A program made the position numbers and the translations under genes. 64,000 nt of DNA, taken from assembly GCF_003856835.1 (NCBI RefSeq), contig NZ_CP034145.1, forward strand, positions 2,294,001 to 2,358,000, given 5' to 3'. How positions within the stretch are numbered: the first letter of the stretch is position 1; each line of letters starts with the position of its first letter. The notes under the pieces were generated by a model. The model was not told the origin of the DNA and searched no databases. It saw only the letters and a list, made by a program, of their open reading frames with translations. This document shows positions 1 to 64,000 of this stretch, piece by piece. This stretch comes from Haloplanus aerogenes. GTDB lineage: Archaea; Halobacteriota; Halobacteria; Halobacteriales; Haloferacaceae.

Positions 1-1132
1 CGAGCACGTCCTCGGGCGCCATCGCCTCACGTAATACCGGCAGTACACCTTCGACGGTGAACGGAGCCGTCTCCCGTGGAGTCCGGTAGACATCCGAGAC
101 GATTCGCTCTCTGAGGTCGGTGAACCACCCTGTCTCGAAGGTCGAACCAGCGGACCGGTACCAATCGGTGAGGTTCCGCAGCGTTCGGCCGCTGTCCGCG
201 ATGACCTCGATATCGGGATCATACGCTTCGTACACTTCCGCAGGCTCACTATCGACGTGGACGAGCGGCGCTGCTCCATCGTTCCATTCGGCCGGATCGT
301 GTTCGGCGATATCGTAGCCGACGGTGATGACGAGATCCGATCGTGAGATGGCTACTTCGGCTTCACCATCGGTTCCGGATCCAAGCGTCATCAGCGACTG
401 CTCGTCGGCATCCGACACTGCTCCCTTCCCCATATACGTCGAGACGACTGGGATACCAGTCTCCGTGACGAACTCGCGGAGTTGCGTCGCGGCTTGCGTA
501 CGGACGGCCCCGTTTCCAGCAATCACGACCGGTCGCTCCGCCTTTCGTAGGAATTCTTGAACCTGAGCGAGCGTATCGGGATTCGGCGCAGCGAACGGAA
601 TTCGGTCACGAGAATCCAGCGGACGCATCTCGGTTTCTTCAGCAGCGACGTCCTCGGGGAGTTCCAGATGTGTCGCCCCAGGTTTCTCGTACTCGGCGAC
701 CTTGAATGCCTTCCGGACGGATTCGTGGACAATATCCGGACTATCGAGTTGTGTGTTCCACTTGGTCACTGGTTCGAACGTCCGTAGCACGTCGATAGCC
801 TGGTGGCTCTCCTGGTGGAGCCGTTCGAGTCCGCCCTGTCCAGTTATCGCGACCAACGGACTTTTGTCTAGATGGGCGTCGGCGACACCCGTCAAGAGAT
901 TCGTCGCACCCGGGCCGAGCGTCCCGAGACAGACGCCCGCATCGCCAGTCAAGCGGCCGTGTACGTCGGCCATGAACGCGGCACCCTGTTCGTGGCGGAC
1001 CGGGATGAACGTCACTTCGGAGTCCCGAATGGAGAACAGCAAGTCCTCCAGTTCCTCGCCGGGGATGCCGAACACGTGGTCGACGCCCTCGCGTTCGAGG
1101 CAGGCGACCAGCAGATCCGAGGCTTTCATCAT
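1..1132 (-). CDS. ThDP-dependent acetolactate synthase-like enzyme (3' end outside window)
   Basis: About 377 residues are present, reading off the left edge, so the C-terminal ThDP-binding domain is missing. The N-terminal pyrimidine-binding domain shows the family pattern: GIPGEE near residue 20, RHEQGAA with the catalytic-type Glu near 46, and GPGATN near 72. The start at 1132 gives an ATGA overlap with the stop of the aldehyde dehydrogenase gene upstream, so the two are co-translated. Family members decarboxylate 2-oxo acids and transfer the product. The particular substrate (acetolactate synthase, or a benzoylformate or oxalyl-type decarboxylase) cannot be decided without the C-terminal half. 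The aldehyde dehydrogenase partner suggests a catabolic rather than branched-chain biosynthetic role. Confidence 0.85.
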   Translation of the reverse strand, partial: MMKASDLLVACLEREGVDHVFGIPGEELEDLLFSIRDSEVTFIPVRHEQGAAFMADVHGRLTGDAGVCLGTLGPGATNLLTGVADAHLDKSPLVAITGQGGLERLHQESHQAIDVLRTFEPVTKWNTQLDSPDIVHESVRKAFKVAEYEKPGATHLELPEDVAAEETEMRPLDSRDRIPFAAPNPDTLAQVQEFLRKAERPVVIAGNGAVRTQAATQLREFVTETGIPVVSTYMGKGAVSDADEQSLMTLGSGTDGEAEVAISRSDLVITVGYDIAEHDPAEWNDGAAPLVHVDSEPAEVYEAYDPDIEVIADSGRTLRNLTDWYRSAGSTFETGWFTDLRERIVSDVYRTPRETAPFTVEGVLPVLREAMAPEDVL

Positions 1133-2490
1133 TCGACCCACACCGTCTTTCGGTTGACGAACTCCTTGATTCCCGCTTCGGACAGTTCGCGTCCGTAGCC
1201 CGAGTCTTTGACGCCGCCGAAGGGAGCCCGAGGATCCGATTTTACCAGCTGATTCACGTAGACACAACCGGCGTCGATACGGCTAGCAATCCGCTTGCCT
1301 CGGTCACGATTTTCGGTCCAGATACTCGCCCCGAGCCCGAAGTTCGTGTCGTTGGCTTTGCTGACTGCCTCGTCCTCGTCGGCAACCTCGTAAACTGTGG
1401 CAACGGGACCAAACGTTTCGTCGCTGTCGACAGGACACCCCTCGGGGATATCGGTCAGAATCGTGGGTGGGTAAAAGACCCCTTCACGGTCGATCGGTTC
1501 ACCGCCAGTAACGACCGTTGCCCCAGCGTCAACGCTCTCCGCAACCTGTTCGTGTAACTCCTCCATGAGATCCTGCCGAGCCTGGGGGCCGATATCGGTC
1601 TTCTCGTCCATCGGATCGCCGACCACGAACGAGTCAATCTCGTCGACGAATGCATCGAGGAAGTCGTCGTACACGTCCGTATGGACGATGAAGCGCTTCG
1701 CAGCGATACACGACTGACCGCCGTTCAGGTTCCGTGCCCACGCGCCGGTCTCGGCAGCAGATCCGATATCGGCGTCGTCCAGCACGATAAACGGGTCGCT
1801 CCCACCCAATTCCAGCACCGTCTTCTTGAGATGTTCGCCGGCTGTTGCGGCGACAGCCCGCCCAGCCGGACCACTCCCAGTCAGCGTCGCCCCTCGGACG
1901 CGGTCGTCTGCGATGATGTCGTCGACGAGATCCGACGGGATCAGTAGTGACTGGAAGACTCCCTCCGGGTAGCCGGCCTCCCGGAACACGTCTTCGATTG
2001 CAAGCGCACACCCTGGCACGTTCGAAGCGTGCTTGAGGAGGCCGACGTTCCCAGCCGTGAGGTACGGAGCGGCGAACCGGAACACCTGCCAGAACGGGAA
2101 GTTCCACGGCATCACCGCGAGGACGGGTCCGAGCGGTTCATACTCGGTTTCGACCGTCGATCCGGGAGGGCTCGGGTGGGGATCCGAATCGAGATAGGTA
2201 CTCGCATACTCTGCATAGTGGTCACAGACCCAGGCACACTTCTCGACTTCCGCAATGGCCTGCGTGATCGGCTTGCCCATCTCCCGAGTCATCGTCTCGG
2301 CGTACTCCCGTTTGTTGTCTCGGAGGACCTCACCCGCAGTCGCGAGGAGTTGCTCGCGATCCCGAACCGAACGGGTACGCCAATCGTCGAATGTCTCGGT
2401 GGCACGGTCCAGTGCCTCTGTTACGTCGCCCTCGGTGTGTTCTTCATACGTTTCGATCCGAGTTCCGGTTGACGGGTCGACGACATCCAT
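1129..2490 (-). CDS. NAD(P)-dependent aldehyde dehydrogenase (succinate-semialdehyde type)
   Basis: The 453-residue protein has the full ALDH fold. It has an N-terminal cofactor domain with PWNFPFW near 128, the general-base Glu227 in ELGG, and the nucleophile Cys261 in GGQSC. A C-terminal FGPVATV segment follows. The length matches the 450-500 residue family. Members oxidise aldehydes to acids, and the closest look is to succinate-semialdehyde dehydrogenases. The last bases overlap the start of the ThDP enzyme, so the pair is one operon: a decarboxylase making an aldehyde and a dehydrogenase oxidising it is a reasonable inference. ATG 2490 is preceded by an AT-rich stretch consistent with a promoter. 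Confidence 0.93.
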   Translation of the reverse strand: MDVVDPSTGTRIETYEEHTEGDVTEALDRATETFDDWRTRSVRDREQLLATAGEVLRDNKREYAETMTREMGKPITQAIAEVEKCAWVCDHYAEYASTYLDSDPHPSPPGSTVETEYEPLGPVLAVMPWNFPFWQVFRFAAPYLTAGNVGLLKHASNVPGCALAIEDVFREAGYPEGVFQSLLIPSDLVDDIIADDRVRGATLTGSGPAGRAVAATAGEHLKKTVLELGGSDPFIVLDDADIGSAAETGAWARNLNGGQSCIAAKRFIVHTDVYDDFLDAFVDEIDSFVVGDPMDEKTDIGPQARQDLMEELHEQVAESVDAGATVVTGGEPIDREGVFYPPTILTDIPEGCPVDSDETFGPVATVYEVADEDEAVSKANDTNFGLGASIWTENRDRGKRIASRIDAGCVYVNQLVKSDPRAPFGGVKDSGYGRELSEAGIKEFVNRKTVWVE

Positions 2491-2716
2491 AGGGTCTAGT
2501 AAGCCGCGATGCAGACGTATGAATATTCAGACGAATCGAATCCCGAACTCCATTTTACGTCGCGGAGGATAAACGCTGAAATAATACGAATTTGCGATAA
2601 ATAAGTAGCTTCACCAAGATACTCGGATGAGATCCTATCTGAGGGTGTTGCGCATTCTATGCCGATAATCGAACCGGAGGTGATTCAGCGAGACAACGAG
2701 GAAATACAGTCGATTC

Positions 2717-4009
2717 TCAAAGACCCGTGTCGGTAGTCGTCTCGGGGTCAGTCCGGAGAGCCCAACGCAAGCGGAACGCCTGTGCCAGTTCATAGAGCCA
2801 CAGGACGATGAGAGCGGTGTACCCGGGGCCGAAGAGATACGCCGACCACGGCTGATCCTGATAGAAGAAGCCGACGCCAACCACCAAGATTGCGATGTTC
2901 CACACCCAGACCATCCACGTCGAGATCACCGACGGGATGACTCCATCCGGGAGGAGATCGGTCGCATCAACGGAGGTACTGCCCCCCAAACGTCCTTCGC
3001 GCAGGGCAGGGAGATTCCGGAAGTAGAGTAAGAGCCCGGCGAGTGCGATCGGGAGCGCCCATCCCACGAAGAAGAAGTGGAGCGCGCCGTCTTCGATATA
3101 CGCCGGATCCACCCACTCGACGCCGAACAGCACGAACGGTGCGAACCCCGCCGGCCCGAGCATCCAGAACTGCGCTACTAGGACCGACAACGCGATACCC
3201 GACCGGGAGTCTGTCGACCGATACGTCTGGACGAGGTTGTACAGGTACAGTGCAAATCCCGTCGCGAAGAGGACCAGTCCAGTCGCCGTGACTGTCCGGC
3301 CCATCCCGATCCAGGGGCCGGTAATCAGTGGAAAGATGCCGGCGACGAAGAACCACGCCGAGTAGTTCCGTAACCTCTCGCTGTAGAGGTCGGTACCGAG
3401 CACGCGAGGAAAGAGGTCATAAAGCGTGCCGATAGCCGCGAGGCCGAGGAAGCCCCAGGCGTTGGCGTGGACGTGGGCTTCGCGCAAGCCGAGCCAGCCG
3501 CCAGGAACCTGCCAGATGTGGGCGAACAGGCCGTACGCGTACGTGATGCCCCACAGAAACACGAAAACCGACACCAGGTACAGCCCGATTGTTGCGTTCC
3601 ACGCCCGATCGCTTTGCATAACCATCCGCAGCATCATTACCAGCAATCCGGCGACGAGGAGCCAGATCGCGATGAGTCCGCCATCGAACGCCCAGATGTG
3701 ACCCCATCCACGTCCGTACCACAGCAGGAGAAATCCACCGTTCAATCCGATGAAATTCAGCCAGTTGTAGTACTTCGAGGGCAGTGGACGATCGAGTTTC
3801 CGAGCCGTGAGCTGGGGAAGCATTCCGAACAGGAGCTGCGTGAACCCACCGATCGTCACGAAGTGAATGTGACTCCACGAAACCCAGCCGAGCCGCGGGA
3901 CCAGATTGAACTGCTCGAGACCGTGATAGACAGCCAATATGAGACCAGCGAGTAGAAACAGCGCACCTGCGAGGTGGAACGGGGTGAACCGAATCGGGTG
4001 GCGTGCCAT
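2717..4009 (-). CDS. Heme-copper oxidase subunit I-like polytopic membrane protein
   Basis: The protein is about 430 residues with roughly 11-12 hydrophobic segments. Conserved-looking histidines lie in membrane segments: WSHIHFVTIGG, REAHVHANAWG and ALHFFFVGW. These resemble the heme-ligand segments of cbb3-type oxidase or NorB-like subunit I, but the protein is shorter and the full copper-site pattern is not evident. I chose the start at 4009 (MARHPIRF) over an upstream ATG at 4057 because it leads directly into the first helix. No oxidase partner subunits lie beside it, so it may be a free-standing heme protein linked to nitrogen-oxide or oxygen metabolism. The adjacent divergent genes are broken. 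Confidence 0.7.
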   Translation of the reverse strand: MARHPIRFTPFHLAGALFLLAGLILAVYHGLEQFNLVPRLGWVSWSHIHFVTIGGFTQLLFGMLPQLTARKLDRPLPSKYYNWLNFIGLNGGFLLLWYGRGWGHIWAFDGGLIAIWLLVAGLLVMMLRMVMQSDRAWNATIGLYLVSVFVFLWGITYAYGLFAHIWQVPGGWLGLREAHVHANAWGFLGLAAIGTLYDLFPRVLGTDLYSERLRNYSAWFFVAGIFPLITGPWIGMGRTVTATGLVLFATGFALYLYNLVQTYRSTDSRSGIALSVLVAQFWMLGPAGFAPFVLFGVEWVDPAYIEDGALHFFFVGWALPIALAGLLLYFRNLPALREGRLGGSTSVDATDLLPDGVIPSVISTWMVWVWNIAILVVGVGFFYQDQPWSAYLFGPGYTALIVLWLYELAQAFRLRWALRTDPETTTDTGL

Positions 4010-4239
4010 AGTTATACATACGGACGCAGTCCCCAAATGAGTTCTTACAAATTGCATAGGAACTCTCTGAACTTGGGTCGCTATCGGATTGATCTGAAGC
4101 CTGTCCTATCGTTTCTCATACTGTTATTTAGTATTCGAATCGAAACACGGTTTTGAAGCATGCTAGGAAGACGAACGTGAAGAGGGGCGTTGTACAGATT
4201 GGCTAGAATTTCCGTACGAACTATGGGTTAATTTTCGGG

Positions 4240-4686
4240 CTATCGCAGTTGGTCTCCCTTCTGATGGGCACGGACGGACGCGTGTCGGAGAACGGTCAGT
4301 AACACGTACGTCTCGTACTTCTGTGTCCGACAGTGTTCACAGGGTTGCATGTCCAGAGTAATATCGTCTATAACGTCGGCGTAGTTATCGGTCAACGTGG
4401 TCAGAGCATCCTCGATCAGGGGTTGTACCGCGTTAACCATCTCCTCGACGGCAGCGTCGGCCTCATCGGGAAGCGAGTAGGAGAGTACGATCGTGTTTGC
4501 ACCGTAGTACTTCGTAGTGCCACCGCGGCCCTCCTCGAATCGAACGACGTCAACGAGCCCGGCATCACGCAGTTCGTTGATGTGATGGCGGACGGTGTTC
4601 TCGGTACGATCGATGCCCCGGTCGTCGAGTCGCTCGTGAACGTCGGTCGCGGTCAGCGTTTCGTCCACGAGAATATCGAGGATCAT
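4240..4686 (-). pseudogene. ArsR-type winged-helix regulator, N-terminus lost
   Basis: The reading frame has a winged-helix core (ATDVHERL, then the recognition helix NTVRHHINELRDAGLV) and a C-terminal CEHC motif that could bind a metal. The first ATG (4686) falls inside helix 1. The residues VSDAIDEPIRA, typical of the start of this fold, are encoded upstream in frame, but no ATG, GTG or TTG occurs before a stop at 4750-4752. The gene therefore appears to have lost its first codons at the junction with the gene facing it. It could still be translated from 4686 as a crippled DNA-binding protein. Confidence 0.6.
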
Positions 4687-4732
4687 TGCCCGTATCGGTT
4701 CGTCGATCGCGTCGGAGACACGTGTATCTCGA

Positions 4733-5344
4733 ACCGACTGGCAGGTAGACTACGACGTCGATCCGATCGAAATTCGCGATCCCGTTGCGGAGGCCCTCGG
4801 CGTCCTCGAACCGGGCAAGCCGTTCGTCATCACCTACACGGACGCGGTGAAAGAGGCGGGGCACTCCTGTCCGACTGCCTCAGGCGCCTACCGGATCGTC
4901 CAGCTCGGGCTCGACGCCCTGTATCCCGACAGCTATCCAGTCCGGAGCGAAATCGAGGTCCAGGCGGCCGGCCCGCGGGACGATGCGACGTACGGCGTGA
5001 TGAGCCGCATCATCTCGTACGTGACTGGCGCGACCGACGACGATGGATTCAGCGGGCTCGCCGGCGGCTACGGCGGCCGCCGTGATCTCCTGCGCTTCGA
5101 CGTGTTCGACCCGGACACGGCGGAGCCGACGTTCCGGTTCCGGCGAACCGACACGGGCGAGACCATCGAAGTGATCTACCACGTCAGCGACGTTCCTGAC
5201 GGTGGACCCGCAATCGGGAATCTCCAGGGGATTCTCGACGGGTCGGCAAGCGACCAGCAACGGGAGGCCTTCGCTGACGCCTGGCACCGCCGGGTACAGG
5301 TCGTCCTCAGCGACGGCTCGCTGTTCACCGTCGAAGCGGTGTGA
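4733..5344 (+). pseudogene. FmdE-like protein, 5' end lost
   Basis: Residues around GHSCPTASGAYR match the FmdE-type motif (GHxCPG..) found in formylmethanofuran dehydrogenase subunit E-like proteins, in which Cys and His bind metal. Protein-like sequence (DPIEIRDPVAEALGVLEPGK) continues upstream of the only start codon (GTG 4847) in an open frame running back to a stop at 4637-4639. The true start is therefore missing. A shortened product from GTG 4847 (165 residues) would still contain the Cys motif. The gene lies head to head with the truncated regulator, with no intergenic region left. Confidence 0.55.
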
Positions 5345-5377
5345 ACGCGCCGGTCTACCCCTCACACTCGAAACAAG

Positions 5378-6628
5378 TTACTGCGGTACACTATCGATCT
5401 CCTCGAGCGCCTCAGTAGCGACATCACCGAGTTCTCCGGCCTCGATATGTGAATACCGCTCTCTCACCATCTCCTCCGAATTGTCGAGATACCGGGCGGC
5501 GACGGTATATCCGAATGCTCGAACGAGAACTTCACCCATCCCACGCCGGCCGCCGTGGGGCGCCAGATAGTCGTGTTTCGGATGGTCGATGTCGATCTCG
5601 GCAGCCTCTGAGAGTCGCTGGAGAATCGACCGTGCGCCGTCCGTCGTAATCGACGGCGGCCGAATATCCTCATCGAGCGCCAGCAAGAGGTCGCGAGCGT
5701 ATTCTTCACGGCGCTCAGTAATTGCCTCCGGGCGTTCCCCTCGGTCGGCTAGCTCATCCTCGACGAGTTCCGCTAGCGTCCGTTGGTCGAACGTCGGAAA
5801 CACCGGCCATCGTTCTGTCGGCGGGTCCATCAGTTGGCGGTAGCTTCGCAACGGCGAGATCACCGGGTCGGGAAGACTGGCGGCGTCCCACTGCTGTTTC
5901 TTCCGGTAGACGTCCATACTCCCGTCGTCAAGCGACAGGTCCTCCCAGCGGATGCCGCGCCGGCGGGGGTCGTTCGGGTCCCGGAGGAGTTCACCAACGC
6001 GGACGGCGGTGTACGCGATGACGAACACCAAAGCCCGGTCACGAGCCGCCTTCAGCGCCGTGTATCGTGCTCGCTGCTTGTTGGGGGGGTCAGTATCTTC
6101 CGGAAGTGTCGTGTACGCCTCGACGGCGTCGCGGGCCCGTTCGTCGACGTGACGGGTGAGTGCGTGGCGCTGCTCGGATGTCCAGGCCTGCTGGTCGCCG
6201 GGTTTGCGACCATCGTCCTCCGGGAGCGGCGCGGTCGCGCTCGCCCGCTGGGCATAGTGTGCTTCGAGATATCCCTCGTTGACGCACCAGCCACACCACG
6301 CAGAGATATAGCGGTAATAGGTTTGTACCGTGTTCTGTTTGAGTCCCCGGTCTCCTCCGAGATGCCGGGCGTACGCCCGGAACACGCGTTCGTCGAGATC
6401 GTCGAAGGTCGGCTCCCTGTCGACGTCGTCGGGGACGATCCCGGTCCACTCGTCGTCGCCGCGGTCGCCGGCGGCCCACTCGGCAAACCGCTCGAGTTCG
6501 CGAGCGGCGTTCCGTCGGTAGTTCCCGCCGTCGCCACCGCGGCCTTTCCCCTTGTCCTGGAGGTAGCGCTCGAACGACTCGGAAAGTGAAGTCCTCGGGG
6601 CCCGTTCCGTCGGTGTATTCCGGTCCAT
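5378..6628 (-). CDS. Tyrosine recombinase / integrase
   Basis: This 416-residue protein has an N-terminal SAM-like core-binding domain (about 15-120) and a catalytic domain. The catalytic residues are visible: Arg210 in TAVRVGELL, a Lys pair near 243, His358 and Arg361 in PHGGRR, and Tyr392 in RERYSHI. The second His/Trp position appears as LDNSEEM, a pattern common in haloarchaeal phage-type integrases. I prefer ATG 6628 (MDRNTP) to 6661. Such enzymes integrate or excise mobile elements or resolve plasmids. It ends close to the truncated FmdE-like gene and is followed upstream by a toxin-antitoxin pair, both usual for an element edge, but no tRNA is adjacent. Confidence 0.93.
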   Translation of the reverse strand: MDRNTPTERAPRTSLSESFERYLQDKGKGRGGDGGNYRRNAARELERFAEWAAGDRGDDEWTGIVPDDVDREPTFDDLDERVFRAYARHLGGDRGLKQNTVQTYYRYISAWCGWCVNEGYLEAHYAQRASATAPLPEDDGRKPGDQQAWTSEQRHALTRHVDERARDAVEAYTTLPEDTDPPNKQRARYTALKAARDRALVFVIAYTAVRVGELLRDPNDPRRRGIRWEDLSLDDGSMDVYRKKQQWDAASLPDPVISPLRSYRQLMDPPTERWPVFPTFDQRTLAELVEDELADRGERPEAITERREEYARDLLLALDEDIRPPSITTDGARSILQRLSEAAEIDIDHPKHDYLAPHGGRRGMGEVLVRAFGYTVAARYLDNSEEMVRERYSHIEAGELGDVATEALEEIDSVPQ

Positions 6629-6653
6629 ACTCTCTTGAAGTGTTGAAACGTAG

Positions 6654-7163
6654 TCAGTCACACAGACAGACGCCGCCTTCCCGGATCTGGCTTACTGCGA
6701 ACTGATGAACAGCGCTGGCGAGATCAGTCATTGCTTCCGCCTGTTCTTGGGTTGGACGCCCGCCGCCGTAATAACTCTCTGTCCGGTTCTCGCTGTAGAG
6801 GTCCTTCATCGCCTCTGCAGTCTCCCGCTCAAACAGCCCTATCTGGTGGGAACGTTCGTAGCTGAACTGGTGGTCCTGAAAGTCCTGAAGCGTATCGTTC
6901 GTCATCGCAAGCGCGTACGCCGCGATCGACCGTTCAATTGCGCCGAAACAGACCTCGATGACAGCCGTGTAGTACCCATCCTGTGACTGAAGCGTGTCAA
7001 CGACCTCTAGGAGGCGACACGCTTTCGTCAGCTGTGTCTTCCAGTCTTCGTCGGCACTAATTCCGTCCTCGAACGCTGTTCGACCGCGTCCGACCATCTC
7101 AAAGGCATCCTGTGCACGGTCGAGTGCTGCGAGCACAGCTGTCGGGTCCGAGCCGTTACTCAT
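6654..7163 (-). CDS. HEPN-domain protein (putative toxin of HEPN/MNT pair)
   Basis: This 169-residue helical protein starts at ATG 7163, which overlaps the end of the nucleotidyltransferase gene by 8 bases, so the two are translationally coupled. Size, order and helical pattern fit the HEPN partner of HEPN/MNT systems, in which HEPN is an RNase toxin and MNT silences it by nucleotidylation. The canonical Rx4-6H catalytic motif is not seen. The equivalent position appears as NRTESYYGG, with tyrosines instead of histidine, so catalytic competence is uncertain. The C-terminus ends in an unusual CLCD. Confidence 0.7.
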   Translation of the reverse strand: MSNGSDPTAVLAALDRAQDAFEMVGRGRTAFEDGISADEDWKTQLTKACRLLEVVDTLQSQDGYYTAVIEVCFGAIERSIAAYALAMTNDTLQDFQDHQFSYERSHQIGLFERETAEAMKDLYSENRTESYYGGGRPTQEQAEAMTDLASAVHQFAVSQIREGGVCLCD

Positions 7164-7863
7164 CGGCGGCTCCTTCCTCCAGGAGGAGGTTCTCGACGGT
7201 TTCGAAGTCACTCGTCTTGTAGACCGGAATTCCCGAAACGATGATCTCTCGGATATCCTCGGTGTACGCCGGGATCGCCTGAACGGCCTCGACATCGATA
7301 TCGTAGGCGTATCGGTCACCATCGAACTCCGTATCTTCGAGATCACGGGCAATGGCGTTCGCTTCTCGTTGGCTTTCGGCCCGCCCAGACCGGGTTAGCA
7401 CCCAGAGATCGATATCGCTCCGTCGGTCAGCCTCGCCCCGAGCCACACTCCCATAGAGGATGATGCCGACGACGTCGTTGATGTTCTCACGAAGCTCCGT
7501 AACCGCAGCTTTGACGGGTTGATGATACTCTGGTTGGGGGATCCGAAGGATCGGATCGTCTGGAATCGACAGGCGCTGTCTGTTGATCTTGACGAGTCGC
7601 TGGTTGCTTTCGGGCGATTCGACGACCAGATCGTTCGCGATGAGAACGTTTACTGCCCTCCGGACGGACTGGTGTGAGTGACCAATCTGTGTCGCGAGTT
7701 CTCGCAGTGAGAAGTCACTGAATCGGTGGTTTGTTAAAAAGAGAAGGACGTCGCTCGTCGCCTTGTGTTTGAATAAAGTCGGATCTGAAGGGGGTATTGA
7801 AAGAGAAATAGCTGCCCCAGACGAATTCGTACTATCCGTCTCGCGGTTCATGTGCCGTATCAC
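7156..7863 (-). CDS. wHTH-nucleotidyltransferase (MNT) antitoxin-like protein
   Basis: Residues about 30-95 form a winged helix (ELATQIGHSHQSVRRAV) and residues 115-235 a minimal nucleotidyltransferase domain. The active-site signature is complete: Gly138-Ser139, then Asp150 and Asp152, with a later DID around 188-190 as third carboxylate. In HEPN/MNT systems such proteins AMPylate the HEPN toxin, and the fused wHTH probably gives autoregulation. AT-rich TATA-like sequence lies about 20-26 bases upstream (7873-7889), consistent with leaderless transcription. An alternative start is Met5 (7851). Confidence 0.85.
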   Translation of the reverse strand: MIRHMNRETDSTNSSGAAISLSIPPSDPTLFKHKATSDVLLFLTNHRFSDFSLRELATQIGHSHQSVRRAVNVLIANDLVVESPESNQRLVKINRQRLSIPDDPILRIPQPEYHQPVKAAVTELRENINDVVGIILYGSVARGEADRRSDIDLWVLTRSGRAESQREANAIARDLEDTEFDGDRYAYDIDVEAVQAIPAYTEDIREIIVSGIPVYKTSDFETVENLLLEEGAADE

Positions 7864-7996
7864 GGACCACTACTATATAAACATTATACGTGAGTCGAAA
7901 ACAGCCTAAATATACATCTGCCAGCAACGGATGTGCGGAGAACGAGATGCGTCAACTCTGGCCCTCACTATGCTCGGTCGCTGGGGCTAGAAAATC

Positions 7997-8491
7997 CTAC
8001 TCTCGGATGGCAAACCCCACAATTTCGATTCGCCGCTGGAGTTGTTCCCACTCACGCGCAATCTCTCGGCGACGGTCCTCTTCAGTGACGTCGAGTACCT
8101 GGTCAGCGATCGTTCCGCGAAGCTGGTTCGGCGATTCGACATCGAACTCGTCCTTCCATCCTCGGATTTGAGCGTTCATCTCGGTGAGCCGTTCGGTGAG
8201 GTCTTCGACGGTGTGGTCGCTGTCTCGAAGGCGTATGGCCTCTGTAATCGCTTGACGACGATAATCGGGGAAGTATGTCGTGTGGGCCCCGGTGTCGTCA
8301 CGGTGGAGGATGCCGTCGTCGACGAGCCGTTCGAGGACGCGCTTGGTCGGACCGTGTGACCAGCCCGCGTTCGACGCGATCCAGTTCGCCGTCCGTGGCT
8401 CCGATAGTTGCCGGGCGAACATCCGCACGCGGTCTTCGCCCGTGGTCTGGCGGTCCATGAGGCTCTCGGATTTCGGTTCATCTTCAGTCAT
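7997..8491 (-). CDS. Haloarchaeal winged-helix protein with C-terminal coiled coil
   Basis: The 164-residue protein has an N-terminal winged helix (about 20-75: TANWIASNAGWSHGPTKRVLERLVDDG), a linker with HTTYFPDYRRQ, and a long helical second half (about 85-160). It resembles a widespread family of haloarchaeal wHTH proteins often encoded with toxin-antitoxin genes; I believe it belongs to the DUF7342 type but could not check. It probably acts as a DNA-binding regulator. It is transcribed in the same direction as the HEPN/MNT pair but separated by 133 bases that contain a separate promoter-like region. Confidence 0.7.
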   Translation of the reverse strand: MTEDEPKSESLMDRQTTGEDRVRMFARQLSEPRTANWIASNAGWSHGPTKRVLERLVDDGILHRDDTGAHTTYFPDYRRQAITEAIRLRDSDHTVEDLTERLTEMNAQIRGWKDEFDVESPNQLRGTIADQVLDVTEEDRRREIAREWEQLQRRIEIVGFAIRE

Positions 8492-9028
8492 ACACTATGG
8501 TTCACCCACTGTCCGATATATATGGAGATCATTGGTTCTATATCGATCTTGTCCTTCGCAATAGCCACGACCTCGGCTGAGGAGAGTCAAAGAAATCTCG
8601 AACCCTGTTCTTGGCGGCTCTACCCTGGGGGAAGCGTCTTCCTGAGCCGATTGCAGCATTCGTGCTTCACCGACGGCGTCGGGGTACTTCAAAGTGGTCG
8701 TGATTACCGGCGTAATCAGGACCACCGGTGTCAGAAGTCTCATAACCATATTTCCTATGATAGAAGGGCTCTATCCCCCGAAATTCGGATTTGGCCAACG
8801 GTATAAATCATATACCGCTATACCAAAGCCGCGACCTTGGAAGTTGAGACTACAACGGGTATAGCAGGGCTGTAATGCGTGGATTTTGCCGATTTGGTCA
8901 GCGGAAACCACCTCAATTCTCTCTCCAAGCGGCCATTCTTGTCACACTTCCAATGGTAAGGGCGAATTTTCGAGACATCCAACAGTGTAACCACTCAGAC
9001 TGCGCGCTAACCCAGACTGAGTGTCTCT
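8492..9028. other. Gene-free stretch between regulator and IS transposase
   Basis: No convincing coding sequence. The region holds the presumed promoter of the wHTH gene (TATATATGG at about 8515-8524) and an imperfect inverted repeat, CTCAGACTG / CAGACTGAG (8994-9022), just past the transposase stop. That repeat could be a terminator or part of the IS end. I found no clear terminal inverted repeats. Confidence 0.4.
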
Positions 9029-10705
9029 CTATCCGATTCCAGTCTCCTTCTTCAGCAGCGTCAGTGTGTTATCTGCCGTCACCATCGGCGAGTGCTCGTA
9101 CTCACCGGTCAACGCGACCTGGACGAGCAAGTCGACGGCTCGCCAGATCGAGTACAGCAGGCACGCGAACGCGAAGTAGAAGAAACGAAGCCCGAAATTC
9201 TTCGACGTGGTAGCAGCCATGAACCGCTTTATCGATCTGTACCCGCTCTCGATTTCCCACCGATACCCGTACTCAGTGAGGTGCCCACTCCCACAATTCG
9301 TCATGAACACCGAGTACTGCCGGTGGTCGTCGTGCTCGGAGTCCTCTTTCCGTCGGTAGATCAGCGTCGTCTCGTGCCATTCGTTCCTCCCGAGGTGAAG
9401 CCCGCGGTCGGTCTCGTATCGATCCCGATCTCGTTGGAGCAATCGATTCGCCTGTGCCTTCTCGCTGGTCTGCATCCGTTTCGGGACGACGTAAGACAGC
9501 CCGCGCTGGCTGATCATCTCCAGAACGTGCTGGCTATCAAATTCCCGGTCCATCAGCACGTTATCGACGTGAACGAGGTCCTCAGCTGAATCGAGCAAGT
9601 CCTCGACGATTTCCAGTCGAGTCTCCCCCTTTCGGACGGGGCGCGCGTCCAGCACGATAGGGACGGCATTGCCGACCAACTGGACCGTCGCCCACTGGTA
9701 GGCATACTCGTCGGTCTTCTCCTTCGTGCCGATGATCTCGTCTTCGTGCCCAGTCCTATCACCAGTGAAGGGATCAGCTTCGGTAATGTCGATTGCAACA
9801 ATCCCAGCTCGGAAGAACTGCTCTGTCTCCGAAACTTCGTTCAGAAGTCTTCCGATGGCCTGTCGGTACATCTCTCGGATCTCCGCAATTGAGAGGTCAC
9901 GAACTTGCTCGCGATGGGCGTGCCCTAACGGTGTCCGCTCACGAGTTGACTCGTAGGTGAAGCTCCGAGCGCCCTCGTTGGCCGCGAGGCGCTCACGAAG
10001 TCCGAGATACGTCTGTAAGTCCCAGTAAGCGTTCTCGTGAATCTCACAGCCCTCACCTCGATCCAGTGAGAATGCCGGGAAGACAACACGACTGACGTGC
10101 TCCGTAATTGTTGCCGCTTCGTCAAGGACAGCTTGATCGTCTGGGTCCGATTCGTCCTCTTCGTCACCGTAGGATGGAAGACGCCGTTCTGGTTCGCGTG
10201 GGACGGCAACACCCGTGTCCTGGGCTTTGATGAGGATGGTCCGCGCAGCTGTTTCGACGGTACTGCGAAGCTCGGCAGTGAACCGTTCGTGCCAACTGCG
10301 CCATAGCGTCGACTGGTTCGGTAGACTCTCCAAGCCTAACTGCTTGCGGAGTGCCGGGCGACACTCGAGATACTCGATCAGCGCTGTTTCGTGTTCCCAC
10401 CCATGACACTCCTTCAGTATAAATACGCGAAAGAGCGTATCCATCTCGTAGCGAGTCGACCCTGCGTAGCGGTCGTGAGGGCTGAATTTAACGTACGCTA
10501 GCGGGAGCGAATAGACGAAGTTCTCGACTGACTCGTGGTGGTCGTGTTTGAACCACGTCTGTGAGACAGTCCGAATATCTGATTCCAGTCCGGCAAGCGA
10601 GGACCGATCGTACAGCGGTGTCGAATCGTACACTGGCCACTCAGCATACGGTCGCTGTGCGATTTGCCGAAAGACAGTCCGGTGAGAGTCCTGGGTCACA
10701 GCCAC
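9029..10705 (-). mobile_element. IS4-superfamily transposase (DDE)
   Basis: The 558-residue transposase gene is intact. It carries the YREK signature of the IS4 superfamily: Y-x2-R-x3-E-x6-K within YGYRWEIESGYRSIK near residue 480. Likely first and second acidic residues are in IVAIDITEADPF (about 315) and NVLMDREFDS (about 395). The long N-terminal helical region and the LxEYL..RPALRKQLGL stretch match large haloarchaeal transposases. I could not delimit the element: neither flank shows a convincing terminal inverted repeat or target duplication, so the ends may be degraded. It lies beside a broken lipoprotein gene (10782-10992). Confidence 0.88.
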
Positions 10706-10781
10706 TACGGGATGCTGGCCCCGAGACGTTCAAGAATCCGATGTATAGTTATTAGTCGCTCGCGTGATATCCGTCCGCGGA

Positions 10782-10992
10782 ATGGGTTCCTGTGATAATC
10801 AGCACGACCGTCGAACGTTCCTCTGCGGTGTTGGCCCGCTACTGCTGGGACTCGGACTCGCTCGTTGTACTTGGTGGTGGAGATGAAGACGACGGCGGAG
10901 ACAGGGGAAGAGGGCGAAGACGAAGGGGAAGTCGAGAACCTTCGCCGACCGGAGCTGAGAAACACTCCTTCAGTATTTTGCAGGATTGGTGA
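10782..10992 (+). pseudogene. Tat lipoprotein remnant, frameshifted
   Basis: From ATG 10782 a short frame gives a twin-arginine leader (HDRRTFLCGVGPLLLGLGLA) ending in RC, then stops at 10884-10886. A neighbouring frame continues with Gly/Asp-rich and Arg-rich residues to 10992, as expected after the lipobox of haloarchaeal lipoproteins. This looks like the first part of a secreted lipoprotein gene broken by a frameshift, perhaps a relic of the insertion next door. The mature part is not identifiable. Confidence 0.35.
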
Positions 10993-11029
10993 GATTTCCA
11001 TCAGAGTTTGGACAACTTCAGTTCCAGAC

Positions 11030-11365
11030 TCAAGCTATCAGGAGAGAACCCACCGAGATGAATATAAGACCTAATGCGTAGAAGATAATGTATCGGTCCC
11101 ATCTAGTATTCTTTCGTTGATCGATATTCCGATCCACCACTGCAGATTCGATTCTCCCCCTATGCGAAGGACCTCCGACACCGCTTGTACGAACATTTCC
11201 CGCACCTCCAACAAAGAGAAGCAGAAGAAGACCAACCAAGAACAATATAAACGAACTATCGAATCCGAATATGAACACAACACCGGTAAAGGTGATTGCC
11301 GCTAGAACGATCCCAGAAATTGCCGAACGAACGAGTTTCTTATTCACTGATCTCCGAAATCTCAT
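11030..11365 (-). CDS. Small membrane protein of the halocin-like locus
   Basis: The 111-residue protein has hydrophobic segments at about 12-32 and 37-53 and a third at the C-terminus (about 92-110), with a polar loop between. Its start overlaps the end of the wHTH gene by 26 bases, so they are probably one transcript. The DNA is AT-richer than the flanks and shares this trait with the regulator and the Cys-rich precursor. I do not recognise the family. Its place beside a secreted Cys-rich peptide gene makes export or immunity a guess only. Confidence 0.6.
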   Translation of the reverse strand: MRFRRSVNKKLVRSAISGIVLAAITFTGVVFIFGFDSSFILFLVGLLLLLFVGGAGNVRTSGVGGPSHRGRIESAVVDRNIDQRKNTRWDRYIIFYALGLIFISVGSLLIA

Positions 11366-12170
11366 TGCCAGATGACTCCGCTGGTTCTACTATCTCGTCT
11401 GTTCCTTCCGAACTATGATTAATGTTTTCGTATTTTTGTTCTCCCCAAAAGGTAGACATCCGAGAACTATTTTGAATTAGTCCACATACGCCGTTATTAC
11501 TGAAAATTATTATATTCATCTGCTTATTCCTATCCGCATCTTCATATACTCCGAAACCATATGGAGGAATATTGGTAGCGTCTGTAATCAGAGTAGATTC
11601 TTCAATACAACGCTCATCTTCAAACTGCCTCAAAGACTGGATTCCTTCTGGCGGGAGAATAAGCTCTAATGATGAGTCCTCATCGCTAACAAACTGATGA
11701 AGATTATCGTATATTCGATAGGTGAGGACTGGGAGTACCAAATGCAGCGACAAGATTGATTCAATCATCTCAAACAGCTTCTTTGCCGGAAGGTCAGGAA
11801 TTGACTCCGTAGGGACAAATATCTCAGAATCATAAAGTACATTCGGAGGAACCTGCCCAGAGCTATGAATGTCATTTCGGATATCCCATAGCTCTAATGA
11901 TTTTTTTATAACATCATGGTAGTAGATACAAGTCTGATAGATGAACCGGCCATAGGGATTGAGAGTGTATTGGCTATCATTTTTATTCATCAAACTATAT
12001 TGTTCTAATTCACGCAAGGCACGATCAACAGTTGAACGTGAGACATCCAGTTGATCAACTAATTGTGGTTTTGTATACGAATCAGTGGAAATCAGCTGGA
12101 TAATACTTTGACGTTGAATAACTATACTAAGCACTTCTTCCGAGGAGGGCTCCACACGTCGGGGAAACAT
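11340..12170 (-). CDS. wHTH transcriptional regulator (FilR1-like)
   Basis: The 276-residue protein has an N-terminal winged helix (about 22-72: YTKPQLVDQLDVSRSTVDRALREL) and a larger C-terminal domain that resembles the middle domain of FilR1-type archaeal regulators. It is divergent from the Cys-rich precursor at 12434, with a 263-base AT-rich intergenic region holding the likely promoters of both, so it is the obvious candidate regulator of that gene. Regulators of this kind are known beside the halocin C8 gene. Base composition is markedly AT-rich for a haloarchaeon. Confidence 0.8.
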   Translation of the reverse strand: MFPRRVEPSSEEVLSIVIQRQSIIQLISTDSYTKPQLVDQLDVSRSTVDRALRELEQYSLMNKNDSQYTLNPYGRFIYQTCIYYHDVIKKSLELWDIRNDIHSSGQVPPNVLYDSEIFVPTESIPDLPAKKLFEMIESILSLHLVLPVLTYRIYDNLHQFVSDEDSSLELILPPEGIQSLRQFEDERCIEESTLITDATNIPPYGFGVYEDADRNKQMNIIIFSNNGVCGLIQNSSRMSTFWGEQKYENINHSSEGTDEIVEPAESSGNEISEISE

Positions 12171-12385
12171 ATTGGATAAATATCACTACAACAACTTATT
12201 TGTTCATACAATTAGGATATTTCAGACATGATAATTCTATCACTCCATGAGAGATCTTGTAGTATCTGATTATTCGTTCATGTATCCTCTCTAGAACCAG
12301 ATTGAGGAACAATCCCAGATCTACAGATACTCGGCCGCTAACACGAGAATTCAGGTCTGAGAATCAAATAGTCAATCAGAGTTAA

Positions 12386-12399
12386 ATTTAATAATAATT
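12386..12399 (+). promoter_or_regulatory. TATA-like element of the Cys-rich precursor gene
   Basis: An AT-only run (TTTAATAATAATTA) lies 35-48 bases before ATG 12434. This is the right place for an archaeal TATA box with a short leader. It is in the intergenic region shared with the divergent regulator. Confidence 0.4.
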
Positions 12400-12433
12400 A
12401 CATGAAAGTCTACCCTTCCCCTCACCCTAATCG

Positions 12434-13261
12434 ATGTCTCGTAAAGACCACGAGAGATCGATCGAGGCGTATCGAGAAAGAATATCCAAGGCGATCGGTA
12501 GTGGAGGAGGATGTGCAGAAGCCTGGGAAGCCTCACAAGAACAGCGTAATTCAGAAGAGTCCAATCTCAAACGTCGCGAGGTCCTAGAAAAAAGCGCGAA
12601 GGCGAGTGCAGGTGGCTTCGCACTAAGTTCTCTCGTGCCCTCTACGGGGGCAAAGATCGCAGACTCACCGCAGTTGGAAACTCAGCTGAATAAAAAAGTC
12701 CAAGAGTACAATTCTATGGATGCAGTGGTTGGCGTCCTCGAAGCCAACCTGCAACCAATTCTGGATAGGCTATACGAGGAAGGCCATCTCACCACACGTT
12801 CCGCGGTGGAAATGGTCGAAGAACCGTCGCTAGAGACGACCAGTAACACCTTCGTCGAAGCTAACCTTGTTGGAGGAAAAGATGGCCAAAGTGACGTGGG
12901 GCTTCCAACAGCATCGGTTCAAGTCAATGCACCTTCTGCGGGCGAAAAGGAAGTCGTCCTCCGCGCACTTCCAGCTGTTGACTCCTACTATGCATTACTA
13001 AAAAATCCAGAAGAGCAGGCAGTTCAGACATATGAACTCGTCGAAGCAGATGGGAGCATATACGCCCAATACACAGACTGCTGCTTCAAAAACGATATCT
13101 GCTATCTCGGATGTGGGGGGCAAGGATGTTACTGCAACCAGTATACAGTGTATTGTTGCTCCGGATCCTGTACAGAGTGTAGATATGAATTGAACCGGGT
13201 GAATTGGTGTAGTGCATGTGGTTCAGACGGTCCATGCAAGGGTAACAATTGTGGGAATTAG
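12434..13261 (+). CDS. Halocin C8-like Cys-rich peptide precursor
   Basis: The 275-residue precursor has an acidic N-terminal segment (1-45), then KRREVLEKSAKASAGGFALSS (46-66), a twin-arginine-like export segment. A hydrophilic middle (about 70-210) follows, then a C-terminal peptide (about 215-275) with 14 cysteines, at 216, 217, 223, 227, 232, 234, 241, 242, 246, 249, 259, 262, 268 and 273. This matches the plan of the halocin C8 precursor: Tat leader, N-terminal part known to act as immunity protein, and a cleaved Cys-rich antimicrobial C-terminus with 10 Cys. The peptide itself is not HalC8 by sequence. The divergent wHTH gene fits regulation. The role as an antimicrobial is inferred from architecture. 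Confidence 0.72.
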   Translation: MSRKDHERSIEAYRERISKAIGSGGGCAEAWEASQEQRNSEESNLKRREVLEKSAKASAGGFALSSLVPSTGAKIADSPQLETQLNKKVQEYNSMDAVVGVLEANLQPILDRLYEEGHLTTRSAVEMVEEPSLETTSNTFVEANLVGGKDGQSDVGLPTASVQVNAPSAGEKEVVLRALPAVDSYYALLKNPEEQAVQTYELVEADGSIYAQYTDCCFKNDICYLGCGGQGCYCNQYTVYCCSGSCTECRYELNRVNWCSACGSDGPCKGNNCGN

Positions 13262-13318
13262 AAGGTAGACATCTTCTACATCACACTACGCTTCCTTATT
13301 CTTCCTACCATATGCATT

Positions 13319-13633
13319 GAAACAGTTGGTCTCAACTACTGCTTCACGCAGGAGACGTGCGGGGCGTGCGCAACGCAACGAGAGAAAAACGAAGGCATCG
13401 AAGATGCGTATCCGGATGTCGAATTTCGCGAGGTCGACATCCAGACCGATCTGGAGACGGCCGAGGAGTACGGCGTCCGAAAGACGCCAACGACGCTCGT
13501 GTATGCGAACGGGGAGCGGACTGACGAGTTCATCGGCATCGTCGACCGGGACGAACTGGAGGAGGCTATCGAACGTGCAGACCAGCAAGCGACCGGACTC
13601 ACGCAACGGCTCGCCAGCATCGTACGCAGATGA
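13319..13633 (+). pseudogene. Thioredoxin-fold protein, start codon missing
   Basis: An open frame of about 104 residues encodes a thioredoxin-like protein. It has the redox motif CGAC near its N-terminus (YCFTQETCGAC), a cis-Pro motif KTPTT about 50 residues later, and a C-terminal helix. No ATG, GTG or TTG lies in frame ahead of the first strand; only an ATT at 13316. The upstream few codons seem to have been replaced when the halocin-like locus joined here. The stop overlaps the next start (ATGA at 13630), so it formed an operon with the blue copper protein. Confidence 0.6.
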
Positions 13634-14430
13634 CGGAAACCAAACAATCAGATATGAACTACAGTAGACGCCAGTTTCTGGGAGCGCTCGGAGCCGGCAC
13701 AGTCGCGACCGCGGGACTCACTCGGCCAGTCGCTGCACAGGAGACGCCCGTCGTCAAGATGGGAAACAACTACTTCGACCCGATCGGGCTCTATGTCGAC
13801 CCCGGCACGACCGTTCGCTTCGAGATAGCTGCCGGAGCACACTCGGCGACGGCCTACGAGAACCGGATTCCATCCGACGCCAGCGCATTCGATAGTGGCG
13901 TCATCTCGTCGGGAGGATTCGAGCACACGTTCGAGGAACCGGGCACGTACGACTACTACTGCATCCCGCACAAGTCGGTCGGGATGGTCGGTCGTATCGT
14001 CGTCGGTAGTCCCGGTGGCCCGGCCGAGAACAGTCCGATTCCGAACGGCGACGTACCCGACAGCGAAGCGATCGTCGAACAAGGTGCGATAGCGTATGGC
14101 TCCAGCACCGGAGGTGGCGAGAACTATGGTGGCGGAACGATGGGTCCCGGGATGGGGTCTGGCTCGGGGATGATGAACGGTCGAAACGGCGGTATGATGA
14201 ATGGCCGGAACGGCGGCTGGTTTGGCGGGCTGCCGTTCGCCGGCGGGGTACTCGGAATACTCGGACTGGTCGGTGGACTGCTCTACTTGTCACTGGGTCG
14301 AGGTGACTCACCTCCCGAGAGTGACGGTTCCGCGATGGAAACCCTCCAACGTCGATACGCACGAGGCGAGATCGACGACGAGGAGTTCCAGCGGCGCCGT
14401 GAGCGATTAGTGAAGGATCAAGGGAACTGA
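13630..14430 (+). CDS. Blue copper (halocyanin-like) protein with membrane and SHOCT segments
   Basis: The 266-residue protein has a Tat leader (SRRQFLGALGAG, from about residue 11). A plastocyanin-type domain follows with copper ligands in GAHSATA (His), YYCIPHKSVGM (Cys, His, Met). Then come a Gly/Met/Asn-rich linker with repeated MMNGRNGG, a transmembrane helix (about 200-222) and a C-terminal SHOCT-like helix pair (QRRYARGEIDDEEFQRRRERL). Halocyanins carry electrons at the outside of the membrane. The Met-rich linker may also bind copper. SHOCT on a cupredoxin is unusual. It overlaps the broken thioredoxin-like gene by 4 bases. Confidence 0.88.
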   Translation: MTETKQSDMNYSRRQFLGALGAGTVATAGLTRPVAAQETPVVKMGNNYFDPIGLYVDPGTTVRFEIAAGAHSATAYENRIPSDASAFDSGVISSGGFEHTFEEPGTYDYYCIPHKSVGMVGRIVVGSPGGPAENSPIPNGDVPDSEAIVEQGAIAYGSSTGGGENYGGGTMGPGMGSGSGMMNGRNGGMMNGRNGGWFGGLPFAGGVLGILGLVGGLLYLSLGRGDSPPESDGSAMETLQRRYARGEIDDEEFQRRRERLVKDQGN

Positions 14431-14591
14431 AGCCTCTCGAATGCTGTGCGTGTAGAGGGCCCAACGCTCGTTGATCACAAGCCAGTAGCCAATCTCGACG
14501 CTAGACGATCCGTGCCGAACCCAAGTATCGTCAACTGAAAGTCACGAGTACAGCGATTTATGCCGATTGCCACCGTACGTTCGAGGAACTA

Positions 14592-14756
14592 ATGGTTCGA
14601 TGTTACATCTGTGATTCACAGTGCACCAGCGACGAGGAGGTGTTTGTCTGCGAGCACTGCGGATGCTGCTGCCACCAGCACTGTATGGAGGAATACGATA
14701 CCGATGTCTGCCCGAAGTGCGTTGGAGAGCCGATGATCGGGGCAATCGAATTTTAG
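14592..14756 (+). CDS. 54-residue zinc-finger (PHD/RING-like) protein
   Basis: Reading from ATG 14592 to TAG 14754-14756 gives 54 residues with a dense metal-ligand pattern: CYIC, C, CEHC, CCCHQHC and CPKC. The spacing C-x2-C ... C-x2-C ... H-x2-C ... C-x2-C is that of a two-zinc PHD/RING-like finger. The frame has strong haloarchaeal codon bias. It stands alone between the blue copper gene and a broken Cys-rich gene, so a role in metal handling or protein-protein binding is a guess. Confidence 0.6.
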   Translation: MVRCYICDSQCTSDEEVFVCEHCGCCCHQHCMEEYDTDVCPKCVGEPMIGAIEF

Positions 14757-14850
14757 CAGTCTAGGCACGCTGCCACCGCTGACAGCCCGGAGTCGAAATA
14801 TGGATGCCCAGCTGGTGAAATACTTTCTTGACTCTCCCCGTAGCACGGGT

Positions 14851-15070
14851 ATGTCTACAACCGTCGAACTCCCCGACGTCGATGAGACGTGCGCCTACTG
14901 TGGGTCGCGTATCTTCGACCACGACCCGATCTGTGTGCGCGACTGTGACGACGTGCGGGTCGCCGACGTACTTCTGCAACTACGCGTGTCTCTCGACCTA
15001 CGTGGACGAAAATAGCCTGACGACTGGCGACGCCTGTGAGTGGTCGCCCGACGACCCCGACTGCTGTTGA
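14851..15070 (+). pseudogene. Small CxxC zinc-type protein, frameshifted
   Basis: ATG 14851 begins a protein with CAYCG, HDPICVRDC; near 14953 the frame shifts and continues as CGSPTYFCNYAC ... GDACE ... CC to 15070. A second copy of the same protein is encoded at 59597-59790 (minus), and its frame is continuous across the spot where this copy breaks, which locates the frameshift. Function unknown; the many Cys suggest zinc or copper binding, and both copies neighbour copper/metal genes. Confidence 0.65.
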
Positions 15071-15160
15071 GGGGACCCCTCAAGTCAGGGTAATCACTGG
15101 AGCATTACTGGCGTGAGCAACTTTGTGGATGTAGTCGACGAACTTCCCTAGTGGTTCCTC

Positions 15161-15340
15161 ATGTCTACCGAGCGTACCTCCGACGGCCTGCTCCGCATCG
15201 TCCTGATCGTCCTCCAGTGATCGTCCTGTTCCCGCTGTTGATGATGGTATTCGCGATGCCGATGATGGGCATGATGGGCTGGTGGTGGGGCGGCGGGATG
15301 GCTGGCAGCCTCTCACCGCTGTGGGGCATCGGGATGAGGC
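15161..15340 (+). pseudogene. Small Met/Trp/Gly-rich membrane protein, broken
   Basis: ATG 15161 starts a hydrophobic protein (LLRIVLIVL) that stops after 19 codons. One frame over, the sequence continues as VIVLFPLLMMVFAMPMMGMMGWWWGGG, which is typical of small haloarchaeal membrane proteins found beside copper genes. After about 15340 the sequence is instead the reverse complement of a MazF-like gene. The gene thus has both a frameshift and a lost C-terminus. Confidence 0.5.
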
Positions 15341-15531
15341 TCGTAGTCCTCGTCTCGGAGTGGGAGGGACTCCTCGTGGTAGGTTTTTGTAGAGATCAGG
15401 ACCGTAATGAGCTGGATACCATGGTTCGGGAACCGAGGGGTCCCCAGAACGAGCATTGGGCGACCTTTCTTTGAGAGCGGATCACTCGCCCAGACGATGT
15501 CGCCGCGGTCCAAGTCCTCGAACGCCGTCAC
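15313..15531 (-). pseudogene. MazF/PemK-like toxin, C-terminally truncated
   Basis: The first about 60 residues match a MazF/PemK-type fold (DRGDIVWASDPLSKKGRPMLVLG, then the ITVLISTKTYHEESLPL strand region). The expected second half (about 50 residues) is missing: after DEDYE the frame runs into the tail of the facing membrane-protein gene and stops. It overlaps its partner by 4 bases (ATGA at 15531). MazF toxins are RNases; this copy probably lacks part of the active site and is likely inactive. Confidence 0.65.
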
Positions 15532-15887
15532 TGTACTTCTTCCATCTCGTCGGTCTGGAGTTCCTCGAGATGCTCTTCACCATACTGTTCGTCCGCAGTC
15601 TCGTGGTGTCGGTGGAGTCGGTAGGCAGAGTGGAGTCGTTCCTCGTCGTCCGTGATTGCCCAGTACGGGCGCTTGTGTCGCACGAGCTCGCGTTCCTTCA
15701 ATCGCGAGAGGATTGCGCTAACAGCGTCCGTCTCCAGTCCGAGTTGCTCGGCGATCGTTGCTGCCTTCCACGCACGGTCATCGTGCTCATCGAGGAACTG
15801 TACGATCCGCTCGGTGTCATTCCGTTCCTCGAACTCGTCGCCGTCAGCGTTTTCGAACTCGTCGATATCGATGGTTCCGCCTGACAT
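15528..15887 (-). CDS. wHTH partner (antitoxin-like) of truncated MazF
   Basis: This is a 119-residue acidic protein. Residues about 25-75 form a MarR-like winged helix (ATIAEQLGLETDAVSAILSRLKERELV), and the C-terminal tail (about 80-119) is Glu/His-rich and probably disordered, as in antitoxins that wrap a toxin. It is translationally coupled to the truncated MazF-like gene. Likely role: DNA-binding antitoxin and autoregulator, now without a working toxin. Confidence 0.7.
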   Translation of the reverse strand: MSGGTIDIDEFENADGDEFEERNDTERIVQFLDEHDDRAWKAATIAEQLGLETDAVSAILSRLKERELVRHKRPYWAITDDEERLHSAYRLHRHHETADEQYGEEHLEELQTDEMEEVQ

Positions 15888-16351
15888 AGAGGAGTGTTGG
15901 AATTATTGGAACATAGTTATTTGGTATGTTTGTTATGTTGGGTCAGTTAATTCAGTGTCCAGAGATGCGATATGGAGTCATTCTGAAGGTATGTGACGAG
16001 GTGTTCCTTAAGATCGGGCATCCAGTACGCCGCCAATGCATAGGATACAGCGATCGCAGACCTGCACCGGGCCTTCGGGGTGACCGGGTTCAACACGGAA
16101 CCGCGTGTGCGCTATGAAAGCGTCTCCGACTCGGCGAATGGTGGCTGAGGCGACTCAGCAATCGGGTTCGCTACGATGTGCTGTATCGGAGTGGCTTCGG
16201 GGCGAGGAGGCGGTGCTTTCGTAGATGTCCCACCGGGACTCAAAATCAGGTTTCGTACGTAGAGGGCGTACCGAATAACCCCGCATCGTGACCCCCTGGC
16301 TCCCCAGGGTGGTGAACCACTAATTTGTAGCTGTACGCACCATTCGGTTAT
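15888..16351. other. Gene-free stretch
   Basis: I see no convincing gene. The left part is AT-rich (promoter side of the wHTH gene). A short hairpin, CCTGGCTCCCCAGG (16303-16316), lies near the right end ahead of the next gene. Open frames here lack typical codon bias. Confidence 0.35.
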
Positions 16352-16897
16352 ATGCGAGAATACGACCAGGCGATCGGACGTATCGCCGCGTGTTGTTCGG
16401 CCGTTGGGGCGTCCTACCGGGGGTATCTGGATCAACGTGGCCGCCAACTGGTCACGATCAACTACCGAAACGGTGTGTTTACGCTAGTCACGTCGCCGTC
16501 CGATGGGTACTTCCGCGCGATGTCCGTCCGCCAACTATCGAATCTCGAGGATTTCGACATCACGCGAAGCGAACCAATCGTCGACGTCGAGAACGAACTG
16601 ACGGACCTGTTCGACAACCTCCAAACAGCCAACATCCGCATCGACTATCTGACCGAGACGGACGAGTCGACGAGCCTCGAATATTTCGACGGCTATCGGA
16701 CTATGAAGCCGTTGTACGTCTTCGAAGATGGATTCGGACCCAAAGCGTTCGACGAGTCGTTGGCCGAACTCGACCAGATCAGTCGCAAGGCGTTCAATCA
16801 GACTCTCGACCGACTAGATGTCGATATCGACCGACCCGAGGAGACGGCTGGAAGCGAAGAGCAACCACAGGAAACCTACGGGCGGGCGTTTCATTAG
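16352..16897 (+). CDS. Hypothetical haloarchaeal protein
   Basis: The 181-residue acidic protein has good haloarchaeal codon bias. The first half (about 1-90) reads as an alpha/beta domain (QLVTINYRNGVFTLVTSPSDGYFRAMSV), like the sensory or chaperone-like YbjN fold; the second half is helical and acidic. I do not recognise the family. No operon partners: it stands alone between gene-free stretches. Confidence 0.6.
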   Translation: MREYDQAIGRIAACCSAVGASYRGYLDQRGRQLVTINYRNGVFTLVTSPSDGYFRAMSVRQLSNLEDFDITRSEPIVDVENELTDLFDNLQTANIRIDYLTETDESTSLEYFDGYRTMKPLYVFEDGFGPKAFDESLAELDQISRKAFNQTLDRLDVDIDRPEETAGSEEQPQETYGRAFH

Positions 16898-17232
16898 CGC
16901 TTGACAGCGGCTGAATGTGCTGTGTCGAGCACGTTGGGGACGTTATTGAAGCAGTGGGGCACATCTCGAAAACCACAATCGGTGGCAGAGGCACTCGCGA
17001 GAGTAAGAGATAGGTCCTCGCAAACGGTCGAAGTGACTCGATACAAATTGGTCCGATAGCTGCATCGACCGAGCCTGAACGGTAACGCACGCTTCTGTCC
17101 GGGGTGTGCACTGCTGAAGTCGCTATCCAGTCTTCCACTCAACTACATCGTATGCCCCCGTTAGCTTTGGACCGCGGTTCATGGACACAAAAGAAACTAA
17201 TTGTTGGGGTAGTAACTTGATCACGAACTAAT
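16898..17232. other. Gene-free stretch
   Basis: No supported gene. The final 60 bases are AT-rich and probably hold the promoter of the membrane protein at 17233. Open frames present are short and Cys/Arg-rich without codon bias. Confidence 0.35.
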
Positions 17233-17970
17233 ATGTTTCTGACCCTGATCCAAATCGATGGTATAATACAGGGGATCTTGAGTGCAAATATACCGAAAAT
17301 TCTGATTCTTCTTGGGGCGGTCTTCCTCATTGGAGCGGCGACTGGTAAGGTGCCGCGATTCGGTGAAATCAGTCAGTACAGGAAATATTTGGCCACCATC
17401 GGTGTGGCACTGATAGTTACTGGAGTAATCTATCCGATAGTTGTTCCGGGTCCAAATGATGCTGGAGTGCAGGGCGAAGCCAGTACAGATACCTCTGAGA
17501 GGAGGGGCGTGCAGGGTATCGAATTCAATGTGAACATAGAGGAGAAACCGTATGATACCTCTGGAAATCTCCGTTTGGAGGATATGGACTGTCCAGTGTC
17601 AGTCACGTTGACTATCGATCTGACCGTAGATGATGGGGTCGATTCCGTCTACTACACAGTGGAGCGAAATGGAGTCGACGATGCGGAAGACACCCTCGAA
17701 TTTGACGGAGATATCACACGGAGTATCGAATACAACGATACGGTCACTGAGTCAGGCACGTATACATACAGGGTGGAGATTCTCCGCCCTGATAGGAGCG
17801 AGGTTAGTGAAGTTCAAGAGGAAATTACGATCATGTGTTCCGAACAGCTACAACCGAAGAGGACTCGCGGCTATACGGGGCCGCGTTTTCGACAAATACC
17901 GTCTGGGTCGATCGGCACTCACTCGATCCAAATAATTGGTATATCGGGTAGAGCTACGCTACACGAATAA
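17233..17970 (+). CDS. Membrane-anchored protein with Ig-like outer domain
   Basis: This is a 245-residue protein. Two hydrophobic segments (about 15-35 and 50-70) precede a beta-rich domain (about 90-200) with a PKD/Ig-like pattern (SVTLTIDLTVDDGVDSVYYTVERNG, SGTYTYRVEI). The last about 40 residues, after CSEQLQPKR, look unlike a domain and may be a drifted tail overlapping the convergent giant gene by 12 bases. Function unknown; the convergent PKD protein next to it suggests a shared cell-surface or adhesion theme, which is inference. Confidence 0.6.
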   Translation: MFLTLIQIDGIIQGILSANIPKILILLGAVFLIGAATGKVPRFGEISQYRKYLATIGVALIVTGVIYPIVVPGPNDAGVQGEASTDTSERRGVQGIEFNVNIEEKPYDTSGNLRLEDMDCPVSVTLTIDLTVDDGVDSVYYTVERNGVDDAEDTLEFDGDITRSIEYNDTVTESGTYTYRVEILRPDRSEVSEVQEEITIMCSEQLQPKRTRGYTGPRFRQIPSGSIGTHSIQIIGISGRATLHE

Positions 17971-20900
17971 CCCCGCAAGAGTGGTGGTGATGATAACCGT
18001 ATCCGATGCGCCCTTCCACGTCGCTTCTATATTGTCCGATGAACTGGAGGCGAACGGGGCGGTGTATGTGACTGATGCAGTGCCGCTGGCATCTGTCGTC
18101 ACGGATGATCTACTGAGTTCGCCCGTCTGACCGCCTACCTCCTGGCTCGACACGGATAGTTCGACGGAGGCACCTTCCACCGGGTCGCCATCTGCATCTT
18201 CGGCTGTCACCTCGATGGTCGTGCTACTCATCGGGGACACCTGTGTCTGTTCGGCCGATAAGCGGACCGTGCCTTCACGCGAGGCAACCGAGACACTCTG
18301 CTGAGCGGTGTCCATCTGTCCGTCATTATCGGTGACCGTGAATTCGATATCGTGTGTCCCGTCAGTGTCGGCGGTAAACGTGAACGTCTCACCCGACCCA
18401 CTTGCGACCGTCGTTGCGTCCCTCTCGATCCGCCACTGATACTCTTCGATGGTCCCATCCGGGTCTTCGGAGTCACCCGCGTCGACGGTGATGTCGTCAC
18501 CCTCTCTCGGTGACGCGGGAGTGACGTCGAACATGGCTATCGGTCGCTTGGATCCAGCGGCGACGGTGAGCGTTTCCGTCGTTCGACCCGTCTTACCGTC
18601 GTCATCGGACACAATCAACGTCACCGCGTACGTTCCTTTGCTGAACGTCCTCGTGATCACTTCTCCTGAGTCCAGTTCGGGATTCTGGAACGGTTTTTGG
18701 CGAATCTCCCAGGAGTACTCTTGGATGGCTCCATCCGGATCATCAGATTCGCTCGCATCGAGGGTCACTTCCTCACCCGCAACAGGTTCAGCGGGTGTAA
18801 TATCGAAGGCGGCGGTCGGCGCCTGGGAGTCTTCTACAGTTACGGATCGTCCCGCTTTATCGGTCTGTCCGGAATCGTCCGTAACGATGAGGGTAATCTC
18901 GTAGGTACCCGGTGAGCCGCTGAACGTGAACGTCGCCCCGGTCCCTTTTCTCATCACCTCGGTGCCACGCCTCACACGCCACTGGTACTGTTCGATGGTC
19001 CCGTCCGGATCATCCGAATCGCTCCCGTCGAGGGTAATCTCCTCGCCGGTCGTCGGGGAATCTGGAGTGACGTCGAACTGGGCAGTCGGAGGCGACCCGC
19101 CCTCGATATTGATCGATTTCGTCGCCGTATCCGTGCCTCCATGCTCATCCGTGACGGACAGCGTGACCTCGTACTTCCCCTTCTCGAACGTTCGGGTGAC
19201 GGTTTCACCCGACGCGAATTCCGATTGGTTGGGTCCCGCTTTTTCGAACTCCCAGTCGTAGCTGGTGATCGAGCCGTCAGGATCGTATGACTCACTGGCG
19301 TCGACGGTGAGGTCCTCGCCGGCGATGGGGGATTTGGGTGAGACGGTGAACTCGGCTACGGGCGGTCGGGTGATTGTAAGCGTCCGTGAATGTGAGTCCG
19401 TCAGGCCATCTTGATCACGGACGGTGAGCACGACGGAGTAGGTTCCTGTGTTGAACGTCCGTTTCACAGTCTCACCGCTGGCCGTGTAAACCGTCGCCGA
19501 CGACAGATCCTGAAACTCCCAGTCGTAATTGCGTATCTCACCATCGGGGTCGAGCGAGTGGCTCGCGTCGAACACTACTTGATCTCCCGGGGCGGGGGGA
19601 GAATTCGCCTTGATCTTGAACTTCGCTGTCGGAGCTTGAACGGCTGAAACCGAAGCTGAAGTTCGTGCGTTACGGTTGCCCTGATGCACCGTCAATACGA
19701 TATCAAATTCACCGGGATAAGGGAACGATACGCTGAATGTCTTGCCCGCTCCCTCGGAAATAGGGTCCCCATCGTCGAACACTTCCCAAGAGTATGCGTC
19801 TATCGGTGTCCCGGGTGTCTCACCGGTGAACACCACTTCTTCACCAACGACGATCAGATCGTCAGGTGTTCGGATTTTCGGCTCCAGCGCACCCTTCTTC
19901 TCTTGAACTGATACTTCGAGTGTGTCGGTGTCCGTCGCCCCGTCGTCGTCAGTCACTGTCAGTTGCACCGAGTACGAACCGGGGTCCTCGAATTCGTGAC
20001 TGAACGTTTCCCCGGTCGTTTTCCTCACCAACGTCGAATCGTCGTCATCCTCTTTCAACACCTCCCAATCGAAGCGCGTGATCGTGCCATCCGGATCCTG
20101 TGACAGCCCGGCGTTGAACTGAACCGATTGGTCCACCGCCGGATCCAGGACGTTGGCATCAACGGCGGCGTTGGGGGGTTGGTTTCCGCGCACTGCGACG
20201 GAGATCGAGTCCTCGACGGTGTTGCCTTCGTTATCCGTCACCCGACAACCGACCGTCCGTTGACCAGTTGAGGACCACCGGACCGAGGTCGTATCGTCAC
20301 CCGAATCGGGGACATCTCCAAACCACTCGTACGTCGAGATAGTGCCATCATCCGGATCGGAGGCGTCAGCAGTGTAGGTAACCCGTGAACCGATGTTGAC
20401 GCTCTTCGGGCCGGTTACTGATACCGACGGGAGTTCGTCTGCAGTTACCTGGACGGTTATCGTGCTTTCGGCGGTGTTTCCATCATCATCAGTAACGCGG
20501 CACCCAATCGTTTTTTGACCGGAGGAGGTCCAGTGAACCGAAATCGTGTCGCTTCCGGGATCAGGTGAATCCGATTCTTCATCGTCGTCTCCATCGCCAT
20601 CTCGGCCTCTTCTCCCATCATCTCTCCCATCCCGATCTCTTTTCCCATCATCCCTCCCACCCCGACCTCTTCTACCTCGGCCTCCACCCCCACCTCTTCG
20701 CAGTGTCCTCATATCCATCGCTTGCACCGACGACTTTTGGGTTTGCTCGAAGGTCCCGAACCACTCGTAAGAGGCTATTGAGTCGCCATCCGAATCTGCC
20801 GCCTCAGCAGTGTATGTCACCGACGATCCCACTGTGACTTTTGTCGGACCGTTGATCGACAGCTTCGGTCCGCTGCCTTCGACCCGAACGGTGATCGATG

Positions 20901-23667
20901 CCTCGGCAGTGTTCCCCTCATCATCGGTCACTCGGCATCCGACGGCTTTTTGACCTGGTGAGGACCATTCGACTGAGATTTTCTCATTCTCAGTATTTTC
21001 CACAGCTCCGAACCACTCGTAGGCGGCTATCTCACCTGGCATGCCACGGTCCGGGTCAGTTGCCTCGGCAGTGTAGGTCACCTCGGTGTTGGTAGTTGTT
21101 TGTGTTGGGCCGGCAATCGAAACTGTGGGCTCCTGATCTTTGGTCGGTTCTTTACGCGATTTGACTTGGACGGTAAAGGAGTCCTGGGCCGTGTTGCCCT
21201 CATCGTCGGTTACTTCGCAGCTGATCGTTCGTTCCCCGGTCGACATCCAGCGGGGTGAGGTGGTTTTGGTGCCGGTGTTCGGGACCGGTCCGGACCAAGT
21301 ATATGACGCGATTGTTCCTCCGTCGGGATCCGTCTCATCGGCCGTATAAACTACACGCTCACCTTCGATGACTGTCTCCGGTCCCGCTATGGACACAGTT
21401 GGTTTCGCTTCGTGGCCCGACTCGTCTATCGATAATTCGACTACGGCCGTATCAGTCGCGCCGGCGTCATCGGTTACAGTAAGTTTTATCGAATAGGTGC
21501 CAGCCTGATCGAACGTATGCACCAGTCTCTGATTCGTACTTGTTTTGATGGTCGTCGATTCGGAAGCAGCTTTATCAATTAATTGCCATTCATGCCCGGA
21601 GATAGACCCATCGGAGTCGCGTGATTGACGCGAGTAGAAAGTGACTGTCTCGCCCAGTTCCGGGACCGCTGGCTCCACGTCAATGGAAGCTTGAGGGGGT
21701 TGATTTTGTACTGCGAGCTCCGTTTGCTCAGTTGTCGAATTTCCATCAGTGTCCGTTACTGTAAGGCGGATTGCATAGGTTCCGGCGGGAAACGTTCTGC
21801 TTACCGTTTCGCCGGTGGCCGTCCCGTGGCGCTCTTGATTTTCCGTGTCTGTGAACACCCATTCGTAGTTGGTAATCGACCCATCCGGATCGGTGGATGC
21901 AGTCGCATCGAATCGAATGTTTTCGCCGGGGTTCGGCGGATCGGGAGTAATGTCGAAACGTGCAACCGGAGCCTGTTCACCCGCAGCCGGGCTGATGGAG
22001 ACTTGTTTTGACGTTTTATCCGTCACTCCCTGCTCATTGGTGACCGTCAATTCGATCAGATATTCATCCGAATTATCGAACGTATATGTGATAGTTTCTC
22101 CACTGGTACTGTCGATGGGCTCAGGAGTGATCGTCTCCTCGCTTAGCCGATATATGTCCCATTCGTAACTGGAAATCGAACTGCCCGGAGCGGTTGATGT
22201 AGACGCATCCAGCGAGATGTCGTCATTGACTGAGGGCGATTTTGGAGATAGACTGAACCGTGCTTCGGGCGGATTCGCCACTGAGAGCGTTTTCGATTTC
22301 GTATCTGTTGCCCCATCCTGATCCGTGATCGTAAGTGAAACGGCGTATACTCCCTTGTCGAAGGATTTGGTCACAGTCTTTCCAGAATCGGATTCGGTTC
22401 GCTGAGAGCCTTGCTCGGTGAATTCCCAGTCGTAGCTATCGATTTTTCCATTGGGACTGGTGGACCCATCGGCTGTGAATCGAACTTTCTCTTCAGGTAA
22501 GGGCTCCGAAGGGGCCATCTCGAACGCCGCCGTTATCTCTCCACTACTCTCAGCGACATTAATGGTTTTTGCCGTGCTACCGGCGTTTCCACTCTCGTCG
22601 GTGACAGTCAGGCGGACGGGATACTTACCAGCGCGAGGGAACGTCGTTTTGAAGGTTTCCCCGGATCCCGAATCCAGTTGCTGTGATCCCATGTACGTTT
22701 GCCAGGAATATCGTAAACTCTCGCCTTCAGGATCGTACGAACCGCTTCCGTCAAACTGAATCTCCTCACCTGCTTTTGGAGTTTCTGCGGACCAGTCAAA
22801 CGCGGCAGTCGGTTTTGAGGCTTGTCTTTCCGGAGTTTCGTCGGGGGTTGTAATTTCTATTTCCTTTTCGGCTTCGGCTACAGATGAGCGCCCGATATGT
22901 CCGCCTGAGGCACTAATATCAAGTTCGACTGTTTCCCCAGGATCCATTAATAACATAAAGCGCACCCAGCCGCCCCCAGTTTTCACTGGCTCAGGATCTT
23001 CCTTTTCACTAACACTAAACACATTCCATATTTTCTTATCTGTTTCATCTAATATCTCCTCAATATCACTCAAATAATTATTATATTGCTGTATTTGATC
23101 CTTCACACTCAATATTGTATCCACATACGGGTGTGATCTAACCAGTTCTTCGGCTTCTGCTGCCAAGAGTTGCAATGTCCGATCTCGAATTTGAGACGCT
23201 TCGGATGGTATATCATGTGCTGGGTCGAATTGGGCAACGTAGTCGGGATCCTTTTTTGTAATAAATCCTCCTCGAAGTGATTCGGGATACACAACAGAAA
23301 TATCGAGTGATTGGCAAGAGTCCATATGAATCTGATCTTCCTCGTCAAACTCTTCCGCATACCTACGGAGGGCAGTACCTTGCGCGTATTCAGTCATTAC
23401 TGCCGCTGTTGTCGCATGTACGTACACCGGCACAGCGTATTCCGAGACAAAATCATTTAGCGGAACGGGGTCATATTTTACGATACTCAAAGTCGTATAC
23501 ACTTTCCCCCATAAGGTATCATATCGATAATGTTGACCTCTCAGTGTGTATCCCGCCTCGGCCAGCGTTCCGGTTTGTGAGAGGTGATCAGTCCCTCCAT
23601 CGGCGGATATAGCACGCTCCTCTACTTCGGACCAGTCCACATCGTTTGGCAGGTCTTTGTCTGTCAT
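17959..23667 (-). CDS. Giant PKD-repeat protein (1902 residues) without signal peptide
   Basis: An N-terminal unknown domain (about 1-280) is followed by about 16 PKD-like repeats of 85-95 residues. Each has the DPDG-x-I-x-x-Y-x-W turn and a VTLTVTD strand. Four consecutive repeats form a subtype (SIAGP ... YEWFG ... GCRVTDDEGNT). A Big_1-like Ig domain closes the protein (about 1795-1902). The start MTDKDLPNDVDW has no Sec or Tat leader, no membrane anchor and no PGF-CTERM, which is odd for a PKD protein. One repeat carries a Gly/Arg/Asp-rich insertion (20545-20725). It is 24 bases after an unknown 320-residue gene, probably one operon. PKD domains normally mediate surface adhesion. Confidence 0.88.
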   Translation of the reverse strand: MTDKDLPNDVDWSEVEERAISADGGTDHLSQTGTLAEAGYTLRGQHYRYDTLWGKVYTTLSIVKYDPVPLNDFVSEYAVPVYVHATTAAVMTEYAQGTALRRYAEEFDEEDQIHMDSCQSLDISVVYPESLRGGFITKKDPDYVAQFDPAHDIPSEASQIRDRTLQLLAAEAEELVRSHPYVDTILSVKDQIQQYNNYLSDIEEILDETDKKIWNVFSVSEKEDPEPVKTGGGWVRFMLLMDPGETVELDISASGGHIGRSSVAEAEKEIEITTPDETPERQASKPTAAFDWSAETPKAGEEIQFDGSGSYDPEGESLRYSWQTYMGSQQLDSGSGETFKTTFPRAGKYPVRLTVTDESGNAGSTAKTINVAESSGEITAAFEMAPSEPLPEEKVRFTADGSTSPNGKIDSYDWEFTEQGSQRTESDSGKTVTKSFDKGVYAVSLTITDQDGATDTKSKTLSVANPPEARFSLSPKSPSVNDDISLDASTSTAPGSSISSYEWDIYRLSEETITPEPIDSTSGETITYTFDNSDEYLIELTVTNEQGVTDKTSKQVSISPAAGEQAPVARFDITPDPPNPGENIRFDATASTDPDGSITNYEWVFTDTENQERHGTATGETVSRTFPAGTYAIRLTVTDTDGNSTTEQTELAVQNQPPQASIDVEPAVPELGETVTFYSRQSRDSDGSISGHEWQLIDKAASESTTIKTSTNQRLVHTFDQAGTYSIKLTVTDDAGATDTAVVELSIDESGHEAKPTVSIAGPETVIEGERVVYTADETDPDGGTIASYTWSGPVPNTGTKTTSPRWMSTGERTISCEVTDDEGNTAQDSFTVQVKSRKEPTKDQEPTVSIAGPTQTTTNTEVTYTAEATDPDRGMPGEIAAYEWFGAVENTENEKISVEWSSPGQKAVGCRVTDDEGNTAEASITVRVEGSGPKLSINGPTKVTVGSSVTYTAEAADSDGDSIASYEWFGTFEQTQKSSVQAMDMRTLRRGGGGGRGRRGRGGRDDGKRDRDGRDDGRRGRDGDGDDDEESDSPDPGSDTISVHWTSSGQKTIGCRVTDDDGNTAESTITVQVTADELPSVSVTGPKSVNIGSRVTYTADASDPDDGTISTYEWFGDVPDSGDDTTSVRWSSTGQRTVGCRVTDNEGNTVEDSISVAVRGNQPPNAAVDANVLDPAVDQSVQFNAGLSQDPDGTITRFDWEVLKEDDDDSTLVRKTTGETFSHEFEDPGSYSVQLTVTDDDGATDTDTLEVSVQEKKGALEPKIRTPDDLIVVGEEVVFTGETPGTPIDAYSWEVFDDGDPISEGAGKTFSVSFPYPGEFDIVLTVHQGNRNARTSASVSAVQAPTAKFKIKANSPPAPGDQVVFDASHSLDPDGEIRNYDWEFQDLSSATVYTASGETVKRTFNTGTYSVVLTVRDQDGLTDSHSRTLTITRPPVAEFTVSPKSPIAGEDLTVDASESYDPDGSITSYDWEFEKAGPNQSEFASGETVTRTFEKGKYEVTLSVTDEHGGTDTATKSINIEGGSPPTAQFDVTPDSPTTGEEITLDGSDSDDPDGTIEQYQWRVRRGTEVMRKGTGATFTFSGSPGTYEITLIVTDDSGQTDKAGRSVTVEDSQAPTAAFDITPAEPVAGEEVTLDASESDDPDGAIQEYSWEIRQKPFQNPELDSGEVITRTFSKGTYAVTLIVSDDDGKTGRTTETLTVAAGSKRPIAMFDVTPASPREGDDITVDAGDSEDPDGTIEEYQWRIERDATTVASGSGETFTFTADTDGTHDIEFTVTDNDGQMDTAQQSVSVASREGTVRLSAEQTQVSPMSSTTIEVTAEDADGDPVEGASVELSVSSQEVGGQTGELSRSSVTTDASGTASVTYTAPFASSSSDNIEATWKGASDTVIITTTLAGLFV
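20545..20725 (-). repeat. Low-complexity Gly/Arg/Asp insertion within one PKD repeat
   Basis: Inside the eighth PKD-like repeat the protein runs MDMRTLRRGGGGGRGRRGRGG, then repeats of RDDG/RDG, then an acidic DGDDDEESD before the PKD strand resumes (TISVHWTSSG). The DNA is a degenerate short tandem repeat based on GATGGGA-type units. It interrupts a loop where sister repeats have only about five residues, so it probably grew by slippage. Confidence 0.75.
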
Positions 23668-23691
23668 TTTTGTAATTAAATGTCAATAATA

Positions 23692-24654
23692 CTATATTTG
23701 TTCAACATTAGCGTCCCATCCTTTGATTTCTTTTTGTAACCTGTCTAGCAACTCCTGTTCCGGCTCACTGAGCGAATCTTTGTTCATCAGTTCCTCTACC
23801 CGGTTCAATTTTTGATATTTATTGTACCCCGTCAGCGTCTGCCGGAGGTAATCGATCGCCTCACTCCCGCTCTGTCCTTTGCCGTTCAGTTCGGCGATCA
23901 GCTTCGCAACTTTCTGATTGATCTCTTGATCACTGGTCTGTACGTGCTCGCGTTCGACCTCTAACACGGCGTAACTGCTCTCGCTGAGGATTGACCCGTC
24001 CGGCTTGGTGACCTTCGTATCCCGATTCAGTCCATACTCACTGTCGTCCGGATTAATACCGGTCCCCCGTTCGAAACAGACCAGATAGCCCGGTTGGAAG
24101 AGGTCGTGACCTTCGTTCGGATCCTCGTTGACCTCCAAGGTGATTTTATTATCGATGATTTGGTCGTGCTCGTTGATGTAGTTCACCAGGTTGACCAGCG
24201 GTTCGGCCGCGAAGTCGACGTATCCCGCAAACTGTGAGAGGAGCGGATATGTGATCACAGAGGCTGCTTCATCGACGAACTGCGTGACCGAATCCACCAG
24301 ATCAGAACTGATGTTGTCGACGTCGTACACCTGTAGATGGATGTTCAACTCATCGTACGCGAAGTCATTCGTCGAGAGAATCACGTCATCGAAGAAATCG
24401 TCGTACCATCCTGGTTCGATACCGTGTTCCAGATACACCAACCGGTCAATTGGCGGCTGATTGTCGAACTGGAATTTGACCACTATCATCAAGTCGTTCG
24501 TCTCACCCATGAAGTCGTGACTCTCGGGAACATTGATACCGCGTAAACTGACGTTCACGGGATCTGCTGTCTGGATGATTTTCTGTTCGGAATAGCCCGT
24601 CGTGGGGTGCTGTAAGGCCGATTCTGTCAGATTCTCGCTACAGCCATACCACAT
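23692..24654 (-). CDS. Unknown 320-residue partner of the PKD giant
   Basis: The protein has a beta-rich N-terminal half with a C2-like flavour (NVSLRGINVP, LMIVVKFQFDN, LNIHLQVYDVDN at 45-115). A helical middle follows (SVTQFVDEAASVITY), then a segment with LFQPGYLVCFERG, and a helical C-terminus (about 235-320: KVAKLIAELNGKGQSG, YNKYQKLNRVEELMNK). There is no signal peptide. It ends 24 bases before the giant PKD gene and has its own AT-rich upstream region. I do not recognise the family. Because neither product has an export signal, both may act together inside the cell, or use an unrecognised route. Confidence 0.65.
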   Translation of the reverse strand: MWYGCSENLTESALQHPTTGYSEQKIIQTADPVNVSLRGINVPESHDFMGETNDLMIVVKFQFDNQPPIDRLVYLEHGIEPGWYDDFFDDVILSTNDFAYDELNIHLQVYDVDNISSDLVDSVTQFVDEAASVITYPLLSQFAGYVDFAAEPLVNLVNYINEHDQIIDNKITLEVNEDPNEGHDLFQPGYLVCFERGTGINPDDSEYGLNRDTKVTKPDGSILSESSYAVLEVEREHVQTSDQEINQKVAKLIAELNGKGQSGSEAIDYLRQTLTGYNKYQKLNRVEELMNKDSLSEPEQELLDRLQKEIKGWDANVEQI

Positions 24655-24936
24655 AACATAAGGTTAGGAATCCTATATGATTATATATCTAATGTAAATC
24701 TGTATATGTTTTTGAACGCTAATAATGTTGTAAAGTGTTTAACCAGGGGCTCGTGGTGTTGGCAGACTTGAAGTAGCTTTCCGAGAATGCTGTGCTAGAG
24801 CACGCGTTTCCCTGGAATGTCTTCAGCAGATTGTGAGATTGTTTGAGGTGCGTAAGGGGTAACTTCGGGACGGTTTCTAGTTACAGCGGTAGCGAGGCGA
24901 AAGCCCACCCGTTCACGGGTGGGATGAAGCCCACGA
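24655..24936. other. AT-rich promoter region and IS605-type end hairpin
   Basis: The left part is the promoter side of the 320-residue gene. CCCACCCG (24904-24911), loop TTCA, CGGGTGGG (24916-24923) form a perfect hairpin inside GAAAGCCCACCCG..GGGATGAAGCC, a sequence I associate with ends of haloarchaeal IS200/IS605 (TnpB-type) elements. No tnpB is present, so this would be a solo remnant. Confidence 0.4.
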
Positions 24937-24964
24937 TTGTGTAGACTCTACACCTGCGTGGATC

Positions 24965-25322
24965 CCAACGCCCCGAAGTCTCTCGTTGAGGGTGCATATA
25001 GGGTGGTTGAAATCATCAATATCTCTCGTACCCGCCTTCTGATCGTCGCCCTCAAGGACGAACTCGAAGAACCCCCAAACAACGAGGGGTTCCGCCGGCA
25101 ACTGAGCGACGCCTACCTCGATAGCCGTGTCGAATACGATACCGTCGAACGATCCTCGGCCCTGAGGCGGCGATGCGGTTGAAACTTCTCCGAGAATCGA
25201 TTGACTAAACCGCCGTCATACCAGAACCTGATGACGACTTCTCGAGTGATGATGCTTTCTACAATGGCGAGATTGCCGAATGGACCACTTTGGCTCCGTC
25301 AAACTCATCTAACGGCGTCTAA
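24965..25322 (+). pseudogene. Degraded small gene (antitoxin-like?)
   Basis: Protein-like sequence with strong codon bias runs SLVEGAYRVVEIINISRTRLL ... NEGFRRQLSDAYLDSRVEYDTVER. Near 25150 the frame shifts to ILGPEAAMRLKLLRESID and a stop, and then DDAFYNGEIAEWT in the same style. Together it reads as about 110 residues of one small acidic protein broken by a frameshift and a stop. The size and style recall antitoxins paired with PIN toxins, but I cannot name it. Confidence 0.4.
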
Positions 25323-25418
25323 AGGCTGAGGGTTGGTATGTGGCCCATATCGGTATGTGTATACGTCGAGAGTGAACCCCGGTGAAGCGAGAGCGTTTGA
25401 ATGACTCTCTGTCTCCTT

Positions 25419-27194
25419 TCACAGGAGTCGAAGGTCGTCCTCAACCGAGACCTCGATCGGATTTCCGGCCTCGTCATGGGTTATGAAGTAGAGGTCGATA
25501 CGCTCCTCCCCGTCTTCACGCCGAAACACTGGCACGCAGGTCATCGTTTCAGACGACTGCTCATCACATTGCGTTTCGATCCGACGTCGCGTCCATTTTC
25601 CCTTCTGTTCGAGGTCGGATCGTGATCGCTGCTGGCTTGTCAGCGTATCGGCGGCGGCGTTGACCACCCGGAGCGAGAATTCGTGAACACTGCTGAAGTC
25701 GAAGGGCCCACCAGATTCGGTCAGGCGATCCAGATCCGACATATCGTGTTGGTCGAGGCACAATGCGTGTTCCTCGACGGCTCTGTAGACTGTGAGTGCA
25801 GGATACTGTTCGGCGAGTACGTCGTGCAGATAATCGCGAACACACGAGCGATATTCGTCGAGTGAGAACGCTGAGCTATTAGGCGAGATAACTTGCAGTT
25901 CGGCTCCGGTCTGGGCGATAGAGCGCGTACGTGGTTTGTTAAGGGGCGTTAGGAATCCCATTCGATCGGTCGTGAGAAGGTACGCGTAACTGAAGAGACG
26001 TGACCGGGAGCTACCGCTCTTCACTGGATCCTTCTCCTCTGCATAGTATTTCGAGTCGAGGACGGCTAGTGTCTCGTCCCCTTTTTCTACTGCGTGATCC
26101 GGTTGGTGATACACGTTCGACTCGTTCTCGAATGGCTGCACTGTTGGGGAACGTACGGCAGCAATGTTTTCAGTTTGGTCGAGTCGATCGAGGCTTTTGA
26201 TTACCTCCAACTCGTCTTCGATGACGACCTGTGAGTACTGTTCGAACAGCGATTCCATATTTAAAACGTAGTCGACGACTAACTCGCGGTTATTTTGCAT
26301 CGCTGGCGTCCCAAGCGAGGATGCCACGATGGCTTTGGCAACTTCGATGGCTTGCCGGTAGTAGTGGCGCTGTTTCGGGAGTTCGTGGAGCGAAAAGTGT
26401 CGATACTCGGGGATTCGTCGCCGACCGCTATCCACGCCGAGTCGCTCTAAGTGCCGAACCTCTTGATGCACCTGCGAGAAGATGTGGTAATAGGCCTGAT
26501 GATCGTACTTGTCCTCATACTGCTGGAAGAGGTGCAGCAAATGGATACCGGCGTAGTGGAGCAGCGAATTGGCGGGGTTGTCGTAGTCGACTTCTTTCAG
26601 TAGACAGTGTTGCTGGGCTCGTCCCTCGGCCTGATTCACCAGTGATCGCTCGATATCGATGACCCCACGGGGCTGTTCGAGATCTGCCCGCCGGGTTTCC
26701 AATTGGCGCACGAATCCGTTCCGATGGACGTCCTCAAGCCCGTTCAGGTAGTTGATGGCGAGAATCAGGAACACGTCTTGGAGATCGACATCCTCAGTTC
26801 GGAATTCGGAGAGTGGGATGCCGTGATACTCGATCGACTGCCTGCGACCATGCACCGCCAGCAGCATATCGAAAATGTGATTCCAGTCGATCTTCGGCTC
26901 GATGCGGAGCTTCGAGCGCGGTGTGAGGCTAATGATCCCGACATTGTCCCGGGCCGTCACGTACATCACCGGTTCGTCGAGACGAACCCGAACGACCCGA
27001 TACTCCTTCTCCCGGTCGTCGAGTGACTTCTGTGTCTTCACGAAGATATTGTCCGCCTCCTGCTCGAACGACGCTCGGCGGAGTTGCTCGCCGATGGATG
27101 GTGGACAACCTTCGATTCGGATCTCACCACGCTCCGATATGCTGAACGTCCCCGGCTCGTAAGTGTACGATTCGTCGGGATCGGCGATACTCAT
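25419..27194 (-). CDS. McrC-like nuclease subunit
   Basis: The 591-residue protein starts with a beta-rich McrB-binding region (about 60-100) and has the McrC-type helical core (ELVVDYVLNMESLFEQYSQVVIEDEL, 304-329). A PD-(D/E)xK nuclease site follows: PD at 365-366, then Asp380 and Lys382 in LDSKYY. An extra C-terminal part of about 170 residues goes beyond the usual McrC core. The start overlaps the stop of the McrB-like gene by 4 bases, so this is a two-gene McrBC-type system. These use GTP-driven McrB rings to translocate DNA and cut modified or foreign DNA. Confidence 0.85.
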   Translation of the reverse strand: MSIADPDESYTYEPGTFSISERGEIRIEGCPPSIGEQLRRASFEQEADNIFVKTQKSLDDREKEYRVVRVRLDEPVMYVTARDNVGIISLTPRSKLRIEPKIDWNHIFDMLLAVHGRRQSIEYHGIPLSEFRTEDVDLQDVFLILAINYLNGLEDVHRNGFVRQLETRRADLEQPRGVIDIERSLVNQAEGRAQQHCLLKEVDYDNPANSLLHYAGIHLLHLFQQYEDKYDHQAYYHIFSQVHQEVRHLERLGVDSGRRRIPEYRHFSLHELPKQRHYYRQAIEVAKAIVASSLGTPAMQNNRELVVDYVLNMESLFEQYSQVVIEDELEVIKSLDRLDQTENIAAVRSPTVQPFENESNVYHQPDHAVEKGDETLAVLDSKYYAEEKDPVKSGSSRSRLFSYAYLLTTDRMGFLTPLNKPRTRSIAQTGAELQVISPNSSAFSLDEYRSCVRDYLHDVLAEQYPALTVYRAVEEHALCLDQHDMSDLDRLTESGGPFDFSSVHEFSLRVVNAAADTLTSQQRSRSDLEQKGKWTRRRIETQCDEQSSETMTCVPVFRREDGEERIDLYFITHDEAGNPIEVSVEDDLRLL

Positions 27195-28435
27195 TGCTGA
27201 TACGAACCCATCTGTCGCTGTTCTGCTTGGAGTTCGCGGCTTGCGAGTTCAGTGGCCGGGGAGAGATCGAACGTTTCGAAGGATTTGTTGAGTGCCCGGT
27301 AATGCTCCTCGATTTGTTCGATTTGCGGGAAGGCCGCCGAATTCAGGAGTCGCGGAACGATGAAGGTACGGAAGGCCTGACCGACCGCCTCCCCGGGAGC
27401 ATCCATGTACAGACTCTCGTCTCGAAGTGCCTCACAGAGGAAGATCGTGACATCACGGTAGTGCATCGGTCCGAACCGCATGATCGGGCCACGCGATGCC
27501 TGTTCAGAGCCGTTGTTGATCCCGTTGTAATCCGCCTCGAAGAGTTCGAGTAACTCGTCGTTGCTGATCAGAGGGATATCGCCCAAATTGTCGTCGATCC
27601 AGCCTTCGAAGAGGGCCCGCCTATCTTCACCCTCGTACTCGTCGAGTTCGACCATCGCGAATCGACGTGTGATCGCGTTATCCAACTCGTTGACCGTGCG
27701 GTCGGACATATTCATCGTGCAGATGATGCTAACGTCCTCGTCTAATTCGATCGTCTCGCCGTCGTCGGTCTCTATTAGCGTCTGCTTACGATTCTCGATA
27801 GCCGTGTAGAGTGGGCCGAAGATTTGAGAGATATCCGCCCGAGTGATTTCGTCGAGAATAACGGCATACGGGATATCGAAGTCACGAGCGCACTTGACGC
27901 CTTCTGAGACAGCTCCAAGTTCAGTTTCGTACCCTAAAGAGCGAACGTCAGTTGACCCCGTGAGCTTTGGACCGATACCGCCAATGATGTCTTTGGCTGT
28001 CCACGAGGGCGTCGCAGTGTGGAGCGAAAATCCAACACAGTGTCGAAGCGCGAGTTGTTTTGCGAACGTCGTCTTTCCAGTACCTGTCGGTCCGTAGAGG
28101 ACGACTGGTTTTCCGGTCCGCAGTGACGTACGGGCGTTTCGCTCTACATCGTCCGGAACGAGTATCGTACTAGGTGTATCATCGCCACGGGTGATGACCG
28201 TTCGTTTCAGTTCCTGAGAAGCGTGCGGAGAACGGAGAACGGCCTGCCTGAGTGGGCCGATACCCTGGTCACCCTCGTGGTGGATATCCAATTTTTGTTC
28301 GCGAATGAGAAAGTTGAGAACGCTTTCGTCGGCCGCGTTCTCAATCGCTTCGACGACTTGCTCCGGCACGGCACGGAGGACTTCGAGATTCTCCTTGGCG
28401 TGATCCACTGTGTAGTCGCCGGCCGAGTTACTCAT
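27191..28435 (-). CDS. McrB-like AAA+ NTPase
   Basis: The 414-residue protein has a helical N-terminal part (1-95) and an AAA+ domain. It shows Walker A GPTGTGKT (115-122), Walker B VILDE (192-196), the McrB signature MN-x-x-D (MNMSDRTVNELDNAITRRF, from 241) and an Arg finger in ITRRF. The N-terminal DNA-reading domain typical of E. coli McrB is absent, so target recognition could depend on McrC's extra C-terminal region or an additional protein. Directly coupled to the McrC-like gene. Confidence 0.88.
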   Translation of the reverse strand: MSNSAGDYTVDHAKENLEVLRAVPEQVVEAIENAADESVLNFLIREQKLDIHHEGDQGIGPLRQAVLRSPHASQELKRTVITRGDDTPSTILVPDDVERNARTSLRTGKPVVLYGPTGTGKTTFAKQLALRHCVGFSLHTATPSWTAKDIIGGIGPKLTGSTDVRSLGYETELGAVSEGVKCARDFDIPYAVILDEITRADISQIFGPLYTAIENRKQTLIETDDGETIELDEDVSIICTMNMSDRTVNELDNAITRRFAMVELDEYEGEDRRALFEGWIDDNLGDIPLISNDELLELFEADYNGINNGSEQASRGPIMRFGPMHYRDVTIFLCEALRDESLYMDAPGEAVGQAFRTFIVPRLLNSAAFPQIEQIEEHYRALNKSFETFDLSPATELASRELQAEQRQMGSYQQ

Positions 28436-28777
28436 TTGTCATACCCTGCTGTGCCACCTACATAAAAGAACGTCCGTGAAGAACGTCGTTGTACCATACT
28501 GGTATCCTTTTTACCTATCAGCGTGAATCGAGTCAGGGCCTTACAATCGATTTGCTGATCGTGTTTCTTCCCTCGCCTTGATCCACGTCGGGTCGCCTGA
28601 GAGTTACACCAGTACGCCCTTGGCTAACTTGGTGAAACGAGGAACCAACATCCATCCGGGTCAGGATTGACGAGGTTGTTCCCAGTGAAATGTATCGACG
28701 GTAGGGGGGGCGCAGGTCAGGGAGAGACTGTTCGATCCGAATCCCCGGACTGAAACGTCTTGTTTGATCCGCCTACC
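28436..28777. other. Gene-free stretch before the IS6 element
   Basis: This holds the presumed McrB promoter region (CATAAAAGAACG near 28460) and then sequence without a credible gene. A short minus-strand frame (28661-28780) shows some protein-like character (VSVRGFGSNSLSL) and may be a gene fragment cut by the IS. Confidence 0.3.
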
Positions 28778-29492
28778 CGACGGCTGCCCGGTCGCGTTAA
28801 CTTTGGCGTGAGTTGTGCCGGACGGCGAGGGCTTTGAGCCACGATTCTGCTGTCTGCGGTTCGACATGGCTGAAACTAGTTGCGAACGATGAGGTTCGTC
28901 GTTCTATCTCCCAAAAGACACGTTCGATGGCATTCCGATTCCCATGTGAAATCATCTGGAATCGGTACCCGTCTTCGTCGAGGACGTTCACCAAGTAATC
29001 GGCGTCATCGACGAGAAATTCGACGCCATCTAGCCGATATCGTCGATGAAGTTCGGTCAGAAACCATCGCGTCGTCTGTTTCGTTGTCGCTGGAAACAGC
29101 CTGAAATGGAGGATTTCGTTCGTTTGGGGATCGACGGCACCGTACAGCCAGTAGTCGTCGCCGTTGATGCGGATCACTTTCTCGTCGACCGCAAGCTGAT
29201 CCGCACTCACCGTCGAAACCGGCTGTAGCTCGGCCTTGTGAACCCAGTTGTGAACCGCGACGTGACTGCGTTGGACTCCCAACTTATCGAGAAACTGACT
29301 GGCATCCCTCGTTGACATACCTGCGAGATGACACCGGATGCCCACTTGAATCGCCCACTCGGGAGTCCGATCTCGCTCCACAAACGACAAGTCGATCCAC
29401 TCGATACACTTGCTGAGGCGTTCGGATTCTGCCATAGACACTCAGAACTCGAGCGCCTCATCCTCTAACTTAACGCGACCGGCTGCCCTCGG
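28778..29492 (-). mobile_element. IS6-family insertion sequence (ISH15/ISH29-like group)
   Basis: About 0.7 kb bounded by inverted repeats: CCGGTCGCGTTAA at 28788-28800 and its complement TTAACGCGACCGG at 29470-29482, with weaker similarity outward. It holds one transposase gene. Single-ORF 0.7-0.8 kb elements of this type are common in haloarchaea. I saw no 8-bp target duplication, so the copy may have formed a cointegrate or recombined. Confidence 0.8.
28797..29441 (-). CDS. IS6-family transposase
   Basis: The 214-residue DDE transposase is intact. An N-terminal HTH-like region (MSTRDASQFLDKLGVQRSHVAVHNWVHK, 39-66) precedes the catalytic domain, which has LAVDEKVIRINGDDYWLYGAVD (first Asp about 86), a second Asp in FLVDDADYLV and the Glu in NAIERVFWEIE. 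The length is normal for haloarchaeal members. The C-terminus reaches into the left inverted repeat. Confidence 0.9.
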   Translation of the reverse strand: MSMAESERLSKCIEWIDLSFVERDRTPEWAIQVGIRCHLAGMSTRDASQFLDKLGVQRSHVAVHNWVHKAELQPVSTVSADQLAVDEKVIRINGDDYWLYGAVDPQTNEILHFRLFPATTKQTTRWFLTELHRRYRLDGVEFLVDDADYLVNVLDEDGYRFQMISHGNRNAIERVFWEIERRTSSFATSFSHVEPQTAESWLKALAVRHNSRQS

Positions 29493-29581
29493 TAAAATTT
29501 TATTATTCACCATTCTGGAAATTTAGTTGACGAGTCAAGACGCGGTTGAGACGACAATAAAATCCACTGATCCCCAAGACA

Positions 29582-30100
29582 ATGGATAATCGCGAACTAC
29601 AGAAGTTGACAGCCAAGAAAATGTTGCAGATCGGTTATACGGATAAAATATTCTTCAAAATGTCCCGGTATTATCATGTGCTTGGTATGGTACTTGATGC
29701 GTTCGTTGTTATTATCACTGCGCTCTTGACCGCCGTTCTCTATCTCCGGAATACGCCCGAGACAGTAAACATCGGTCTCGCCATAATGGCATCAATTATT
29801 TCCTTTTTCAATACATTTGTCAATTTCGAAAAACGGGCCCTGGAATTCGAAAATGCAGGGGATGCCTACAACAGTCTTCTCAAGGAATTCCGAGATTTCT
29901 ACAGTCTTGAGTTAACGGGCCAGGACAACACGAATGGGAAGGCAATGGAACGTTTCGAACAATTGAGTAGCAGACAACGCGAATTAAACGAACTCACACC
30001 CGCCACAAGTGATCTCATTGCTCGGAGAGTGAAACACGAAGAGGTTATGCAGAGCATCGAAGTACAGGAAGGCGAGCTTAGACCTCTTCTCGAGGATTGA
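29582..30100 (+). CDS. SLATT-type two-helix membrane protein
   Basis: The 172-residue protein has two transmembrane helices (about 33-53 and 62-80), then the helical signature FEKRALEFENAGDAYNSLLKEFRDF (about 80-105) and a charged C-terminus. This matches the SLATT family, 2TM proteins found with nucleotide-second-messenger and other conflict systems, where they are thought to open membrane pores. No SMODS or SLOG partner is adjacent. It stands alone between the IS6 element and the primase-like gene, so it may act alone or have lost a partner. Confidence 0.7.
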   Translation: MDNRELQKLTAKKMLQIGYTDKIFFKMSRYYHVLGMVLDAFVVIITALLTAVLYLRNTPETVNIGLAIMASIISFFNTFVNFEKRALEFENAGDAYNSLLKEFRDFYSLELTGQDNTNGKAMERFEQLSSRQRELNELTPATSDLIARRVKHEEVMQSIEVQEGELRPLLED

Positions 30101-30399
30101 CGTCGGATTATTGTTACTTTTGGAATTCCTACTGAGGGTTTGTCGGATTCCACTGACTGCCGAATACCACGATGATGTTCGGTACGCCGTGTTTTAGCAC
30201 GACTTGGGCACAGTTGTGCGATCCAGATCGTGAAGCCTTGTCCGACAGTGAAGACGCACGTTTATTGCTTTCGTGACAACTTTCAGAGGTACGACCATTC
30301 TCGGACACTGAACGTGAGGGTGAAATTTCGCCTCCTCGGGGGCTCTGCGGTTGTTCCGTTAACTAATTTTGGTATAAGGATCTGTGATTCGTGCCGAGT
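30101..30399. other. Convergent intergenic region
   Basis: No gene supported; convergent ends of the SLATT-type and primase-like genes lie on either side. No strong hairpin seen. Confidence 0.3.
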
Positions 30400-30999
30400 T
30401 CAATCCGTTCCATAGAATAGCGTCGTCCACTCGATATCCATGTCCTCATATATTCGATCTAGCCACGTACCATTGTTAATGGCGTGTCTTGATGTCCCAG
30501 CGATGTGATCCTGAGTAACCACAATAAAGTATTTGTCATAGATTTCTGCGTCTATTTCGTCATCCTCAGCGGTCCATCCTTGGTTGGGAAGTGAGCCACG
30601 GAAAATCAGATGTAGGCCCGTTTTTGAGTAGGAGAGTTCCGCATAGGTCTGGGCACGACGCACGTATTTCCATACTTCCTCATCGATCCGGCCAGTGGTT
30701 GGATCGATACAGTTGTCAATGTCTACGACGACGAAATCGTCCCGTTCACGGCTGATAACAACTCCCACCCCTTCCAATTCATCATGTGATGAGGCAGTCT
30801 CAACGGCTTCGTCGTAGCTGTACCAGTTTGAAATGTCCTTGTAAGTGACTGTGCGAACACTCCCGGCTTCGATTTCAGCCGGTTTTTTTCTTACGTGACC
30901 GTCCTCATCAACCGACGCCCAGCACACCCACCGATCGAGTTTCTTGAGATTATGCAACAAGCCATTGGGCTTTGCTCCTGAGGGTTCGAGGGATCGCAT
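30400..30999 (-). CDS. Primase-polymerase (AEP)-like domain protein
   Basis: From ATG 30999 the protein is 199 residues and consists of one domain. Visible AEP motifs are VVVDIDNC (DxD, 93-95), SYSKTGLHLIF (S/T..GxH, His130) and EIYDKYFIVVT (third motif region, about 152-162). The opening RWVCWASVDEDG...KKPAEI and TYKDISNWYSYDEAV match the N-terminal prim-pol domain of plasmid and phage primases. The helicase domain usually fused to it is absent. It lies 55 bases after the EVE-AAA gene in the same direction and is likely co-transcribed, suggesting joint action on DNA. Confidence 0.8.
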   Translation of the reverse strand: MRSLEPSGAKPNGLLHNLKKLDRWVCWASVDEDGHVRKKPAEIEAGSVRTVTYKDISNWYSYDEAVETASSHDELEGVGVVISRERDDFVVVDIDNCIDPTTGRIDEEVWKYVRRAQTYAELSYSKTGLHLIFRGSLPNQGWTAEDDEIDAEIYDKYFIVVTQDHIAGTSRHAINNGTWLDRIYEDMDIEWTTLFYGTD

Positions 31000-31054
31000 G
31001 TGAATCAGACTGAACGTTCCTCCCTTGTTGTTCGTCGTATTGTTGTGTCGTTCA

Positions 31055-33178
31055 TTATGCTCTGTACGACCTGATTTGGGCGGCTGTGGCTTTGAAACCG
31101 AGTATCTCGGCGACCGTGGCGAAGGAGTCTCGACAGGCCATACATTGTTGTACACCTTGTTCTTCATTTACTCTGTTCAGACGCATGAATATGGTCGGGT
31201 TGAAATACGCCGCAACTGCTTGGTCGACGACCTCCCAGTCTGACTGCTTCGGGAACAGCCAATTGTATACAACGACGAATTTGATGGCGTCAACCAATAG
31301 TTCTCGTCCGAGAGAAACGTCGTTGTCCTCCCCAAGTTTCCACGCGTAATGGCTGAGAGCGTCTATAAAGTCGTAGTTTGTTTCGATCGGGAGACTGACC
31401 GATGATAGTGCGGCGTCCAAGGCTGCTTCAGCGTCAAACAGTTCCGCAAGCGCGGGAATCGAAAGATGCGTGTCACGTTCTATATTCGTTGGTAGATCGG
31501 TCAACTTGGAGAGTACTGCCTGCTCTGCGCTGAAGCGTAGTCGTTGATAATCCTGTTTGTGATGCAAATGTCGCAAGATTGGATAATCGCTGTTGTGCGG
31601 TTGATCATCGTTCAGATGAGTGGAGACATGTAAGGGAGCAAATTGTCGCGAAGTGCTGTAAAGTTCCGGAAGCCCGGCAGCATCGACGACATCCATCGTC
31701 GCAATCACACGAAACGCCATCGGAACGGGTAACAATTCGTCCCCAACACTGATTCGGCGATCCACACGGCGTTCTATCTCCAAGAGTGTCAATACGTTCC
31801 CGAGCTGGGGTATCGGGACAGTCTCAAAGTTCTCTATTAACATCCAGACCGGATGTTCGTGTTCGTCTAGCGAGGCATAACAAGAGTTTACAGCTCGTAT
31901 GAACGGTCCAACGCTCTCGTTATCACTCGGCGTTGCCAACAATTGCTGGTCATTTAGATCCGGTGTCGCCGTTACTGTCAGGAGATCTGTACAGATTGCC
32001 TGCCCAAGTCGCCGAGCGATAGAGTTCTTTTTTGTACCGGTTGGTCCGTATAATAGCAAGCTTCGACCGGCAATGAGGTGGGCTAGGCCGTACTGATAGA
32101 GTTCGGGTCGCAGCTCGCCAACTGTTGCCTCCTGCAAAATCACCGCCCCTGGCTCGTCTGCCTCCTGAAGAAGTTCCGTGTCAGGAGTTGGTTGCTGATC
32201 GTTTTTGAGGGTGAGTATATCGGTAATTGGCGCTTCGTCAGGTTCTGGGAGTAACTCGGGCTTGGTTTTGTCGGTACCTTCCCCACTCCTTTCGGGTGTG
32301 TCATCAGGCGCCTGAACGGAGCCGTCCTCAGCAACCTCAACATAGGTGCCCTCCTCATGTAGAGCGCGTAGTATTTCGTTGGCCTGTTCTGAACTGAACC
32401 AGTCCTGCGTGATGTCGAGTGGGAATTTTTCTTTGGGGAGTCTGTATAGTGTGTCCCACGATATCCTCACCTGATACGGATACTGTTCGCCGGCTGCTTC
32501 TGGGATGAGGGCCTCTGCAACGTCGGATTCGGCCGTGAACGGCCCGTAAATCAATTGATCCTCGAAATCGTACAGAACGAGTCGATCACCCTTCGACACG
32601 TCCAATTTCTGTGGCCGTCCGAACACCTTATATGAAAAGTACAGTTGAAATGTTTTGTCATCACACAAAAATTTCCATATCGCTTCTTCAGAGCCGTCGA
32701 TATCGTCTTCCGTGTCGCCCTCGGTAGTTCCGTCGTGTGTTGCTTGATCCTCTGCACCTGCCATCGAGAGAATAGCCGTGTATTCGTCCTCGGAAAGTTC
32801 AAACAGCGATCCTCTCGCTCTCAGGTTAATTGGGGATGAATCAGCCAGTATTGGATCCTCTTTGATATCGTTCCAATCTACCGCATCGAGCGCTCGCTCG
32901 TATTCAATAACAATTCCATCATCTCCAGTCTCCAATCCAGATACGATTTTACCTTCGCTGGTAACTTTTCTCCTGGGTGATGATGTATATATTAGAACTC
33001 TATCACCAGGTTTGGCCTTCTCGAAGGCCGAGAATTTTCGCCGTTTGTTCTCGTTATTATTGTACGCCTGATATCGGATTTGGTCGCCCTTCTCAGCGTC
33101 CTCGGGATCCCAATAATCAGGATTAGCTGTGAGCCAAAAATAATTAGACGGACTTTCCTCTGAAATATCCGCGTTCAT
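31055..33178 (-). CDS. EVE domain - DCD-like domain - McrB-type AAA protein with degenerate motifs
   Basis: The protein is 707 residues from ATG 33178. Residues 11-140 are an EVE (PUA-like) domain (NYFWLTANPDYW...GDRVLIYTSSP), a reader of modified bases. Residues about 165-265 resemble a DCD/YTH-like reader (KTFQLYFSYKVFGRPQKL, DRLVLYDFEDQLIYGPF). A linker follows, then an McrB-like AAA domain from about 350. Walker A is GPTGTKKNS (378-386), with Lys for the second Gly and Asn for Thr, and Walker B is WMLIENFE (445-452), lacking the DE pair. ATP/GTP hydrolysis is therefore doubtful. No McrC follows; the primase-like gene does. Confidence 0.8.
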   Translation of the reverse strand: MNADISEESPSNYFWLTANPDYWDPEDAEKGDQIRYQAYNNNENKRRKFSAFEKAKPGDRVLIYTSSPRRKVTSEGKIVSGLETGDDGIVIEYERALDAVDWNDIKEDPILADSSPINLRARGSLFELSEDEYTAILSMAGAEDQATHDGTTEGDTEDDIDGSEEAIWKFLCDDKTFQLYFSYKVFGRPQKLDVSKGDRLVLYDFEDQLIYGPFTAESDVAEALIPEAAGEQYPYQVRISWDTLYRLPKEKFPLDITQDWFSSEQANEILRALHEEGTYVEVAEDGSVQAPDDTPERSGEGTDKTKPELLPEPDEAPITDILTLKNDQQPTPDTELLQEADEPGAVILQEATVGELRPELYQYGLAHLIAGRSLLLYGPTGTKKNSIARRLGQAICTDLLTVTATPDLNDQQLLATPSDNESVGPFIRAVNSCYASLDEHEHPVWMLIENFETVPIPQLGNVLTLLEIERRVDRRISVGDELLPVPMAFRVIATMDVVDAAGLPELYSTSRQFAPLHVSTHLNDDQPHNSDYPILRHLHHKQDYQRLRFSAEQAVLSKLTDLPTNIERDTHLSIPALAELFDAEAALDAALSSVSLPIETNYDFIDALSHYAWKLGEDNDVSLGRELLVDAIKFVVVYNWLFPKQSDWEVVDQAVAAYFNPTIFMRLNRVNEEQGVQQCMACRDSFATVAEILGFKATAAQIRSYRA

Positions 33179-33196
33179 GCTAAGTTGTAATACCAA

Positions 33197-33936
33197 ACTG
33201 TACTGATGGCTTCGAACTAATAACTTGTTGGAAAAGAATAATTTGCGCTCTCGACCAGCAGGCCGATGTTATATCACAGCGAAGCGTTCGGTTCAGGCGG
33301 TGTCATCAGGCACCCTGCTGACTTGTCTTCCCGCATCTCACCGATTACAAAGGCCACGTGAGTGATATACAACGATCTCACCAGTTTCCGAAACAAGTAC
33401 CTGACTACTAGGAGGCTTGTGGTTGCGCACGCAACGATCGGAGACCGCATGATCGAAGCGAGCGGTGGAGGACCAGCGTATCAAGTCCTCCTGAGGAAGC
33501 GAGTACGGAGCGGAAAATGGGGCGGTAGAGCCTGGGACAGTCAGGCGTCCAATAAAAAGACGAGTTCGCACTGACCTAAGCCGTACACAGCGTGAAGCGA
33601 GTGCGGGGTGCCAGACTCGCGGCTGATTGGTTTCCGTTCGTTCCGATACAGAGGTGAACGGGCTCCGTACGCGCTGAGCACACGGAAGCCGTTAGCCAAC
33701 AGCCCCGCAGCGATATCTGCGGTACGCCGAGCTCCGGAGTCTCCGTTGGCAAGGAACACCGGACTTTGAATCCGGAGGTCGCTGGTTCGATTCTGAACTC
33801 TGAGTTGGGGAAGCCACTCTCCCAGGGATCGTACACATCGAAATCGTCGTAGTCCCAGATGACGAGTTTGCTGTCCAGCGTGGCCTCCCAGTTCAGTCTC
33901 CCAAACAGGAGATCAGTACGCCGTCGTCCTGGTCAG
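33197..33936. other. Gene-poor stretch with tRNA remnant
   Basis: About 740 bases without a supported gene: upstream region of the EVE gene, then a mosaic of short open frames lacking consistent codon bias, then a tRNA-Gln fragment (annotated separately). A minus frame (33541-33759) reads ...SPLYRNERKPISRESGTPHSLHAVYGLG, which looks protein-like but is not identified. Confidence 0.35.
33745..33797 (+). tRNA. tRNA-Gln(TTG) fragment (possible attachment site)
   Basis: The anticodon arm is intact: CCGGA (33759-33763), loop CTTTGAA with anticodon TTG (33766-33768), TCCGG (33771-33775). A five-base variable loop and GCTGGTTCGATTC of the T arm follow. The T stem then fails (GCTGG facing CTGAA), and the acceptor stem and most of the D arm are absent. 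It is not a functional tRNA. A 3'-part of a tRNA gene left in accessory DNA is the usual trace of site-specific integration. Confidence 0.7.
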
Positions 33937-34242
33937 ATGAACCGGTGTCTCGACTGTCTCCCGCATACGGAAGAGTTATACGTCGGTGTCGGTGGGCGGA
34001 TAGGCGAAGAGATCCGGGCCGAGGTGGCGGATCAATTGAACGAGCGACTCCCCAGTTCGAAGGAGATTCGCTATCGCTACAGCGAGATGAAAAACAGGGG
34101 GCGGAAGGAGTCGAATATCGTGAACCGAATCACCGAATCCGGAAGCGACGGGTTACAGATCGAAATGACGCCCAAAACGTCGTACAACTACTGGAAGCGA
34201 GTCGCCCGGTCGGTTCGAGACGTCTACATCAAGTTACTATAG
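33937..34242 (+). CDS. Small hypothetical protein (possibly truncated)
   Basis: This 101-residue frame from ATG 33937 has a basic, helical C-terminal half (KEIRYRYSEMKNRGRKES, SYNYWKRVARSVRDVYIKLL) that could bind nucleic acid. The sequence before the start in a neighbouring frame is also protein-like (PDDEFAVQRGLPVQSPKQE), hinting at a frameshifted longer gene that begins near the tRNA remnant. Not recognised. Confidence 0.35.
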   Translation: MNRCLDCLPHTEELYVGVGGRIGEEIRAEVADQLNERLPSSKEIRYRYSEMKNRGRKESNIVNRITESGSDGLQIEMTPKTSYNYWKRVARSVRDVYIKLL

Positions 34243-34655
34243 AATCGGGACTGGGGCGAATGACGTGGATGAAGCTCTCTATGTTGGGTTTATTCCGGCC
34301 TGGAGGTTTTCCGATACTGCCGGTACGCTTCCGCCTACTTCCGTTGTTCCGCAAGTGGTGGGACATGGTGTTTCTCCTCGTCGAAGGACGGCAGTTCTTC
34401 AATCATCGGGATGTCCATCACCACCCTAAGGACGCGATCCTCGGGACGTAATTCTCGATTACTCACTCCTTGCCGTGCTCCCTGACTGACTGTCGGACAT
34501 ATGAATTGCTGGGGATACTCCCGCTCCAACTCTTCGAGTATAGTTAGTGTCTATGGTCGGTTGAAATATTATATTTTCAACAGTAACGGCATTTTAAGTA
34601 CATATCAAAAATCTGAGATATATTCAATAATCTTGTTACCGTAGTTCGTGGTAGT
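34243..34655. other. Gene-poor stretch and AT-rich promoter
   Basis: No firm gene. A minus frame (34335-34529) reads RVLRVVMDIPMIEELPSFDEEKHHVPPL and could be a transposase or other gene fragment. The last 100 bases (34556-34655) are strongly AT-rich and should contain the promoter of the secreted protein. Confidence 0.35.
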
Positions 34656-35750
34656 GTGCATAATATGATATCTAAACAACAAGATATTGTATTGATTATT
34701 GCGATGACGACCGTACTGGCGATAGCTCCACTCACGATGGCAGGAATTGTTTCAGGTCAGAGTGGTGATCAGCAAGTAGAAGACAAGTATCCTGAGACCT
34801 GCCGACCCTTTTCTGAAGTACCCATAGCAGACTTGGGAACAATCAGCGGAACACAGGATTCTTTGGATAGGGACAAGTTCAGAGTGAGATTAGAAGAGGG
34901 GCAACGATACACTATTACCACGCGAGTAGCCGATGGACACGGTGGCACAACATTCGATTTTAGCGGACTATCCGGAAATGACGAAAGCAGATTTATTATC
35001 CTGAACCATTCGGGAAGTACTGCTGATTCTGAGGTTACAGAATTTGGACCGAGAATCGAGGTCTACCCTCATGCCGATGGAAGTGATGCGTTCTTGTCCA
35101 TGAGGGTGGATGAGACCATGTTATATTGTTTTTCTGTTATCGGTGGTGATGTAGATACGAATCGATTGTTCGAGTGGGAACTCACGATAACAAATGTCGA
35201 CGAGGACGAATCAGTAAGTGAGTTGGAAGGACAATCCCAGGGCGACTCGGAGGATGAAGAAACTGTCCAGCAATTACAACGGACTATTGAGCAAAAGGAG
35301 CAGCGTATTTCAGAACTAGAATCAGAGGTAGAGGAACTTAAAGATCAAACCGAAGAACTCGAAGCCCAACTTGAGTCCGCTCAAGAGAGCCAAGAAGTCT
35401 CACTCGAAATCACCGTCAGACCTGGAGAGGGGCAGAATAACTTCGTGGCGGGAGGAGTAGCGCTTGTGGAGGTAGAGGCTGGGTCTGCCAGTCTAAGTCA
35501 GTTGCAAATCGAGTATCGCAGTGGTACTTATGAAGTGGATCAAGATGGACAGATCCGAATTCCGTTAGCAGATACTGGACAGCATGAAATGAAGTTCGTG
35601 TACGGGGACACCACTGAGTCAGTGACTCTAAACGTACAACATCAAGATGGCCAGACAAACCAAACGGGCGGGTCTGCCCCAGGTTTCGGTTTCGGAATCG
35701 CTATAGCCACTATATTGTGTCTCGGATTGCTATTTCGGCAGATGAGTTGA
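34656..35750 (+). CDS. Secreted coiled-coil protein with PGF-CTERM-like tail
   Basis: The 364-residue protein has an N-terminal hydrophobic leader (about 12-35, ending near SGQSG), then a beta-rich domain (50-180) and a heptad coiled coil (about 205-250: LQRTIEQKEQRISELESEVEELKD). A second beta domain (about 250-325) and a C-terminal APGFGFGIAIATILCLGLLFRQM follow, which has the PGF motif, hydrophobic helix and basic end of archaeosortase A substrates. It is thus probably exported, cut and lipid-anchored on the cell surface. The function of the two beta domains is unknown. Moderate AT-richness fits an accessory gene. Confidence 0.75.
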   Translation: MHNMISKQQDIVLIIAMTTVLAIAPLTMAGIVSGQSGDQQVEDKYPETCRPFSEVPIADLGTISGTQDSLDRDKFRVRLEEGQRYTITTRVADGHGGTTFDFSGLSGNDESRFIILNHSGSTADSEVTEFGPRIEVYPHADGSDAFLSMRVDETMLYCFSVIGGDVDTNRLFEWELTITNVDEDESVSELEGQSQGDSEDEETVQQLQRTIEQKEQRISELESEVEELKDQTEELEAQLESAQESQEVSLEITVRPGEGQNNFVAGGVALVEVEAGSASLSQLQIEYRSGTYEVDQDGQIRIPLADTGQHEMKFVYGDTTESVTLNVQHQDGQTNQTGGSAPGFGFGIAIATILCLGLLFRQMS

Positions 35751-36050
35751 CGATAGCGAATAATCCTATTGGATTTCGTCGACAAGACATCGTCAGAGTG
35801 AGTCGGTTGGGATATTCGTATCGGTATCAGGACTCGTCGAACAACGAGCAGTGTCACCGAACGTAGCTGTATACGTCCCAACCGCGAGTGGCGTAATTGA
35901 TCATACGCCCGTTCGTGATTCCTCGGAGCAACAAACTCCCACTCGGCCGACGCGAGTTCTCTGTAAGAAGACTCTCGATTAGTTCGACTGAGAGCGAATC
36001 GACACCTCCATGACCCGCTCCCGACTCCGTGAGAGCGATGGTGCACGACT
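35751..36050. other. Gene-free stretch
   Basis: No supported gene between the surface protein and the phosphoesterase; no clear hairpin. Confidence 0.3.
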
Positions 36051-37058
36051 GTGGTGACTGTTGAGGATCTATCCCCCAGCGGGGCGCTGCCCGGACCGAT
36101 GATCGTCGAGGTGACGGCTGTCGACTGGGATGCCGGTTCCTCACGGCGTGCAATAGTCGCTCTCGTTGATCACGCTGGAAACGAGTTCAAACTCGTCGAT
36201 TACGACGGCGCCGAACTAACAATCGACTGGAAGCCGAACCACCGCTATCGCATCTCCGGATGTAATGTCAACAAGGGAGGAGCGGACTATCCCGTCGCGT
36301 TGGAACCGAGCAAGCGGACACGCGTCGAGTCGCTCGGACCGAGCGAGGATCATACCTCACTCCTGGTCGTGGGAGATACGCACGTCGGTCGGACGAACCA
36401 CCCGAAAATGGAGGCGAGGATCGACCCTGTCGAAGCATTCGCCACCGCTGTCGACTACGGAATCGAATGCGGCGTCGACGCCGTCGTCCACGTCGGGGAT
36501 ATCTTTCACGAATCGGCATCGGAGGGGGAGGCGACTGCCGTCGATCAGCGTGTGTTCGCCCTGTTGGAGGACGCCTCGATTCCCTTCTACTACGTCCGTG
36601 GGAATCACACCGCTGAACAGGGTGAGGGGGTACTGACGAAACGTCCCCTCGTCTCGAACCTCGATACGGGGGGCGAGCGGATCGGCTCCGACGTGCGTGT
36701 GTTTGGCATCGATCATGCCGAGGAGGGTGAACTTCCCTGGAAGAGGCTCTCCTTTCCTAGCCGAGTGAGCGAACCGATCTCCATTCTGGTTGTTCACCAG
36801 ACCCTGCGTCAGCTATCTGGCCCGACAGCCAAGAGCGTCGACCTCGATCGTATTCAGCGACGGTTCGGCGGCCAGTTCGATCTCGTTGTCTCGGGTCACC
36901 ACCACGACGCGACGATGGAAACCCGGAGCGGGACGACCGTGATGTACACCGGCGCGGCCGAACGAATGAGTAAGAATCAGGATTCTACCGATAGAGTCGC
37001 CTGGCTCGTGACGTCAGCAGGATCCTCGGTAGCGATTGAGCGATACGATATCCCCTGA
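36051..37058 (+). CDS. Mre11/SbcD-like metallophosphoesterase
   Basis: This 335-residue protein has an N-terminal beta-rich domain (about 15-95, OB-like: VEVTAVDWD, HRYRISGCNVNKGG). The calcineurin-like phosphoesterase domain follows: GDTHVGR (Asp109, His111), HVGDIFHES (Asp150), RGNHT (Asn185, His186), VVHQT and SGHHHDA. This is the motif set of Mre11/SbcD nucleases, and an added OB-like domain would suit nucleic-acid binding. No Rad50 partner lies next to it. It probably acts in DNA repair or in restriction of an element. Confidence 0.85.
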   Translation: MVTVEDLSPSGALPGPMIVEVTAVDWDAGSSRRAIVALVDHAGNEFKLVDYDGAELTIDWKPNHRYRISGCNVNKGGADYPVALEPSKRTRVESLGPSEDHTSLLVVGDTHVGRTNHPKMEARIDPVEAFATAVDYGIECGVDAVVHVGDIFHESASEGEATAVDQRVFALLEDASIPFYYVRGNHTAEQGEGVLTKRPLVSNLDTGGERIGSDVRVFGIDHAEEGELPWKRLSFPSRVSEPISILVVHQTLRQLSGPTAKSVDLDRIQRRFGGQFDLVVSGHHHDATMETRSGTTVMYTGAAERMSKNQDSTDRVAWLVTSAGSSVAIERYDIP

Positions 37059-37265
37059 TCGAGTTACACTGCGAGGCTTTCAGCGGTACTGATTCCAGAC
37101 AATCTACATTAGATAGTTCGCATCACGGACCCCACCCAGAGGTGGTTGGCTGGTCAGGCGTTACGCGAATTTTTCACAGACAAGGGAGTGAAGAGTTCGA
37201 GAGCAGTCGAGTGGTCGTCCCGGCTGGCGCCCGCGGTACCGAACGCTCTTCACCCAGACCCAAAC

Positions 37266-38768
37266 ATGGCTACTGACCAGCACACGCAGCGACGCGGACG
37301 GAGCACCGACTCGACGGACGACGGCATTCCAGCAGCCGACCACGCTCACGTGCCGGCACTCATCGCCGAAGAATTCACACTCCGGTTCGCCGGACTCGCG
37401 GACGTCGATGCGGAGGCGGTCCCCGGAAACGATGAGCGTTCACCGGACGCCTGGTGTGGAGACGACGGTGTGACCTCACTCGAGCAGGCCATCGAGGTGC
37501 TGCCACGAGCCAGTTCCGGGGAACTCTGGGCAACCAACGAGTTCGTTGAAACCGACGGCGCCGTCGACATCACCGCTATCGAATCGGTTCACGGGCTCGA
37601 TACGGATGCGCTCGAACAGACGGCCGGACGTTCGCTGGACGAGCTAGCCGCCCAGACCGACGCCGAGCCGATCGTCCCCATCGAGGATCATCAAGACATC
37701 ATCGACCGGCGACGGAAGGCGCTGTGTGCGCTGGGCTACGATGTCCGGTTCCGCTGGCAGATTGCCTCCGACCGCTACTCGATCATCAATCCGCAAGAAG
37801 CCTACCAGCCGATCACCACTGCACTCCAGCGACGGGGTGAAACCGGGGCATTCGGCTGGCTGAGCTACCGCGACTGGGGCGGGCTGCTCAAGCTGTTCAT
37901 CGTCTGTCCCGGCCTCAAGCAGATCGTCAGCCCGCCTGAGGAGGCGGTCGACATCGACGACGAGAACGATATCGATGCCCTCGGGGGAAGTCGCGTTCGG
38001 GAGGCCGAAGCGCCGGATTCAGATTCAGACGGAGATCTAGTGGTGTACGGCGGCTTCGAGACGGGGTACGACTTCCGGGGAACGCAGACGCTGTGGGCGA
38101 AGCCGATCCTGTACTTCCCCGATAGCGAAACGATCGTTCCGGATACGGGTCAGCGGTACACGCGCCGGCACTACGGACAGGCGACCAACGCCGATCACGA
38201 GCGCGCGAACGACCGGGTACCCATCAGCGAGTGGTGGGCGTCGATCTACGACGACGTCGAGACGCGAATGGTCGATGTCGACGAAACACTCCGGCGGGCC
38301 CGGGCGATCACCTACGATTTCGAGGTGCTTCCGTTCTCGGCTGCCGACTGCTACCGATACTGGGGCATCGCCGACACGTACGCCGCTGTCGCGGCTGACC
38401 GAGCGACAAGTCTCGCCAATCCCACGTCCCGACCGACGGTGTTCAACCTGCAGCTGTCGTTGTTGATTGCGCTGCTGGAGGAGTACACCGGGTCGTGGGC
38501 CTCGAACACATACCAGGAGTATCTCGAGGTGGCTGGCGAATTGCTCCGGACGCCGGCGATGATGATCCAACTGGCCATGCAGGAGCACGACAGGCAGGTC
38601 GAAGACGCTGCCGAACGGATCCTCGCAGAGGGCCAGCAGACGTTGAGCGACGCCCTCGAGGACATCGTCGAGATCCCGGGCATCGACGTCGACACCGAGG
38701 CCGCGCTCTCGGACCGGGAGGCTCAGCGACTCCACGACCAAGTCCAGCAGCAGCTGGACGACATCTGA
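37266..38768 (+). CDS. Large hypothetical plasmid-type protein
   Basis: From ATG 37266 the protein is 500 residues and acidic. It has an alpha/beta region about 130-270 (RFRWQIASDRYSIINPQEAYQP, WGGLLKLFIVCPGLKQI, GYDFRGTQTLWAKPI) that resembles the DUF932-type phage/plasmid proteins. A helical second half follows, ending in a coiled-coil-like tail (DREAQRLHDQVQQQL). Such proteins are found on plasmids and prophages, often near recombination genes. Function unknown. Confidence 0.65.
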   Translation: MATDQHTQRRGRSTDSTDDGIPAADHAHVPALIAEEFTLRFAGLADVDAEAVPGNDERSPDAWCGDDGVTSLEQAIEVLPRASSGELWATNEFVETDGAVDITAIESVHGLDTDALEQTAGRSLDELAAQTDAEPIVPIEDHQDIIDRRRKALCALGYDVRFRWQIASDRYSIINPQEAYQPITTALQRRGETGAFGWLSYRDWGGLLKLFIVCPGLKQIVSPPEEAVDIDDENDIDALGGSRVREAEAPDSDSDGDLVVYGGFETGYDFRGTQTLWAKPILYFPDSETIVPDTGQRYTRRHYGQATNADHERANDRVPISEWWASIYDDVETRMVDVDETLRRARAITYDFEVLPFSAADCYRYWGIADTYAAVAADRATSLANPTSRPTVFNLQLSLLIALLEEYTGSWASNTYQEYLEVAGELLRTPAMMIQLAMQEHDRQVEDAAERILAEGQQTLSDALEDIVEIPGIDVDTEAALSDREAQRLHDQVQQQLDDI

Positions 38769-38924
38769 TTTGAGCAGACTATTGAAATCATCACCCAGTT
38801 ATGCATTTTGGTGACCGTACTCAATACACAGCACGGCACGCCAATACTGGTCTGTTCGAACTGTGCAGTGGAGAAGTTTGTTTCTCACTATACTTTATTA
38901 ACCGGACGTGGTTGTCCAGCAACG

Positions 38925-39752
38925 ATGAAAGTTCTTTCATGGAACGTTGATGGAACGTTCCCACCGCAGGGCTCACCAGCTCAGATTACTAATCAAATAA
39001 GGTGGTTAGACTCACTTGAAACTCAGCCGGAACTCCTCTTACTGCAGGAGGTCAACCCAAATCGACGTGATCTCTGGCAGGAATTGTTGACCGACCAGCT
39101 TGGGTATGAGACTGTGCGAGATACCCTCGATATCGCGGTAGAACAAGGCAATAGCAACGGCCACATCACTGCTATACAGAGCGAATTAGATCTCTTAGAG
39201 ACCACTACTGGTATTGAATTGAATGAGACCACTACACGAACTGAGTCAGATCGTTCGACAGCGTATCCCGAAAAACTTCTCGTTACCGGTATCGAATACG
39301 GAAATACAACTATCGAGGTCTGGAACGTCAGGGCGGTTCCTGGCAGCAGCTACCCCGAAGAAAAACTCACGATCCTTGAACTCGCCTACGAGTACATCGA
39401 AGAAGCCGATGAGAAACTTCGTATCCTCGCTGGTGATCTGAACACCCCGCAGCGGGAACTTGCTGACGGCCAAGCCATCACGTACGGCTACCAACGAGAC
39501 GCTGATCTCCAGCAACGAGGAGTCACCGCGGAACTCAAGATTCTCAAAGGCTTAGGACACTTCGGGATGATTGATGTCTTCCGGGCCCAACACGGGTACG
39601 GCGACATCGACTCGCTCTCGGTGAGTCATGATGGTCGACGAATCGATCACCTCTTCGCATCGGAAGACCTCTCTCCGGCCGACTGCTGGTATTCAGAAAC
39701 TGGAGCCACCCACAGCGACCACGCACCAGTCCTCGCTGTCTTCGATATTTAA
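38925..39752 (+). CDS. Endonuclease/exonuclease/phosphatase (EEP) family protein
   Basis: The protein is 275 residues from ATG 38925. The EEP motifs are complete: LSWNVDG (Asn near 7), LLQEVN (catalytic Glu near 44), LAGDLNTP (Asp and Asn near 170), RIDHLFAS and the final SDHAPVLAVF (Asp-His). Family members cut DNA, RNA or phosphodiester-linked lipids; the short length and lack of a signal peptide suggest an intracellular nuclease. The leading 39 codons of the longer open frame are Cys-rich and not part of the fold, so I use the internal ATG. Confidence 0.88.
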   Translation: MKVLSWNVDGTFPPQGSPAQITNQIRWLDSLETQPELLLLQEVNPNRRDLWQELLTDQLGYETVRDTLDIAVEQGNSNGHITAIQSELDLLETTTGIELNETTTRTESDRSTAYPEKLLVTGIEYGNTTIEVWNVRAVPGSSYPEEKLTILELAYEYIEEADEKLRILAGDLNTPQRELADGQAITYGYQRDADLQQRGVTAELKILKGLGHFGMIDVFRAQHGYGDIDSLSVSHDGRRIDHLFASEDLSPADCWYSETGATHSDHAPVLAVFDI

Positions 39753-39960
39753 TGGATGCATCACGTCCATGGTCATCAACATATACTGATTATACGCTCT
39801 GCATACAACAGAACAATTCTGTCAGATACTAAGCGATTCATCCGAGGTATTTGACGGTAACACGGGCGCGACATGCGTCCGATTTCGCTCTTCCAATCGA
39901 GCGACAGAGGTCCCGAGGATGGCGGTCTGTGCGCCCCGACTCGGTCTCTCCAGAACGACC

Positions 39961-41529
39961 ATGTCATCCACTACTACCGACGACGCGGACAGCCAGCCCG
40001 ACGAACAGGCCGTCTTGAGCCATCTCGTACGGCGACTCCTTCAGCGCGAAGGCGGCCAGATCCCTCTCGAACGAGTCACCCTCCGGGTGAGCGACTACGT
40101 CGACATCGGCGAGCAGGCCGCCGCTGACCTCATCGACGAGGGTGCCGACGCCGGAATCTACACGCTGGAGCGAGGTGCGGGTGGAACGAGAACGATCACC
40201 GGGGTTAGCCCGCAGGGACCCGAACCTGACATCATCGTCGCGGCCTTCGGGGCTGCGGCGGACACGCCTGACTTCACCGTCATCAGCGTCGTCACCGAGA
40301 GTATCGACAAGGCGTTGCGTGACGCGGGCTACGAGACGTTCAGTTCCCTTGCTGACGCTGGCGCTGACGACCTCACCGGGCTGACCGGAACGCTCACCGA
40401 GAGCCGCGCAGCGGCCATCCTCCAGGAGGCACCCCAGCACGTCCCCGTCGGGACTCGCCTTGCGACTGCCGCCGCCCGGCGATACGCGCGTCGGCTCGAC
40501 GCCGAGACAGACCGTGGTGTGGCCCGGGTCGTCGACCTTGCGACCACCGACATCGCCGTGGGCGAACCGGTCTACCGAACTGCGGGACTCGATCCCGAAT
40601 ACCTCGAGGCGCAGTACGTCAGTGCCGTCGGTCGCAACGCCGACGACCCCGTGGCGACCGGCCTGCACGTTCTCGACGACCCGGACCACCCCGACGTACC
40701 AAAGGCCGCGACTCACCCCGAAGCCGGCGACGACGCGCTCCCCGTCGACGACACCGGGCACGTCGTCCCGCCGGCGATCCCGGTCGAACCGCGACTCCAG
40801 CTCCCGCTGGATGAATTGCTCGCGAAGAAACTCGCCCGAGGCCTGGTCCCTGTCCGCCTCGTCGGGCCGCGCGGCTCGGGAAAGAACTACCTGATCAAGT
40901 ACCTCTGCCACGAGACAAACAGAGGATACGTCTCAATCGACTGTGACGAGGCGACCCACACCGAGGACCTGTTCGGGCCGCTGACGCCCACCGAGGACGG
41001 CCTGATCGTGCCCCGGACTGGACCCGCCAAGCAGGCACTCCTGAACGGGTCGGTCTTGGTGCTCAACGAGTTCCCGGTGATGCGAGCCGGCGCTGCGATG
41101 GCGCTCCATCGCCTGCTCAACGAGGGGAAACTGCTGGTGAAGTCACATGGCGAGCTGGTCGAACCCCATCCGTCGGCGCGGATCGTGATCACGATGAATC
41201 CGCCCACCCGGGAGTACCGCGATTCCGAGCCGATGAACTCCGCTACCCGTGGACGGTTTCGGGCGCTGGAGCAGCCCTACATTCAGGACGTCGAGGTCGA
41301 ACTCGACACGCTTGACGCGCAGGTCAACAGTGGCTCCCGCGTCGTCGATCGTGGGACGCTCCGGAAGATCGTCCAGTTCGCCCACCAGACTCGCCAGAAC
41401 GAGAACTGGCCGACGCTGTCGACCCGGAACCTCGTGATCGTCTGTGAGCACATCGAGGACGGCGCCGCGCCGAAGGCCGCGGTCAAGAACGAGGTGTGGG
41501 CGGTCGCCGTGGTGAACATGTGTGGCTGA
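39961..41529 (+). CDS. MoxR-type AAA protein with HhH domain and altered Walker motifs
   Basis: The protein is 522 residues from ATG 39961. Residues about 15-80 look winged-helix, 113-155 helix-hairpin-helix (TFSSLADAGADDLTGLTG), and 285 onward AAA. Walker A is GPRGSGKN (302-309), with Asn in place of Thr/Ser, and Walker B is VLVLNE (365-370), with Asn for Asp; both weaken metal binding. Sensor-1 TMNP is present. MoxR proteins act with VWA proteins as chaperones. The partner-type gene follows only after a 3.7-kb gap filled by an inserted block. Whether the C-terminus (VVNMCG) was trimmed by that insertion is unclear. Confidence 0.8.
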   Translation: MSSTTTDDADSQPDEQAVLSHLVRRLLQREGGQIPLERVTLRVSDYVDIGEQAAADLIDEGADAGIYTLERGAGGTRTITGVSPQGPEPDIIVAAFGAAADTPDFTVISVVTESIDKALRDAGYETFSSLADAGADDLTGLTGTLTESRAAAILQEAPQHVPVGTRLATAAARRYARRLDAETDRGVARVVDLATTDIAVGEPVYRTAGLDPEYLEAQYVSAVGRNADDPVATGLHVLDDPDHPDVPKAATHPEAGDDALPVDDTGHVVPPAIPVEPRLQLPLDELLAKKLARGLVPVRLVGPRGSGKNYLIKYLCHETNRGYVSIDCDEATHTEDLFGPLTPTEDGLIVPRTGPAKQALLNGSVLVLNEFPVMRAGAAMALHRLLNEGKLLVKSHGELVEPHPSARIVITMNPPTREYRDSEPMNSATRGRFRALEQPYIQDVEVELDTLDAQVNSGSRVVDRGTLRKIVQFAHQTRQNENWPTLSTRNLVIVCEHIEDGAAPKAAVKNEVWAVAVVNMCG

Positions 41530-41562
41530 AAGATTGATATTTGAGCGAGGGGAACTTCAGGC

Positions 41563-43185
41563 GTGAAAGGACTGGCCACCCGAACCGTCGTTGGAGCGGT
41601 CGCCGCCTTCCTCTTCGCGGGCGTGGTGGCGGCGATGTTCACCCAGGGGCCGCTCTACCAGGCGATAATGCAGGGAGAGAACGAGCTCAGCCAGAGCACC
41701 AGTTATACTATCGAGATAGAGGACGGAGATGGATTTACGGCAAAGGAGAGGTTCTCAGATCTCGCGATGTTTGTATACCAGAGGGCCACGAAGGCCGGTT
41801 GTGGAGGTTCTGGGTATGTACAGAAGCAGATAGACGGAATAGTGCCTGGGGGCGCTGACTGGGGTGATTCTGGTCAGAATGGATACCCTGCTCTGGAAGA
41901 CACGTATCTTGGCAAGAATCCTCCCTGTTACGGCGCAACTTCAGCCCAGTTCGACAGTCCTATAGCTGAATTGACCGCAGAGCTTGGAAACGACATGGAG
42001 GGGGTATACTCTAGGGAATACTTTAAGGTTGAAACTGAAGAACCGATCAAGCTGACGACAGGATCAGGCACTTGGCTCGAGAAGAAGAGCATAGACGGTG
42101 CTGTCAACGCAGGTTACCAGTCTGCAGTATTAGAGGAATGCAAGCCATCTCTGGTCTTCACTCCTACTGCACAGGCCTCTTTTGGTTTGTCGAAGCATCA
42201 TTATGTTTTCTTTTTTGAGGAGGACGCTTCAGGCAGGAGCTCTTCTTTCTATCCATATACCAGCAAGAGAGTTTACTGTACGGGTCATGGTGCCGCAGCT
42301 GGCCCTAATTTAGCGGCAAATGTGATAAACCCGTCCAATCCTCCTCCCGCCCAGGTGATCCTCTGCCCGGGCGACACCGGTTACATACAGACAAACAGGA
42401 AAGAACCTCTGTGGGACAGCGAAGTTGGTACGAATCCTAATACTTATCCTCACATCGTGCTGACGGATCTTGGATCCGGAACCGAATGCGAGGGAGTAGC
42501 AGACAACCAGCAGTTCTCGGGCACCTCCAGCGGGTCACATCTCTACGTCTATTCCAATGTGGAGGGTGGTGGAACGACCTATCCCGAGGTATTCAACAGC
42601 AAGTTCAAGTTGAGAGGTTCAATGGCAGCACCATTCGTAGGAGAAGCATGGGGGGAGACGAAACCCACCAAGCAGAGATGCCAGATCGTGTTCAGGGACC
42701 GTGATTGGGGGGCAGTCAAATCTCCAGATGATTATCTGGTCCAGGGTGTTTGGGCTGGCGAAGAGATAGAACAGCAGAGCCTCGCTGACGGAGGTTCCTA
42801 TCCAGTCTTCCAGGGAGTTTCGCCTGTAAGAAAGTGGGTCGAACACAGTATACCCGGGAATCCGGATACGGAGGGAGAGTTCTCTTCCTCGAATCCGAGA
42901 AGCTTTGTCACACTGGATGGATCAGAGCTGTCTAATAACCCGGGAGAGCTGAGGGTGACTTCGGTAGGAGGGGATAATCTGAATCAGATTTACGGAGATC
43001 TTCTCTGTGTCCCTGGATCTGCCGGTTCAGACGCAGAGTTCAGACTGTGTACAGATGGAGCTCCTGCAGAAGGCAGCACAGTCACAATTCCCGCAAGCTC
43101 CGAGAACCCCTACATGATACAGGACGAGGAATGGAAGTGCGAGGTTGGAAGCGGACGTTACGGCGAGTGGAGGCAAGTTGGTTAA
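41563..43185 (+). CDS. Prepilin-like surface protein of nanohaloarchaeal codon style
   Basis: The 540-residue protein has start GTG 41563 and an N-terminal KG plus helix (KGLATRTVVGAVAAFLFAG), like a class III (prepilin) signal, followed by a long outer domain with about ten cysteines. No enzyme motif is recognised. Codon use differs sharply from neighbours: frequent ATA (Ile), AGG/AGA (Arg), TCT and GGA, which haloarchaea avoid. The stop overlaps the convergent lipoprotein stop. Together with the next two genes it forms a block that I infer was acquired from a nanohaloarchaeal or other DPANN-type donor. Confidence 0.65.
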   Translation: MKGLATRTVVGAVAAFLFAGVVAAMFTQGPLYQAIMQGENELSQSTSYTIEIEDGDGFTAKERFSDLAMFVYQRATKAGCGGSGYVQKQIDGIVPGGADWGDSGQNGYPALEDTYLGKNPPCYGATSAQFDSPIAELTAELGNDMEGVYSREYFKVETEEPIKLTTGSGTWLEKKSIDGAVNAGYQSAVLEECKPSLVFTPTAQASFGLSKHHYVFFFEEDASGRSSSFYPYTSKRVYCTGHGAAAGPNLAANVINPSNPPPAQVILCPGDTGYIQTNRKEPLWDSEVGTNPNTYPHIVLTDLGSGTECEGVADNQQFSGTSSGSHLYVYSNVEGGGTTYPEVFNSKFKLRGSMAAPFVGEAWGETKPTKQRCQIVFRDRDWGAVKSPDDYLVQGVWAGEEIEQQSLADGGSYPVFQGVSPVRKWVEHSIPGNPDTEGEFSSSNPRSFVTLDGSELSNNPGELRVTSVGGDNLNQIYGDLLCVPGSAGSDAEFRLCTDGAPAEGSTVTIPASSENPYMIQDEEWKCEVGSGRYGEWRQVG

Positions 43186-44105
43186 TTATTTCTCGAGCGG
43201 TTCCTTGACCACCTTGCCGTCTCAACCACGTAGTTAAACTGGTCGAAGCTTCTCTCACCTTCTTCTACCGTCGCATAATCGGCTCTGGTTCTTTCTTCGT
43301 CCGGGAAAAGATGAAGTCTTGCTGAATGGTATCCGTCTGAATCCTCTACAGCACTTTCACATTCTGGATTATCGTCGAGCATCGGATTTTCTCCGTCTAG
43401 AAGATGTTCTATCTGCCATCCCATCGAACCTAGTATGTCGTCGGTACTGGACTCTCCTACTCCGCGTTGAACGAGAATATAGTTCTCTCCAGGGGCTACT
43501 GCGACTTTTCGAGGACCTCTCTTCGCTTGGAAAGTGCCTGTGTAGACCGGAAGACCCTCTATTTCGGTGTTTAAGCTCAAATCAGGCCCCGAACTTATAC
43601 TTTCGACGTCAGGAACTCCGTTTTCGAGATGGAAGAGGCCTGGTTGAGATCTAGCTTCAAAATATTTTGTTACTTTGTCCCAGAGACCCATTGCATCTAG
43701 TACTCTTCCGTTAACGCTCGGATCCACCGTCATGCCGTTTTGCTCGTATCCCTTCCTGTCCAGAACTGAGCCAGTGTACGAATCATTTGAATCCCACCCT
43801 GGGAGCTCGATATCGGGGTTTACAAGATCGTCGAGGACAAACATTCCTCTGAGCATCTCGGAGTTGGAGGGATCGTCCGAGATGGGAAACTCTACTGAAG
43901 GGGAGGAGCCTTCTGCTGTTGGCTCTCTAGAGGTATCTTCCACATCTGTCGTCCGTTCATTTCCTTCACCGTCTTCTCCACCTTCTTCCTGTCCGCCTTT
44001 TGAAGAACATCCCGCCAGACCGGCCGCAGATCCTCCTGCCACTGTTTTTATCATGTTTCTTCTTGTTATTCCATTTTCGCCGGATCCTCCTGACATAAAT
44101 TCCAA
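43182..44105 (-). CDS. Tat lipoprotein of the foreign block
   Basis: The 307-residue protein carries a Tat leader (ITRRNMIKTVAGGSAAGLAGC) with lipobox LAGC at about residue 33. An acidic Gly/Glu/Thr-rich linker (about 35-75) precedes a globular domain (about 80-300) of unknown type (LPVYTGTFQAKRGPRKVAVAPGENYILVQRGVG). Codon use is AGA/ATA-rich like the facing gene. It overlaps that gene tail to tail by 4 bases. Its start could be Met4 (44096). A surface or extracellular role is likely. Confidence 0.7.
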   Translation of the reverse strand: MEFMSGGSGENGITRRNMIKTVAGGSAAGLAGCSSKGGQEEGGEDGEGNERTTDVEDTSREPTAEGSSPSVEFPISDDPSNSEMLRGMFVLDDLVNPDIELPGWDSNDSYTGSVLDRKGYEQNGMTVDPSVNGRVLDAMGLWDKVTKYFEARSQPGLFHLENGVPDVESISSGPDLSLNTEIEGLPVYTGTFQAKRGPRKVAVAPGENYILVQRGVGESSTDDILGSMGWQIEHLLDGENPMLDDNPECESAVEDSDGYHSARLHLFPDEERTRADYATVEEGERSFDQFNYVVETARWSRNRSRNN

Positions 44106-44192
44106 ATACCAACCAAACTTTTTTTATTGTTACGGTTAGGTGGTCACCTGCTACTCCGGGATACTTAATTCAGGAGTCCGAAAAGGTCTACG

Positions 44193-44333
44193 ATGAGAAG
44201 AAAAGGGATGGAACTCCCGATAAGAACTGTCGCCCTAATAATGCTTGCGATAATGGTGGTGGTCGCGGTGTACATAGGCGAGCCGAACCAGTATCCCGAG
44301 GACGCCTACGAGACCCTCGACGATTTCCTGTGA
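44193..44333 (+). CDS. 46-residue prepilin-like peptide
   Basis: ATG 44193 to TGA 44331-44333 gives 46 residues: MRRKGMELPIRTVALIMLAI, then a hydrophobic run and an acidic tail. RRKGMELP followed by a helix is the prepilin-type pattern (cleavage after KG), and such mini-pilin-like proteins are common in DPANN archaea. It uses AGA and ATA codons like the preceding two genes, so it belongs to the same foreign block. It could be a pilin-like anchor for the large surface protein. Confidence 0.55.
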   Translation: MRRKGMELPIRTVALIMLAIMVVVAVYIGEPNQYPEDAYETLDDFL

Positions 44334-44418
44334 CACCTAGCGACCGTTCAGCCTCGGGGAATTCCGTACATAGGCAATCCGTGACGTTGGAACGCCCGAA
44401 CTCGTTTACCAACCCCAC

Positions 44419-44778
44419 TCAAATTTCGGTGAGACCGAGACTGTATTCGAGTGCGGTATCGACCTCGTCTATCCGCTCTTGCGGAATCGAGCCGAGGTTC
44501 TCGGTGATGCGGTGCTCGATAGAGATGGTCCGAATCTGGCTACAGAGCGCGACTGAGTCTTCTCGAAGCGCACACTCCTCGGCTGGGACGAGTACTTCGA
44601 ACGGGTAGAGCTGCTCGTCGAACGAGGTGGTGAACGGAACAACGATTGTTGTCGGTGCGTTTGCATTCCCGACGTCATTCTGCACGACGAGACACGGTCG
44701 CGTTCCACGTTGTTCGGATCCCTGCGTTGGGTCGAGTTCAACGATAACGACATCCCCTCGACGGACAGACAAGGCCAT
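44419..44778 (-). CDS. MazF/PemK-type toxin
   Basis: The 119-residue toxin is complete. It has RRGDVVIVELDPTQGSEQRGTRPCLVVQND at the start (Arg/Gly motif of the RNase fold), VVPFTTS with the catalytic-type Thr/Ser, and SQIRTISIEHRI in the last third. MazF toxins cleave single-stranded RNA. The gene follows its AbrB-type antitoxin with a 3-base gap. The module lies directly after the foreign block and may have come in with it, though its codon use is haloarchaeal. Confidence 0.88.
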   Translation of the reverse strand: MALSVRRGDVVIVELDPTQGSEQRGTRPCLVVQNDVGNANAPTTIVVPFTTSFDEQLYPFEVLVPAEECALREDSVALCSQIRTISIEHRITENLGSIPQERIDEVDTALEYSLGLTEI

Positions 44779-44781
44779 ACG

Positions 44782-45048
44782 CTACCACTCTGGGGCGTCG
44801 CCTAGGTGTCCATTAGCCTCTGTCGAGATGCCCTCCAGTTCGTCAGCGAGTTCGCTGGTCCGTTGGGCACGCTGGCGGTACCCCTCAGCCAACTCCTCAC
44901 GGGTTACCGGTCGTTCGATAACGAGCTTCCCTGCCTCTTCGTGGATCACGACGTCGTCCCCTCCCTTAATTCCGAATCGCTCTCGGAGCTCTTTGGGGAT
45001 CGTCACTTGGCCTCGCTTCCCGATTTTCCGGCGTTCGCCCTTACTCAT
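44782..45048 (-). CDS. AbrB/MazE-type antitoxin
   Basis: The 88-residue protein has a swapped-hairpin AbrB domain (KRGQVTIPKELRERFGIKGGDDVVI, residues 11-36) and a C-terminal acidic helix (about 55-88) expected to bind and block MazF. Upstream of the toxin in the same operon, as usual. AbrB domains also repress their own promoter; a TATA-like run lies at 45050-45070. Confidence 0.9.
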   Translation of the reverse strand: MSKGERRKIGKRGQVTIPKELRERFGIKGGDDVVIHEEAGKLVIERPVTREELAEGYRQRAQRTSELADELEGISTEANGHLGDAPEW

Positions 45049-45088
45049 GCATATTCATATCTTATTCATACTAAAAAGCCCTTCGGGC

Positions 45089-45150
45089 GGAAGGTATTGG
45101 CATCTTCCACACGGCTGAAACCGTGGGATTCCGCTTGTCACCTGTCACCC
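45089..45150. repeat. IS605-type end hairpin remnant
   Basis: CACGG (45110-45114), loop CTGAAA, CCGTG (45121-45125), within TCTTCCACACGG...GTGGGATTCC. I associate this sequence with the 3' end of haloarchaeal TnpB-type IS200/IS605 elements. No tnpB is present. Confidence 0.35.
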
Positions 45151-45247
45151 CAAGCTTTCGAAGAACTCCCCGATAGTGGGGTATTTCGCGCCAGCGATTT
45201 ACCAGCCGCAAGGGAGCGAAGAGGTCCGATACCTCCCGTTCCCCATC

Positions 45248-47875
45248 ATGTCCGATACCAGTTCCTCGGTCGACTCGAACGCCCCCGTCGAGAGGTTCAC
45301 TCCCGACGTCCACGCCCGGGTGCGAGCGTCAGCCGGTCGCGCCGACCGGCTCCAAGCGTTCCTGCAAGGCCATCTCCCGCCCGGCGCCGACGTCGAAGTC
45401 GTCCTCACCCCTGCGGTACAGACGGCGGCGGTTCTGCCTGCCGACATCGACGCGCTGGTCAGCAGCGACGCAACCGACCTCGAACGACAACAGGCCGCTC
45501 AGTTGCTCGACGGTATCGACGCAGCGTTTCTCGTACTCGTCACGACCGCTCCGGCCCCGCTGGAGCGGGTGCCGCTGAACGACCACCTCACCGCCGACCA
45601 CGCCCACCAGTTCGGGCTCGCCTTCCACGAACTCCTCCACATCCTCAAGACCGCGATCGCCCCAATCGCCGCGTTGCTTGACGCCGAGGTCGACCCGAAA
45701 TACCATCAGCACGTCCACGAGCTGATCAACATCGTCGAGGACGGCGCAATCGAGCACGAGGCCATCCACGGCGCGAACTTCAGCGACACTGCCGAGATCC
45801 GGCTCGAACTCACCCGTCGAATCCACTCGCAGACTCCCGACGACCTCGGAGACGGGCAGCAGGCACGCCTTTCGTTCTGGGACGCGGTGACCACCGCTCT
45901 GTACGACGCCGCGGTGTACCCGACCGGCACCACCGAAGTCCTGCTCGACGGGGACGACGACCGCGTCGGGTTCGTCTCTGAGGCCGACGAAATCGCCTTT
46001 CGGTCGGTACAAGATGCGCTGACTCAGCTCGCTGCTGATGCCCTCGCTATTCGAGGTGTCGACCTCGACGACGCGACCCACAGGCACGACAAGACCGCCT
46101 CGGTCGAGCGGGCCCGCCGCGTCATCGACACCTGGACGTCGTCGCTCCAGCCGGTCGTCGCAAGCGCCGTCGAGCCAACAGGCGACTCGCAGAGTTATGA
46201 TGGCGCTGACTCGGGAACTGACAGGCACGACCACTTGTCGCAGGAGGAGGGACCTGCGAGTACTCCCGAGGCAACTGGGGTCTCGGTCGATCGCGAGGCA
46301 ACAGCGGACCCGTATCAGGACGTGTTCGACCATCCCGCGGTGACGCCGGATTCCGGCATAGATGATACGGACGGCACGGTCAGCTCTCCCGAGCTGGATA
46401 CCGAGGATTCCACTGGTAATACCGCATCGACTCCAGTCGGCCAGAAGGAGGACGATCAGAAACGTGACCAAGAGCCGTCGATAGCGGACGGCGAATCAGC
46501 GTCGCGAGCAGACTCATCCATCGAAAGCAGCGAGGAGCCAGCGGAGCACCCGTCGAGATCCCACGCACTCGCGGCGGCTGTCGAGCGCGCTCGCGAAAAT
46601 CGGGGCGATTCGGGAGACAGGACTGATCCATCGTCCCCATCAGCTATAATAAATGAACGAGCCACTCCCGACGACCAGTCGGTCCAGACACCACTCGATG
46701 CGTTCGACATCGGGGTGACAACCACCGAGTCTGCGGAGACTGACGACCTGAGCGGCCGGTCGGGCGACCCAGGCCCGTCTGGCGAGGATGAACAGATAGA
46801 ACATCGCGATGGAGATGTCGAGACCGCAGCAACGGACGAACCGGGGCCGGGGCCAGCTCACGAGCGCGTCGAGCGGGCCGCACCGTCGCCGGCCGAGTAC
46901 GGGCAGGCGCTCGAACACGACCGTGATGTCGCCCGACAAGAGGCGGCCCGAGAGCAGGTCGACCGGGAGGCTGTCGAGCGAGAGCTTCGCGACCTCGGTG
47001 ACGTCTTTGGTCGGCGGCACCAAGGCGACGAGGACCATCGGGAGGACAGGACCGAGTCATCGACAGAGACGGGTGCAGGCGGGAACGGTGCCGGACTGGA
47101 GCGTCTCGACGACGTCGTGTTCGTCCCGGTCAGCGACGACCTCGCCCCACCGGGACAATGGAGCGCGGTCGAGGACGGCGCCGCCCGCGTCGCGCAGGTC
47201 CTCGAAAAGGAACTCGCGCTCGAACGGCAGCGGGGAACCCGGAGCGGGCTGACCGCTGGTCGGTACGATACTCGCGCCGGTCATCGGCTCGCCATCGGCG
47301 ATCCACGGGTCTGTGAAACTCCGACGCCTGGCCGCGAGAAACGCTACGCCCTCGTGCTCGTGCTAGATCGGTCGGGGTCGATGCGCAACGGTAGCCCCCC
47401 GAAAATAGAGGTTGCAACACAGGCGGTCGCCCGACTCGCCCTCGCTGCCGAGGAACTGGGGATTCGTGTTGCCATCATCGACTTCATCGACGGTCAGGCT
47501 CGCCTTGTGAAGCCGTTCACCGTCGAGTCGCGTCACGTCCAAACGACGCTGCTCGATACTGACTGCGGTGGTGGAACACCGCTAGCCGAGGCAATCGGTC
47601 TCGCCCGGACAGTTGTCGAAACACAGCGTGACGACCCACTGATCATCACCGTCACCGACGACCGCCCCAGCGACATCGAGGCGGTCACGCGCGAGCTCCA
47701 GGCATCGTACGCTCCGGTGTGTTCGTTGACCATCGCGACCGACTGTGACCCCGGGACGTTAGCGCCTGATGCATCAGCGCTGGCGCCGTACTATGAACGA
47801 CAGGCGGCGGTCTACGACGTCGGCGCCATCGACGATCGTCTCGACCAGTTTGCGAGTCTCCTCACTGGATTGTGA
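45248..47875 (+). CDS. VWA protein with N-terminal metallopeptidase-like domain
   Basis: The protein is 875 residues from ATG 45248. Residues about 90-175 carry HELLH (127-131), a zinc-protease HExxH motif, and a further Glu in VEDGAIEHE (about 164), as in DUF2201-like metallopeptidase-VWA proteins. The middle (about 310-620) is low-complexity and acidic. The C-terminal VWA domain (about 695-875) has a full MIDAS: DRSGS, GGGTPL and TDDRPS. These proteins pair with MoxR ATPases like the one ending at 41529. The two were probably adjacent before the foreign block and MazEF came between. The exact substrate is unknown. Confidence 0.82.
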   Translation: MSDTSSSVDSNAPVERFTPDVHARVRASAGRADRLQAFLQGHLPPGADVEVVLTPAVQTAAVLPADIDALVSSDATDLERQQAAQLLDGIDAAFLVLVTTAPAPLERVPLNDHLTADHAHQFGLAFHELLHILKTAIAPIAALLDAEVDPKYHQHVHELINIVEDGAIEHEAIHGANFSDTAEIRLELTRRIHSQTPDDLGDGQQARLSFWDAVTTALYDAAVYPTGTTEVLLDGDDDRVGFVSEADEIAFRSVQDALTQLAADALAIRGVDLDDATHRHDKTASVERARRVIDTWTSSLQPVVASAVEPTGDSQSYDGADSGTDRHDHLSQEEGPASTPEATGVSVDREATADPYQDVFDHPAVTPDSGIDDTDGTVSSPELDTEDSTGNTASTPVGQKEDDQKRDQEPSIADGESASRADSSIESSEEPAEHPSRSHALAAAVERARENRGDSGDRTDPSSPSAIINERATPDDQSVQTPLDAFDIGVTTTESAETDDLSGRSGDPGPSGEDEQIEHRDGDVETAATDEPGPGPAHERVERAAPSPAEYGQALEHDRDVARQEAAREQVDREAVERELRDLGDVFGRRHQGDEDHREDRTESSTETGAGGNGAGLERLDDVVFVPVSDDLAPPGQWSAVEDGAARVAQVLEKELALERQRGTRSGLTAGRYDTRAGHRLAIGDPRVCETPTPGREKRYALVLVLDRSGSMRNGSPPKIEVATQAVARLALAAEELGIRVAIIDFIDGQARLVKPFTVESRHVQTTLLDTDCGGGTPLAEAIGLARTVVETQRDDPLIITVTDDRPSDIEAVTRELQASYAPVCSLTIATDCDPGTLAPDASALAPYYERQAAVYDVGAIDDRLDQFASLLTGL

Positions 47876-48451
47876 CTCGTGTGCCTTGGATTGGCGAGAG
47901 AACAGTCTGAATGGCTCTGTTGGAAATCACCGCAGGAATGACACAAGCGGCGTGCTGATTATAGAGCGTGTAATCAGCACAGCGGTTTCTTTAATTCTGG
48001 TCTCGCTCCACTGAATAGCTAGCTTGGAAGTTGCGTGTATTGAGCAAGTCAGAGGTCTGGTTCCTAGTGCAGTATCAGACGCGTAGTCGGGAGAGACGCC
48101 CTAGACGCCCGAGAAAGATGGGTGAGCTGTGTGACAGAGGGCCTCCATCCCTCAGTGCGCCCGGTAGCAGCTCTGCGCACTCACACGCGCCGGCCGAAGC
48201 AACAGTCTCCGACAAGGGCCCCTTGACCGATCCCTACGCTCCGAGGGGCTGTCGTTTCGACAGGGGGGAGTCCAGTTGATCGGAACGGTTGTAGGAACTA
48301 CTCCCAATGACGCTCTGGCCCCGATGCAGGATCGTGGTTTTCGGCACTCCCACCGAGAAATCGGAGCAGCTGCAAAGGAGTTGATCTCTCATAGAGCGGC
48401 AACGGACCAGCGAGAGCCACTGTATGGGCCAAAGTATTATACTTCTCACAA
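47876..48451. other. Gene-free stretch with perfect hairpin
   Basis: No supported gene. It contains GGCTCTGTTGGAAATC (about 47915-47930), a sequence like the terminal repeat of some haloarchaeal IS elements, and 20 bases later a perfect 10-bp inverted repeat, GTGCTGATTA (47952-47961) / TAATCAGCAC (47971-47980). This may be a MITE or IS remnant or the terminator of the VWA gene. Confidence 0.4.
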
Positions 48452-48466
48452 GTGATTCTCGGTATT

Positions 48467-49009
48467 GTGCGAAGGTATCGCTGCGAGACGTGCGGCGAAC
48501 GATTCAACTCAAAGTACAATTTGGAACTTCACGAAGAGGTACGCGATTGCGAACCGGCGGAAACGACCAGCAACGAATCGGACGATGGTCGCGAGCAACG
48601 GACGCTTCGAAACGGACGAGTCCATGATGTCGAAGGGGCTGTCTGTACATACGACGAGGATGGCGGCTACGGTTTTCTGACGACTGCCGACCTCGACGGA
48701 GAAATAATAGAGGACACTGGGGGGACACACGATATCTTCTTTCACATCTCGGAAGCACAGACAGACTGGGTCGAGGAGGGTGATCGGCTTCGATGCGATG
48801 TCGTCGAAGGCGACCGAGGCCTCGAGTGTACGAATATCGAGATCATCGCCCGCGATTCACAGCGAGAATCATACGACCCACCTGCCGACCGTACTAAACG
48901 ATCCGGGTTCGGTGTTCAGAAAGACGATGGCCAATACGGTGCCGGGAGTAAATCCTCACCAACCGAGAGCAATATCGAGGATTTCGAAGACGAGCGGAAG
49001 TTCAGGTAA
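48467..49009 (+). CDS. C2H2 zinc finger - cold-shock domain fusion protein
   Basis: The protein is about 180 residues. The start is probably GTG 48467 (an earlier GTG is at 48452). A classical zinc finger occupies residues about 4-30 (YRCETCGERFNSKYNLELHEEVRDC, with the last ligand Cys). An acidic linker follows, then a cold-shock/OB domain (about 55-125: GAVCTYDEDGGYGFLTT, DIFFHISE, CDVVEGDRGLEC) and a basic, disordered tail. Cold-shock domains bind single-stranded RNA or DNA; the finger may add specificity. A role in RNA handling is likely but not shown. Confidence 0.8.
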   Translation: MRRYRCETCGERFNSKYNLELHEEVRDCEPAETTSNESDDGREQRTLRNGRVHDVEGAVCTYDEDGGYGFLTTADLDGEIIEDTGGTHDIFFHISEAQTDWVEEGDRLRCDVVEGDRGLECTNIEIIARDSQRESYDPPADRTKRSGFGVQKDDGQYGAGSKSSPTESNIEDFEDERKFR

Positions 49010-49301
49010 TTACGATTCGACAGTCGACTGTGTTTATTGAGACGCCACAATTTCCACCCCGAGGCCGCACAGACATCCTATGGTCGAATATGGCTCCCTT
49101 GTATTCGAATCCGATACTGGCACGATGCACTCGTGCGTCCTCGTAAACGACGAGTTCCAGTCCTGACGTACGTACCGTCGGTAGGCAATACGGCGTCGGA
49201 ATACCTGCTGGCGACGATGTGAAGACTGATCGCACTTCCAGGGCAGTATGTCAGATCGCCAAACAACGGCTGTACTGGCCGTTCAGGGAGAGCGACCGGT
49301 A

Positions 49302-49571
49302 TCAATCGATGCGATAATCTTGTCTTGATCCACCGAAAGCGTTCATCATCCCTACCCACCAGTTCCATCTCGCTGTTGGAGAAAGGTGTCCTGGGGCCAT
49401 CTTGAGTCTACTGACGACGTATTCGGAATCTATCTCAGGCCCATCCCAGTTTCTCGATTCGGCTGCTGCTTCGCTTTTCAGTTGCAATGCCTTTTGAGAA
49501 ATTTCACGAGCGACTACACGAGAGCATCCGAACTCCTCGACAATCTGATCCTTCAAGTAATCTCGATCCAT
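49302..49571 (-). CDS. Small hypothetical protein
   Basis: This 89-residue frame from ATG 49571 begins 7 bases after the stop of the upstream gene, so the two form an operon. The N-terminal half is helical (DYLKDQIVEEFGCSRVVAREISQKALQLK) with an HTH-like spacing; the C-terminal part contains HLSPTARWNWWVGMMNAFGG. Not recognised. Confidence 0.5.
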   Translation of the reverse strand: MDRDYLKDQIVEEFGCSRVVAREISQKALQLKSEAAAESRNWDGPEIDSEYVVSRLKMAPGHLSPTARWNWWVGMMNAFGGSRQDYRID

Positions 49572-49578
49572 ATCGGAT

Positions 49579-50082
49579 TTAGATATCAAGTGCGGCTTTA
49601 ATCTCGTGTAGTGCCTGTCGTGCCTCCTCCCCAACGACGTGTTCTTCCACGTTGATATTAGCGAAGGGGCGCGGCCCACCGAGTGGACCCTCCATTTTCA
49701 GGTTATCCGATTGAACAATAATAAGACCCAACCGGAGCGCTTCGCGGGCGGCGGGGTGCTTTTTTGTCTCGAATGCTGCCTGTAACTCCTCCAACGTCTC
49801 CGCTCGCAACTGCGTCCCCATCGTAACCTTCTCGCCACCGAACGAGATCTCGGCGAAGGGGCGAGGAATCACTCCCAACGGACCGACGATATCGGGCTCA
49901 ATATTGGCTTGCCGCGCACCGAGACCGATCAGAATGAGCTTTCGAGCAGTTTTGCTGAGATCTGAGGGCCTCGAATCACCCTCTAGATTAATAGCGACGT
50001 TGGCGACGGTATCTTTGAGGCCCTGCTCAATCCGAAGGTTGACCGATTCCTTGTCGCTCATGAGCTTAGTATGCTCTTCCAC
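49579..50082 (-). CDS. Hypothetical protein with internal duplication
   Basis: The 167-residue protein is built from two similar halves: ARKLILIGLGAR...GPLGVIPRPFAEISF (about 46-80) and AREALRLGLIIVQ...GPLGGPRPFANINV (about 111-146), each followed by a helix (EELQAAF; ARQALHEIKAAL). The N-terminus (VNLRIEQGLKDTVANVA) resembles a ribbon-helix-helix start. It is followed by the small gene at 49302. Unknown function; the two-fold repeat suggests a pseudo-dimeric binding surface. Confidence 0.55.
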   Translation of the reverse strand: MEEHTKLMSDKESVNLRIEQGLKDTVANVAINLEGDSRPSDLSKTARKLILIGLGARQANIEPDIVGPLGVIPRPFAEISFGGEKVTMGTQLRAETLEELQAAFETKKHPAAREALRLGLIIVQSDNLKMEGPLGGPRPFANINVEEHVVGEEARQALHEIKAALDI

Positions 50083-50150
50083 ATCAATAACGTTTCGACA
50101 TATACCAATACCCCATAGATATATAACTTAGTAACATATAACGATGCGGT

Positions 50151-51032
50151 ATGGATCAGGCAAAGACGATCCTGAAACGGCGCGGGGTTCTCCGGAGTAT
50201 GGGTATCCTGTTTCCCTCGCTTGCGGGGGGAAGTGAGATGGTTAAGGCACGAAAGAGCGACTCACAGGAGGCAGACAGCCATCAACAGTCGATCGAACAG
50301 CTTCTGGGTAGCAGTTGGATCAGTGAGTGGCCAACAGCCAGCGAGGTCCACCGCAGAGATATCGATCCGGATCCAGCGGAGCCTGGATGGGCCTACACTC
50401 TCACACAGTCCGCAGAACTGCAGAGTTCGTCGTCTAAGTATGACCCACTATCGGGAGACGATCTTATCGTTGACGGACATTTCGGTCTGTGTGTTGCTGA
50501 ACGTGATGCGCCGGGAGTAGTGCAGTCCACATTCGATGAGGCGCACCAACAATTTCGGCGGTATAGGAACCGCTATCCCGACCACGTGACGCTGTTCCGG
50601 ACGAACTCTATCAACGGCTACACGGGGAGTGTGCTTCGGGCACGACCACCTATTGGGTCAGAAACACCCTACAGTCAAGCGTCGTTGGTACAGCAGTTCC
50701 CGTGGGGACTCGTCCTGTGGGACTTGCTCTGGGACTCACAGTCTAACGTCTACGACTCGAAGGTCGCCACTCGCCACCACGAGTGGCTTCAAACGCACTT
50801 CCAGCGACTCCAGCGACGGCCCACGTTCTGGATCCGGGACCGATGGCAGCAACTCCATGATACAACTGCAACTTCGAAGTTGCTGACCGTCGGCCTGCCG
50901 GAAGAGGCAGTTACCGCCCTAGCAGAAGATATGCCGTCGACACTGGTTGAGCGCCGCTCACCGGAGGCACGTGAAACCGCGCAGAGGGACAGTTCTGTAA
51001 CGTGGTCCCCGGAGACTATTCGGGATGCGTGA
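50151..51032 (+). CDS. Hypothetical protein with possible Tat leader
   Basis: This 293-residue protein starts at ATG 50151. The N-terminus KRRGVLRSMGILFPSLAGG is twin-arginine-like but short. The rest is globular, rich in Trp and Arg in its second half (WGLVLWDLLWDSQSNVYDSKVATRHHEWLQTHFQRL). No known domain seen. It overlaps the next gene by 8 bases and is therefore translationally coupled to the PEP-mobile-domain protein, which implies a joint function. Confidence 0.6.
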   Translation: MDQAKTILKRRGVLRSMGILFPSLAGGSEMVKARKSDSQEADSHQQSIEQLLGSSWISEWPTASEVHRRDIDPDPAEPGWAYTLTQSAELQSSSSKYDPLSGDDLIVDGHFGLCVAERDAPGVVQSTFDEAHQQFRRYRNRYPDHVTLFRTNSINGYTGSVLRARPPIGSETPYSQASLVQQFPWGLVLWDLLWDSQSNVYDSKVATRHHEWLQTHFQRLQRRPTFWIRDRWQQLHDTTATSKLLTVGLPEEAVTALAEDMPSTLVERRSPEARETAQRDSSVTWSPETIRDA

Positions 51033-52011
51033 GTTCGACTTTCAACTGGTGAGCCGTTCGTACCTATCTACGGGTGAGTTCTCATTCCACCACCCGGATC
51101 CTGCCCTCGCTCAACAGGGAGTTGACGGGCTATCGCGGATGCGGCTGAACCTTCAGGCGCCACCGTTGATGCTGACCCGGAATCTCTTCGAGTGTACTGA
51201 ACTGCTACTCGGAACCTCGGTTCACTGGGAGCGATCGGACCGAGCATTTCAGTTGACAGTTGAGGCATCACTTGGAGTGTCCAGCGCGAAACGGCTCGCA
51301 GAGGCCCTAGACAGCGCAGTACGAGATGCCGACGGATTCCAAGGTCGTGATTCGAAAGTAGTGGCGTCGCGTGAAACAGCTATCGACCTCTGGACATGGG
51401 AGGTGGAGTGCAAGCAGTCGAGCGGTAATGGACGGATATTCGAACGGGAGGCAGGCGAGATCATCGTTCGCTCCGGTGACGATGCCCAGGTGACGGTGCT
51501 GGTCACGTCACCGACAGAACCGGAGATATCGGCATCGGAGGCTATCACTATCGACTCAGAGACCGCGATGGAGTGTGCAACTGCGCTACGGCAAGGAGCG
51601 CAAGCGATCCGAATGGCACAGGGTTCCAAGTCCCGTACGATCCCATGGCTGGGATCCTATCGTGGAATGGGCGTCAGTGACGGTGAGGCGACTGGCCCTG
51701 CACGAGTCGTTCGGACAACCCTTGGAACGAACTCGGACTGTTCACCTGACGACTTGGTCGGCGCCGAAAATATCGAATCCGGCGAAATCGTGGTGATGGA
51801 TCAGTACTATCACTCTCTTCGAGATCGACTGGAAGTCGCTGCTGGCTACGTGATTGAGGACGACGTAGCGATGACCGACGCTGGGGCAGTGTTGGCACGG
51901 ATGTACGACATCCCCGCTATCACGACATGTTCAGGGGTGTGTCGCGATATTACGACAGGAGATCGAGTCGCAGTCCAAGGCGGAACGGGAATCCTCATCC
52001 ATGAGCTGTGA
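51025..52011 (+). CDS. Protein with PEP-utiliser mobile domain lacking the phospho-His
   Basis: The 328-residue protein has an unknown N-terminal domain (about 1-210). The C-terminal domain (about 225-328) follows the PEP-utilising-enzyme mobile (swivelling) domain: ATGPARVV, GEIVVMDQY, then AMTDAGAVLARMYDIPAIT and TTGDRVAVQGGTGIL. In active enzymes the segment is MTSHAA-x-x-AR with a phosphorylated His; here the position reads Ala (TDAGAVLAR). The domain therefore cannot carry phosphate in the usual way. Coupled to the preceding unknown gene. It may be a regulatory or binding derivative of the swivelling domain. Confidence 0.7.
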   Translation: MREFDFQLVSRSYLSTGEFSFHHPDPALAQQGVDGLSRMRLNLQAPPLMLTRNLFECTELLLGTSVHWERSDRAFQLTVEASLGVSSAKRLAEALDSAVRDADGFQGRDSKVVASRETAIDLWTWEVECKQSSGNGRIFEREAGEIIVRSGDDAQVTVLVTSPTEPEISASEAITIDSETAMECATALRQGAQAIRMAQGSKSRTIPWLGSYRGMGVSDGEATGPARVVRTTLGTNSDCSPDDLVGAENIESGEIVVMDQYYHSLRDRLEVAAGYVIEDDVAMTDAGAVLARMYDIPAITTCSGVCRDITTGDRVAVQGGTGILIHEL

Positions 52012-52234
52012 AGCTCCACAGGCACACAGAGAAAAATATGAACATCGGACGCTGCCGAAGGCTATGACACCGAAATCCGACATCGATACAACCCTACGAG
52101 AACGTCAGGCGATAGTTACCACCCTGGCTCACGGATTATGGACGACGATTCGTTCGGTAGTGACGAATTCGAGCAGTATCAACGAAAAGAATTGGACCAG
52201 TAGCTACTAGAGATATAATAACAATCGTTTAACA

Positions 52235-52699
52235 ATGCCACGAAGCAGTCCCCCACGCTCAACCGCGATAGCCGACGAGATAGACGTAACGTATGAGATC
52301 GAGATGCCGTTTGATTCGAAAAATGCGAAGATCAACCTGATCGGTCGGGATGACGAAGTGGAAGTGCTTATTTCAGATATTCCCGTTCCCAAGGGTTACG
52401 GGGATATGGGTGGTAGCGACAAATCCAGAATTAAACGGCACGCTGTAGCGAGGTGGGTCGTCGAGGATGCTGCGCGAGTGATAGAAGAGTACGATTGGGC
52501 CACATCAAGCCACGTCTCGCGCCAACGACATCGGTACTTGAGCGATGTCTACTTCTCCTGCGATCGTGAAGAGTTAGACGATGCGGTCATCGCCGCGAAA
52601 CAATTCCTCACAAGATTAGAGGAAGGCGTACTTGAACACGCTCGGAAGTTCGATTCTACCCTCCAAGAGACGCCCAGTAACGCGCTTGAGTCCAAGTAG
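52235..52699 (+). CDS. Hypothetical protein
   Basis: This 154-residue protein has a beta-rich first half (VTYEIEMPFDSKNAKINLIGRDDEVEVLI) and a helical second half (RIKRHAVARWVVEDAARVIEEYDW, DDAVIAAKQFLTRLEEGVLEHARKF). Codon bias is good. A short AT-rich leader precedes ATG 52235. Not recognised. It lies in the same direction as the two preceding genes, 223 bases downstream. Confidence 0.55.
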   Translation: MPRSSPPRSTAIADEIDVTYEIEMPFDSKNAKINLIGRDDEVEVLISDIPVPKGYGDMGGSDKSRIKRHAVARWVVEDAARVIEEYDWATSSHVSRQRHRYLSDVYFSCDREELDDAVIAAKQFLTRLEEGVLEHARKFDSTLQETPSNALESK

Positions 52700-52985
52700 G
52701 GAAGTGAACTAGAGGCGACACAAGAAGAACCAAGATTGACATCTTGAGCGTCTCGTTCTTCGGGTCCTCGCCGTCGGTATATGATAAAAATCATCCTTTA
52801 GACAGACAAAGATTTGGGAGAAATATTCTTCAAAATAATATTGATGTGAGGTATGAGAGACATGCACCCCTGGATTCAGCAGGACCATCGGAATCCGTCA
52901 GCTATTGAGAATTTCAACAACCTCGACTGACCAAGTCTCCCGATACGGTCTCGTTCCCGGTTTATCCCCACAGGGGAGTGAGGCC

Positions 52986-53381
52986 ATGACGACACGACGA
53001 ATTCAATCCAGCAGGGGGAGCCTTCCGCCGCTCTCGCTCCCGCCAGGAGCGCTCGCAAAGACCGATCAGCAGCACCGCTACGACGTCGATGACGAGCCAC
53101 CGACCATCGAACCGATCGAACATCGCATCCGACTCGATTTTATGTCTGCTGCCCCGATTCGCCGCTCACAACTCCTCGACCAGTACAACCCGTGGACGGC
53201 CAATTCCAACGAGGCCGACCCATGGAGAGAGGCAGGCCGGTCGAAGCCACTCGGCTTGCTGTACGCGGAGGAATCGTGTCGGCGAACTCTCGTCGGGGAA
53301 CGCCGGTACTACGACCGCGTCGAGGCAGACCCGTCGGCGGAGTTGGACGACGTCCCCGCCTTTCTCGCTCACCGGTTATAG
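52986..53381 (+). CDS. Hypothetical protein upstream of SWIM protein
   Basis: This 131-residue frame from ATG 52986 begins with a Pro/Arg-rich flexible segment and continues with IRLDFMSAAPIRRSQLLDQYNPW. Its stop abuts the start of the SWIM gene (53382), so the two are co-translated. I recognise no domain; accessory to the SWIM protein by position. Confidence 0.5.
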   Translation: MTTRRIQSSRGSLPPLSLPPGALAKTDQQHRYDVDDEPPTIEPIEHRIRLDFMSAAPIRRSQLLDQYNPWTANSNEADPWREAGRSKPLGLLYAEESCRRTLVGERRYYDRVEADPSAELDDVPAFLAHRL

Positions 53382-54002
53382 ATGTGCCGGGAAACTGATA
53401 ATCCGTCTGCTGCCCTCGAGGAAGAACGAGCACGTCGCGAACGCTGGTACTCGACGATCATTCCATGGATGAACCTCTATCACGTCCTCAAACGTTCCTC
53501 GTACGGCTCGCTCCTACCGCCGTCGGTCGGACATAGCGTCGACGCTGGCGAGCTCACCGAGCACAATGCATTCGTCGGGATGGTCGTCGTCGACGACAGG
53601 GCTGACATCCGGACGGTCGTACGAGAACACGAGATACCCGGTCGATTCGTTGTTCACGAACGCGAACTCTCCTCGGCCGCCGTCAAGTGTGCACCGTTGC
53701 CGAGCGACTTCGGAATCGATCTCCCGGCTCCGCTGTTGGTCGGTGAGTACGCCAGCGGAAGCCGATATCCGCTATTGCCCTGGTCGGACGGGCTGGTCTG
53801 CTCGTGCCCCTACAAACACGACCGGCCGTGGCGGGTGCTGTGCAAGCACGAGTTGCTCGCCGCCATCGTCGCCGGCGGAAAAGACTCAATCTTCCTGCCC
53901 GTTACTCGAGGACTCGAGGTTCCACATCGAGCGCGCCGGTTTGTGAGCCCGGCAATTGCCAGTCGACACTCGCCTCGGATCGGAGCAGAGCCCTATCGGT
54001 GA
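53382..54002 (+). CDS. SWIM zinc-finger protein
   Basis: The 206-residue protein has a SWIM motif, C-x-C-x(n)-C-x-H, in VCSCPYKHDRPWRVLCKHELLAAI (about 139-162). The N-terminal part (about 40-110) is beta-rich (FVGMVVVDDRADIRTVV). SWIM fingers bind DNA or proteins and occur in recombination-related complexes and in element-borne haloarchaeal proteins. Directly follows the 131-residue gene. Confidence 0.75.
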   Translation: MCRETDNPSAALEEERARRERWYSTIIPWMNLYHVLKRSSYGSLLPPSVGHSVDAGELTEHNAFVGMVVVDDRADIRTVVREHEIPGRFVVHERELSSAAVKCAPLPSDFGIDLPAPLLVGEYASGSRYPLLPWSDGLVCSCPYKHDRPWRVLCKHELLAAIVAGGKDSIFLPVTRGLEVPHRARRFVSPAIASRHSPRIGAEPYR

Positions 54003-54042
54003 ACTCTCAGCGGAGAGGATGAAATGTGCGGGTCATCTTAGA

Positions 54043-54080
54043 TTACCCCACGCTCCAAGATGTCTGAATTCGTGGGGTAA
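54043..54080. repeat. TTACCCCACG hairpin, copy 1
   Basis: TTACCCCACG (54043-54052) pairs perfectly with CGTGGGGTAA (54071-54080) across an 18-base loop. A related hairpin, sharing stem and part of the loop, occurs at 56349-56391. It lies after the SWIM gene and before the gene at 54227. Confidence 0.75.
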
Positions 54081-54226
54081 CTCATACGCACGGCAATCTC
54101 CCGCGCCCGCCCTCGCCGAACACAGCCCATCGGAGGCGTCCGTCAGCCACGCGTCAGACAGTTTGCGGTTATTTAACGTGAGTAGAGAGCGAATCACCGT
54201 CACGAGTGATTCGAGCGTGAGGAATC

Positions 54227-54475
54227 ATGTTTTCAGATGAACCGCGGTCGTTACCCGACTGGATCGAGCGGGGATACGACATCCTCTCGACGGAGATCAC
54301 GGAAGGCGATCACGACGAGGGAATCCCCCGCAATCGCGCTCGCGAGGAGTTAGTTGCCCACGAGGATTTCCCGGACAATCCGGATGATGCGGACTATGCG
54401 ATTGACCAGCTTCTGAACTCAGGGTGGCTGTACGAGGTTGCCGGAAACCTTCGAGTCACGATGCCCGAAGAGTAG
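54227..54475 (+). CDS. Small winged-helix-like protein
   Basis: The 82-residue acidic protein contains an HTH-like array (IPRNRAREELVAHEDFPDNPDDADYAIDQLLNSGWLYEVAGNLRVT), which reads as a full winged helix ending in a beta hairpin. Such short haloarchaeal proteins occur next to transposable or plasmid genes. Regulator of an unknown target. Confidence 0.65.
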   Translation: MFSDEPRSLPDWIERGYDILSTEITEGDHDEGIPRNRAREELVAHEDFPDNPDDADYAIDQLLNSGWLYEVAGNLRVTMPEE

Positions 54476-54759
54476 GCACGACGACGGCCGACCTTGTGGA
54501 AAATCGGGGATCTCTTAGTGAGTCGGTCCTATGAGAGTTCGAATACTGGCTATTGAGGGAGACGGGGCGACCCGGGGACGTTCGAGACAGCCTCCCGCGA
54601 GAGACGAAAATCCGTCTCAATAATCGTTGAGCCACAGTTAACCACCGTTCTCTAGGCAGAATATCAAGTATCTCTGAGCCAGTAGTTAGGGACTGTGCGC
54701 AGTGCGCACACTCTGAATGTTCATGCCCCTGAACGACCGATTATCGGTCTCACAGGGCG

Positions 54760-55413
54760 ATGGACAACCCAACCCACCCCGTGCTGACTGTCGACTCGCT
54801 TGATTGCGAGAAGACAGCCGGGACTCCCATCCCAATATTCGAACGCCGAGCGACGGTCGTCGCGGCGTTGGTGATTGGTGCGACGGTCTTCGCTGTCGCC
54901 GGTGCCATCTTCCTGTTGGGAGCTGGGGCTTCCCCATCGGAACTCGAGTCGTCGGTGATCGACGATAAACCGCCCAACCACCGGGTGTTCTTCGAGAACC
55001 AGCGTGGGCAGATCCTGTGGGTGTATGATGTCTGGGTGGCCGACACGGATTCCGAGCGCTACCAGGGCTTGAGTGGGACCGAGACACTTCCCGCCGATAC
55101 CGGTCTGCTGTTCGTCTACGACCGGGAGGCCGCCGACCGGGCAATCGTGATGCGTGAGATGCACTATCCAATCGACGTTGTCTTCGTTGATGGATCGGGA
55201 ACCGTCACGGCGGTTCACTCTCCAGTGCCTGAACCCGGTGTTTCCGACGACGAGCTCACGCACTACTCCGGACGAGCGCGATGGATCCTTGAAATTCCTC
55301 ACGGAACTGCGGAGCGCCACGCCATCGTCCCAGGAACCTCGATTCAGATTACTGGGCCGACGCATGCGTTCGACCCGCAGTCAGCACTCCATCAGGCAGG
55401 TAGCTCGAGATGA
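54760..55413 (+). CDS. DUF192 membrane-anchored protein
   Basis: The 217-residue protein has an N-terminal membrane helix (about 28-52: ATVVAALVIGATVFAVAGAIF) and an outer DUF192 domain (about 75-190). This shows WVADTDSERYQGLSGTETLPADTGLLFVYD, a shortened MREMHYPIDVVFVD, and the late IPHGTAERHAIVPG. DUF192 proteins are small beta-rich proteins of unclear function at cell surfaces. Overlaps the lipoprotein gene downstream by 4 bases. Confidence 0.85.
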   Translation: MDNPTHPVLTVDSLDCEKTAGTPIPIFERRATVVAALVIGATVFAVAGAIFLLGAGASPSELESSVIDDKPPNHRVFFENQRGQILWVYDVWVADTDSERYQGLSGTETLPADTGLLFVYDREAADRAIVMREMHYPIDVVFVDGSGTVTAVHSPVPEPGVSDDELTHYSGRARWILEIPHGTAERHAIVPGTSIQITGPTHAFDPQSALHQAGSSR

Positions 55414-56150
55414 AGACACCAACACGATCGTCTTCCGAGACATCCCTGTGGAACTGGCTGTCGCCCCGATCCGGACCTTGTCGCCGCCGTGTGCTGAGTG
55501 CCGTCGCAGCTGCCGGGGTCAGCGGGCTCGCTGGCTGTATGAACATCCTCAGTTCTGAAGATCGTCGCAACGAGCCGCCATCGGCAGAGGTTTCAACGAC
55601 GATCACTCCTGACGAGGATCAAACCTCGACAACGCCATCTGACTCGCTGTCGGTGAGTTCGACGAATACCGACGAACAGTCCACAGCTGAGGCGTCGACG
55701 CCTGCGATTCAGACCGACGGCCCGGTCGACAGTTCTTCGAGGAACGACGCCCCCTATGACGATCCCGTCGATGGGCTCGCGTTAACAGGGGTAACTGTCC
55801 GGATGGGCGAGGAACGCCAGCGTGACAGTATGCTCCGACTAGACGACCAGCTCTCCGTCGACATTGAAGACAGTCGGTTCGAGATTCGTGGGCGGGGCCA
55901 CACTGAGTGGGAGTGCGACACCATCAGGCTCAAAACCGTGATCGTCGACGGTCGCCATGCCCGGGTGTACGCTGAGACTCGTGAAGTGGATTCCTGCCGG
56001 ACTCCGGACAATCCGGCGGGATTGGGTCCGTGGGCGATTTCGTTCAGCATTACGGGACGATTCGAGGGAGGCCGGCCCGACGCACTAACGGCGAGTATTC
56101 AGGGCCCCTTCATTCACGACTCGGGCGTGTTCGTCACCGAGCCGCTGTGA
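55410..56150 (+). CDS. Tat lipoprotein, unknown
   Basis: This 246-residue protein has a Tat leader ending in a lipobox (CRRRVLSAVAAAGVSGLAGC, lipidated Cys about 43). A Ser/Thr-rich linker (about 50-120) precedes a small beta domain (about 125-246: LTGVTVRMGEERQRDSMLRL, RGHTEWECDTIRLKTVIVDG). Coupled with the DUF192 gene by a 4-base overlap. The outer domain is not recognised. Confidence 0.75.
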   Translation: MKTPTRSSSETSLWNWLSPRSGPCRRRVLSAVAAAGVSGLAGCMNILSSEDRRNEPPSAEVSTTITPDEDQTSTTPSDSLSVSSTNTDEQSTAEASTPAIQTDGPVDSSSRNDAPYDDPVDGLALTGVTVRMGEERQRDSMLRLDDQLSVDIEDSRFEIRGRGHTEWECDTIRLKTVIVDGRHARVYAETREVDSCRTPDNPAGLGPWAISFSITGRFEGGRPDALTASIQGPFIHDSGVFVTEPL

Positions 56151-56348
56151 GGCTTGTGGATTGATGGACGAATCACTGTTTGCTGGCAGTTTATCCGTGG
56201 CAACGGGACGAGGAGGCTGATCAGACGTGGCCTCCAGATAACCGATGACTCATTCCACCAACCAGACGAATCTCTCTAACCGATCATCACGGCCCGGACA
56301 CGCGTCCCGACAGATCGGTTCGCGAGCAGGACGCGCTCCTGAGAACAT

Positions 56349-56391
56349 CGTTACCCCACGCATCCGAGTAATTCGCTTTTATGGGGTAACG
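56349..56391. repeat. TTACCCCACG hairpin, copy 2
   Basis: CGTTACCCCA (56349-56358) pairs perfectly with TGGGGTAACG (56382-56391). Stem and inner loop start (TTACCCCACGC, ATTCG) resemble copy 1. It lies just before the small gene at 56436 and could be an operator, a terminator or a mobile-element end. Confidence 0.75.
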
Positions 56392-56435
56392 TTAGTCGAA
56401 CGGAGCGAGCCAATTGAGTTTCTTGAGCGGTACAC

Positions 56436-56669
56436 GTGAGCAGAACGGATGTCGACGGAATTCTCGAGGAACTCCCGCCGGAAACGCTCCTCGAGACTGA
56501 CCACTTACGACTCATCCGCGCCGGCGTCGCCTGTATGCACGACATCGAGACTGTTCGGGCGTATGTTGCTCACGAGAACCAGCATCGACGTCGGCGTTGG
56601 GTACTCCGAATGCTTGCCGATCGTGCTGCGTCGCTTCGGGAACCCGCCCCAGAGAACCACTCATCGTAG
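56436..56669 (+). CDS. Small haloarchaeal hypothetical protein
   Basis: This 77-residue helical protein starts at GTG 56436. The pattern (VDGILEELPPETLLETDHLRLIRAGVACM..IETVRAYVAHENQHRRRRWVLRMLADR) repeats short helices with an Arg-rich centre. It belongs to a group of small haloarchaeal proteins common on plasmids; function unknown. It begins about 45 bases after the second TTACCCCACG hairpin, which could regulate it. Confidence 0.6.
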   Translation: MSRTDVDGILEELPPETLLETDHLRLIRAGVACMHDIETVRAYVAHENQHRRRRWVLRMLADRAASLREPAPENHSS

Positions 56670-56727
56670 GGCCAGACTCATAGTCCATACTGACGAATTG
56701 CTATCACATATCAGAAGGTGACGACTG

Positions 56728-57303
56728 ATGGGAGCACATCCACCCAGTGGCGGCGACCGTGATTTCGTGACGATCTTCAAGACCGGCTCGGTCGACCGAG
56801 ACGACTATCCAGAGTTGACTGAGAATCTGCTCGAAGGGCGGACGCAACTCGCCTCGGAGACTGGATACTTGATGAAATTCGGCGATGTCTCACACCGAGG
56901 CCTGACTCCCTTCGATGTCGCGTCACTCCACGACGTTCCTGCGTATCCGCTTCCGGAGACTGCGCTGGAGGCACTCCCGGCCCACGTTCGTGCCGACCTA
57001 GAGCGCGACGGCGCCGTCCAGATGTTCGCTGTCTACGATCGGGACCAGCACCGGTTCGAAGACGTCGCCCTCGCCTGGGAGGAGCAGGACTTTCTTGAAC
57101 GGATCGCCGAACTGGTGGCTGGCGATTGCTCGCTCCATGAAGCGGTCGACTGGACCGTCGTCGAAGAAGCCGACCGCTACACGGGTGCACAGTGGGCTGA
57201 TATCAGAGGCGTCACCGAGGACGCCGTCCGCTCGAACGTCAATTCTGCCCGAGAGAAGTTGCTTGCCGAAGAAGATCGCGAATCGAGTGGAGAATCGCCC
57301 TAG
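56728..57303 (+). CDS. Hypothetical protein with HTH-like C-terminus
   Basis: The 191-residue acidic protein has an N-terminal region (FKTGSVDRDDYPELTENLLEGRTQLASETGYLMKFGDVSHRG) and a C-terminal HTH resembling sigma-70 region 4 (QWADIRGVTEDAVRSNVNSAREKL, about 155-180). The latter suggests DNA binding. Found alone between the small gene and the ATPase pseudogene. Not recognised further. Confidence 0.65.
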   Translation: MGAHPPSGGDRDFVTIFKTGSVDRDDYPELTENLLEGRTQLASETGYLMKFGDVSHRGLTPFDVASLHDVPAYPLPETALEALPAHVRADLERDGAVQMFAVYDRDQHRFEDVALAWEEQDFLERIAELVAGDCSLHEAVDWTVVEEADRYTGAQWADIRGVTEDAVRSNVNSAREKLLAEEDRESSGESP

Positions 57304-57358
57304 GTTGATTTTCGCTTGCCGATTCCCATCGATATCGACAGCGCGGCGTCCGAAACCA

Positions 57359-59514
57359 CTAGTCTGCCGGTCGCGTCTGCCCCGGCGCCGAGATGCCCGG
57401 GAGACTCGGAACGGAGAGGTCGATCCGCCGAAGCAACTGCGCGTTGATCGCGACGATCACCGTACTCAGAGACATCAGAAGCGCACCGATAGCAGGCGAC
57501 AGCAGAATCCCGATCGGTGCCAACACGCCCGCTGCAAGCGGAATCGCGAAGACGTTGTACCCGGCCGCCCAGACGATGTTCTCCTGCATCTTGCGGTAGC
57601 TGGCTGTGCTCAGTTTCACGAGTCGAACGACGTCCATCGGGTTGTTCTGTACGAGGATGACATCAGCCGATTGGACGGTCACGTCCGTCCCGCTGCCGAT
57701 GGCGATGCCGACGTCAGCCCGGGTCAACGCCGGCGCATCGTTCACGCCGTCGCCGACCATCCCCACCAGCTTCCCCTGATCTTGGAGCTCCTAGACTTTC
57801 TCGTCTTTGTCTTCGGGGAGAACCTCTGCGAACACCGTATCGATGCCGAGTTCGTCGGCGACGGCGTCGGCGACGTCCTGGGAGTCCCCAGTCAGCATCG
57901 CCACCTCGATCCCCAGTTCGTGGAGGGCGTCGATGACGCGGAAACTCTCCTCGCGGATCACTCGGCCATCGCGAAGGCGGCGATCAACTCCCCGTCGCGA
58001 ACGAGGTACACCACCGTCTGTGCGTTCTGGCCGGCTTCGTCAGCGAAGCGCTGGAGGTAATCGGGAATCTTGCTGTCGAGTTGGGTCAATAGGTTCGGCC
58101 CGCCGACGTACACCTCGTTGCCGTCGACGTTCGCGCGGACTCCTCGCCCTTTGATTGCCTCGAAACTGGACGCATCAGGTGCGCTAAGATCACGCTCGTC
58201 AGCTGCTTCGCGGATGGCTCGCGCGATCATGTGCTCGGAATCGCTCTCGACGGCTGCCGCCAGTGTGAGCGCGTCATCCTCGTCGACGCCATCGACGGTC
58301 GCCATATCGACGACGCCGTGCTCACCTTCGGTGAGCGTCCCCGTCTTGTCGAAGATGATCGCGTCCAGATTCCGTGCGTCCTCCATCGCGATGCGATCGC
58401 GCACGAGCATCCCGTTCCGAGCCGCGAGCGACGTGTTGATCGCGACGACGAGGGGGATGGCGAGTCCAAGGGCGTGTGGGCAGGCGATGACGAGCACCGT
58501 GACGACGCGCTCGATGACGGTCGCGTCGAACGAAACCGCGAGCGTCCACGCGATGGCTGTCACGACTGCCGCTCCGAGGGCGACGTAGAACAGCCAGCCA
58601 GCCGCGCGGTCGGCCAGCACCTGGGTCTTCGACTTGCTCTGCTGGGCTTCTTCGACGAGCCGCATGATGCCCGCGAGCGTCGTCTCCTCGCCCGTCGCGC
58701 CGACGCGGACACGGAGACTGCCGTCGCCGTTGATGGTGCCGCCGATGACCTCGTTGCCGGGCTCCTTCGAGACGGGCTTGGACTCACCCGTGATCATCGC
58801 CTCGTTGACATCCGAATCGCCCTTCTCGACGACGCCGTCAGCGGGCACGCTTGCGCCCGGTCGGACGAGTACGAGATCGCCCTCGGAGAGCTCACTAACA
58901 GGGACCTCCTCGGTCTCTCCATCGTCAGTGATTCGCTCGGCAGTATCCGGCATCAGTTTCGCCAGTTCGTCGACCGCGCTCGAGGCACGGCGCACGGACC
59001 GCATCTCGATCCAGTGGCCGAGCAGCATGATGTCGATCAGCGTGACGAGCTCCCAGAAGAACGCCGACTGCGTGGGGAAGACCACGCTCGCGAGGCTGTA
59101 GACGAATGCGACGCTGATCGCCATCGAGATCAGCGTCATCATCCCCGGCGCCCGGTCTTTCAGTTCCGGCACCGCCATCTGGAAGAACGGGATTCCACCA
59201 TACGCGAACACGACGACTGCGAAGACGGGGTTTATCCACTCGCTTCCCGGGAACGCGGGGACGGAGAATCCGAGCCACTCCTGCAGCATTTCGCTGTACA
59301 GGAGGACGGGAATCGATAGGAGCGTGGAGACGAAGAAGCGCCGGCGGAACATCTGCTCGTGGCCTTCGTGCATGCCACCGTGGCCGTCGTGCTGGTGGGA
59401 GTCGTGGTCACCAGCGCTCTCCCCGTCAGCGGAATCGGTCTCAGTACTGTGGTCGTAGGGATCGTGTGTGTCCGCCGAGTGGTTTGGAGAGGTATCGGAA
59501 TCCATCGTGGGCAC
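57359..59514 (-). pseudogene. CopB-type heavy-metal P-type ATPase, broken
   Basis: All parts of a P1B ATPase are present over about 715 codons. It has a His-rich N-terminus ([16 protein letters not shown]), the actuator TGES, the membrane metal site CPH in VIACPHALG, the phosphorylation site DKTGT, and GDGVNDAP near the C-terminus. The CPH motif is that of the CopB (copper/silver) group. The frame breaks twice. One base is missing near 57958 (after FAMAE, the next frame gives VIREESF), and an in-frame TAG lies at about 57791-57793 before [15 protein letters not shown]. Copper export by this copy is unlikely unless these are sequencing errors. Confidence 0.88.
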
Positions 59515-59596
59515 CTCGGAGCAACTTATTCTCTCTACCTACTCGGTCGAGCGTGAAATATCCCGTCGCCACCCCGGGGCAGGCCGAGACGCTCGA

Positions 59597-59790
59597 TTAA
59601 CAGCACTCGCTGTCTCCGGGGGTCAATTCACACGCGTCGCCCGCCGTAAGGCTGCTTTCGTCGATGTACACCGAATGACAGGCGTAGTTGCAGAAGTACA
59701 CGGGCGAGCCACAGTCCGCCTCACAGTCGCGGACACAGATGGGGTCGTGAGCGAAGATACGTGACCACGATATTCGCACTCCAGCGAACA
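59597..59790 (-). pseudogene. Second copy of the small CxxC zinc-type protein, frameshifted
   Basis: The C-terminal part is intact (RIFAHDPICVRDC..CGSPVYFCNYAC..GDACE..CC) and aligns with the gene at 14851. The N-terminal part lies one frame off: a one-base deletion near 59770 breaks the C-x2-C region (TGCGAATATCGTGGTCACG against TGCGCCTACTGTGGGTCGCG in the other copy). The first ATG in the downstream frame gives an unrelated leader. It sits between two metal-transporting ATPase genes. Confidence 0.65.
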
Positions 59791-59947
59791 CGGACGCGTG
59801 GGTACGCACTCCTCGGATTCGGGCTCCTTGCGCTTCCCCCTCGGATCACCAGCAGCGTACGAGGGCTCCCGCCGGATAGCATGAACTTGGGCAGGAAAAT
59901 CCCGGTCGACGACACCTTCGGAGTAATGTAGCTGAGCCCTGCCTCAT

Positions 59948-62161
59948 CTAGCCGCGGAATCCGAGCAATCGGAGTCCGTTCAGTGAAACGAGGACCGTCG
60001 ATCCTTCGTGGCCGACCACGGCAAGGGGGAGCGGGATCCCTCTGAGCAGGATCGTGCCGACCATGAGCGCGATCGCACCGAACGCGATGGCGAGATTGAC
60101 GGTGAGCGTCCGGCGGGTCTTGCGTCCGAGACCGAAGACGTAGGGAATCTTGCTGAGATCGTCACCCATCAATACCACGTCGGCAGTATCGAGCGCGACG
60201 TCGGTCCCGGCGCCGCCCATCGCAATCCCGAGCGTCGCGGTCGCCAGCGCCGGCGCGTCGTTGACGCCGTCACCCACCATCGCCACGTTCTCGTATCGAT
60301 CGACCAGCGCTTCGATGGTCGCCACCTTCTCCTCCGGCAGCAGTTCCGCCTGCACCTCGTCGATACCGACCTCGTCGGCGATCTGCTGGGCGACGCGTTC
60401 GTTGTCGCCGGTCAGCATGACGATGTGCTCCACGCCGAGCGAGCGGAGGTCCTCGATCATCTCGGCAGCGCCGGGGCGGATCGTGTCTGTGAACGCAAGC
60501 CACCCCAACACGGTGACTCCGTCGCGCTCCTCCCGGGCGACGAGGACGCTCGTTTTTCCCTCCGCCTCTAGCGTTTGAAGCCGATCGAGGCCAGGTTCGA
60601 GCCCCTCGATCGCTGCCTCTTCGAGGACAGTCCCGAAGTAACTTCGATTCCCGATGTGGATAGTTCTGTCTTCGACATCAGCCCGGACTCCTTTCCCAGC
60701 GACTGACTGAAATCGCTGTGCGTCGGGGACATCAAGTGATCGTTCTTTCGCTGCCGCCACAATTGCACGAGCTAGGTGATGCTCTGATCGGGCCTGTACA
60801 GCGGCCGCGAGCGAGAGCAGTCCATCGTCGGTCAATGACCTGTCTGCCGTGCCGTCACGGACGTACACGTCCGTCAACTGCGTATCGCCCTGCGTGAGTG
60901 TGCCCGTCTTGTCGAACGCGACTGCGTCGATGTTCGCGGCCGTCTCGACGTGTTCGCCGCCCTTGAACAGGACGCCCTGCCTCCCCCCAGAGGCGATCGC
61001 CGACAGCACCGCCGCCGGCGTCGAGATGATGACGGCGCACGGTGAGGCGGCGACCATCAGGGTCATCGCGCGGTAGAACGTGCGGGTGAACTCGCTCCCG
61101 AGCGCGAGCGGAACGGCGATCGCTGCGATCGTGAGCCCGAACACGCCGAGGACGTACGGTTGTTCGAGGCGGTCGATGAGCCGCTGTGTCGGGGCTTTCT
61201 CGCTCTGGGCCCGTTCGACCATGTGGATGAGGCGACTGATCGCCGACTCGTGGGCCTGTCGCGTGACCTCGATTTCGAGGCTCCCACTCTCGTTGATCGT
61301 CCCGCCGAACACCTCGTCGCCGGGTTCCTTCGGCACGGGGACGGATTCGCCGGTGAGCGAGGCCTGATCGACCGTCCCCTCGCCGGACGCAACGACGCCG
61401 TCGAGCGGAATCCTGTCGCCGGGGCGGACGACGAACACGTCACCGACGTCGACGTCGTCGATGGGCACGGTGACCTCCTCACCGTCGCGGAGGACCTGTG
61501 CCTCGTCCGGCCGCATTTCGACGAGCGACTTGATTGCCCGGCGTGAGCGCCCGATTGCGTAGTGCTGGAGGGTGTTCGACAGTGAAAACAGGAAGAGGAG
61601 CATCGCGCCCTCGAACGGGGCACCGATCGAGAGGGCGCCGACCGCGGCGACGATCATCAACAGGTCGATGTCGACCGCACGGTGCCGGAGCGTCTCGATT
61701 GCGCCTTTGAGCCCGTACCACCCGCCAAAGACGTATGCGACGCCGTACCCGGCCCACATGAGAATCTGTGATCCCTCGAGCCACCCCGTCACGAGGCCGG
61801 TCACCATCCCAAGGAGCGTCAGACCGACGAACGCGGCCTCCTGCCTGAGTTCCGAGCGGGTGCTCACATCGTCCGTTGTCTTCTCAGATTCTTCCTGAAT
61901 CGTCACGTTCCGGTCGCGGACAGCGTCTCGAATCGTTTCTTCCGAGGTGACGCTCCCGTCGTAGGTAATCCGGGCGTCCCCTGTTCGAAACGAGATGTCG
62001 ACATCGTAGACGCCGGAGAGATCCTTGAGATGACGTTCGAGTGCTCGCGCTCCCGCGTCGCCACGACCACCTCGTCGTTCGATGTGGACAGTGCACGTCG
62101 AGAGAGACCGAGAGTCAGTAACAGCCACGTTCTCGACACCTATGCTGTGGTTTGATTTCAC
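59948..62161 (-). CDS. Heavy-metal P-type ATPase with SPC motif (P1B-4-like)
   Basis: The 737-residue protein is complete. The N-terminal part (about 10-95) resembles a divergent heavy-metal-associated domain but lacks the CxxC pair. Then come membrane helices, TGES in the actuator domain, ASPCAVIIST with the metal-site SPC (CPC in zinc/cadmium exporters), DKTGT, HP-type motif SEHHLARA and [11 protein letters not shown] marks the P1B-4 group, linked to Co/Fe/Zn export in other prokaryotes. It shares the strand of the broken CopB-type gene, about 430 bases upstream. Confidence 0.9.
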   Translation of the reverse strand: MKSNHSIGVENVAVTDSRSLSTCTVHIERRGGRGDAGARALERHLKDLSGVYDVDISFRTGDARITYDGSVTSEETIRDAVRDRNVTIQEESEKTTDDVSTRSELRQEAAFVGLTLLGMVTGLVTGWLEGSQILMWAGYGVAYVFGGWYGLKGAIETLRHRAVDIDLLMIVAAVGALSIGAPFEGAMLLFLFSLSNTLQHYAIGRSRRAIKSLVEMRPDEAQVLRDGEEVTVPIDDVDVGDVFVVRPGDRIPLDGVVASGEGTVDQASLTGESVPVPKEPGDEVFGGTINESGSLEIEVTRQAHESAISRLIHMVERAQSEKAPTQRLIDRLEQPYVLGVFGLTIAAIAVPLALGSEFTRTFYRAMTLMVAASPCAVIISTPAAVLSAIASGGRQGVLFKGGEHVETAANIDAVAFDKTGTLTQGDTQLTDVYVRDGTADRSLTDDGLLSLAAAVQARSEHHLARAIVAAAKERSLDVPDAQRFQSVAGKGVRADVEDRTIHIGNRSYFGTVLEEAAIEGLEPGLDRLQTLEAEGKTSVLVAREERDGVTVLGWLAFTDTIRPGAAEMIEDLRSLGVEHIVMLTGDNERVAQQIADEVGIDEVQAELLPEEKVATIEALVDRYENVAMVGDGVNDAPALATATLGIAMGGAGTDVALDTADVVLMGDDLSKIPYVFGLGRKTRRTLTVNLAIAFGAIALMVGTILLRGIPLPLAVVGHEGSTVLVSLNGLRLLGFRG

Positions 62162-62220
62162 GTTTTATGTGGCCCCACGAGCATTCATCCGGTCCTGATC
62201 CGGGACACGAGTTGAAGATA

Positions 62221-62649
62221 TCATCCAATGATCGTCACCGGGATCCGTGCTCGGCGGGTGACTGTCTCGGCGACACTCCCGAGGAACGCCCGGTCGATTC
62301 CTGACCGGCCGTGGCTACCCATAACGATCTGATCGATACCATGGTCTTCAGCGTATTCGAGGATCCCTCGAGCAGGTTTCCCGACTTCTGTGATCGTTTC
62401 GAGATCGAGATCGTACTCTATCGCGCGATCCGTGGCCGTCGTGTGAATTTTGGTAGCACGTTCTTGGGCGTTATCGTACCAGTCCTCTGCAACTGGCAGG
62501 CCACCGACCTCCACGTCGATTACCGAGTCGACCGGATTGATGACGTAAATCGTGGTGATCGTTGCGTCGGGGAAATTCTCGAGAGCGTACGTGAGCGCGC
62601 GCTCGGCAAGCGGAGAGCCGTCGACGGCGACGAGAACGTTGTCGGGCAT
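62221..62649 (-). CDS. Universal stress protein (UspA family)
   Basis: The protein is 142 residues from ATG 62649 (MPDNVLVAVDGS). It shows the UspA fold with the nucleotide-binding signature GSHGRSGIDRAFLGSVAETV (G-x2-G-x9-GS) near the end and the Asp of VAVDGS at the start. Divergent from the CPBP gene, with 93 bases between. Members bind ATP and are induced in stress; the exact role is not known. Confidence 0.92.
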   Translation of the reverse strand: MPDNVLVAVDGSPLAERALTYALENFPDATITTIYVINPVDSVIDVEVGGLPVAEDWYDNAQERATKIHTTATDRAIEYDLDLETITEVGKPARGILEYAEDHGIDQIVMGSHGRSGIDRAFLGSVAETVTRRARIPVTIIG

Positions 62650-62742
62650 ACGCGTGGATTCGAGACGCGTCGAGAAGAGTGTAGTGCCGACAATTCGGCG
62701 GCTGGGAGTACGGTTAACTGCGATGTGCCCACAATCGGTAGT

Positions 62743-63639
62743 ATGTCTAGTCTCCGTACATGGATCGACCAGCATCGCCTCCTGAGCTTCGGTGCAATCG
62801 CGTACGCGTTCACCTGGACCATCCAGGGCGCACTCGCGTACTCCGGTATGGAAGCCTCCTGGACGCACTCCATTCTGATCGGTTTCGGCGGATTCGGTCC
62901 GCCGATTGGCGCGGCGGTCGTCATCTGGGCCTCAGGTGGGAGCCTCCGTACCTGGGTCGGGCAGATGTTCAAGTGGCGGATCGGTGTGAAGTGGTGGGCG
63001 CTCGCAATCGGGCTCCCATTCGTCATCCTCTCGCTTGGCGTCTTGTTGTTCGTCGTAGCTGGGGGTCCGATCGACCTCACGGAGTTCGAGTCGCCGTTCA
63101 TCTACCTGTTCGCGATGGCGTGGGGGACCGTGTGGGGCGGCGGCCAGGAGGATCTCGGTTGGCGTGGCTTTATGCTTCCCATCCTTCAGGACTCGTACAG
63201 CGCGCTGGTGTCGAGTGCCATCGTGGGCGTCACGTGGGCCGCTTGGCACCTCCCGCTGTTCCTGAACGCCACGACCACCCACGGCGGCTGGCCGCTCTCC
63301 CAGCAGCTCCTCTGGATGGTCTCCATCCTCGCGGGCTCGATCCTCTGGACGTGGATGTACAACAGCACCGGCGGAAGCGTCCTCGCCGTCGCGGTGTTTC
63401 ACGCCGGTGTCAACGCGATGGGCATCTTTCACCCCGCCGATCCGGCGGCGCTCGTCCCGAACGGTGTGCCGGACCCCTGGCTGAACCTGCTCGCAGAGGT
63501 CACGGGCGCGCTCCCGCTCGTGGTGATCGCACTCCTCCTCGTCGTCGTCTACGGTTCGGATCGCCTCGCAAATCGCGACCCGCCAACCCCCCAGGACGCC
63601 GGGCTTCCGCCGGAGACCGAAGCGGAAACGGTCACGTGA
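62743..63639 (+). CDS. CPBP-family intramembrane metalloprotease
   Basis: The protein is 298 residues from ATG 62743, with about eight hydrophobic segments. The CPBP (Abi) motifs are visible: GQEDLGWRGFMLP (EDxxxR variant of EExxxR), AWHLPLF (His) and FHAGVNAMG (HxxxN). These residues bind zinc or form the active centre of Rce1-like proteases. The C-terminal tail is soluble and acidic. Members process prenylated or peptide substrates, and some give bacteriocin self-immunity; here the role is not known. Confidence 0.88.
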   Translation: MSSLRTWIDQHRLLSFGAIAYAFTWTIQGALAYSGMEASWTHSILIGFGGFGPPIGAAVVIWASGGSLRTWVGQMFKWRIGVKWWALAIGLPFVILSLGVLLFVVAGGPIDLTEFESPFIYLFAMAWGTVWGGGQEDLGWRGFMLPILQDSYSALVSSAIVGVTWAAWHLPLFLNATTTHGGWPLSQQLLWMVSILAGSILWTWMYNSTGGSVLAVAVFHAGVNAMGIFHPADPAALVPNGVPDPWLNLLAEVTGALPLVVIALLLVVVYGSDRLANRDPPTPQDAGLPPETEAETVT

Positions 63640-63716
63640 CCCACTGGGTCGTCGGTTAACACGGGCGGGTGACGGTCGCCAACGTATTTGTCGCGACCAC
63701 ACGACTATCCGCCCGT

Positions 63717-64000
63717 ATGGCAGCATCGCTCCCGACCGAATTGATCGGTCGGGTGTCGAAACGAATCGGGTGGTACGTCAACCACGAGAACCTCCTCGTC
63801 CGATTCGTCTCCCTGTGGATTGTCGTCGCGAGCGCGTTCACCGCGGCGTGGCTCCTCAGTTACTTCTTCCTTCCCCAGGGGCTGTTACGCGGCGGGAATC
63901 CGGGCGCATCTACGGGGTACGCGGGGAGTATCACACGAGAGTTCTTGTGGCTGTTCGGGTGGAACGTCGGCGTCTCCCTGATCGCTATCGGCGCGAACAC
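63717..64000 (+). CDS. SpoIIM-like (DUF95) membrane protein, 5' part only
   Basis: ATG 63717 opens a frame that runs off the right edge after about 94 residues. A hydrophobic helix (about 31-53) is followed by a loop (LPQGLLRGGNPGASTGYAG) and a second helix (FLWLFGWNVGVSLIAIGAN). The pattern resembles archaeal stage II sporulation M-type membrane proteins. Only the first part is available. Confidence 0.5.
   Translation, partial: MAASLPTELIGRVSKRIGWYVNHENLLVRFVSLWIVVASAFTAAWLLSYFFLPQGLLRGGNPGASTGYAGSITREFLWLFGWNVGVSLIAIGAN

Follow-up and report, generated by a model that had tools for sequence, protein, structure and literature searches.

A cysteine-rich propeptide carried by a haloarchaeal cargo transposon, with a predicted bacteriocin-type role

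The DNA analysed here, a 64,000-nucleotide stretch from Haloplanus aerogenes (the window), carries a complete 4.5-kb cargo transposon (8838 to 13341) comprising a transposase, a small membrane protein, a regulator and a Cys-rich peptide precursor gene. Judged from profile and alignment, the precursor belongs to an undescribed family of haloarchaeal Cys-rich propeptides. We put at even chances the prediction that it gives rise to a Tat-exported, disulfide-rich bacteriocin-type peptide with an antimicrobial role, encoded in a self-contained mobile cassette. Few halocins are known at the gene level. If the family is antimicrobial, it would represent a chemically different class in archaeal antagonism, with seven possible disulfides and without a hydrophobic core.

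After allowing for its ends, the element extends from TGGAAGTTGAGAC (8838) to GGTCTCAACTACTG (13341). The left terminal repeat TGGAAGTTGAGAC (8838 to 8850, + strand) marks the end at which homology of other plasmid copies also starts, and the right end, CATATGCATTGA-N8-GTCTCAACTACTG (13309 to 13341, + strand), carries a 36-bp end signature. The transposase (9029 to 10705, - strand) comprises 558 residues and matches Pfam DUF772 and DDE_Tnp_1. BLAST aligned positions 8803-13341 of the window with the Haloplanus sp. GX21 plasmid NZ_CP147875.1 (L129, 8369-12908) at 99.7% identity over 4,542 bases, with differing flanks. The plasmid copy is bordered on both sides by the direct repeat TCTGGCGAT, a 9-bp target-site duplication; none was found around the window copy. 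A host thioredoxin gene (13340 to 13636, + strand; PF00085, 1.9e-10), located outside the cassette, is in frame and truncated exactly at 13340, at the right border of the transposon, its match starting at profile position 25. The GC content of the region is 41-46% versus about 55-60% around it, as the AT-richness noted originally implied. The near-identical unit in two replicons, the defined ends, the target-site duplication and the related elements with other cargo identify the cassette as the cargo of a cargo-carrying transposon, in which transposase and cargo lie between inverted ends and move as one with target duplication. The original prediction had described a transferred cassette at 11030 to 13261, lying between broken genes. 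Transfer is borne out by the plasmid copy; the locus is real but the true unit is larger, and a broken gene is present on the right only, the left neighbour being the intact transposase of the same element.

The same transposase family was observed in about 60 plasmid records, many of which share the left end as the point where homology begins. We found the 36-bp right-end signature in 43 plasmid records, almost all of them from haloarchaea, in some cases 2-16 kb past the transposase. In the regions that we read, the cargo between such ends includes ars genes, heavy-metal ATPases, Fe-S genes, chemotaxis genes, an RND transporter and toxin-antitoxin pairs, and several related elements are, by our reading, flanked by direct repeats of 7-8 bp. 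With its transposase, short terminal repeats, target duplication and cargo inside the ends, the window element resembles insertion sequences with passenger genes; its family differs from these in being haloarchaeal, in its cargo of about 2 to 16 kb and in its preferred target motif. A literature search of partial coverage returned no description of a haloarchaeal cargo-transposon family.

The precursor gene (12434 to 13261, + strand) lies on a chromosome-sized contig and encodes a 275-residue protein, WP_124897069.1, that is encoded identically on the Haloplanus sp. GX21 plasmid. The Cys-rich open reading frame reported earlier was thus confirmed: residues 216-275 contain 14 cysteines, including CC pairs and C-x-C, and the leader has a single additional one, C27. 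The protein starts with a GGGCAEAWE module (residues 1-46; 12434 to 12571, + strand), which recurs in other Cys-rich precursors and also in small haloarchaeal proteins that stand alone. It is followed by a Tat-type signal, RREVLEKSAKASAGGFALSSL (12572 to 12655, + strand), as anticipated from its twin-arginine-type leader, in which the RR at residues 47-48 and L51 are invariant in 17/17 family members (alignment A5). A pro-domain with a short linker (residues 75-215; 12656 to 13078, + strand), delimited by alignment A5, is predicted to form three helices followed by four or five strands. The remainder is a Cys-rich core of 60 residues (13079 to 13258, + strand), defined by the same alignment and hydrophilic by hydropathy. 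The AlphaFold2 model of the pro-domain has pLDDT values of mostly 82-92 at residues 81-130 and 161-190 and lower elsewhere; confidence for the core is poor, and no helical core is predicted. A sequence search of the PDB with the family pro-domain and core gave no homologue of solved structure, and a fold search of solved structures with the window model and with a HalC8 model returned nothing significant.

We searched 392 genomes with a profile of the pro-domain and core, which revealed 15 further members; alignment A5 contains 17 sequences. The closest relative, L025, is 31% identical to the window precursor across the full length, core included. The family has one shared pro-domain and variable cores of 8-20 Cys with a recurring pattern, C-x-C-x4-[VIL]-x-CC-x(3-7)-C, and the window precursor has both the pro-domain and a Cys-rich core of this kind. 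The number of core cysteines is even in 16/17 members, as expected if every Cys is paired; at random such a parity would arise about once in 7,000, although the relatives share ancestry and their counts are not fully independent. Median identity within the family is 12% for cores (Cys omitted) versus 22% for pro-domains. Genome G176 has two tandem members (L139, 3978-5719) and a third elsewhere (L140), and the tandem paralogues are 40% identical in the core versus 63% in the pro-domain. Cores that diverge more than their pro-domains are a feature of toxin families. Neither Pfam nor NCBIfam contains a match to the pro-domain or core of the 17 sequences, and peptide-pattern scans of genome contigs and viral contigs recovered no relatives.

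A further member, WP_014732775.1 (E6P09_RS17015), is encoded on plasmid pHME505 of Haloferax mediterranei ATCC 33500 and matches the family profile over its whole length (93.7 bits). Like the window precursor it has a Cys-rich core, here with 12 Cys; unlike it, it has no GGGC module, and the adjoining HTH gene does not match the HVO_A0261_N regulator family found beside the window precursor.

The locus had been described as halocin C8-like, and this interpretation is partly supported. The canonical halocin C8 precursor (ProC8) among our sequences, L046 (283 aa), whose core we take to be that of HalC8, follows the predicted three-part plan as does the window protein, with a Tat signal, a folded pro-domain and a Cys-rich C-terminal peptide in one gene. 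In the prediction for HalC8, too, helices at the N-terminal end of the pro-domain precede strands, and a remote fold relation between the two pro-domains is possible on the models. Canonical ProC8 differs in having no GGGC module and in its core, which has 10 Cys, is hydrophobic and is predicted to be helical, at low to middling confidence. The curated halocin C8 domain TIGR04449 matched neither the window precursor (E<=5) nor any of its 17 family sequences. In a whole-length profile-profile comparison, the window family and the HalC8 family align only in the Tat region; with this region removed, hhalign probability is 0.5% for the pro-domains (against HalI) and 0.1% for the cores. Core GRAVY calculated without Cys is -1.18 for the window precursor and -1.10 for the window-family median versus +0.56 for the HalC8-set median; L025 (+0.39) is the exception in the window family. 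We reject membership of the halocin C8 family on these results, whereas the leader shared with TIGR04449 proteins and the regulator family near halC8 are the basis for the partial likeness. L046 equals the published ProC8 in length, and published halocins are described as hydrophobic, which the window-family cores are not (PMC11509114).

In a first family-level search with the window protein, matches in other genomes were confined almost entirely to the N-terminal 60-80 residues, which consist of a GGGCAE[AT]WE module then the Tat motif. Intact GGGC-leader precursors have a Cys-rich C-terminal end, and two of them, L003 and L008, match TIGR04449. The set (L002-L006, L008, L011, L021-L033 and Halar_0084) shares with the window precursor the module, the Tat motif and the Cys-rich C-terminus, often along with a small membrane protein and a regulator in divergent orientation. 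Its middle domains differ, and its cores are hydrophobic, with a median GRAVY without Cys of +0.66 versus -1.10 in the window family. Across the order, the module is also found by itself as a small protein, or preceding unrelated proteins that have no Tat signal, and by this distribution it is not specific to halocin-like proteins. The stand-alone relatives (L096 1924-2133, L097 2047-2211 and L073 ~1466-1624) have a C-terminal motif of the D-G-x-G-C-T-E-I-W-E-x-[LM]-S-E type, and the one that was tested matched no Pfam family. Proteins of ~228 aa without a Tat signal (L034, L036, L038 and L042) combine an N-terminal GGGC module with a C-terminal CPDCGG zinc-ribbon-like part. Gln is enriched just before the core of GGGC-leader precursors (L004, L021-L030 and others; 22/204 versus 94/2843 residues), mostly within S/T/A-x-Q, a possible processing site. 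A shared S/T-x-Q processing motif was rejected: enrichment is confined to the GGGC-leader set (p=5e-6) and is seen neither in the window family nor in the HalC8 set, and the motif was thus not applied to the window precursor.

As originally described, a winged-helix regulator (11340 to 12170, - strand; PF25213 HVO_A0261_N, 3.4e-13) is divergent from the precursor gene, and a small membrane protein follows it. Regulators of this family are divergent from 7/35 peptide genes examined and are located within the examined flanks of 10/30 TIGR04449 loci, including canonical halC8, two of the ten being copies of one gene. The family is common: each genome examined in the genus has 22-56 matches, on the order of 1% of genes; its presence beside peptide genes therefore exceeds expectation. 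The membrane protein (11030 to 11365, - strand; 111 residues) has the three hydrophobic segments predicted earlier and an identical copy in L129, and is a candidate immunity protein. Its reading frame overlaps the 3' end of the regulator gene, and it adjoins the regulator rather than the peptide gene. Small membrane proteins with two or more predicted segments adjoin 12/17 GGGC-leader genes versus 10/49 controls (p=3e-4), the segments being counted by a simple hydropathy scan and the neighbour controls being small; family members that lack the GGGC module show no such link (2/13). In a sister genome of the genus the window membrane protein gene is conserved without the peptide gene (dN/dS 0.22), as an orphan immunity gene would be, though this single case would also fit a general function. 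We found no homologous immunity protein conserved across the loci, the recurring neighbours being mainly regulators and transposases.

On the DL31 plasmid (L179 1994-6168; Halar_0083-0088), a regulator gene is divergent from a GGGC-leader Cys-rich gene, after which come the genes of two small membrane proteins and then that of an ABC transporter. Together they resemble a complete bacteriocin-like operon; the annotation lists nothing beyond hypothetical proteins and an ATPase. An arrangement with small membrane proteins and a transporter of the ABC type after the peptide gene is a usual one for bacteriocin self-protection.

In the function that we propose from these sequence features, the precursor would be made in the cytoplasm and exported via the Tat pathway, an extracellular protease would cut the 60-residue core from the pro-domain, and the 14 core cysteines would pair into seven disulfides. 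Export, cleavage and pairing are suggested by the invariant RR, the precursor plan and the even Cys counts. The freed hydrophilic, disulfide-knotted peptide may then act against competing haloarchaea. The first candidate for protecting the producer is the small 3-helix membrane protein, and the pro-domain may do so instead or as well. The divergent regulator would control expression of the cassette, and the transposase moves the unit among plasmids and chromosomes. We infer an antagonistic role from cores that diverge faster than pro-domains, from the leader and regulator kinship with halocin C8 loci, from the membrane protein genes beside GGGC-leader genes, and from the transporter and membrane proteins on the DL31 plasmid. 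The hydrophilic cores, the commonness of the regulator family, the low-confidence core model and the absence of the membrane-protein link from members without the GGGC module count against a bacteriocin, as does the fact that no member of the family is known to us to have a tested activity.

Some other secreted disulfide-rich protein, such as a protease inhibitor (perhaps with halolysins as its targets), a component of the cell surface or a protein that binds metals outside the cell, is somewhat unlikely. The hydrophilic, Cys-dense core and its pattern, which fits an inhibitor-like knot, would suit such a protein, and no PDB homologue speaks against it; the gene is, however, dispensable and mobile and has its own regulator, and leader-sharing relatives are associated with small membrane proteins. 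A small secreted peptide adjoining a regulator and a membrane protein could also be a pheromone-like signal: the producing cells or their neighbours would sense the processed core, and the regulator and membrane protein would be part of the response. Signalling peptides are usually conserved in sequence, whereas the cores here diverge faster than the pro-domain, and many members have no adjacent regulator or membrane protein; a signal is thus unlikely.

Two further readings are far less probable. An ordinary zinc-binding or redox protein that stays inside the cell would account for the high Cys content with CC and C-x-C motifs, but the Tat signal is invariant across the family and zinc-finger models gave no match; the suspicion that the core belongs to a known zinc-binding family likewise found no such match in Pfam or NCBIfam. 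That the precursor is a genuine halocin C8 family member whose core has diverged is equally hard to credit: the plan is the same, the N-terminal module is common to TIGR04449 proteins and a same-family regulator is found near halC8, yet the domain profile and the profile-profile comparison argue against it, hydropathy is opposite, and the helical core predicted for HalC8 has no counterpart in the window model. 

Returning to the bacteriocin-type peptide, we propose, at somewhat less than an even chance, a new archaeal class whose hydrophilic, disulfide-knotted and highly variable cores are all preceded by the same conserved pro-domain. Some members carry, fused to the latter, a GGGC module common to a cytosolic haloarchaeal small protein, and ready-made sets of regulator, toxin and immunity genes would be spread as cargo by a haloarchaeal transposon family that selects its targets.

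An exported haloarchaeal precursor that works comparably is HmHapP (HFX_0892), which is activated by halolysin, that is, by extracellular proteolysis (PMC12893001). Unlike what is predicted for the window precursor, its active part is an N-terminal helical region and not a Cys-rich C-terminus. Deletion of hapP in Haloferax mediterranei leaves unidentified precursors (PMC12893001), for which WP_014732775.1 is a candidate, and this member thus makes the antimicrobial idea testable now in a tractable strain.

The cargo transposon provides a concrete vehicle for moving such cassettes among haloarchaeal replicons. Copies of the element family with the DUF772/DDE transposase (window 8838-13341, L129, L152, L155-L158, L161 and L086) have conserved ends and very varied cargo, and repeats of 7-9 bp border several of them. 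A second element, of another family (L086), contains a regulator, a frameshift-broken GGGC-leader Cys-rich gene and a small membrane protein. On a 141.5-kb contig of genome G152 (L082), three copies of the window element's transposase family separate and flank two different GGGC-leader Cys-rich genes, each with a divergent regulator. A CGCTATAC-like motif is observed ~13-16 bp before the left end in seven copies (window ~8815-8837, L129, L152, L155, L156, L158 and L161), where an integrase gene often borders one side and ParA or Orc1 the opposite side. The motif and these neighbours suggest that the element may choose targets near plasmid recombination or partition regions.

Follow-up and report, generated by a model that had tools for sequence, protein, structure and literature searches.

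The pairing of a nucleic-acid synthase with a SLATT membrane protein is already known as a kind, with CBASS cyclases pairing with SLATT. UG17 reverse transcriptases pair with SLATT as well (82%; PMC8934634), and phage defence by DRT10, which consists of a UG17 reverse transcriptase (RT), SLATT and an ncRNA, needs both the RT and SLATT (PMC12632851). A different set of relatives is found among McrB proteins. Type IV McrBC systems can carry EVE or DCD readers, and the published EVE/DCD and McrBC censuses mention neither a primase nor SLATT (PMC7641849, PMC11090510), while PcdA of Staphylococcus, a degenerate EVE-EVE-McrB protein with eroded Walker motifs and no McrC, is still weakly active as an NTPase and has a role in the cell (PMC10602043).

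The locus described here is found on a chromosome contig of 3.46 Mb from the haloarchaeon Haloplanus aerogenes, within the 64,000-nucleotide stretch that we analysed as a whole and refer to as the window, and it resembles each of these systems in part. As in DRT10, a nucleic-acid-synthesising enzyme stands beside a SLATT membrane protein, but this enzyme is a primase-polymerase (PrimPol) of the AEP NrS-1 fold rather than a UG17 RT, the setting is haloarchaeal, and an McrB-type sensor is added; a search for Rfam matches in 29000-34000 returned none, although the DRT10 RNA may be missing from Rfam. The SLATT_4 effector recalls CBASS systems with a SLATT/2TM effector, with cyclase and PrimPol holding the same place beside haloarchaeal SLATT, except that the window locus has a DNA primase-polymerase instead of a CD-NTase. 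The first gene shares its domain ancestry with type IV McrBC, and the sister locus in another genome (G129; genomes and loci are given here as G and L numbers) has McrB together with McrC, whereas the window lacks the NTPase motifs and McrC and has PrimPol added. PcdA is likewise an orphan McrB-family protein, but it has a cell-division role, retains the Walker B aspartate and works with other partners, and the window protein has DCD as its second reader. The catalytic fold and motifs of the PrimPol are those of the NrS-1 phage primase-polymerase (PDB 6a9w; PMC8718748), minus the helix-bundle domain and the helicase part. Finally, a divergent lone PrimPol lies directly upstream of homologues of the DISARM genes drmA-drmB-drmC in G056, while the window has no drm genes. 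What differs from the known synthase-SLATT pairs is the PrimPol as synthase, and a literature search found no paper linking PrimPol to SLATT. The features are as follows.

31055-33178, minus strand: EVE-DCD-AAA protein, 707 aa, McrB-derived, motor-dead (Pfam domains; homology to the DCD-McrB of G129)
32762-33145, minus strand: EVE domain (PF01878, residues 18-145 of the 713-aa frame; model resembles 2gbs and 1zce)
32399-32671, minus strand: DCD domain (PF10539, residues 176-266)
32024-32047, minus strand: degenerate Walker A, GPTGTKKN (sequence and alignment)
31829-31846, minus strand: degenerate Walker B, WMLIEN in place of WL[IL]IDE (sequence and alignment)
30400-30999, minus strand: lone NrS-1-type Prim/Pol domain, 199 aa, without helix-bundle domain (profile, PHROGs, fold, alignment with G129)
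30715-30723, minus strand: PrimPol motif I, DID, with D93 and D95 (alignment)
30610-30612, minus strand: PrimPol motif II histidine, H130 of SxSxxGxH (alignment)
29582-30100, plus strand: SLATT 2-TM effector-type gene, tail-to-tail with PrimPol (NCBIfam SLATT_4; PADLOC; nearest to the SLATT of G353)
27191-28435, minus strand: separate intact McrB, 414 aa, outside the proposed system (homologues in L084 and L085 without an EVE-DCD partner)
25419-27194, minus strand: separate McrC, partner of 27191-28435, outside the proposed system (PF10117, E 1.8e-16)

The 707-aa frame is present in the sequence with its start ATG at 33178, and the protein gives Pfam matches above the curated cut-offs to EVE (E 1.9e-7), Dev_Cell_Death (7.3e-10) and AAA_5 (1.3e-6). 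An earlier note, made from the sequence alone, had described an McrB-like AAA protein with two putative N-terminal readers of modified bases, and both parts of this description held: the AAA part matches AAA_5 and is homologous to the DCD-McrB of G129, and the two readers are EVE and, as the second domain, DCD. Structure prediction, which the note had suggested for the AAA part, gave a full-length model of moderate quality (mean pLDDT 65, with the AAA part mostly at about 70-90), and we used its fold matches solely as confirmation of the EVE class and the McrB/MoxR class. Aligned with its homologues, the window protein reads GPTGTKKN at Walker A (GPPG[TS]GKT in homologues) and MLIENFE at Walker B (L[IL]IDELNRAN), and the sensor/arginine region is also gone (SRQFAP vs. 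FRRRFAF). Across 47 near-invariant positions, defined as those conserved in 11 or all 12 of the other sequences, 20 are changed in the window protein, compared with 0-5 in each of the 12 homologues. Judged by this alignment, the NTPase motifs of the AAA part are lost, and the Walker residues are as dead as the note had supposed. Set against type IV McrBC, the gene thus has the reader domains (EVE and DCD, putative) without NTPase motifs and without an operonic McrC, and the gene that follows is PrimPol rather than McrC, again as noted earlier.

The best homologue of the EVE-DCD-AAA protein is the DCD-McrB of G129 (34% over residues 179-698), whose motifs are intact (GPPGSGKT, LLIDELNRAN) and which is followed by an McrC-like nuclease and then by a PrimPol orthologue; the nuclease carries a PD...DAK motif and matches the McrC genes beside other homologues. 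At six further AAA homologue loci (L070, L072-L076), we found intact motifs and an McrC-like gene, with no lone PrimPol. Since homologues are intact and accompanied by McrC, including those of the PrimPol-bearing G129, the window form is derived: on present sequence comparison, it is a derived McrBC-PrimPol locus from which the motor residues and McrC have been lost. The earlier note had described base readers plus a polymerase without nuclease as the layout; our comparison does not support this as the basic arrangement, as all homologues examined have undamaged Walker motifs together with an McrC-like gene, and the nuclease-free, dead-AAA state is seen in the window genome only. That note had also named two observations that would count against it, and these diverged: the two genes do occur together elsewhere, an EVE-DCD-AAA homologue and PrimPol being found jointly in G129, but intact homologues beside McrC exist as well. 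As a separate observation among these relatives, the Haloarcula halophila plasmid (G367) holds two copies of an McrBC locus with its neighbours on one contig (L070 and L071), of which one is intact and the other broken by stops.

A derived form may also be a decaying one, in which a former McrBC-PrimPol system like that of G129 lost its McrC, its McrB drifted, and nothing functional is left. Such decay would explain why McrC and all NTPase signatures are gone, with the G129 McrC unmatched anywhere in the window genome (in a search run without a positive control), and it would fit the transposase close by (28797-29441) and the visibly broken state of related copies elsewhere, such as a frameshift in G350. 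However, all 707 codons are still open despite the fully replaced motifs, the EVE, DCD and PrimPol motifs are kept, and PcdA exemplifies such a protein remaining functional (PMC10602043); we consider decay unlikely, though a serious contender.

The second gene had been read as a one-domain AEP primase-like protein with intact DxD and GxH motifs, and our results bear this out. The PrimPol family profile matches phage NrS-1 primase chains at about 1e-18 and phrog primases (PHROGs) at 9e-28, and the AlphaFold model of the protein (pLDDT 85.5) matches NrS-1 6a9w with a TM of 0.72 (E 1.9e-11); in the alignment, both DxD (D93, D95) and SxSxxGxH (H130) are intact. The window PrimPol is 46% identical to its G129 orthologue, and because of the alignment with the latter its start is probably the ATG at 30999 rather than at 31167, which leaves 55 nt between the EVE-DCD-AAA gene and PrimPol. 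The protein stops at about residue 199 with no added domain, while a long form in the same genome extends further. In NrS-1, helix-bundle mutations weaken primer synthesis while primer extension stays comparable (PMC8718748), and as the window PrimPol lacks this domain altogether, it would be more likely to extend or tail existing ends than to prime de novo.

We searched several hundred Halobacteria genomes with the lone PrimPol, and eight genomes stood apart from the long plasmid primases: that of the window, G129, G121, G006, G353, G461, G350 and G195. Five matches had E <= 1e-84 and the partial frame of G350 6e-41, with long plasmid proteins following from 2e-35; G461 was matched at 1.5e-75 in a separate search, and the PrimPol piece of G195 ends at a contig end. 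In our tree, the six full-length lone PrimPols form one clade (starred), in which those of the window and G129 are sisters. When we searched contigs with a three-sequence PrimPol alignment, Halobonum alone was found among haloarchaea, along with multi-domain bacterial primases; the relatives belong to the class Halobacteria, and the genome of one is Candidatus Halobonum tyrrellensis. Scans of viral contigs with PrimPol and SLATT yielded no relative linked to the PrimPol-SLATT system. A further candidate, a lone PrimPol in G216 beside a P-loop ATPase with GTTGSGKS, was rejected because the tree places it within the long plasmid family. We also observed that the motif III glutamate is replaced by Gly/Ser in the PrimPols of G121, G006, G461 and G350, with an acid two residues earlier, and the C-terminal PrimPol piece of G195 shows the same shift (loci L078, L079, L130, L136, L143).

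In seven of these eight genomes (G121, G006, G353, G350, G461, G195 and the window), the gene adjacent to the lone PrimPol is SLATT. Five of the pairs are arranged tail-to-tail, the two genes either overlapping by 4 nt or leaving 0-4 nt between them; the G353 pair is head-to-head (divergent) and 80 nt apart, and the window pair is convergent, with the genes on opposite strands and 299 nt between them. Two of the seven are damaged: in G350, PrimPol is frameshifted and split over two frames, and in G461, the C-terminal SLATT frame alone was found, at the contig start. SLATT was present within ±1.5 kb at none of 49 loci (about 47 distinct) of long plasmid PrimPols, defined by a PrimPol frame >270 aa. 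Against this background, it is extremely improbable that the window PrimPol is a plasmid primase domain of the usual sort that a mobile element left behind among coincidental neighbours. Long homologues are indeed common on haloarchaeal plasmids, and the A+T content of the region exceeds that of the window as a whole, but in the tree the lone PrimPols branch apart from the plasmid family, and their linkage to SLATT is not shared by that family. The exception among the eight is G129, whose PrimPol has no SLATT in the 14 kb examined. A small multi-TM protein is encoded 307 bp downstream of this PrimPol on the same strand (L069, 4154-4606), and might take the place of SLATT as membrane partner. 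BLAST of the intergenic regions for a common ncRNA gave as its sole matches flanks common to G006 and G461 on the PrimPol side and to G006 and G195 on the SLATT side. Judged by this flanking DNA, the insertion site appears to be common to the three genomes on one side or both, so that fewer than seven independent events underlie the seven SLATT pairs. We regard the PrimPol-SLATT gene association as well supported.

The window SLATT scores 57.6 bits with NCBIfam SLATT_4 (cut-off 55) and gives a PADLOC 2TM effector match at 4e-14, while the Pfam SLATT_4 model stays below threshold in the window genome; in the tree, the closest sequence to the window SLATT is that of G353, which is likewise PrimPol-linked. 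No SMODS or cyclase was found among the scanned neighbouring genes of the window locus. SLATT_4 is rare, occurring in 9 of 292 Halobacteria, and stands beside PrimPol in four of the nine (G006, G121, G195, G056), with a cyclase-like gene at the SLATT_4 loci of four others (a confirmed SMODS in G223, G040 and G258, and in G114 a gene recognised by sequence similarity) and a weak partial match in the ninth, G112. Two haloarchaeal plasmid SLATT genes come after a CBASS cyclase, and those haloarchaeal SLATT genes without a PrimPol neighbour whose context was read adjoin SMODS/CBASS cyclases. PrimPol-linked and CBASS-linked SLATTs fall on the two sides of one branch of the tree (support 90/93). The two genes listed in the earlier note stand, but it overlooked the SLATT gene nearby, which is the partner that best predicts the role of PrimPol, and the McrB-McrC pair at 25419-28435 (minus strand).

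A similar association was found with DISARM genes in G056, where locus L149 (G056:C2, 920-9097) has a divergent lone PrimPol of 191 aa directly upstream of homologues of drmA (1e-42), drmB (2e-26) and drmC (5e-10) on the same strand, with a SLATT gene divergent to PrimPol and a small reader-like gene beyond. The tree position of this PrimPol is uncertain because of its long branch, and L149 is apparently a DISARM variant extended by a PrimPol-SLATT module. Together, the G129, window and G056 loci indicate three settings for lone PrimPols, namely McrBC, a dead McrB and DISARM-like genes, in most cases along with SLATT.

We therefore propose a haloarchaeal defence module composed of a lone PrimPol, a SLATT membrane effector and an attached sensor, here a motor-less McrB with EVE and DCD, and we hold this reading to be evenly poised between right and wrong. 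It draws on the linkage of the lone PrimPol clade to SLATT, on the rarity of SLATT_4, on the separation of PrimPol-linked from CBASS-linked SLATTs in the tree, and on coupling to different sensors, PrimPol being found with McrB-McrC in G129 and its divergent form, with SLATT, beside drmABC in G056. Counting against it are the lack of SLATT near the G129 PrimPol, the opposite strand and 299-bp distance of the window SLATT, the two damaged pairs and the partial dependence among pairs, the shifted motif III acid, the restriction of the dead-AAA form to one genome, and the negative scans of viral contigs. The precedents of DRT10 and CBASS, together with PcdA, lead us to an order from reader to PrimPol product to SLATT. 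From what is known of their families, EVE and DCD would bind modified or foreign DNA; the AAA part, its motifs lost, would serve as an oligomeric or recruitment scaffold rather than a translocase; PrimPol, given its fold and motifs, may extend 3' ends or make a DNA or nucleotide product there; and this product, or its loss on infection, could switch the SLATT pore by analogy with DRT10 and CBASS, halting the infected cell. Such an arrangement would point to an antiviral alarm, so far unreported, that is set off by DNA synthesis rather than by DNA cutting.

The last of these steps might also run in the opposite sense, with PrimPol or its DNA silencing SLATT and viral interference with PrimPol freeing the toxin. 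For DRT10, cDNA drops on infection and the authors propose SLATT neutralisation (PMC12632851), and most PrimPol-SLATT pairs are tail-to-tail rather than in one operon, as might suit such a scheme; yet the retention of PrimPol without SLATT in G129 would be odd for a pure antidote, and the links of PrimPol to McrB and to DISARM point to a sensor that acts upstream of it, leaving an antidote role decidedly improbable. More broadly, and with chances that we put slightly short of even, the module with PrimPol as signal maker may represent an archaeal immune class in which a primase-polymerase replaces the CBASS cyclase or DRT10 RT beside SLATT and plugs into McrBC, a motor-dead McrB reader or DISARM. 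If true, PrimPol would become the third nucleic-acid-making enzyme to partner SLATT pores, beside cyclases and reverse transcriptases, plasmid-type primases would gain an immune role, a general archaeal rule of synthesis as alarm and pore as executioner would be supported, and the window protein would likely join PcdA as a second example of an McrB that has lost motor and nuclease.

The McrB-McrC pair at 25419-28435 (minus strand) is complete and unrelated to the EVE-DCD-AAA gene. A mixed ring, with the EVE-DCD-AAA protein as reader subunit for this intact pair, would make sense of a 414-aa McrB that has no recognised DNA-reading domain and lies on the same strand, about 2.6 kb away. We nevertheless judge this very unlikely, as the same McrB-McrC family occurs in G085 and G135 without any EVE-DCD protein, the dead McrB is closest to another McrB branch (that of G129), and a transposase and SLATT intervene. 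Copies of the 25419-28435 family in L084 and L085 are flanked by a divergent protein of ~620 aa with a P-loop, GPDG[AT]GK[ST]. The transposase, at 28797-29441 and close to SLATT, is of the IS240-type DDE class, with similar ones in loci L081 and L085. We also observed a cluster on one strand at 36051-47875, comprising genes for a metallophosphoesterase, a 540-aa unknown protein, Exo_endo_phos, a MoxR-type AAA_5 and vWA, which might form another conflict system dependent on NTPs, as well as a 1902-aa PKD-repeat protein at 17959-23667 that is probably surface-exposed.
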